A stretch of DNA of 26,017 nucleotides from Planctomycetota bacterium (lineage in GTDB: Bacteria; Planctomycetota; PUPC01; JACPCR01): positions 1-26,017 of the forward strand of contig JASLXP010000228.1 in assembly GCA_030740295.1 (NCBI GenBank), given 5' to 3'. This document shows, piece by piece, positions 1-26,017 of this stretch. How positions within the stretch are numbered: the stretch's first letter is position 1; each line of letters begins with the position of its first letter. The position numbers were made by a program, and so were the translations under genes. The notes under the pieces were generated by a model. It was not told the DNA's origin. It did no database searches and saw nothing but the letters and a program-made list of their open reading frames with translations.

Positions 1-33
1 ATTACGCATTACGGCTTACGGCTTACGGATTTC
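1..33. repeat. Heptamer tandem array over the 3' end of the CRTAC1-like gene
   Basis: Read on the plus strand, four 7-base units follow one another: ATTACGC, ATTACGG, CTTACGG, CTTACGG. On the minus strand they run CGTAAGC, CGTAAGC, CGTAATG and lie across the last codons and stop of the gene ending at 16 (CGT AAG CCG TAA, giving Arg-Lys-Pro-stop). The same CGTAANN heptamer returns at 8963-9004 over another stop codon. The array may continue beyond the window edge. Confidence 0.75.
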
Positions 34-1794
34 AAGGATCTGATCTGCTGAAACGTCCTTCAGAGTTTGCTTCTGCCCGTCCGGCCAGGTGATCTCGATG
101 CGTTCCGCAACTTCGTACGAACCCAGGCCGTATTCCAGTTCCAGGCTGTTGTGAGAGAGGTAGGATGTCCCGGCACCGACGAGGCGCGTCTGCCAGACCT
201 TGCCGGTCAGGACCCGAACGAGGGCACCAACGGCAAACCGGTTTGTTTTTGGCTGGCGCAGACGGAGTTTCAACCAGTGGTTGCGATTCCCGCCGTCGTT
301 GCTGAGTAGAATGCCGGCCCCCCCGTGAACGACGACGAAAACATCAACGTCGCCGTCATTGTCGTAGTCTCCAAAAGCGGCCCCGCGCCCCACATACATC
401 TGGCTGAAAAACTCTCCACTGACGGGGCCGACCTCAAAAAAACCAACGCGGCCGCGGTTCCAGAACATGAACTGGCGCATGGGAACCAACTGCCGTGTGT
501 CTTCAGTCATCTCGAAAGTGCTGCCGTTCACGACGAACAGGTCGAGCCGGTTGTCATTATCGTAATCCAGGAAGGCGGTGCCCCAGCCGATTGTGTCGAG
601 GCTGATCTGGCCGAGGCCGCGGGCATCAGCAAAATCCATGAACAGGATCCGGCCATCCGATCGCTCCTTGCCAAAGGAAAAGCGCTGGTTGTCAAGGAGC
701 CCGTTTTCCTGGGCGATCCAGTGAGTGACGAACATGTCGAGATCCCCGTCGTTATCCGGATCACCCACGGCAAGCCCCATGGCACCACGGTAATCGGCGG
801 CCAGGGATGATGCGCCTATGTCCTTGAAGGTGCCGTCGCCCCCATTGAGGTAAACGCCGTTTTTCGAGACGTCGTTGGCGACATAGAGGTCGAGCCAGCC
901 ATCGCCATTGAAATCCAGCCAGGAGACGGCCATGCCTCGCCCATCGGAGTCCGCGCAACCGGCGGCGCCGGCGGCATCTGTGAAAGTTCCGTCTCCGTTA
1001 TTCCGATACAGCAGGTTTTTTTCAGGCGGATAAGACGATGGATTCAGGGTGTACGGCAGTTCCCCCTTCAACTGTTCGGGCAAGCGGTCGCGGTTGGCCT
1101 TGGTGTAAGTGAACTGGACGTAATTGGCGAGGTAAAGGTCGAGGTCACCGTCCCGGTCGTAGTCTGCCCAGGCCGCCCCGGCCCCGAAGCGACCGTCGTC
1201 CACTCCCGCCGCCCGGGAGACATCTGCAAAGTGGTCGCCATCGTTGCGAAAGAGGTGGTTTGGACCGTTGGCGGTCAGATAAAGGTCCAGATCGCCATCG
1301 TCGTCGTAATCTCCCCAGGAGACGCCCATGCCGATGAGACGGACATCCAGCCCGAACTGCGCGGAGACATCTTCGAAGGTGCCGTCGCCCTTATTACGAT
1401 ATAGCGCGCAGCCTGCGGGAGATTGCGCGACTTCGTCCCCTTTCAGCGTGAATGGTCCCGCGATGTTGGCAACGAACAGATCGAGGTCCCCATCGCTATC
1501 GAAATCCGCCCACCCGGCCCCCGATCCCATATCCTCGACAAGGAGCGAGGAACGCTGGCCGTGGAAATGTCTGAATCGGATTCCGGACGAATCGGTGACA
1601 TCTTGAAAGCTGACTTTTGGGTGGTCGGCAGGAATTTTTCGAGCGAGGGAATCGGTCAGCCCCGTGACTTCATCTCCCGGCAGCGGCGTTCGCGAACTGT
1701 CCTTTCGGGCCATCGCCGTCAGACCACCGGCGATGACTGTGGCCGCGACCACTGCGGCCGACCAGATCAAGATGCGACGATGGCGACGTGACAC
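16..1794 (-). CDS. CRTAC1-like VCBS/FG-GAP repeat protein with C-terminal ASPIC/UnbV domain
   Basis: A 592-residue exported or membrane-anchored propeller protein. Residues 8-28 form a hydrophobic segment after a basic start (RRHRR), read as an uncleaved anchor or signal peptide. From about residue 90 to 490 there are at least seven calcium-binding-type repeats of the form D-x-D-x-D-G-D-x-D, for example DFDSDGDLDLFVAN, DYDDDGDLDLYLTA and DYDNDGDVDVFVVV, which define FG-GAP/VCBS blades. Residues about 515-585 match the ASPIC/UnbV module (GAGTSYLSHNS, then EITWPDGQKQ). The start is GTG at 1794-1792; no ATG or Shine-Dalgarno lies close upstream, and a later Met28 start would delete the hydrophobic segment. 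Such proteins are common in PVC and Acidobacteria genomes, but their function is mostly unknown; adhesion or extracellular binding is usually assumed. It lies downstream of the multihaem cytochrome on the same strand, separated by a REP-like palindrome. The family call is firm; the role is not. Confidence 0.88.
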   Translation of the reverse strand: MSRRHRRILIWSAAVVAATVIAGGLTAMARKDSSRTPLPGDEVTGLTDSLARKIPADHPKVSFQDVTDSSGIRFRHFHGQRSSLLVEDMGSGAGWADFDSDGDLDLFVANIAGPFTLKGDEVAQSPAGCALYRNKGDGTFEDVSAQFGLDVRLIGMGVSWGDYDDDGDLDLYLTANGPNHLFRNDGDHFADVSRAAGVDDGRFGAGAAWADYDRDGDLDLYLANYVQFTYTKANRDRLPEQLKGELPYTLNPSSYPPEKNLLYRNNGDGTFTDAAGAAGCADSDGRGMAVSWLDFNGDGWLDLYVANDVSKNGVYLNGGDGTFKDIGASSLAADYRGAMGLAVGDPDNDGDLDMFVTHWIAQENGLLDNQRFSFGKERSDGRILFMDFADARGLGQISLDTIGWGTAFLDYDNDNRLDLFVVNGSTFEMTEDTRQLVPMRQFMFWNRGRVGFFEVGPVSGEFFSQMYVGRGAAFGDYDNDGDVDVFVVVHGGAGILLSNDGGNRNHWLKLRLRQPKTNRFAVGALVRVLTGKVWQTRLVGAGTSYLSHNSLELEYGLGSYEVAERIEITWPDGQKQTLKDVSADQILEIRKP

Positions 1795-1860
1795 GGGATG
1801 GTTGGTGGTTAATGGATGCGGATGGCGATGAACGCTACGTTTGGGAGAGGGAGCTGAATG

Positions 1861-1895
1861 CTCTTCGTCTTTCTCCTCATCCCTCTTTTCATCTT
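1861..1895 (+). repeat. CT-rich dispersed repeat, copy 1
   Basis: Begins CTCTTCGTCTTTC and continues as a pyrimidine-rich run with periodic CATC/TCTT steps. The same 13-mer occurs at 18304-18316. The sequence CTCCTCGTCTTTC, one base different, lies on the minus strand at 5954-5942. A degenerate purine-rich complement follows at about 1941-1973. All copies are intergenic. Confidence 0.55.
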
Positions 1896-2052
1896 AATCC
1901 CTTACTCTCCCGTCGAGAATCAAGATTCTGAGCGAGGAATCAGGACGAGGAGGCAGATGAAGAGAAAGAGGGAGCTTCAGTTCGTAGTCACGGGCTGCTG
2001 GGAGATTCATTCGTAATAAATCGACTTCAGTCGATTTCCGGCCTGAAAGGCC

Positions 2053-2221
2053 ACAAACATATCAGCCCAGGGCAACGCCCTGGGAACAGATAGAGAAGAT
2101 AATATCAGCCCTGAAAGGGCGACACAGCATGATGCCTCTCAGCGATTTGTTCCGCCCTTTCAGGGCTCAAGGCTGACCGTTCCTAATGACCCAGGGCGTT
2201 GCCCTGGGCTGATATGTTTGT
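2053..2221. repeat. REP-like nested palindrome (perfect 32-bp inverted repeat with inner 15-bp inverted repeat)
   Basis: The outer arms at 2053-2084 and 2190-2221 are perfect reverse complements over 32 bases; each arm is itself a hairpin built on CCCAGGGC-AAC-GCCCTGGG. Inside lie inner arms at 2107-2121 and 2153-2167, AGCCCTGAAAGGGCG and its exact complement. Flanking mini-hairpins (GGCCTGAAAGGCC just before, GCCCCTTCGGGGC just after) extend the pattern. No transposase is present, so this looks like a non-autonomous REP/BIME or RAYT-type element. It could also act as a bidirectional transcription terminator or mRNA stabiliser between the two minus-strand genes. Confidence 0.85.
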
Positions 2222-2316
2222 GCCCCTTCGGGGCGTGATTGACCTTTTACGAGAGAATCTGGCACCTTTGCTGAGGCCCCCAAACTCCCAGACCCAACCA
2301 TCCGTCCGCCCCACCA

Positions 2317-4416
2317 TCACCTGCTTGCCGTTTCTTTCTTGATGACGTGGATCGGAATCTCCGCCTCCGCTTCGGAAATATCTGTCACAGTGCTGGTAAG
2401 ACCGGATTCCTCCCCGAAGAGGAGATTCAGCATAAACTGGTCGACCTTTCGATAGCGAAGTACAGCGCGGACCCGGAGCGGACCTTTGGTGCCTTTGGGA
2501 ACTTCAAGAGTGATTTCACCAGGCGGTGGCCCAGGTTCCTTTTCGGGAGCCTCAGCCAGAACTGCGGGGCATTGAAACTGGTAGTCCGCGGTGTCCGAGA
2601 AGCCGGGGAACAACGTGCGTTTAAATCGTGCGCCGACCATTTCCCAGAGGTTGTGGCGGTCGATGAGGTTGCCGTTGCGATCGATGGCTTCCGCTTTGAA
2701 CATGAATGTGCCCGGCTGAATGAAGTGTTGCTTGTCCACACTTCCCGATCGATAAATGGTGTTTCCCTGGCCGTCGGTGACCTTGAAATCCACCCAGCCC
2801 TGGATGATGTCGAGCGGGCCGGTGGGAAAACTGTGGCCCACCTTGTTATTGGTGATCACCGCTTTTACTTTGACGGCCTCTCCTTCGGTCGCGTGTTCGG
2901 GAACGATGAGCCGGATGGGCACAGACGGGCCGGCCGACCAGCGGTCAGCGATCTCCGGAATAATCGTTTCGCCGCGTAGCCATTCTTCCGTCAACTGCAC
3001 CTGCTGGCGATAGCCGGGGAGCTTCAGAGCGGCAGGGATGAACTGGTTGGCAGCGATAAAACGATGTGAGCGATGCTTGTTATCGTCGCTCCGCCGGTAG
3101 TAGTCCGAATGGTCACCCGCCGAAGGGTCCATCGAATCCTTCAGGCGCATGTGACACTCCCGGCAGGTCAGGGTCTTCTTGGGATTCCCCTCAGTGTGCC
3201 AGCGGCTCTTACGCCAGTTGTCGTATTGATTCTGAAGCTGGACCCAGCCGACGTTGTTGATCTCCTCGTCGATAAACTGTTTGTGGCAGGCGCCGCAGTA
3301 CTCCGGTGTTTTGTAAAGGTCTTTTGTGAAAGAGCGCTTGTGGTGTTCCGGATAAGCGCGAATGAGGAAATCGCTGACAAACTTGCCGGCTTTGCTGTCT
3401 GAAAGCTCGAAGGCGTAATAGTCGGGCTGGGCAAGGGTGTAGTTGGCGTTGCCCTTGAGGTCGGTCTGGACAATGGAGTGACAGACCGTGCATGAAATGC
3501 CTTCGTCCGCGCCATGGGAGGACAGGTCTTCGTTGTAGAGATTCTTGCTGCCGGAAAAAAGCGCGATGGGGTCGTGGCATCCGCCACAGTACCGGGTGGA
3601 TTCCGGGCCAATGTTTTCAGCCATCAGGGCCTGAACCTTCTGAAAGCCGGGGTCCATCGACGCGTAGCGATGCGCGCTGGGCAGCCATTCTTCATAGATT
3701 TCGCTATGGCAGCCGGAGGTTCCACAGCGTCTCGATTCGGCAAGGGAGCGCGGCTCATAGGCACCGCCGGAAGCGGTCACTGCCAGGCTCGGAGCAAAGG
3801 GGCGGTCCTTTCCAAATTTCCAACTGTAGTTCTCCGGAAACTCGTTCCGGAAGGACTCCTGTGGCAGGAGCAGAGCCGCCAGAAGAGGCAACGCCAGAAG
3901 CACGGCCGTCATCCGGCAGGTTCTATTAAGGAAGAGGATCTGGCTCAACCGTATGGGACTGCCTGCTTCGGCTCCTTTCCACCGGTGCGCCAGGACCAGC
4001 GCGATATGCGGCACGCCCGCGGCGAGAATAGCAAAGGTGGTCACCAAGTGAACCATGTCCCAGTAGTATTCGATACGGGTACCAAACGCGGCCTGGACCG
4101 TGAGAATAAATCCGCTGATGCAGCAGACCGATGTGGCGGCAAAGGTGAGGTAACCGAGCACCTTGATATGGCTCATTGGGTAATCCCGCCAGACCCAGAT
4201 GTGCCGGGCCTGGTACCATACGTAGGGCGCAAAGCAGATGACACCGGCCGCGGTGTGGGCGATGACAAAGAACTGATTCAGCACGCTGAAAGGCATCAGG
4301 AAAATAGCGAGGCCGGACAGCGTTTCGAAAAGTAGAAAAGCGGCAATCGCAGCCAGCATCCGAGTGCCCCACTCGAACGCTGGATCCGGGGCACGAGACT
4401 TAGTGGTGGTAGTCAT
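2317..4416 (-). CDS. Membrane cytochrome b-like domain fused to pentahaem cytochrome c
   Basis: A 699-residue redox protein. Five predicted helices occupy about 20-42, 48-68, 86-110, 120-143 and 168-185. Histidines in or near them (H54, H72, H123, H137, H144) could ligate b-type haem, as in small diheme cytochrome b modules. The rest should be periplasmic and carries five c-haem sites: C231-H237 (CGTSGCH, spacing CX4CH), C277-H281 (CGGCH), C309-H313 (CTVCH), C374-H378 (CGACH) and C418-H422 (CRECH). The first site's context (H, then Y..W..S.H) resembles the cytochrome c554 family. About 270 further residues are beta-rich and lack haem sites. Likely role: quinol-linked electron transfer to a periplasmic acceptor; the partner is unknown. 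Start ATG at 4416 has AAGGAGT upstream (4435-4429), with spacing of about 12 bases. It precedes the CRTAC1-like gene on the same strand. Confidence 0.85.
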   Translation of the reverse strand: MTTTTKSRAPDPAFEWGTRMLAAIAAFLLFETLSGLAIFLMPFSVLNQFFVIAHTAAGVICFAPYVWYQARHIWVWRDYPMSHIKVLGYLTFAATSVCCISGFILTVQAAFGTRIEYYWDMVHLVTTFAILAAGVPHIALVLAHRWKGAEAGSPIRLSQILFLNRTCRMTAVLLALPLLAALLLPQESFRNEFPENYSWKFGKDRPFAPSLAVTASGGAYEPRSLAESRRCGTSGCHSEIYEEWLPSAHRYASMDPGFQKVQALMAENIGPESTRYCGGCHDPIALFSGSKNLYNEDLSSHGADEGISCTVCHSIVQTDLKGNANYTLAQPDYYAFELSDSKAGKFVSDFLIRAYPEHHKRSFTKDLYKTPEYCGACHKQFIDEEINNVGWVQLQNQYDNWRKSRWHTEGNPKKTLTCRECHMRLKDSMDPSAGDHSDYYRRSDDNKHRSHRFIAANQFIPAALKLPGYRQQVQLTEEWLRGETIIPEIADRWSAGPSVPIRLIVPEHATEGEAVKVKAVITNNKVGHSFPTGPLDIIQGWVDFKVTDGQGNTIYRSGSVDKQHFIQPGTFMFKAEAIDRNGNLIDRHNLWEMVGARFKRTLFPGFSDTADYQFQCPAVLAEAPEKEPGPPPGEITLEVPKGTKGPLRVRAVLRYRKVDQFMLNLLFGEESGLTSTVTDISEAEAEIPIHVIKKETASR

Positions 4417-4748
4417 GATCTTATTGGGACTCCTTGCCTTCCGGTGAACAGAATGGGCTGATTCTCAGAAATGTCGGATTGTGGACGGCTCACAGAGTAT
4501 TCGCAAAATGCAGCAAATCAAGTTCCCGCATCCAGATCGGTAGCGTCCTTCCTATAAGGCGTTTTTTATAAATTGGTTAACCTGATGCCGAGGCACTTTC
4601 ACACGCGTCTTAAATTGCGACTCACCGCATAAATTTCGTTCTCCTGGAGAAAAAACGGCAAACCCTGCAGGCTGAATGGCATCCAGGCCGAAGGCCAAGC
4701 CCAACGGCGAGGCCCATGGCCCGAATTCCTGCGAAATCGGCTTCATAG
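4417..4748. other. 332-bp intergenic region upstream of the cytochrome gene
   Basis: Probably holds the cytochrome promoter. A weak minus-strand candidate is TTGATT (4521-4516), a 16-base spacer and TACTCT (4499-4494). A 66-codon minus-strand frame (4752-4552) starts with GTG overlapping the TGA of the URO-D gene. It has no recognisable domain, and I could not support it as a gene. An AT-rich patch lies at 4560-4577. Nothing else was recognised. Confidence 0.45.
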
Positions 4749-5819
4749 TCACGAATACAGCCCTGGATGCAGCCGCGCATGCCTTTCCAGGCCATCCATG
4801 ATGGACAGGCAGTTCTTCTGCCAGCGATCTTCAGGGACATCATCAGTAATGCCTATGAGAAAGCCATCGGGTGTCTCTGCCTGGTCCGCCAGATCCATGG
4901 CGACTTGGGCGATTGCCTTCGGTGGCTTGAGGTGAGCGTCGCAGGGGAAGTTGAGCCAGAGCACCTTGTCCGGCCAAGCTTTGCGGGCCTCGGTAACGGT
5001 CATATCTGTCGTTGGGGCCGGGGTGAAAGCCTCGATGTAGTCGAGATCGGTCTCTGCGATTGCCTCTGCCAGCAGGCCGCAGTCGTCGTCGAAATGGCAA
5101 CCGATGAGCTTGCCGTGGCGGTGCATGTATTCCGCGGCTTCGTTGTAGTGAGGCAGGAAGTACTCTCGGAAAACCTCAGGGCCAGTGATCTCCGGTACCA
5201 CGTTTCCGCCGTAATTCGCATGAAGTGCGGGCGATTCCGCAATCAGCGGATAGAGCTTTCGGCGGTTCTCGACGATGGCTTCGTAGAGCTTGAGAATCTC
5301 GTCCCGGTTGTCCATCCATTGGATACAAAACTCCTCCATACCAATCATATTGCCGGAAATGAGTGTCTGTAGAGGCTCGAGGCCGAAGCTCACCCGAAAG
5401 ATCGCATCCTCGCCGAAGCTCTCCTGTGCTCTGGCGAAGACGTCATAGCAGGGCTCGTGCTGTTCGTCCTTGATGAAGGAAAGGAGAGCCTTGTAGTCCT
5501 CCGGCGATTTGAACATCTTCTCGTGATGCCACGAAGTGAAGCCGGCCGGCTCATCGAGGGTGGACAACGTGCCTGCCGGAGTATCGTACGTGGTCCGGGT
5601 CAATCTTTTGCCGTTTTCCGTCGAAGTGTGCTGAGAGACCTTGACATTTGGCCGGTGGGTCCGCACGACGGGCGCCCGTCGATTGACGATGCACAGCCCA
5701 CGATTCCGCATCTCCCGCTCGGCCGTGCACTGCGGGATCATGCCTTCGTAAATGGTAAACGGCACCTGGTCGGTATGGCCGCCGCTCAATGCAGTTTCTA
5801 CGCGTTGTCGAGGGGTCAT
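4749..5819 (-). CDS. Uroporphyrinogen decarboxylase (URO-D) family protein, probably methyltransferase-type
   Basis: A 356-residue soluble protein opening with MTPRQRVETALSGG, the typical start of URO-D superfamily members outside haem synthesis (the MtaA/CmuA/MtbA-like group). That opening is shared with the gene at 6298 (MTPKERVQTVLAGG). The usual C-terminal barrel is present, with a metal-site-like region GCHFDDDCG near residue 240 and a following strand VLWLNFPCDAH. Length fits the family (about 330-370). True HemE is less likely: three divergent relatives sit in this window, one beside an MttB-family gene. Known relatives move methyl groups between corrinoid proteins and thiols or tetrahydrofolate; the substrate here cannot be read. 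ATG start at 5819, with no clear Shine-Dalgarno. Transcribed divergently from 6298. Confidence 0.82.
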   Translation of the reverse strand: MTPRQRVETALSGGHTDQVPFTIYEGMIPQCTAEREMRNRGLCIVNRRAPVVRTHRPNVKVSQHTSTENGKRLTRTTYDTPAGTLSTLDEPAGFTSWHHEKMFKSPEDYKALLSFIKDEQHEPCYDVFARAQESFGEDAIFRVSFGLEPLQTLISGNMIGMEEFCIQWMDNRDEILKLYEAIVENRRKLYPLIAESPALHANYGGNVVPEITGPEVFREYFLPHYNEAAEYMHRHGKLIGCHFDDDCGLLAEAIAETDLDYIEAFTPAPTTDMTVTEARKAWPDKVLWLNFPCDAHLKPPKAIAQVAMDLADQAETPDGFLIGITDDVPEDRWQKNCLSIMDGLERHARLHPGLYS

Positions 5820-5859
5820 TGTTACAGAATCGTTTTGATGTATCTGACAGGCCCTACGG

Positions 5860-5957
5860 TTTCTCCTCGTCTTAATCCTCGGCTTGATCTAAATTTCAAT
5901 TCCAATTCCAATTTGCTCCCGGCCAAAGATCAAGACGATGAGAAAGACGAGGAGAAA
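5860..5957. repeat. CT-rich dispersed repeat as an inverted pair
   Basis: TTTCTCCTCGTCTT at 5860-5873 and its exact complement at 5944-5957 are separated by 70 bases. The right arm is preceded by GATCAAGACGATGAGA, the complement of the rest of the unit. The unit belongs to the same family as 1861-1895 and 18304-18333. A transcript across it could fold into a long imperfect stem. Confidence 0.65.
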
Positions 5958-6176
5958 GATCTTGAAGTTTGTCGTCCTTGGCTACTCTTTTTAGGCCTTC
6001 CGCATAGAGTTTAGCAGCGACTTTCTTCGAAGGCCGGTGTTTTGCAAACGTCTTACCATTCCGCCAGGGCGGACAATCCCAGCATGTTTTTCACATGGAC
6101 GGGCAGGGGCGTGCGCAGATTCTGCGGGAGGACGAGTGCAAGTTCAGCTCTAAAGAGCCTGCGGGACCAGCTTGTA

Positions 6177-6227
6177 GTAGCGGCGGCGTCTCGCCGCCGA
6201 ACTTCTGCGGCGGGACGCCGCAGCTAC
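6177..6227. repeat. Twin GC-rich hairpin element
   Basis: Two perfect hairpins sit side by side: CGGCGGCG-TCT-CGCCGCCG (6181-6199) and GCGGCG-GGA-CGCCGC (6207-6221). The outer edges GTAG (6177) and CTAC (6224-6227) let the whole unit pair as an imperfect inverted repeat. A related GTAGCTGCGG core recurs in the direct repeats near 20980 and 21085. This looks like a REP-type intergenic element. Confidence 0.65.
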
Positions 6228-6297
6228 GCAGCAAATGGGACTTCGACTTTTTACGAACGAATCTGCAAGCTGACGGCAGCTATTATGAGGCAAAATC

Positions 6298-7353
6298 ATG
6301 ACTCCGAAAGAAAGAGTTCAGACCGTCCTCGCAGGCGGGACGCCCGACCGGCCACCATTGTTTGATCTGCTCCGTAACCGCGCCGTCCTGGAGCATTACA
6401 GCGGATACAAACTCTATGATGGCCCTGAAAAATGCGTCTATGCCGCGGTCAGGGCCGCGCTGGACAGCACCCGCTCCATACGGCTGCCGGATGAGCCCGG
6501 TGAATTCGACCTCGGTGATGGCCGGAGACAGGTCCGACGCGAATGGACCACATGGATTGTGAGGGATCGCCAGCCGGACACCGAGGAAATCATCGAAGAC
6601 GTGAGAACCCGCGTTTCAGATCTCGAGCAGCGGCTGCAGGCAGAAAGCTCGCAGCTCAGGGAAGAGGCCGCGCGCACCCGTCAGGGCATCGAAAGACACC
6701 TCCGCCATCTTGGCCCGGACTTCGCGCTTATTGGGCCAGGCAGTTCGGTTGGGATGATGATGTATACCCAGTGGGGACTGGAGCCATTCTGTTATGCCCT
6801 GGCCGAGGAGCCGGAGCTCTTTTCTGACTATTGGGAGCTCAGCACGGAGTGCGCGGTCCGCCGTATTGGATTCATGGAAATCACCGACCTCGTATGCGGT
6901 GTCTTTTGCGGTGAAGACATCGCCTACAAGAGTGGAACTCTGTTCTCGCTGGACTTCCTCCGAAAGGAGTACTTCCCCCGCTTCCATCGCATCGCGGACG
7001 CTTTCCATGAGAAGGGTCTGCCGGTGATGTTCCACTCAGATGGCAACCTCATGTGGATACTGGATGACCTGGCCGAGTGCGAAATCGATATGCTGAATCC
7101 GATTGAGGTACTGGCGGGTATGGTGCCATCGGAGATCCGGCAGCGATTCCCAAACCTGGTTCTGGTCGGCGGCATCGATGTCAGCCAGTTGCTGCCGTTC
7201 GGTTCGCCGTCAGAGGTGGCAGCCGCCACCCGGCAACTCATCGTGGATGCAGGCCCCGCCGTGATGATCGGCTCGTCAACAGAGCTCCACGACAAGGTGC
7301 CGCTGCAGAACTACCAGGCCATGGCCGAAACCGTGCGAAACTGGCGATACTGA
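6298..7353 (+). CDS. URO-D family protein, probably methyltransferase-type
   Basis: A 351-residue soluble protein beginning MTPKERVQTVLAGGTPDRPP, the standard URO-D superfamily N-terminus. Residues about 100-140 form a charged helical segment rich in Glu, Arg and Gln (LEQRLQAESSQLREEAART), possibly a coiled coil. The barrel carries the metal-site-like motif FHSDGN near residue 243, followed by MLNPIE and LVGGIDVSQLLPFG, typical of the family's C-terminal strands. The protein ends normally. By family it could transfer methyl groups from a corrinoid protein to a thiol or folate, but corrinoid or thiol partners are not encoded nearby, so the substrate is open. It has a Shine-Dalgarno-like GAGG 7 bases before the ATG, and 220 bp separate it from the redox cluster downstream. 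Confidence 0.82.
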   Translation: MTPKERVQTVLAGGTPDRPPLFDLLRNRAVLEHYSGYKLYDGPEKCVYAAVRAALDSTRSIRLPDEPGEFDLGDGRRQVRREWTTWIVRDRQPDTEEIIEDVRTRVSDLEQRLQAESSQLREEAARTRQGIERHLRHLGPDFALIGPGSSVGMMMYTQWGLEPFCYALAEEPELFSDYWELSTECAVRRIGFMEITDLVCGVFCGEDIAYKSGTLFSLDFLRKEYFPRFHRIADAFHEKGLPVMFHSDGNLMWILDDLAECEIDMLNPIEVLAGMVPSEIRQRFPNLVLVGGIDVSQLLPFGSPSEVAAATRQLIVDAGPAVMIGSSTELHDKVPLQNYQAMAETVRNWRY

Positions 7354-7501
7354 ATGCTGCCCGGCCCGAACCGAGGTCAAAGGTCTGTCTCCTGGCCTCT
7401 TCGCAGGTTCTTATCTCTGGTGTTCTCTCTGACCTCTTGCCCTGAGACTGCCTTGCGGCCGCAACCTAATCGGCACGGCCGCAGACTCTGATACAGTTGC
7501 G

Positions 7502-7530
7502 TTACCTCGCCAGGGAATTCGGTGTATACT
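7502..7530 (+). promoter_or_regulatory. Candidate sigma-70-type promoter for the redox cluster
   Basis: TTACCT (7502-7507), a 17-base spacer and TATACT (7525-7530) give a good -10 box and a poor -35 box, 43 bases before the ATG at 7574. It lies in the 220-bp gap before the first propeller gene, where a cluster promoter would be expected. Assignment rests only on consensus similarity; sigma factor preferences in this lineage are unknown. Confidence 0.3.
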
Positions 7531-7573
7531 TTTTGCTTATTGATTCGGTGCCAGGACATTACACCACCAAACC

Positions 7574-8974
7574 ATGCCTCTGAATCCGTCATTCATCGGA
7601 AAAGCCATTCCAAGTGCAGTCGCTGTGATGGCTGTGGTCAGCCTTTCTCTTTGGCTGGGCAACACTTCCGTCGCCAGTCTGGAGCGTCGAGTGCCCGGAA
7701 CGGACGAGGTTCCCAAGCCAGACGGTAATGCTGTTTCTGCGATCTCTCATGGCAAACTCGTGGTTGGCTCCGGCGTTCCTGCAAAACTTGCGGGGAGCTG
7801 GCCTTCCTTTCGTGGGGCTGACGGGTCGGGAGTTAGCCGTGAGACTGTCCCACTCCGCCGCGCCTGGCCCAACGATGGGCCCCCTTTGCTGTGGGAACTG
7901 GAGCTCGGCGAAGGACATGCCGGCGCAGCCGTTAACGATGGCCGGGTCTACATCCTCGATTACGACCGGGAGGCCCAGGCCGATGCCCTCCGCTGCCTGT
8001 CGTTCGAGACCGGTAAAGAAATCTGGCGTTTCAGTTATCCCGTTCGCACCAAACGTAATCACGGCATGTCCCGCACGGTCCCCGCGATTGCCGACGGGCT
8101 CGTGGTCTCACTCGGGCCGAAGTGTCATGTCGTTTGCCTCGATGCAAATTCCGGCGAGTTCCAGTGGGGCATCGACCTCGTGAAGGACTACGGTACCGAG
8201 ATTCCGCCCTGGTATGCGGGACAATGCCCATTGATCGAAGACGGCCGCGTCATACTGGCTCCCGGTGGCAAGGCTCTGATCATGGCCGTCGATAGTGCTA
8301 CCGGAGAAGTGCTCTGGGAAACACCCAATCCCCGCCGCTGGCAGATGACTCATTGCTCCATCGTGCCGATGACCTTTGCCGGAAAACGGATGTTCGTCTA
8401 CAGCGGCAGCGGAGGGGTGGCAGCAGTATCTGCCGAGGACGGCTCGCCGCTGTGGGAAACGGACGCCTGGAAGATCAGCATTGCTGCGATCGCAACACCG
8501 GTTGTGGTCGGAGATGGGCTCATATTCTTTTCCGGTGGTTACAACTCCGGCAGTATGTTGGTCCAACTGAGTGAAAAGAACGGCCAGATAGCCACCAAGC
8601 CGGTTTTTCGATTGAAGCCCGAAGTCTTCGGTGCAACGCAGCAGACGCCTGTCTTCTATGAAGGCCACATTTACTGCGTACGCCCGAATGGAGAGTTCGT
8701 CTGCCTGGACCTGCAGGGAAAGATAAAGTGGGCCAGCGGCCCGGAGCGACGGTTCGGTCTCGGCCCCTTCCTTATTGCGAATGACCTGGCCTTCGTCATG
8801 AACGACCACGGCCACATGACGCTGTTTGAGGCCACGCCGGCCGCCTGCCGCCAGCTCGCGGAAGCTCAGGTTCTAAATGGCCACGATGCCTGGGGCCCCT
8901 TCGCCCTGGCCGGCGGCCGCCTGCTCGCTCGCGATCTGACACGAATGGTCTGCCTGGACGTGCGTAATCCGTAA
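7574..8974 (+). CDS. Exported PQQ-binding-like beta-propeller protein
   Basis: A 466-residue protein with a hydrophobic N-terminal segment at about 12-33, a signal peptide or anchor that places the rest outside the cytoplasm. The propeller begins with WPSFRGADGSGVSRE, the W-P-x-F-R-G opening typical of PVC PQQ-like repeat proteins. Blade motifs follow: LSFETGKEIWRF, VDSATGEVLWETPNP, VSAEDGSPLWETD and FVCLDLQGKIKWAS. No cytochrome c motif was seen, and PQQ binding is not established for this family; many members resemble BamB-type scaffolds. It is the first gene of the redox cluster and has a membrane-anchored relative at 12631. The last codons and stop lie within a CGTAANN heptamer array. ATG start without a clear Shine-Dalgarno. 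Confidence 0.85.
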   Translation: MPLNPSFIGKAIPSAVAVMAVVSLSLWLGNTSVASLERRVPGTDEVPKPDGNAVSAISHGKLVVGSGVPAKLAGSWPSFRGADGSGVSRETVPLRRAWPNDGPPLLWELELGEGHAGAAVNDGRVYILDYDREAQADALRCLSFETGKEIWRFSYPVRTKRNHGMSRTVPAIADGLVVSLGPKCHVVCLDANSGEFQWGIDLVKDYGTEIPPWYAGQCPLIEDGRVILAPGGKALIMAVDSATGEVLWETPNPRRWQMTHCSIVPMTFAGKRMFVYSGSGGVAAVSAEDGSPLWETDAWKISIAAIATPVVVGDGLIFFSGGYNSGSMLVQLSEKNGQIATKPVFRLKPEVFGATQQTPVFYEGHIYCVRPNGEFVCLDLQGKIKWASGPERRFGLGPFLIANDLAFVMNDHGHMTLFEATPAACRQLAEAQVLNGHDAWGPFALAGGRLLARDLTRMVCLDVRNP

Positions 8975-9051
8975 CTCGTAACTCGTAACTCGTAATTCGT
9001 AATCCGAAACAGAGACCAAAGACCGTAGACGTTCCTTATTACTCATTACTT
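8963..9051. repeat. Heptamer tandem arrays over the stop codon of the propeller gene and downstream
   Basis: Six 7-base units run from 8963 to 9004: CGTAATC, CGTAACT three times, CGTAATT, CGTAATC. The gene's last codons CGT AAT CCG TAA lie inside the first two units. After a short break come AGAGACC, AAAGACC, GTAGACG (9011-9031), a unit type like that in the array at 11107, and then ATTACTC, ATTACTT (9038-9051). Confidence 0.8.
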
Positions 9052-9079
9052 AAGGCTGCCAGAAGACCGCAGCCAAAAC

Positions 9080-9128
9080 GTGGCATGGCCGTCTCGGCCG
9101 TGATTGACGGGCGTCCCGCCCGTACCAC
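9080..9128. repeat. Intergenic double hairpin element
   Basis: GTGG (9080-9083) and CCAC (9125-9128) enclose GGCC-GTCTC-GGCC (9087-9099) and the perfect hairpin ACGGGCG-TCC-CGCCCGT (9107-9123). The 14-mer at 9110-9123 recurs at 18373-18386, so this is a dispersed element. It lies between the first propeller gene and the small cysteine protein. Confidence 0.65.
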
Positions 9129-9174
9129 AAAAATCTCCGGGCCACGCGGAGAAGTGATAGCCCTAAACTTTATT

Positions 9175-9195
9175 ATTACTCATTACTCATTACGC
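9175..9195. repeat. Heptamer array abutting a start codon
   Basis: Three 7-base units, ATTACTC, ATTACTC and ATTACGC, end exactly at the ATG of the small cysteine protein (9196). The unit is the complement of the CGTAANN/GTAATGA class seen at 1-33 and 8963-9004. The array replaces the place where a ribosome binding site would be expected. Confidence 0.7.
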
Positions 9196-9429
9196 ATGAC
9201 CAGTGACCCCAACCTCCCATTTCGGAATCGACGAGACCTTCTCCGCTCCGCCATCCGGGGGCTGGTTCTCGCTGCACTGGCCGCCCTCGGCGGAATCCTG
9301 GGCATGAGAAGCAGGAGGCTTGGAACTGAGAAATGTATCAATCAGAGCATCTGCCGGGGATGCCCCGTTTACCGATCTTGCGGTCTGCCACTGGCGTCCG
9401 CTGAAAAACGAAAGCGAGGACAATCATGA
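9196..9429 (+). CDS. Small Tat-like cysteine protein (unknown family)
   Basis: A 77-residue protein. Residues 10-36 (RNRRDLLR, then IRGLVLAALAALGGILG) look like a twin-arginine signal or anchor: two arginines, a polar residue, two leucines, then a hydrophobic stretch. After it come four cysteines, C47, C53, C56 and C62 (CINQSICRGCPVYRSC, spacing CX5CX2CX5C), suited to one metal or [Fe-S] site. I do not recognise the family. The ATG at 9196 was preferred to the in-frame ATG at 9085 because the extra 37 residues would be encoded by hairpin and heptamer repeat DNA. Its stop overlaps the next start as ATGA (9426-9429), so the two are translationally coupled. Context suggests a small electron-transfer or metal-binding part of the same exported redox assembly. 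Confidence 0.7.
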   Translation: MTSDPNLPFRNRRDLLRSAIRGLVLAALAALGGILGMRSRRLGTEKCINQSICRGCPVYRSCGLPLASAEKRKRGQS

Positions 9430-10487
9430 GCACTGACCACAATTCAGAAATGAAACGAAGGAAATTCCTTCAGAACGGCGCCAAAGGCGCCGCCGTGGTA
9501 GGCCTCGGCGCGGCCGCGGGATTCGCCGTCAGCCGTCTCCCTGGCCGATCCAGGTCGCCCGAATCACAAGACCGAGAGAAGCTCGGCGACGAATTCACCT
9601 ACGACATTTCGAAATACCAGAAGACCGACCCTTCGCTGATCGCTTATCGGCAGGCAGGCCGCATCGAGACCGGCTTTAAGCTGCCTCGCGCCATCGCCAT
9701 CGGCCCGGAAGGCAAACTGTTCGTCGCCGGCGACCGTGGCGTTCGCTCTTTTGACAAAAACGGCAGAAGGCTCACTGAATTCAAGCCGAGCGGGCTACCC
9801 CTCTGCCTGAGCATCACATCCGACAGTGTTTATGTAGGTCTGAAATCGCACGTTGAGATTTACGATGCCGAAGGCGTCCTGAAGTCTGCCTGGGATCGCC
9901 TTGGCTCGGAAGCGGTTCTTAAGTCCATCGCTGTGGTGGAGGGTGCTGTCTTCGCCGCCGATGCAGGACGCCGCATCGTGGTGCGTTTCGATTCGGACGG
10001 AAAAGTCGTGCGTCACATTGGCAAGAAAGACCCGTCAAGAGACATCCCCGGCTTCGTCGTGCCCAGTCCCTACTTCTGTTTGCGGATTGCGCCGGACGGG
10101 CGGCTGCGGGTGGCCAATCCCGGCCGCCACCAGATCGAAACCTACACCTTCGATGGAGAGCTAGAGCATGCCTGGGGCAAGCCATCAATGGCCATCGACG
10201 GTTTCTGCGGATGCTGTAATCCGGTCAGTTTCGCCATGCAACCCGACGGCCAATACATCACCGCGGAGAAGGGTCTGACACGAGTGAAAACCTGCGATGC
10301 CGACGGTGTCTTCCAGAAAGTCGTTGCAGGCCCGGAGCATTTTCCTGACGCCACAAAAACCTGCGCGGCCGATGCCCTTACCGACTGCACTCGGGCCGGA
10401 CTCGACGTCGCCGTCGCCGAAGATGGCAGAGTGTTTGTCCTGGACATCATCGGCAGAGACATCCGCATCATGGAAAAGAAGGGCTGA
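9426..10487 (+). CDS. Tat-exported NHL-like beta-propeller protein with CGCC motif
   Basis: A 353-residue protein with a twin-arginine signal, R11-R12 in KRRKFLQNG, followed by the hydrophobic run AAVVGLGAAAGFAV. The mature part has propeller-type repeats with G-x-L/V-F/Y-V-A strands (IAIGPEGKLFVAGDRGV, FCLRIAPDGRLRVANPG, VAVAEDGRVFVLD), read as NHL or SMP-30-like blades. Residues 261-266 are CGCCNP, and more cysteines occur near residues 292, 315 and 324, so it may bind a metal or Fe-S cluster; Tat export fits folding with a cofactor inside the cell. GAGGA at 9417-9421 lies just before the ATG, which overlaps the preceding stop. It is followed 46 bases later by the Tat ferredoxin. The fold and export are well supported; the cofactor and role are inference. 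Confidence 0.8.
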   Translation: MSTDHNSEMKRRKFLQNGAKGAAVVGLGAAAGFAVSRLPGRSRSPESQDREKLGDEFTYDISKYQKTDPSLIAYRQAGRIETGFKLPRAIAIGPEGKLFVAGDRGVRSFDKNGRRLTEFKPSGLPLCLSITSDSVYVGLKSHVEIYDAEGVLKSAWDRLGSEAVLKSIAVVEGAVFAADAGRRIVVRFDSDGKVVRHIGKKDPSRDIPGFVVPSPYFCLRIAPDGRLRVANPGRHQIETYTFDGELEHAWGKPSMAIDGFCGCCNPVSFAMQPDGQYITAEKGLTRVKTCDADGVFQKVVAGPEHFPDATKTCAADALTDCTRAGLDVAVAEDGRVFVLDIIGRDIRIMEKKG

Positions 10488-10533
10488 CATAAGCCCTCAC
10501 TGTCTCCGTTCGATCCTCCCGATCTCCGTTCCC

Positions 10534-11103
10534 ATGCCCAACGAAAAGAAACCAGATCCAACCCGCCGTGAATTCGTCTCCAGCGGCGCACGCGGCCTCG
10601 GCCTGCTTACCCTCGGGAGCATGGGTGGCTACCTCTCCGGACGCAGCCAGGCAGAGGAGACGGTCTGGCAAATCGACGCGGAAAAATGTATCCGCTGCGG
10701 CAAATGCGCAACCGAGTGCGTACTGGAAGAATCTGCCGTGAAGTGCGTCCACAATTTCGATATGTGCGGCTACTGCAAGCTCTGTACTGGGTACTTCGAG
10801 CCCGAGCCAAACGCCCTCAACACCGGCGCAGAAAACCAGCTTTGCCCCACGGGCGCCATCAAACGGAAGTTCGTCGAGGACCCTTACTTTCAGTACAGCA
10901 TTGAAGAATCCTTATGCGTCGGCTGCGCGAAATGCATCGAGGGCTGCACCCGATTCGGCAACGGCTCTCTCTTTCTCCAGGTCCGTCACGACCGCTGCGT
11001 AAACTGTAATGACTGCTCCATCGCCCGCTCCTGCCCCTCCCAAGCCATCGAGCGCGTCCCCGCAGACCAGCCCTACAAACTGAAGGGCAAGGGGGAAGGA
11101 TGA
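10534..11103 (+). CDS. Tat-exported NapG-like polyferredoxin (up to four [4Fe-4S] clusters)
   Basis: A 189-residue periplasmic electron carrier. The Tat signal is R11-R12 in TRREFVSSGARG, then LGLLTLGSMGGYL. Cysteines are C52/55/58/62 (CIRCGKCATEC), C71/78/81/84 plus C104 (CPTGAI), C128/131/134/138 (CVGCAKCIEGC) and C155/158/161/167 (CVNCNDCSIARSC). This number and spacing fit four cubane clusters, as in NapG-type quinol dehydrogenase partners. The start at 10534 was chosen because it places the Tat motif near the N-terminus; the frame is open back to 10297, but that part overlaps the previous gene. The stop overlaps the next gene's ATG (11100-11103, ATGA), so it is coupled to the NapH/NosR-like membrane protein, the same pairing as NapG and NapH. 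Role inferred: electron transfer between the membrane partner and exported redox proteins. Confidence 0.87.
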   Translation: MPNEKKPDPTRREFVSSGARGLGLLTLGSMGGYLSGRSQAEETVWQIDAEKCIRCGKCATECVLEESAVKCVHNFDMCGYCKLCTGYFEPEPNALNTGAENQLCPTGAIKRKFVEDPYFQYSIEESLCVGCAKCIEGCTRFGNGSLFLQVRHDRCVNCNDCSIARSCPSQAIERVPADQPYKLKGKGEG

Positions 11104-12593
11104 AAGGCAGACCGCAGACGACAGATTTCAGATTACAGACCACAGACCACAGGCTACAGACTTCAGACTTCAGACAGACCAGAGACTACAGACCACAGAC
11201 GCCAGCACTCCACCACTCCAGCACTCCACCACTCCACCACTCCACCACCCCACCCATCAGGACAGCCCACCCATCCGTCCTCCTCCTCCTCTCGGCCCTC
11301 TTATTCGCCCCCTACGCCCACGCGGCCGAGCGTTTTCCTCCTCCAGACTTTGAATCCGGTTACTCGCTGCCGGAGACGACCACGCCGCCGCCTCGCATTG
11401 CGAATATGGCTGTCGTTGATGTCGTCGTGCTTCTGTTTACCCTCGGTCTGGCCTCTTATCTCGCGCTGAAGAGGCGGCGCCGGAACGAGATCCTTTACCT
11501 GTCCATGTTCTCGCTCGTCTATTTCGGGTTCTACCGCGAGGGGTGTGTGTGCGCGATTGGCTCGATTCAAAATGTGTCCCTGGCGATGTTCGATGGCCGG
11601 GCTGTTATCCCCCTTGGAGTCCTGGCTTTCTTTATTCTGCCTCTGGCATTCACGCTCTTTTTTGGCCGGACATTCTGCGCAGCCGCCTGCCCGCACGGCG
11701 CCCTTCAGGATTTGGTCCTCGTCAAACCCGTGAAGGTGCCCGCATGGCTCGAACAAGGGCTGCGGCTGGTGCCCTACGTGTACCTTGGCGGCGCCGTGCT
11801 GCTAGCCGCTACCGGCAGCGCGTTCATCATCTGCCAGTTCGATCCGTTCATTGGGCTTTTCCGCATGACCGGCACTCGCAACATGCTGCTGTTCGGCGGC
11901 GGATTTCTGATCGCGGGGATGTTCATCGGCCGGCCCTATTGCCGCTATTTGTGCCCCTACGGTGCCATCCTTGGCCTCCTGTCAAAGGTCTCGAAATGGC
12001 ACGTCGCCATCACGCCGGATGAGTGCATTCAGTGCCGGCTCTGCGAAGAATCGTGCCCTTTTGCCGCCATTCATCACCCGACCCCATCCGAAAGCGGCGA
12101 GGCCCGGCCAGTTGGGCGCGCCAGGCTTGGCCGTCTGCTCCTGCTGCTGCCGGTGTGCGTCATACTGGGTGGGTGGCTGGGCGCCCGGCTCAGCGGCCCC
12201 ATCTCGCTGCTGCACCCGCAGATCGATCTCGCCGAACAGGTCTTTCTCGCGGAGACAGGTCAGCTCAAGGAGACTGACGACGCGGTCAAAGCCTTCCGCC
12301 AGACCGGCCGCCCTTCGCAGGAGCTGTTCGATGAAGCCCTGCCGATGAAAGAAAGATATGTCACCTGGGGATGGTTCTTCGGTGCCTTTGTCGGCCTCGT
12401 CGCCGGGCTCAAGCTCATCCAACTCTCCCTCAAGCGGACCCGCACGGATTACGAAACCGACCGCGCCAACTGCGTGGCCTGTGCCCGCTGCTTCGAGTAT
12501 TGCCCGTACGAGCACGTCCGCCGGGGGGATATTGATTTTGTCCCGGTGGAGGCCCTCACCAAGGCAGCCTCGGAAAAAGAACCGGTCGCATGA
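11100..12593 (+). CDS. NapH/NosR/CcoG-type membrane polyferredoxin with repeat-expanded N-terminus
   Basis: A 497-residue membrane iron-sulfur protein. A signal-peptide-like core at 60-75 ends in A-H-A. Helices follow at about 105-122, 130-147, 168-188, 224-245, 262-277, 345-363 and 422-440. Motifs are C193-AAA-C197-P and C281-RYL-C285-P, the paired CX3CP of NosR/NapH, then C309/312/315/319 (CIQCRLCEESCP) and C458/461/464/468 (CVACARCFEYCP). C149 and C151 sit in a NosR-like REGCVCAIGSIQN stretch. The family passes electrons between the quinone pool and ferredoxin-like partners. Oddity: residues 3-52 are encoded by 7-bp and 8-bp tandem repeats placed between the ATGA-coupled start and the signal peptide. 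The next in-frame ATG (Met103, 11406) would remove the signal-like region, so 11100 is kept. Stop TGA at 12591-12593. Confidence 0.85.
   Translation: MKGRPQTTDFRLQTTDHRLQTSDFRQTRDYRPQTPALHHSSTPPLHHSTTPPIRTAHPSVLLLLSALLFAPYAHAAERFPPPDFESGYSLPETTTPPPRIANMAVVDVVVLLFTLGLASYLALKRRRRNEILYLSMFSLVYFGFYREGCVCAIGSIQNVSLAMFDGRAVIPLGVLAFFILPLAFTLFFGRTFCAAACPHGALQDLVLVKPVKVPAWLEQGLRLVPYVYLGGAVLLAATGSAFIICQFDPFIGLFRMTGTRNMLLFGGGFLIAGMFIGRPYCRYLCPYGAILGLLSKVSKWHVAITPDECIQCRLCEESCPFAAIHHPTPSESGEARPVGRARLGRLLLLLPVCVILGGWLGARLSGPISLLHPQIDLAEQVFLAETGQLKETDDAVKAFRQTGRPSQELFDEALPMKERYVTWGWFFGAFVGLVAGLKLIQLSLKRTRTDYETDRANCVACARCFEYCPYEHVRRGDIDFVPVEALTKAASEKEPVA
11107..11255. repeat. In-gene tandem arrays: 7-bp units then 8-bp units
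   Basis: From 11107 to 11176 there are ten 7-base units of the form RCAGAYY (GCAGACC, GCAGACG, ACAGATT, TCAGATT, ACAGACC and so on). Four more follow in shifted phase (11177-11204, GACCAGA to GACGCCA). Then 8-base units CACCACTC/CAGCACTC run from 11203 to about 11255. They are translated as a low-complexity stretch, with 7-residue period in the first part (QTTDFRL, QTTDHRL, QTSDFRQ) and His/Pro/Thr/Ser in the second. Confidence 0.85.
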
Positions 12594-12634
12594 CGGAGGA
12601 GCAAATGCCTGTAGCACTCAACCAACCCACATGA
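12590..12634 (+). CDS. Possible 14-codon coupling ORF between two cluster genes
   Basis: An ATG at 12590 overlaps the TGA of the membrane polyferredoxin as ATGA, reads MTEEQMPVALNQPT and ends in a TGA at 12632-12634 that overlaps the next gene's ATG (12631), again as ATGA. A strong GGAGGA (12595-12600) precedes an internal ATG at 12605 in the same frame. The peptide itself is unlikely to matter; the arrangement could carry ribosomes from one gene to the next by two stop-start steps. It may equally be chance. Confidence 0.25.
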   Translation: MTEEQMPVALNQPT

Positions 12635-14328
12635 ACTTCAGCACTGCAAAACACCTCGCCGTGATCTCGGGAGTCTTCGCGCTCGTCGTGGCCATGCTCC
12701 TCCTTGCCAACGACACGGGCAGCGCGGTTCTCGTCGAGAGTGACGAGCTCCGCGCTCTCAAGGCAGAACTGGCCAAGGTGCCCGGCGACGAAGACCTCAA
12801 AGAAAAGATCAGAACGCTCGACCTGCAACTCCGGCAGGACTTCTTCGAGCGGCACGCCTTTTCATCGACCGGCGCGTGGCTCCTGCTTGGGGGGGGCGTC
12901 GTTCTGTTGGTGGCACTCAGGTCAGCCAGCGCCAGCCGTGAGCAGCCCCCGAAGCCGGGTCCGCGTACCGACGAGGCCGGTGAGATGGCTGAGGTGGCCT
13001 CCTGGTCCCGTTGGTCCGTTGCTGCCATCGCCTCGGTGCTTGGAGGCGCGGCCTTTGGCCTCATGTCCCGTCCCGGACCTGCGCTGACCCCGGATGCACT
13101 GGCCGCAGCGCGGCAGACCAATTCAGTGGCGGCCGTCGTGCCGACCTGGCCCTCAGCAGAAGAGCTCCAGAAGAACTGGCACCGCTTTCGCGGCCCCGGT
13201 GGCCTCGGACGTTCGGCATTTGCCAACGTGCCCAGGCAGTGGAACGGAAAAGCCGGAAAGGGCATTCGGTGGAAGACCGAAGTGCCGCTGCCCGGCCACA
13301 GTTCGCCCATCTTCTGGAAAGATCGCGTCTTTCTGACCGGCGCAGATAAGGGCCGGCGAGAAGTCTTCTGCTTTGATGCCGACACCGGTTCCCTGCTCTG
13401 GCGGAAGCCCGTAATGACCATCGCCAGCAGCCAGGCCAAGCCGCCGGAAATCATGGAAGACACCGGTTACGCTGCCTCGACTCCCGTGACGGACGGGAAG
13501 CGGGTGGCAGCCATTTTTGCTAATGGCGACATCGCTGCCTTCGATCTCGATGGTCAGCGCGTCTGGATCCATAACCTCGGACTTCCTGACAACCCGTACG
13601 GCTACTCTTCGTCTCTTGCGCTCTGGCACGACAAGGTCATCGTCCAATACGATCAGAACAAGAAGACCCCTTCGAGACTCCTCGCTCTGGACTTTGCCAC
13701 AGGAGACACGGCCTGGGAGACGCCGAACGAGTTCGGCGCCACCTGGTCATCTCCAACGGTCATCTCGACCGGCAAAGGGGACCAGATCATCACAACATCA
13801 GCTCCCTGGGTTGTCGGCTATGCCGCGGAAACCGGCAAGGAGATCTGGCGAGCCAAATGCCTCGATGGTGACGTTGCTCCATCCCCGGTCTATTCCAACG
13901 GCCTGGTTTTTGTCACCAACGCCTACGCTCAGTTGGCTGCCATCCGGCCTGACGGCCAGGGCGACGTGACTGAAACCCACATCGCCTGGACCGCGGACGA
14001 GGGCCTGCCCGACACCTGCAGCCCCCTCTGCGCGGGCAAATGGCTCTACCTGCTCGAGCCAGGCCTCCTCTACTGCTTTGACGCGGCAGCCGGCACCAAA
14101 GTGTGGGAACAGGACATAACTGGAAACTTCACGGCCTCGCCGTCACTGGCCGGGGACCGCATCTACATGCTCAACAACGAAGGCGAGATGATCCAGATCA
14201 AGACCGGTGACAAATACGAAGAAATCGGCCGCGCCAGCCTCGGTGAGGCCTGCCATGCCACCCCGGCCTTTGCCGACGGACGCATCTACATCCGGGGCGT
14301 GAAACATCTTTATTGTATTGGAGAGTGA
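12631..14328 (+). CDS. Membrane-anchored PQQ-like beta-propeller protein
   Basis: A 565-residue protein with three predicted helices at about 7-26, 79-97 and 127-145. A charged helical segment (36-75, rich in Glu, Lys and Leu) lies between the first two and may form a coiled coil. With the N-terminus inside, three crossings put the C-terminal propeller (about 183-565) outside. The propeller opens with NWHRFRGPGGLGRS, close to WPSFRGADGSG in the gene at 7574, and has blades such as VFCFDADTGSLLWRKPV, LALDFATGDTAWETP and YCFDAAAGTKVWEQDIT. No haem motif. PQQ binding is unproven. ATG at 12631 chosen: an upstream extension to 12358 would read through the previous gene in another frame. 37 bases separate it from the NuoEF fusion. 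It could dock the soluble diaphorase or the Tat proteins at the membrane (inference). Confidence 0.83.
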   Translation: MNFSTAKHLAVISGVFALVVAMLLLANDTGSAVLVESDELRALKAELAKVPGDEDLKEKIRTLDLQLRQDFFERHAFSSTGAWLLLGGGVVLLVALRSASASREQPPKPGPRTDEAGEMAEVASWSRWSVAAIASVLGGAAFGLMSRPGPALTPDALAAARQTNSVAAVVPTWPSAEELQKNWHRFRGPGGLGRSAFANVPRQWNGKAGKGIRWKTEVPLPGHSSPIFWKDRVFLTGADKGRREVFCFDADTGSLLWRKPVMTIASSQAKPPEIMEDTGYAASTPVTDGKRVAAIFANGDIAAFDLDGQRVWIHNLGLPDNPYGYSSSLALWHDKVIVQYDQNKKTPSRLLALDFATGDTAWETPNEFGATWSSPTVISTGKGDQIITTSAPWVVGYAAETGKEIWRAKCLDGDVAPSPVYSNGLVFVTNAYAQLAAIRPDGQGDVTETHIAWTADEGLPDTCSPLCAGKWLYLLEPGLLYCFDAAAGTKVWEQDITGNFTASPSLAGDRIYMLNNEGEMIQIKTGDKYEEIGRASLGEACHATPAFADGRIYIRGVKHLYCIGE

Positions 14329-14365
14329 ATAAGCCGGGCTGATTCCGCCCTGTTCTCTGTAACCC

Positions 14366-16711
14366 ATGCCAGAGCTTGACCTCACATTTGTCGAACAGAC
14401 TGTTTCCGAGCGCGGGCCGCGCCCGGAACAGGTGATCCCCATCCTGCAGGATATCCAGCGGCATTACCGATTCCTGCCGGACGAGGCCCTGCAGCGGCTG
14501 TGCGAGGTGAGCGAAATCACGCCGGCCGCGGTCGAAGGGGTTTCGACCTTCTATGCACAGTTCCGGCGCCGACCGATAGGGCGCCATCTCATCAAGGTCT
14601 GCAACGGTACCGCCTGCCATGTGAAAGGTGCACCAGCGATCAGCGACGCGTTCAGAACCAGGCTCCAGATCCCTGACACGGATGACACCGATCCGGATGG
14701 CGAATACACGATCGAAGATGCTTTCTGCCTGGGCTGTTGCACCTTGGCGCCCGCAGTGCAGATCGACGATGTCACTTACGGGCACGTCACCCAGGACCGG
14801 GTGTCCAAAGTTTTGCGGAACTTTGCCGAGCATGAGAAGCAACCGGCTTCCGCGGCCCCGGCAAACACCAGCAACGGCAAGTCCGACGGCGAAATCCGCA
14901 TCTGCCTCGATTCCTGCTGCGTGGCCAGAGGATGCGGCAGCACTCACGAGGCCATCTACCGGTCCATTCTCGAAACCGGGGTCCAGGCAGACATCAAACG
15001 CGTCGCGTGCCCGGTCATCTGCGAAGAGACACCCCTGGTGGAAATCGCTCTCCCGGACAGGAAACCGGTCTTGTATCCCGGAGTTCATGAAAGTGACGTG
15101 AAAGAGATCGTCCTCGGGCATTTTCGTCCCAGGGGCATCATCAACAGGTTCCGCAGCTTGATGTCCGGCGCCCTCGACCAACTGCTCACCGATGAAGTCT
15201 GGGAACCGGTAGCGCGTTACTCCTCCGATGTCCGCGATCCGCCGGTAGCTGCTTTCTTCGGGCCGCAGAAACACATCGCCACCGAGCATTACGGCCGCAT
15301 CGATCCGCTCTCCCTGGACGATTACATTGAGCACGATGGCTTCAAAGCGCTGGGGAAATGTCTCGACACCCTCTCGCCGGAGGAGGTCGTTTCGATTGTG
15401 GAGCAAAGTGGGCTGCGGGGACGCGGCGGGGCCGGCTTTCCGACCGGCAGAAAGTGGAAGATGATGCAAGCGGCCGAGGGCAAACGCCGTTTCGTCATCT
15501 GCAACGGGGACGAAGGCGACCCCGGCGCGTTCATGGATCGGATGCTGATGGAATCGTTCCCCTATCGAGTGATCGAGGGCCTGGCCATCGCGGCTTACGC
15601 GGCCGGCGCCCACGAAGGGAAGCTCTACATCCGGGCCGAGTACCCTTTTGCCGTCGAGCGTGTCAAGGAAGCCCTGCAGCGATGCGAAGAGCACGGCATC
15701 CTCGGCGAGAAGGTCCTCGGCAGAGATTTCTCGCTGGAGCTTGAAGTATTCGAGGGCGCTGGCGCTTTCGTTTGCGGCGAAGAAACCGCCATGCTCGAAT
15801 CCATCGAAGGCCGGCGCGGCATCCCAAGGCTCCGCCCGCCTTACCCGATCGAGCAGGGGCTCTGGGATTGCCCAACCCTCATCAATAACGTCGAGACCCT
15901 GGCAGTCATCCCATGGATTCTGCGCGAGGGGGCCGAAGCATTCTCTTCGCTGGGTACGGAATCAAGCAGGGGCACAAAAGTGTTTGCACTGGCTGGCAAG
16001 GTGACCCGCGGCGGTCTCATCGAAGTGCCCATGGGCATCACCATCCAGGAGATCGTGGATGAGATCGGCGGAGGCGTTCCCGATGGCGGGCAGCTCAAAG
16101 CCGTACTCATCGGCGGCCCTTCCGGCGGATGCGTGCCCGCGGAACTGGCGCAGACACCCATCGATTACGATTCGCTGCGCCAGGTAGGCGCCATCATGGG
16201 ATCCGGCGGATTAGTCGTGCTGGACGAAACCGACTGCATGGTCAGCATCGCGCGCTACTTCCTCAGCTTCTGCCAATACGAATCGTGCGGCAAGTGCACC
16301 TATTGCCGCATCGGCACGCGGCGTATGCTGGACATTATGGATCGCCTCTGCAATGGCAAGGGACGTAAGGGCGACATCGAAGACCTCGAAAGCCTCGCCG
16401 GCCTGGTAAAGGCGGGCAGCCTCTGCGGCCTGGGCAAGACCGCGCCCAACCCGATCGTCACGACTCTGAAATTCTTCCGCGAGGAATACGAAGCGCATCT
16501 CGCGGGCCGATGCCCGGCAGGCAAATGTGAAGCACTGGTCACCTATTCCGTCCGAGACAACTGCATCGGATGCACCCTCTGCGCGCAGCATTGCCCGGTG
16601 GATGCCATCCCCATGACCCCCTACCAGAAACACGAGATCGATACCGAAACCTGTACCCACTGCGACACCTGCCGCCAAGTATGCACGGAGGACGCGATTC
16701 ATGTGGAGTAA
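14366..16711 (+). CDS. NuoE-NuoF fusion (NADH-oxidising diaphorase subunit, HydC/HydB-like)
   Basis: A 781-residue flavo-iron-sulfur protein. Residues 1-155 are NuoE-like, with [2Fe-2S] ligands C79, C84, C121 and C125. Residues about 176-250 are a second thioredoxin-like [2Fe-2S] domain (C180, C184/185, C190, C215, C219), as at the N-terminus of HydB/HndC proteins. Residues about 315-690 are NuoF: FMN/NADH loop GLRGRGGAGFPTGRKW (349-364), CNGDEGDPGAFMDR (379-392), GAGAFVCGEET, an SLBB part near 540-620, and the N3 cluster C641/644/647/687. The C-terminus adds two [4Fe-4S] ferredoxin sites, C733/736/739/743 and C763/766/769/773. It oxidises or reduces NAD(H) with FMN. In known complexes the NuoE and HydB/NuoF parts are usually separate genes. 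The next gene starts 2 bases after its stop. No hydrogenase or formate dehydrogenase catalytic gene accompanies it in the window. Confidence 0.92.
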   Translation: MPELDLTFVEQTVSERGPRPEQVIPILQDIQRHYRFLPDEALQRLCEVSEITPAAVEGVSTFYAQFRRRPIGRHLIKVCNGTACHVKGAPAISDAFRTRLQIPDTDDTDPDGEYTIEDAFCLGCCTLAPAVQIDDVTYGHVTQDRVSKVLRNFAEHEKQPASAAPANTSNGKSDGEIRICLDSCCVARGCGSTHEAIYRSILETGVQADIKRVACPVICEETPLVEIALPDRKPVLYPGVHESDVKEIVLGHFRPRGIINRFRSLMSGALDQLLTDEVWEPVARYSSDVRDPPVAAFFGPQKHIATEHYGRIDPLSLDDYIEHDGFKALGKCLDTLSPEEVVSIVEQSGLRGRGGAGFPTGRKWKMMQAAEGKRRFVICNGDEGDPGAFMDRMLMESFPYRVIEGLAIAAYAAGAHEGKLYIRAEYPFAVERVKEALQRCEEHGILGEKVLGRDFSLELEVFEGAGAFVCGEETAMLESIEGRRGIPRLRPPYPIEQGLWDCPTLINNVETLAVIPWILREGAEAFSSLGTESSRGTKVFALAGKVTRGGLIEVPMGITIQEIVDEIGGGVPDGGQLKAVLIGGPSGGCVPAELAQTPIDYDSLRQVGAIMGSGGLVVLDETDCMVSIARYFLSFCQYESCGKCTYCRIGTRRMLDIMDRLCNGKGRKGDIEDLESLAGLVKAGSLCGLGKTAPNPIVTTLKFFREEYEAHLAGRCPAGKCEALVTYSVRDNCIGCTLCAQHCPVDAIPMTPYQKHEIDTETCTHCDTCRQVCTEDAIHVE

Positions 16712-16713
16712 CC

Positions 16714-18279
16714 ATGCCTGACATCACCATCGACCACCAGACGATCACCGCGCGAGACGGTGACACCGTTCTCGAAGCTGCCGCGGGGGCCGGACTGGAT
16801 ATTCCCACCCTCTGCTATTTCGAAGGAAACGAGCCCTGCCCCTCCTGCATGGCCTGCGCGGTCAAGGACGCGGGCAAGGATATCTTCATCCCTTCGTGCG
16901 CGGTGAAGGCCGAAGACGGCATGAAATTGGAATGCGAGACGGACGAAGTGCACGAGTTTCGAAAGACCGCCATCGAACTGCTGTTCAGCGATCACCTCGG
17001 CGATTGCATCTCGCCCTGCCAGCGCATCTGCCCGGCACACCTCGAAATTCCATTGACTATGAAACTCGTTGGAGCGGGAAAACTGCGCGAGGCCATCGTG
17101 GCCGTGAAGCGCAGTGTCGCCCTGCCGGCCGTGCTTGGGCGCACATGCCACCGGCCTTGCGAATCCGGCTGCCGCCGCGGGACCCACGATGACGCGGTTT
17201 CCATCTGCTCGCTCATTCGCCACGTGGCCGATGAAGACCTGGCCTCCGGCCACGGCTACCTCCCGCCGTGCGGGCCGCCTAGAAACAAGAGCATCGCCAT
17301 CGTCGGCGCCGGCCCTGCCGGGCTCTCCGCCGCTTACTACCTGCTGCAGGAAGGCTACGCCTGCACCCTTTACGAGCAGTCCGACAGGCCCGGCGGAACG
17401 CTGAAGGAACTCGTGAAAAAAGGCGAGCTTCCGGAAGACGTCGTTGCCTCCGAGATCGGGCTCATTGAGAAACTTGGCGCGAATCTTCGTTTCGGAATTC
17501 GGGTGGGCTCTGATGTCTCTCTGGAAACGTTGCAGCAGGAGCACGACGCAGTGCTGCTGTCCATCGGTAAGGTCGAAGATTCTGATATCGAAGCGTTCGG
17601 CCTGAAAGTCACTCGCGCCGGCATCCAGGTCGGCCGGGAGAGCTATGAAACAGAGCTCGAAGGCGTCTTCGCCGCCGGGCACGCCGTGCGGAAGACAGGC
17701 AAAGTCGTTCACTCCGTAGCGGACGGCAAGACCGTGGCGGCAGCCATCCATCAGCACCTGAGCGGCTTCCCCATCGTTGGCCAGGCCAAATCCTTTACCT
17801 GCCAGGTAGGCAAGCTCCAGGAAGGTGAGATGCCCGAATTCATGAAGGAGATCAGCGAGGCAGAACGCACCTCGCCCGCGGCAGGCCAGGAGACCGGCTT
17901 CAGTTTCGAGGAGGCCGTTAAGGAAACCGAACGCTGCGTCCAATGCGACTGCCGGGCGATTGATACCTGCAAACTGCGTGGCCTTGCCATCCGATACGGA
18001 GCATCGCCAACACGCTTCGATGGGGACCGGCCCGCCTTCCGTAAACAGGTCGAACACCCATTCATTGTTTACGAGCCTGGCAAATGCATCCGCTGTGGCA
18101 ATTGCGTGCGCATTGCCGAGGCCTCCCGCGAATCCCTCGGCCTGACTTTCGTTGGCCGCGGCTTCGATGTGCAGCTCGGAGTCCCTTTCAACGGCACCTT
18201 GCGCGAGGGTTTAAAGAAGGTGGCCGCAGAATGCGTCGCCGCCTGTCCCGTGGGCGCGCTGGCCTTAAAAGACGAGTGA
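16714..18279 (+). CDS. [2Fe-2S]/FAD/[4Fe-4S] oxidoreductase subunit (HydA/NuoG N-terminus plus GltD-like core lacking the NAD(P)H subdomain)
   Basis: A 521-residue electron-transfer protein. Residues 1-80 are a NuoG/HydA-type [2Fe-2S] domain with ligands C34-X10-C45-X2-C48-X13-C62. Residues 90-175 are the GltD-type double-cluster domain (C98, C102, C106; C145, C149, C153). FAD binding follows, with G198-A-G-P-A-G203 and the closing motif FAAGH (319-323). Only about 35 residues lie between DAVLLSIGK and FAAGH, so the GltD subdomain that binds NAD(P)H (normally with a second GxGxxG) appears deleted. The tail has C408/411/413/419 and an incomplete ferredoxin pair, C458/461/464 (CIRCGNCVRIA) and C507/C511. 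ATG 16714 follows GGAG (16705-16708) with 5-base spacing; the frame is open further upstream inside the NuoEF gene. It is probably the partner of NuoEF, with electrons routed internally rather than taken from NAD(P)H here. Confidence 0.87.
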   Translation: MPDITIDHQTITARDGDTVLEAAAGAGLDIPTLCYFEGNEPCPSCMACAVKDAGKDIFIPSCAVKAEDGMKLECETDEVHEFRKTAIELLFSDHLGDCISPCQRICPAHLEIPLTMKLVGAGKLREAIVAVKRSVALPAVLGRTCHRPCESGCRRGTHDDAVSICSLIRHVADEDLASGHGYLPPCGPPRNKSIAIVGAGPAGLSAAYYLLQEGYACTLYEQSDRPGGTLKELVKKGELPEDVVASEIGLIEKLGANLRFGIRVGSDVSLETLQQEHDAVLLSIGKVEDSDIEAFGLKVTRAGIQVGRESYETELEGVFAAGHAVRKTGKVVHSVADGKTVAAAIHQHLSGFPIVGQAKSFTCQVGKLQEGEMPEFMKEISEAERTSPAAGQETGFSFEEAVKETERCVQCDCRAIDTCKLRGLAIRYGASPTRFDGDRPAFRKQVEHPFIVYEPGKCIRCGNCVRIAEASRESLGLTFVGRGFDVQLGVPFNGTLREGLKKVAAECVAACPVGALALKDE

Positions 18280-18303
18280 GGATCAGGCATCGATTCGTTC
18301 CTT

Positions 18304-18333
18304 CTCTTCGTCTTTCCCATCGTTTTAATCTTC
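18304..18333 (+). repeat. CT-rich dispersed repeat, copy 3
   Basis: CTCTTCGTCTTTC (18304-18316) is identical to 1861-1873, and the continuation CCATCGTTTTAATCTT matches the complement of the sequence at 5928-5957 with few differences. It lies between the FAD/Fe-S gene and the MttB-family gene. Confidence 0.6.
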
Positions 18334-18372
18334 AGCCTGAAGTGGCGCTGCCGGATATCCCCATCGTAGGAT

Positions 18373-18417
18373 GGCGTCCCGCCCGTCCCCGAGGCCGGCA
18401 AGATGCCGGCCGGGACG
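18373..18417. repeat. Intergenic GC hairpin element, related to 9080-9128
   Basis: GGCCGGCA-AGA-TGCCGGCC (18393-18411) is a perfect 8-bp stem. CGTCCCG (18375-18381) pairs with CGGGACG (18411-18417) outside it. The 14-mer at 18373-18386 is identical to 9110-9123. It lies about 70 bases before the MttB-family gene and could attenuate readthrough from the redox cluster. Confidence 0.65.
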
Positions 18418-18486
18418 GCCAACCCACGAGGACGCTGAGCAGGACGATACCGGGGTAAACCTTTCAACCGTAGAAGAACCACACCA

Positions 18487-19890
18487 ATGCCGGAGCAGAA
18501 CAAACAGACAACCGCGGAACAGATACACGAAGCATCGTTGTCGCTGTTGCAGGAACCCGGAGTCCGCGTCGAGCACGAAGAGATCCTTGGCCTGCTGAAA
18601 TCCAACGGAGCCAATCCGGGATCGGGCAGCCAGGATGTGCGTCTGCCTCGTGAAATGGTCGAGGAGTTTCTGGGGCAGGCGCCGGAGGAAGTGGTCCTCA
18701 CCAATCGCTTTGGAGAGGAGACGATCCTGAGCAGCCGGTCAGAGCCGGTATTCTGGTCCGTGCCTGGGATGGGCTTCTGTCACCGTGGGGAGCACCGGGC
18801 CTTCGCCTCCGATGACATGGCGGCCATGGCCAGGCTGCTGGATCAATTACCAAACGTGCAGACCGTTTTCGGAATGTCCCTCGACGACATCCCACCTCCG
18901 GCTCGGGATGTCGTGGGGCTGCGGATCATGGCGGAGAACACCTCGAAGCACATCCGGGTGCTCTGCTTCGCCCCTCAGAGCATGGAGGTGATGCTCGAAA
19001 TGAAAAGTGTGATCGGTGAGCACCCGTGGTTCAGTGTTGGTTTCACGGCGCACGGTCCCCTGCGGTGGACGAATCTGGCGCTGGAGGTTTTTCGCCTGAC
19101 GGCCGGCCGTGGCATCCCAGCCACAGTCAATGGTGAACCCATGGCCGGGACCTCCGCGCCTGTAACCCTTGAAGGGACAGCAGCAGTGGGTAACGCCGAA
19201 ATCCTGGCGGGCATCGTCATCAACCAGATTCTGGAGCCCGGGCGGCCGTGTATCTACAACTTCGGGCTGGCGCACACGTTCGACATGAAAACCGCCATTG
19301 CAGTGACAGGCGGGCCGGAGAACGCTCTCTTCGCCCAAATCTCCGCCATGATGGGACGTTTCTATTGCCTGCCTTCCTGTTCCTGGGTATCGACCGAAGC
19401 CATGTGCCCCGATTCGCAGGCCGCGCTGGAAAAGATGTTCGGCTTTCAGACTCATGTCCAGAGCGGCGTGAGCTGCATCTGGGGAGTCGGGCAGTTGGAG
19501 TCCGAGTTGACCATTTCCCCGGGCCAGGCGGTCATTGACAACGAAATGATCGAATACGCAAAACGCTATCATCGCGGCATCGAAGTATCGGAAGAGAAGC
19601 TTGCCCTCGATGTTACTCGCTCGGTGGGCATCGCGGGTTCTTTTCTCGATCACGAACACACTTTGACACACTTCAGAGACGAACTCTTCGAGCCATCACT
19701 GCTGTTCCGTAAACGGCGATCGGACTGGAACGCCGAAGGCATGAAACGCCTCGACGAACGCGCTGAGGAGATCGCCGACGATCTCATGGCCCGTCCAGTC
19801 GATAACGGCCTCAGCGATGAACAGCGCATCGAGCTGGGAAGGCTTGCCTCGAAACGTCTCCGAGAGGTAAGCATTCCTAAGATGCTCTGA
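18487..19890 (+). CDS. MttB superfamily methyltransferase (non-pyrrolysine, MtgB-like)
   Basis: A 467-residue protein of the trimethylamine methyltransferase superfamily. Features are the N-terminal helical part (AEQIHEASLSLLQEPGVRVEHEE), the barrel entry FWSVPGMGFC, the central VNGEPMAGTSAPVTLEGT and the C-terminal SGVSCIWGVGQLESE, then DEQRIELGRLASKRL. It is read end to end without an in-frame amber codon, so it is a non-pyrrolysine member, as are glycine betaine and related demethylases. Members transfer a methyl group from a quaternary or tertiary amine to a corrinoid protein; the substrate here is unknown, and neither a corrinoid protein nor a RamA-type activator is in the window. ATG at 18487 without a clear Shine-Dalgarno. 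It follows the redox cluster after a 207-bp repeat-bearing gap and is 28 bases from the next URO-D gene, a likely pair. Confidence 0.88.
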   Translation: MPEQNKQTTAEQIHEASLSLLQEPGVRVEHEEILGLLKSNGANPGSGSQDVRLPREMVEEFLGQAPEEVVLTNRFGEETILSSRSEPVFWSVPGMGFCHRGEHRAFASDDMAAMARLLDQLPNVQTVFGMSLDDIPPPARDVVGLRIMAENTSKHIRVLCFAPQSMEVMLEMKSVIGEHPWFSVGFTAHGPLRWTNLALEVFRLTAGRGIPATVNGEPMAGTSAPVTLEGTAAVGNAEILAGIVINQILEPGRPCIYNFGLAHTFDMKTAIAVTGGPENALFAQISAMMGRFYCLPSCSWVSTEAMCPDSQAALEKMFGFQTHVQSGVSCIWGVGQLESELTISPGQAVIDNEMIEYAKRYHRGIEVSEEKLALDVTRSVGIAGSFLDHEHTLTHFRDELFEPSLLFRKRRSDWNAEGMKRLDERAEEIADDLMARPVDNGLSDEQRIELGRLASKRLREVSIPKML

Positions 19891-19918
19891 ATTCTTTTAC
19901 CCCGGACTTTCACGAACA

Positions 19919-20878
19919 ATGACACCTGAAGAAAACTACTACCGTGCCGTCGAGTTTCGCAGCCCCGAAGTCATTCCCTGCCGGGTAAGCCTTTTGCCGG
20001 CAACATGGGGAAAACACCGGGAGGCACTGGAGGAGCTCGTTGGCCGGCATCCGGACATCTTCGGCGCACACACACCAAACGAGGAGAGGAATTTCGAAGA
20101 CTACCGCGGCACCTATGCGGTAGGCGAGCACGTGGACAACTGGGGATGCGTCTGGAAAAACATCAGAGGCGGGATGGATGCCCTTGTCACCGAATTCCCA
20201 CTCGATGATTGGGCCAGATTCGAGGACTACGAGCCGCCGACCTCCGGGGGAATGCCGCACGGCTTCATGTACATGCGGCTCTATTACCTGCGGGGCTTCG
20301 AGAGTTTCATGCGCGACCTGGCCGAAGAACCGCCACAGCTCCAGCAGCTCGTGGACATGGTCCTGGAGTACAACATGAACGAACTTGAAGAACGGTTGTC
20401 AGGTGATGCGCGCATCCATTACTTTGGCGACGACCTGGGCATGCAGGATCGGCTTCCCATGAGCCCGGCGCACTGGCGAAAGTATCTGAAGCCCTGCTTC
20501 GGCCGAATTTTTGGCAGGTGCCGGGAGAGCGGCGCATACGTCTATCTCCACACAGACGGGCACATCCTGCCGATCATCCCAGACCTCATCGATTGCGGGG
20601 TGACGGTCCTCAACCCGCAATTCCGATCCAACACTCTGGAGGGCCTCATCGAAACCTGCAAAGGAAAAGTCGCGGTCGACCTCGACCTCGACCGCCAGAT
20701 GTTTCCCTTCTGCACTCCCGACGATATCGATGAACATGTACACGAAGCCGTAGCCGGGCTCGGTTCTCCGGAAGGCGGCCTCATGCTGCTGGCCGAGTGC
20801 GCGCCAGATGTGCCGCTCGAAATCATCGAGGCCATCTGCCAGGCCTTTGAGAAATACCGGTTCTTCTATTCCGGTTAG
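19919..20878 (+). CDS. URO-D family protein paired with the MttB-family gene
   Basis: A 319-residue soluble protein, shorter than the other two URO-D relatives here. It starts MTPEENYYRAVEFRSPEVIP, a divergent form of the family opening. The barrel carries YLHTDGHILPIIPDLI near residue 205, matching the HSDG-type metal site of the gene at 6298, then VTVLNPQFRSN and GKVAVDLDLDRQMFPF, the last strands. The likely role by family and position is a methyl transfer step linked to the MttB protein encoded 28 bases upstream, moving the methyl group on to a thiol or folate; decarboxylation is less likely. A catalytic cysteine could not be assigned with confidence. ATG start at 19919; no Shine-Dalgarno seen. 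Confidence 0.8.
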   Translation: MTPEENYYRAVEFRSPEVIPCRVSLLPATWGKHREALEELVGRHPDIFGAHTPNEERNFEDYRGTYAVGEHVDNWGCVWKNIRGGMDALVTEFPLDDWARFEDYEPPTSGGMPHGFMYMRLYYLRGFESFMRDLAEEPPQLQQLVDMVLEYNMNELEERLSGDARIHYFGDDLGMQDRLPMSPAHWRKYLKPCFGRIFGRCRESGAYVYLHTDGHILPIIPDLIDCGVTVLNPQFRSNTLEGLIETCKGKVAVDLDLDRQMFPFCTPDDIDEHVHEAVAGLGSPEGGLMLLAECAPDVPLEIIEAICQAFEKYRFFYSG

Positions 20879-21253
20879 ACCCTCTCCGCAGCGCGGAGAT
20901 AATTACCACGGATGGCAAAGCCATCCCACGGATGAAGACAGAATAAGAACTTTTTCATCCGTGGTATTTCTATAGTAGCTGCGGTTGCGGCCGAAGGCAG
21001 CCTTAAGTCAGGATTCCCTCGAGTCAGCGAAGTAGGAGTCCATTTCCTTATAAAGACTTTTTCATCCGTGGTATTTCTATCGTAGCTGCGGTTGCGGCCG
21101 AAGGCAGGGAAGCAACCCAACTTCATGGCAAAAACCGGCCCGTATCGTCTAATACTGCGCGCAGTGGCGGTAACCACAGGTATTCGAGGCCGGCCCCGGG
21201 ATCTGGGCTCTGGAGAGTCCAGCAATCAAGAATCTCACAGATCGCAAAACACC
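20879..21253. other. 375-bp repeat-rich intergenic region
   Basis: No gene seen. It holds a 52-bp direct repeat (see 20949-21107) and an upstream inverted motif CCACGGATGG/CCACGGATGAA (20906-20936) complementary to the TTCATCCGTGG core of those repeats. The reading frame of the giant fusion gene is open through part of this region (from 21092), but that stretch is mostly repeat-derived and lacks a signal-peptide-like start. A promoter for the fusion gene is expected here; none was clear. Confidence 0.6.
20949..21107. repeat. 52-bp direct repeat, two copies
   Basis: Positions 20949-21000 and 21056-21107 are identical except for one base (A to C in the CTATAGTAG/CTATCGTAG step), separated by 55 bases. 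Each copy contains ACTTTTTCATCCGTGG and then GTAGCTGCGGTTGCGG. The second part resembles the hairpin arm at 6208-6227. The CATCCGTGG core also pairs with CCACGG sequences at 20906 and 20926. Confidence 0.85.
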
Positions 21254-24200
21254 ATGAAAATAGCCCTTCAATCCCGCTATCTCTGCAGACAAATTCGATT
21301 CTCATCCATCCGCATCCTGGCAGTCGTTGCCCTGCTGTTTAGCAGCTCTGGCCTGGCGAATCCCGTGTTGTATCCGGGCGAGAAGCCATCCAAGGGCAAG
21401 AAGGTTGTGCTCATCGCGAGCGACCATGAATACCGTTCCGAGGAGACCGTTCCTGCCCTGGCCCGAATCCTTGCCAGGCATCATGGGTTCGACTGCGCCG
21501 TTCTATTCGGACTGGATGCCAACGGCGAGATCCAGGCCGGCGCATCCAACATACCGGGCATGGAAGCCCTGAAGGAGGCGGATGGCCTGCTGATCTTTGC
21601 GCGTTTTCTGGCGCCGCCGCCCGAGCAGATGAAACATCTGGATGATTATCTGAATCGTGGCGGCCCGGTGGTGGGGCTGCGCACCTCCACCCACGGTTTC
21701 AACTACAGGGACCAGAACGATCCGTACTATAAATATCATTTCCGATACAGCGGCAAAGATTACCACATGGGTTTTGGCCATCAGGTGCTCGGGCAAACTT
21801 GGGTTGGCCATTACGGCAGGAATCATCGTCAGAGTACACGCATCACTATCATTCCCGAGCAGGCGAAACACCCGATTCTCCAGGGCGTTCAAGAGGTCCA
21901 TGTCCACGCGGGAGGCTACAACGCCCAGCCTGCAAAGGATTGGACCGTGCTGACCATGGCCCAGCCGCTGATGTCCATGAAGCCGGACGGCGAGCCAGAC
22001 CCAAATAAGCCTCCGAAAGCAAGCGAATGGACACGCACGTACAAAGGCAAAGATGGGAAGGAGGGCCGCGTGTTCACATCTCTGTATGGGGCGTCAGAAG
22101 ACATTCTAAATCCGGGCTATCGTCGCTTGATCATCAACGGCGTCTACTGGTCCCTGGGATTAGAGGATCAGATCAAACCCGATTCGAAGATTGATTTCGT
22201 CGGACCCTACAAACCGAACACTTTCCGCAATCGCGGTTACGCCAAGGGAATCAAACCAGCAGCTTACAACGGATTCGAGAGCCAGATTCCTGCCAACAAC
22301 AACACCGGTGCAGCGCCGGCGAAAAAAAAGAAACCCAAAGCAAAGAAGGAGAAGGCAGCAAATGGAAAGGCAGGCAAAAAAGGCAAAGCAGCCCCCAAAG
22401 GTAAGGGGCCCGTAAAAGAGCGAAAACCGGCTCGATTTGTCCGAATAGAGCTCCCCGGCAACAAGCGGACCCTCACGCTTAACGAGGTCGAGATTTTCAG
22501 CGGCAAGAAGAACATTGCCAAAGGCGGCAAGACCTCCCAGTCCTCTGTCGGTCATGGCGGCGTGCCGAAGCGCGCCATTGATGGAAATAAGAATCCCGAT
22601 TACCGACGCGGGGGCCAGACCCACACTGTGACAGAAACCAAGCCCTGGTGGGAGATCGATCTTGGCAAAGATGCGCTTATCGATCACATTGAGATTTGGA
22701 ATCGCGGTGGTCTGGAAAACAGGCTGGACGGATTCATCCTGCAAGTGTTGGATGCGGACCGGAAGCCAGTGTTCGAGGCCAGTGGGCATAAAGGCCCGAA
22801 AGGCGCCATCAAATTCAACCTGGCGAATGGGAAAGTTTCCCTCAGAAGCCATTCGGGCAAAACCATGGCCCCGCCGAAACCGAAGGTTGAGGTGCCTGAG
22901 GACTATCGCGATCCATCGCCATTCGCGTTTCAAAAGGGAGACATCATCAGCATCATCGGCAACGGCCTTGCCGATCGAATGCAGCATGACGGCTGGATGG
23001 AAACCGTACTGCAGAGCGCACTGCCAAACATGGAATTGAGCTTCCGGAACATGAGCCTTACCGGGGATCGCGTGGATCAATTTCCGCGCAGCAAAGGATT
23101 CATGAGGATGGAGGATTACCTGAATCATGTAAAAGCCGACGTGATTTTTGCCTTCTTTGGATATAACGAATCCTTCGGCGGTGAATCAAAAGTGGACGAC
23201 TACGAAATGAAACTTGGTGGCCTCATCCGCATGCTCCGCGGGGCGCAACCGAACGGGAAGGAATTCCCAAGAATCGTCCTCTTCAGTCCCATCGCGCACG
23301 AAAATCTCAACAACCCGGCCCTGCCGGATGGGAGAGCGAACAACGGCCGCCTGTCGCTTTATATGCAGGCCACGAGGCGTGCCGCCCTGCAGCACGGGGT
23401 CGCTTTCGTGGACCTGTATTCGCCGTCCATTCACTTTTATCACCACTGCGAAGCCCCGCTAACGATCAATGGCGTCCATCTCAATGAAGAAGGCAACCGC
23501 CGCCTCGCCGAAGCGATTGCCGCTTCTCTCCTGGGTAAAGAAGTGACAGCCGGCTCTCATCTGGGGTCGATCAGGGAAGCCGTGCTGGACAAGAACTGGT
23601 ACTGGCACAGCCGCTACCGTGCTACGGACGGTAACGACGTCTGGGGCGGTCGTTCCGGGTTGAAGTTCGTCGACAGCCAGAGCAACGCGGACGTCCTGCG
23701 GCACGAGTTGAAGATGATCGACACCATGACGGCCAATCGCGATCGTCGCGTCTGGGCGAGGGCCTCAGGGAAGGTTGCGGAAATAAACGATGACAACGTG
23801 ACGAAGCCCATTCCTGTGAAAACCAACGTCGGAGGGGGCAGCCGGAGCTCCAGTGCGAAAAAGGAAGGCAACACCAACTATTTGGGCGGAGAGGAGGTCA
23901 TCAGACACCTGGGGGTGCGGGATGGCTTCGAGATCGGCCTGTTTGCCGATGAGAAGCAGTTCCCCGGCCTGGTCAATCCCGTTCAGATGCAGGTCGATAC
24001 AAAGGGCCGGCTATGGGCGGCCGCGTGGGTGACGTATCCGAAATGGGAACCGCTCAAGGAAATGAAAGACGCGCTGCTCATCTTTCCGGACGAAAACCGT
24101 GATGGAAAGGCGGACCGCGTGATTGAATTCGCGCGCGTACACAACCCACTTGGCTTTGAATTCTGGAATGGCGGCGTCGTTGTCACTTCGATGCCGAATC

Positions 24201-25768
24201 TCGTGTATCTGAAGGACACCGATGGCGACGATGTAGCGGACGTGCGTTACGCACTGCTCCAGGGGATCGGATCCTCCGATACCCACCATTCAGCGAACAA
24301 CCTGATCTACGGGCCGGACGGCGCCATTTACTGGCAGAGCGGCATTTTTATGATCCATAACCACGAGCATCCGTGGGGGCCGTCGGTGAAGACTGGAAGC
24401 TCCGGCATGTACCGCTTTGACCCGCGGCGCTACACCATTGCCTTCCACGCTGGGAACAGCCCCAACCCGCACGGCATATCTTTCGACCACTGGGGGTATC
24501 ACTACGCGACCGATGGCACGGGGGGACGCGCCTATCAGGTACGGCCCCAGGGCTCGGGCTTCAGGATGCACACACTGCTGAAGAAAGAGGTGCGTCCGGT
24601 CCCCGCAAACGAAGTCGTCTCAAGCGCGCACTTCCCCGATGAAATGCAGGGGGACTTCCTGATCATGAACGCCATCGGTTTCCTCGGGATCAAGCAATAC
24701 CGCCTGAAGCGCGATCCCGAAAACGGCAATGTCTGGGGCGAGCCCTCCGGCGGCGAGTTGACCGTCAAAAAGCTCATGCCCGATGGCACGACGAAAGAGG
24801 AAACTTCCAGCGGCCTGATGATGAGCGGCGACAAAAATTTCCGGCCCACCGATGGAGTCTTCGGCGCGGACGGCGCCCTTTACGTCGCCGACTGGCATAA
24901 CGTGATCATCGGCCATATGCAGCACAACGTTCGTGACCCAAATCGCGACCACAAACACGGCCGAATCTATCGCATCACTGCAAAGGGCCGCCCGCTTCAG
25001 AAGGACGTGGCGATTGATGGCCAGCCGATTACCGCGCTGCTCGAAAACCTCAAGCATCCGGTGGACGGAGTGCGTCACCGCACACGGATCGAGCTGAGCG
25101 AGCGCGACTCAAAAGAGGTCATCGCGGCGACGAAGAAATGGATGCAGCAGTTCGACCCGGAGGAAGAAGAAGACGCCCATCACCTGCTCGAGGCACTCTG
25201 GCTCCATCAACAGCACAGCGTCCGAGACCTCAAGCTGCTGAACTTCCTCCTGAAGTCACCGGAACCGCACGCACGCATTGCGGCCGGGACCGTGCAGCAT
25301 CACTGGACCAGTGCAGACCCGACAAGGGGCGGAGGGACGGTCATCGAAACGAAAACCGAGGTCGTCAGAAAGTCAGGCATTATTTCGGACACGCCAGAAT
25401 TGACGGAGATCCACATCGCGACCGTGATGGAAAAGATGATGTACGACGTGAAGGAGCTCACCGTGAAAGCCGGCAAGAAGATCCGGCTGACCTTCGCCAA
25501 CCCGGATTTTATGCCGCACAACATCGTGCTCGTGAAGCCGGGGAAAGCGGACGCGGTGGCCATGAAGGCAGTCGCGCTGGGCGCTAAGGGCTTCCAGGTC
25601 GGTTTCGTGCCGGAGAGTCCCGACATCATCTGGTCAAGCAAGCTGCTCGATCACAGCAAGGAACAGGTCATAGAGTTCACCGCGCCAGCCACCCCAGGCG
25701 ATTACCCTTACGTCTGTACGTTCCCAGGACATCACCTGCTCATGCGCGGGATTCTGCATGTGAAGTAG
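21254..25768 (+). CDS. Secreted multidomain fusion: ThuA, discoidin-like, SGNH-like, PVC-type propeller, azurin-like
   Basis: A 1504-residue exported protein. Signal segment 16-35 ([20 protein letters not shown]). Residues about 48-305 are a ThuA domain ([24 protein letters not shown]). A Lys/Ala-rich linker (355-390) follows. Residues 390-530 resemble an F5/8-type discoidin domain ([20 protein letters not shown]). Residues 560-770 are SGNH-hydrolase-like ([22 protein letters not shown]), but the GDSL position reads GNGL, so the usual serine is absent. Residues about 885-1240 are a PVC membrane-dehydrogenase-type propeller ([32 protein letters not shown]). Residues 1380-1504 are azurin-like with ligands H1422, C1488, H1493 and M1497. 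No CxxCH haem motif was seen. Likely a periplasmic or surface polysaccharide- or sugar-related oxidoreductase passing electrons to copper (inference). ATG 21254 chosen because it gives a normal signal peptide. Confidence 0.87.
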
Positions 25769-25792
25769 GTTCCTGTTACGGATACGGAGGTC

Positions 25793-25812
25793 CCCACGAG
25801 TTTACTCGTGGG
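25793..25812. terminator. Hairpin just after the fusion gene
   Basis: CCCACGAG-TTTA-CTCGTGGG is a perfect 8-bp stem 24 bases after the stop codon. It is followed by TGAATAAAATT, not a run of T, so it is not a classic intrinsic terminator. It may stabilise the mRNA 3' end or be a small REP-type element. Confidence 0.4.
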
Positions 25813-25918
25813 TGAATAAAATTGACGGCTAAGGGGAGGCCACCATCACCACCCATATTCCCCCACCGGCAAACTCAAGAACTGCTGATTCTCTGAAACC
25901 ATTTCAGAAATCCGAATA

Positions 25919-26017
25919 AAGAATGATGATTGCTGATTTTTGATTTCTGAAGTCAAGCATTCGTTCAAGCAGCACATTTCTGACTTCGAAAATCAAAAAT
26001 CAAAAATCATCATTCTT
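25919..26017. repeat. 37-bp imperfect inverted repeat built of 7-bp units
   Basis: The left arm 25919-25955 and right arm 25981-26017 are complementary at 33 of 37 positions, with a 25-base spacer. Inside each arm a 7-base period is visible (GATTGCT, GATTTTT, GATTTCT on the left; AATCAAA, AATCAAA, AATCATC on the right). The window ends at the right arm's edge, so more units could follow. No gene is seen in 25769-26017. Confidence 0.75.

Follow-up and report, generated by a model that had tools for sequence, protein, structure and literature searches.

A conserved gene set pairing a Bfu-type cytoplasmic core with a NapH-like membrane protein and exported Fe-S and propeller proteins

What kind of redox system is encoded when genes for a NuoEF-type protein, a NapH-like membrane protein and several exported proteins lie side by side on one strand? 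We addressed this question in a 26,017-nucleotide stretch of DNA from a Planctomycetota bacterium (contig JASLXP010000228.1, assembly GCA_030740295.1), here called the window, for which a sequence-only reading had described eight consecutive plus-strand genes as a candidate redox system.

An eight-gene set and its recurrence

All eight genes were found where the reading had placed them (Table 1), and the tight spacing that it described is present in the sequence, with 4-bp overlaps at 9426-9429 and 11100-11103 and a 2-bp gap at 16712-16713. Pfam backs every gene assignment except those of the 77-aa protein, which matched no Pfam or NCBIfam family, and of the NHL protein, whose sole Pfam match, a Rieske-type Tat signal, lies below the cutoff. 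The start of the NapH-like gene is doubtful because the first ~50 residues translate a low-complexity repeat. A motif scan of the eight proteins found no CxxCH haem motif, and a Pfam scan of the 15 window proteins agreed with the reading in finding no known terminal enzyme of the kinds that it had named (hydrogenase, formate dehydrogenase, Rnf, nitrate system).

Table 1. Genes of the conserved set and their neighbours in the window
Gene	Coordinates	Strand	Description	Further evidence
URO-D, upstream		6298..7353	+	URO-D-family protein, lineage-specific neighbour	Pfam URO-D 6.4e-13
PQQ1	7574..8974	+	Exported PQQ/BamB-like beta-propeller	First gene of conserved set; Pfam PQQ_2 3.5e-28
Cys77	9196..9429	+	77-aa protein; RR (Tat-like) motif, a single hydrophobic segment, four Cys conserved	
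NHL	9426..10487	+	NHL propeller with GFCGCCNP motif	
FeSTat	10534..11103	+	Polyferredoxin with Tat-like signal and 17 conserved Cys (~four [4Fe-4S])	Fer4 families
NapH-like	11100..12593	+	NapH/NosR-like membrane Fe-S protein without FMN_bind domain	TIGR02163 (napH_) 58.9 bits, below cutoff 213
PQQ2	12631..14328	+	Membrane-anchored PQQ-like propeller	Pfam PQQ_2 1.8e-34; two N-terminal hydrophobic stretches
NuoEF	14366..16711	+	Fused BfuC-BfuB, electron-bifurcating-type core (by sequence)	Best PDB matches NfnABC/StnABC/HydB-type chains
FAD	16714..18279	+	FAD/Fe-S subunit, Stn/NfnA-type A subunit without NAD(P)H domain and without FdhF-like domain	
MttB	18487..19890	+	MttB-type methyltransferase, lineage-specific neighbour outside conserved set	Pfam MTTB 1.5e-66
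URO-D, downstream	19919..20878	+	URO-D-family protein, lineage-specific neighbour	Pfam URO-D 1.9e-10

Related loci were the best 80 of 340 relatives, with flanks of at most 10 kb. Order was counted only where at least 8.5 kb lay downstream (44/80 related loci and 12/17 of those sample loci that had an NHL match); the flanks L088 and L091 are without an NHL match. The order FeSTat, NapH-like, PQQ2, NuoEF and FAD after the NHL propeller was kept in 32/44 related loci and in 12/12 loci of a separate Planctomycetota draw. PQQ1 lay no more than 2.5 kb upstream of the NHL gene in 45/63 and 14/15 loci with enough flank. One genome carried the whole set in permuted order. The six counted loci with no FAD match include L002, whose stretch ends inside NuoEF. 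Where the main locus lacked the FAD gene or the contig ended before it, the gene was found elsewhere in the genome (9/9), and in G032 it was present as pieces at contig ends.

Five loci (L004, L005, L006, L011 and L051) carry FeSTat, NapH-like and PQQ2 genes with neither the core nor the FAD gene, and their genomes gave no FAD-subunit match beyond generic GltD-type ones; the periplasmic half can therefore occur without the Bfu core. At L030, only FeSTat and NapH-like genes follow the NHL gene. Nine genes beside or inside unusual loci (L001, L002, L008, L029 and L030) included no common terminal enzyme. Recurrence of the order across other genomes, together with cysteine conservation (see below), shows that the gene set represents more than chance. 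The genes do co-occur as the single unit that had been claimed, and the refuting outcome named in the reading, absence of co-occurrence, did not arise. Judged by these comparisons, the eight-gene unit is real and conserved widely. A literature search by title and abstract start, outside subscription journals and preprints, found no paper describing the cluster.

The NuoEF and FAD subunits

The NuoEF protein is assigned to the electron-bifurcating Bfu/HydBC/Stn family as a BfuC-BfuB fusion. Its BfuC part is a NuoE-like [2Fe-2S] domain (PF01257, 7.3e-45, residues 11-153), and its BfuB part comprises PF01512, PF10589 and Fer4 families above cutoff, with SLBB at 22.3 bits, below its cutoff of 27. 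We take these Pfam families to be the InterPro-defined BfuB domains, on a presumed InterPro-to-Pfam mapping. Residues C79, C84, C121 and C125 occur in 44/45 alignment rows, the remaining row being a gap, and the cysteines of the C1, B1, CPAxxC and B3/B4 motifs in 44-45/45. The CPAxxC motif and eight tail cysteines, which align with 9bov_B, 9n5u_B and 8oh5_B, are found in 45/45 rows. The cysteines of the N-terminal [2Fe-2S] (B5) domain are all present in the window; across the alignment, C184 is replaced by Ser in 9/45 rows and C219 by Ser or Thr in 10/45. The window protein has the extra Fe-S clusters B2-B5 that separate bifurcating members from complex I-type homologues, the pairing of individual cysteines with clusters being partly presumed. 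Sequence and fold together show the Bfu core architecture, with an NAD(H)/FMN site and a ferredoxin-type 2x[4Fe-4S] tail. Alignments took one best ORF per locus, some with an upstream extension, and rows with less than 75% of the length of the window protein were dropped, except for Cys77 and in the NAD(P)-domain count.

The adjoining FAD/Fe-S protein contains the 4Fe-4S and 2Fe-2S ferredoxin domains that characterise BfuA (Fer2_4, Fer4_20 and Fer4_Nqo3) and a FAD-binding GltD-type domain with flanking Fe-S clusters. Sequence and fold show it to be an A subunit of the Stn/NfnABC type that has no NAD(P)H-binding domain, the NAD(P) region comprising ~25 rather than 171 residues. This domain is missing in the window and in 31/37 locus copies, present in five and unjudged in L046; the five copies that retain it form one clade, in a tree that left out L046 and anything below 390 aa. 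The equivalent of StnC R239 is Arg in 5/5 long forms and 1/31 short forms, a change that is not strict because the position is still Arg in 5/45 rows of A2. All 120 database matches listed are 517-561 aa and therefore too short for an NADPH domain; such ~520-aa subunits, some of them named NADPH-dependent glutamate synthase-like, are at risk of being misread.

The pair resembles the Stn/NfnABC (Nfn-Bfu) transhydrogenases (PDB 8oh5, 9bov and 9n5u), which have a NuoE-type subunit, a HydB-type NuoF with an Fe-S tail, and an A subunit with an N-terminal [2Fe-2S], a GltD-type Fe-S/FAD domain and a NuoG-type Fe-S tail. In the cluster, by contrast, the A subunit has neither the NAD(P)H domain nor the FdhF-like C-terminal domain, and NuoE and NuoF are fused and linked to membrane and exported proteins. 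A plain complex I fragment was ruled out by the tail clusters and A subunit, which match Stn/Nfn/Hyd enzymes, and a Stn transhydrogenase proper by the missing NADPH domain. The cytoplasmic NuoEF-type NAD(H) module of the sequence-only reading thus stands, whereas its undefined diaphorase gives way to a Bfu/Stn-type core made of NuoEF and the FAD subunit.

In the accessible text of Schut et al. (2022; PMC9304861), Bfu enzymes share a conserved BfuBC core and an A subunit connecting it to a third partner, an arrangement that the cluster resembles. It differs from the types described there in its NapH-like and exported partner; the words NapH and periplasm are absent from that paper's main text. 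The Mbh-Bfu and Nuo-Bfu types of the same source also attach a Bfu core to a membrane complex, but their membrane subunits are those of energy-converting hydrogenase or complex I, whereas here there is one NapH-like protein and an exported chain.

The membrane and exported proteins

The membrane protein carries two CxxxCP and two four-Cys motifs in 68-71/71 rows. It scores below the NapH subfamily cutoff (Table 1) and is classed as NapH-like, not NapH. A plasmid search with it gave 170 records, all below 60% identity, with the NosR/NirI family accounting for 13/20 among those listed. The polyferredoxin has an RR motif in 76/76 rows and 17 cysteines, each in at least 73/76 rows (window included), and scores 21.8 bits against the NapG model NF007012 (cutoff 269). 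Pfam found no molybdopterin oxidoreductase (NapA) among the 15 window proteins. The two proteins recall the NapGH, NosR and NapH-like extracytosolic systems (PMC8238504), with which they share a NapH-like membrane protein that has two CxxxCP and two [4Fe-4S] motifs and adjoins a Tat-type polyferredoxin. Unlike those systems, the cluster has a Bfu core as donor module, and the 15 window proteins include neither a Pfam FMN_bind match nor a known terminal enzyme. Co-occurrence of the genes bears out the proposal of a NapGH-like exported chain beside a cytoplasmic NAD(H) module.

Relatives of Cys77 occur in 63/80 loci, with the four cysteines in 63-64/64 rows (window included) and the RR motif in 62/64. 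In the NHL protein, which has 1436 homologues among 7996 scored, residues C263 and C264 are present in 81/81 rows (window included), and 36/81 rows are without an RR motif. Its AF2 model (pLDDT 81.7) best matched the TRIM2 NHL domain in the PDB; the structure search returned plain NHL, Pizza, virginiamycin lyase and G-beta scaffolds, with no redox enzyme or cofactor among the 50 matches listed. We regard the NHL propeller as the best candidate for a terminal redox site. The PQQ-like propellers scored 38.5 (PQQ1) and 30.8 bits (PQQ2) against the PQQ-dependent dehydrogenase model TIGR03075, which has a cutoff of 480.

Possible electron routes and genomic context

By comparative genomics, the NuoEF/FAD pair co-occurs with the NapH-like protein, the polyferredoxin, Cys77, the NHL protein and two PQQ-like propellers. 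With the NAD(P)H domain missing from the A subunit, NADPH is taken to be excluded as third substrate, and the core probably has the adjacent NapH-like membrane protein and the Tat-exported polyferredoxin as its third partner. We give about even chances to a cytoplasmic Bfu core wired through the NapH-like protein to the exported Fe-S/propeller chain. The FAD/Fe-S subunit and the Fe-S domains on the cytoplasmic side of the NapH-like protein would exchange electrons, a contact that we infer from gene linkage alone, and the NapH-like protein would carry electrons across the membrane to the polyferredoxin and on to the NHL protein. The most likely direction would be outward, with NADH and reduced ferredoxin confurcated and low-potential electrons delivered to the periplasm, where they would drive a reduction close to the cell envelope.

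Against outward flow, NapH-like systems running inward have been reported with alcohol oxidase, the accessible text of PMC8238504 giving such clusters in 172 genomes. For our cluster, we consider inward flow rather unlikely: the propellers would oxidise a periplasmic donor, and electrons would reach the Bfu core by way of the polyferredoxin and the NapH-like protein and be split there between NAD+ and ferredoxin, as in true bifurcation. Bfu enzymes are proposed to be reversible, and characterised members oxidise the third substrate (PMC9304861, accessible text); the PQQ-like propellers are also reminiscent of dehydrogenases. However, their scores for PQQ dehydrogenase models fall far below the cutoff, and a periplasmic donor low enough to reduce ferredoxin is, in our judgement, hard to name. 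A quinone at the NapH-like protein could instead be the third partner, which would make the cluster a small NADH/ferredoxin:quinone module supplying the periplasm as well, with logic like that of Nuo-Bfu. The available part of PMC8238504 describes NapH as a subunit that putatively binds quinone, and that of PMC9304861 proposes that Nuo-Bfu, which includes clade 39 in Planctomycetes and Nitrospirae, uses quinone; loci with FeSTat, NapH-like and PQQ2 genes only need another donor, plausibly quinol. Yet the set has no proton-pumping subunit, and quinone alone would, in our judgement, require neither a 17-Cys polyferredoxin nor a 4-Cys Tat-type protein nor propellers, and we find this arrangement unlikely.

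The cluster might also serve envelope biosynthesis rather than catabolism, providing a reductive step for an envelope glycan or lipoprotein together with a GT4 glycosyltransferase and a LolD/MacB-type ABC transporter, a role that we hold to be improbable. A GT4 gene lies upstream of PQQ1 in 16/80 loci, in most cases accompanied by a third propeller, an ABC ATPase and a MacB-type permease, and GT4 and a third propeller lie beside the displaced FAD gene in 5/8 stretches (L103-L110). A GT4 orthologue was found in 33/35 carrier genomes against 3/21 non-carriers (Fisher p 1e-9), a comparison that ignores kinship and MAG incompleteness and covers 35 of 85 carriers, together with 21 non-carriers chosen by hand near the top of the lists for two samples that held 351 non-carriers in all. 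The GT4 protein, with 5,929 relatives among 7,999 scored in a database search, reached no NCBIfam cutoff and weakly resembles exopolysaccharide, MshA and BshA enzymes; the window itself has no GT match. Its co-occurrence is an unexpected envelope clue. The sequence-only reading had instead linked the module to MttB/URO-D corrinoid-dependent demethylation, for which it would supply or dispose of electrons. In G001, the closest relative found, MttB lies ~7 kb downstream of the cluster and is 68% identical to that of the window, and URO-D genes flank the cluster, one of them on the strand of PQQ1 and ~1.4 kb upstream of it. MttB was also found in 8/19 Planctomycetota carriers against 10/177 non-carriers, uncorrected for kinship and anaerobic lifestyle. 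However, it occurs in 0/80 related loci (flanks of at most 10 kb); among 40 cluster genomes, mostly drafts, it was seen in 17 and not in 23, and in 13 of the 14 where its place could be compared (again mostly drafts), it lay on another contig or at least ~60 kb away, G001 being the exception. A cytoplasmic reaction would, moreover, explain none of the exported chain. The link is weak, and we consider it very improbable; on this distribution we reject corrinoid/MttB service as a general function, and the MttB/URO-D neighbours, common only to the window and G001, are kept as a lineage-specific neighbourhood.

Among Planctomycetota genomes, [FeFe]-hydrogenase was found in 12/19 carriers and 14/177 non-carriers, and COX1 was missing from 10/19 and 19/177, respectively, with kinship and MAG incompleteness ignored in both comparisons. 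Strong as it is in this phylum, the anaerobe link was not repeated in Verrucomicrobiota, in which COX1 was absent from 14/20 carriers and 109/174 non-carriers (Fisher p 0.63) and [FeFe]-hydrogenase was present in 16/20 and 96/174 (Fisher p 0.054). Absence in both samples was read from lists of positives.

Returning to the wired Bfu core, we speculate, with considerable doubt, that it forms a membrane-spanning Bfu complex of a new kind, confurcating NADH and reduced ferredoxin, with a cytochrome-free, all-Fe-S periplasmic chain ending in a redox NHL propeller of a new class (CGCC site) and serving a GT4-made envelope glycan in Planctomycetota, Verrucomicrobiota and probably Poribacteria. If the wiring itself holds, this would be a Bfu-type enzyme with its third partner on the far side of the membrane, reflecting a simple evolutionary change in which an A subunit lacking its NAD(P)H-binding domain is tied to a NapH-like membrane protein. 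The NHL protein with its CGCC motif and the 77-aa Cys protein could represent a new family of periplasmic redox proteins, and GT4 is a candidate for an unexpected glycosyltransferase partner. Through the cluster, low-potential electrons would then have a way into the periplasm in bacteria that are known chiefly through metagenomes.

A conserved set of eight genes

The eight plus-strand genes described by the sequence-only reading are present in the window (26,017 bases), and Pfam and NCBIfam assigned the families given in the table. The 77-aa cysteine protein (Cys77) matched no family by Pfam or NCBIfam, and the sole Pfam match of the NHL propeller was weak, to its signal peptide. An FAD subunit 98% identical to that of the window occurs under the label Planctomycetota bacterium, which makes a planctomycete the probable source of this DNA. 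The low-complexity repeats (units near taactcg, gaccacaga and ccactccac) lie between genes and also within what looks like the N-terminus encoded by the NapH-like gene, whose true start is therefore probably downstream.

Features of the window
Feature	Position	Strand	Assignment
Multihaem cytochrome	2317-4416	-	Weak cytochrome c554-type match
356-aa protein	4749-5819	-	No Pfam match
URO-D protein	6298-7353		
PQQ1	7574-8974	+	PQQ-like propeller (Pfam / NCBIfam)
Repeats	8975-9195		Low complexity
FeSTat	10534-11103	+	Polyferredoxin (Pfam / NCBIfam)
NapH-like	11100-12593	+	NapH/NosR-like protein (Pfam / NCBIfam)
Repeats	11110-11260		Low complexity
PQQ2	12631-14328	+	PQQ-like propeller (Pfam / NCBIfam)
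NuoEF	14366-16711	+	NuoE+NuoF (Pfam / NCBIfam)
FAD subunit	16714-18279	+	Fer2/GltD-type FAD/Fe-S protein (Pfam / NCBIfam)
1558-aa protein	21092-25768	+	ThuA, F5/8-type C, GDSL lipase, DUF7133, C-terminal plastocyanin-like copper domain

Among 7,996 candidates scored, the NHL protein had 1,436 relatives with E up to 0.001. By scanning genome contigs with the NHL alignment, we obtained 340 relatives and kept the best 80 loci. Within these, the full set occurs in loci titled Planctomycetota and Verrucomicrobiota, and in others whose title says just 'bacterium'; it reaches NuoEF, where the stretch ends, in a Poribacteria locus (L002) and PQQ2 in an Omnitrophota locus (L026), and a Latescibacterota contig (L008) has room for no more than PQQ1 and two NHL genes. 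The same ordered gene set recurs elsewhere in the neighbourhood check: FeSTat-NapH-PQQ2-NuoEF-FAD keeps order and strand in 32 of the 44 loci whose sequence extends 8.5 kb or more past NHL, and in 12 of 12 loci with enough flank from a separate Planctomycetota draw. Six of the 44, the cut-off L002 among them, have everything except an FAD match, five end after PQQ2 and one (L030) after NapH. PQQ1 lies upstream in 45/63 loci from the best 80, and in 14/15 with enough flank from the separate draw, in which 19 of 196 Planctomycetota genomes encode the NHL protein; in Verrucomicrobiota the NHL protein was found in 20/194.

Genome G020 carries, besides its main locus L044, a second full set (L103, G020:C46:1-16000) in the permuted order PQQ1-FeS-NapH-PQQ2-NuoEF-FAD-NHL-Cys77. 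An FAD gene (best match 44-48% identical) was found elsewhere in all nine genomes whose main locus lacks it or whose contig ends before it. Content is therefore more constant than order, and the eight genes are a well-supported conserved unit. At locus L001, no cluster follows the NHL gene within the contig, and loci L008 and L097 have tandem NHL copies; in these three cases NHL may have a function that does not involve the core.

Neighbouring genes and carrier genomes

The MttB and URO-D genes noted earlier border the cluster both in the window and in the planctomycete G001 (genome of L003), the closest relative found, but MttB was found in none of the best 80 loci of the 340 relatives. Of the 39 URO-D-family matches in G001, six lie no more than about 15 kb from the cluster. 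The 356-aa protein aligns weakly, very start included, with the window's URO-D protein and is perhaps a divergent member of that family. The cytochrome, with five hydrophobic stretches and four CxxCH motifs, stands apart from the cluster in divergent orientation.

A GT4 glycosyltransferase is an unexpected partner of the cluster. It lies upstream of PQQ1 in 16 of the best 80 loci of 340 relatives, all planctomycete by title, and is usually accompanied there by a LolD-like ATPase, a MacB-like permease and a third propeller; GT4 and third propeller also sit beside the displaced FAD gene in 5/8 stretches (L103-L110), and in the Poribacteria genome G037 GT4 is about 2.4 kb from NuoEF. GT4 occurs in 33/35 carrier genomes tested vs 3/21 of a small, hand-picked set of non-carriers; the window has no copy. 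Outside the window, the pair of third PQQ-like propeller and GT4 at L010:1513-4153, L056:5026-8352 and L105-L109 adjoins the cluster or displaced FAD gene, often together with a MacB/FtsX permease of ~1100 aa and the LolD-like ATPase.

By Fisher tests uncorrected for kinship, the 19 Planctomycetota carriers more often have [FeFe]-hydrogenase (12/19 vs 14/177 non-carriers, p 6e-8) and MttB (8/19 vs 10/177, p 4e-5), and more often lack COX1 (10/19 vs 19/177, p 4e-5). For hydrogenase and COX1, the association was not repeated in Verrucomicrobiota (p 0.054 and 0.63, respectively).

Exported proteins and a proposed electron path

Cysteines are conserved in the membrane and exported proteins. For the NapH-like protein, whose membrane orientation we read from sequence, 68-71 of 71 aligned proteins retain the two four-Cys and two CxxxCP motifs, along with C245 and the pair C149-x-C151; the polyferredoxin keeps 17 Cys (each in at least 73/76), the 77-aa protein four (63-64/64) and NHL C263 and C264 (81/81). 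The CxxCH haem motif is absent from all eight proteins. Of the three proteins for which Tat-type export was previously proposed, the polyferredoxin has an RR motif in 76/76, the 77-aa protein in 62/64 and NHL in 45/81. The RR-less NHL copies, many from Phycisphaerae, seem to leave the cytoplasm by the Sec route or with a membrane anchor, so that insertion of a cofactor ahead of export is less well supported; the predicted NHL model matched plain NHL propellers.

The Bfu core, Stn-type A subunit and NapGH-like chain are already known. In the accessible portions of the literature, including PMC9304861, PMC11406978, PMC8238504 and PMC10482914, we found neither a description of an A subunit lacking its NAD(P)H-binding domain nor the union of Bfu core, exported Fe-S chain and propellers. 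The comparisons show homology, absence of the domain and joint occurrence of the genes; each transfer step and the outward direction we infer. As the NADPH site is lacking, the Bfu core must have a different third partner; among its constant neighbours, the NapH-like protein and polyferredoxin are the best suited to accept electrons and hence candidates. We therefore propose a path in which NADH and ferredoxin would reduce BfuBC (NuoEF), from which electrons would pass to the FAD subunit, the NapH-like protein, the polyferredoxin with the 77-aa protein, and finally the NHL propeller. Inward flow is a possible alternative, since NapH-like systems serving an alcohol oxidase have also been reported (PMC8238504). 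Five loci have the membrane and exported half alone, with no FAD subunit seen in their genomes, which suggests a module that can be separated from the core and is perhaps fed by quinol.
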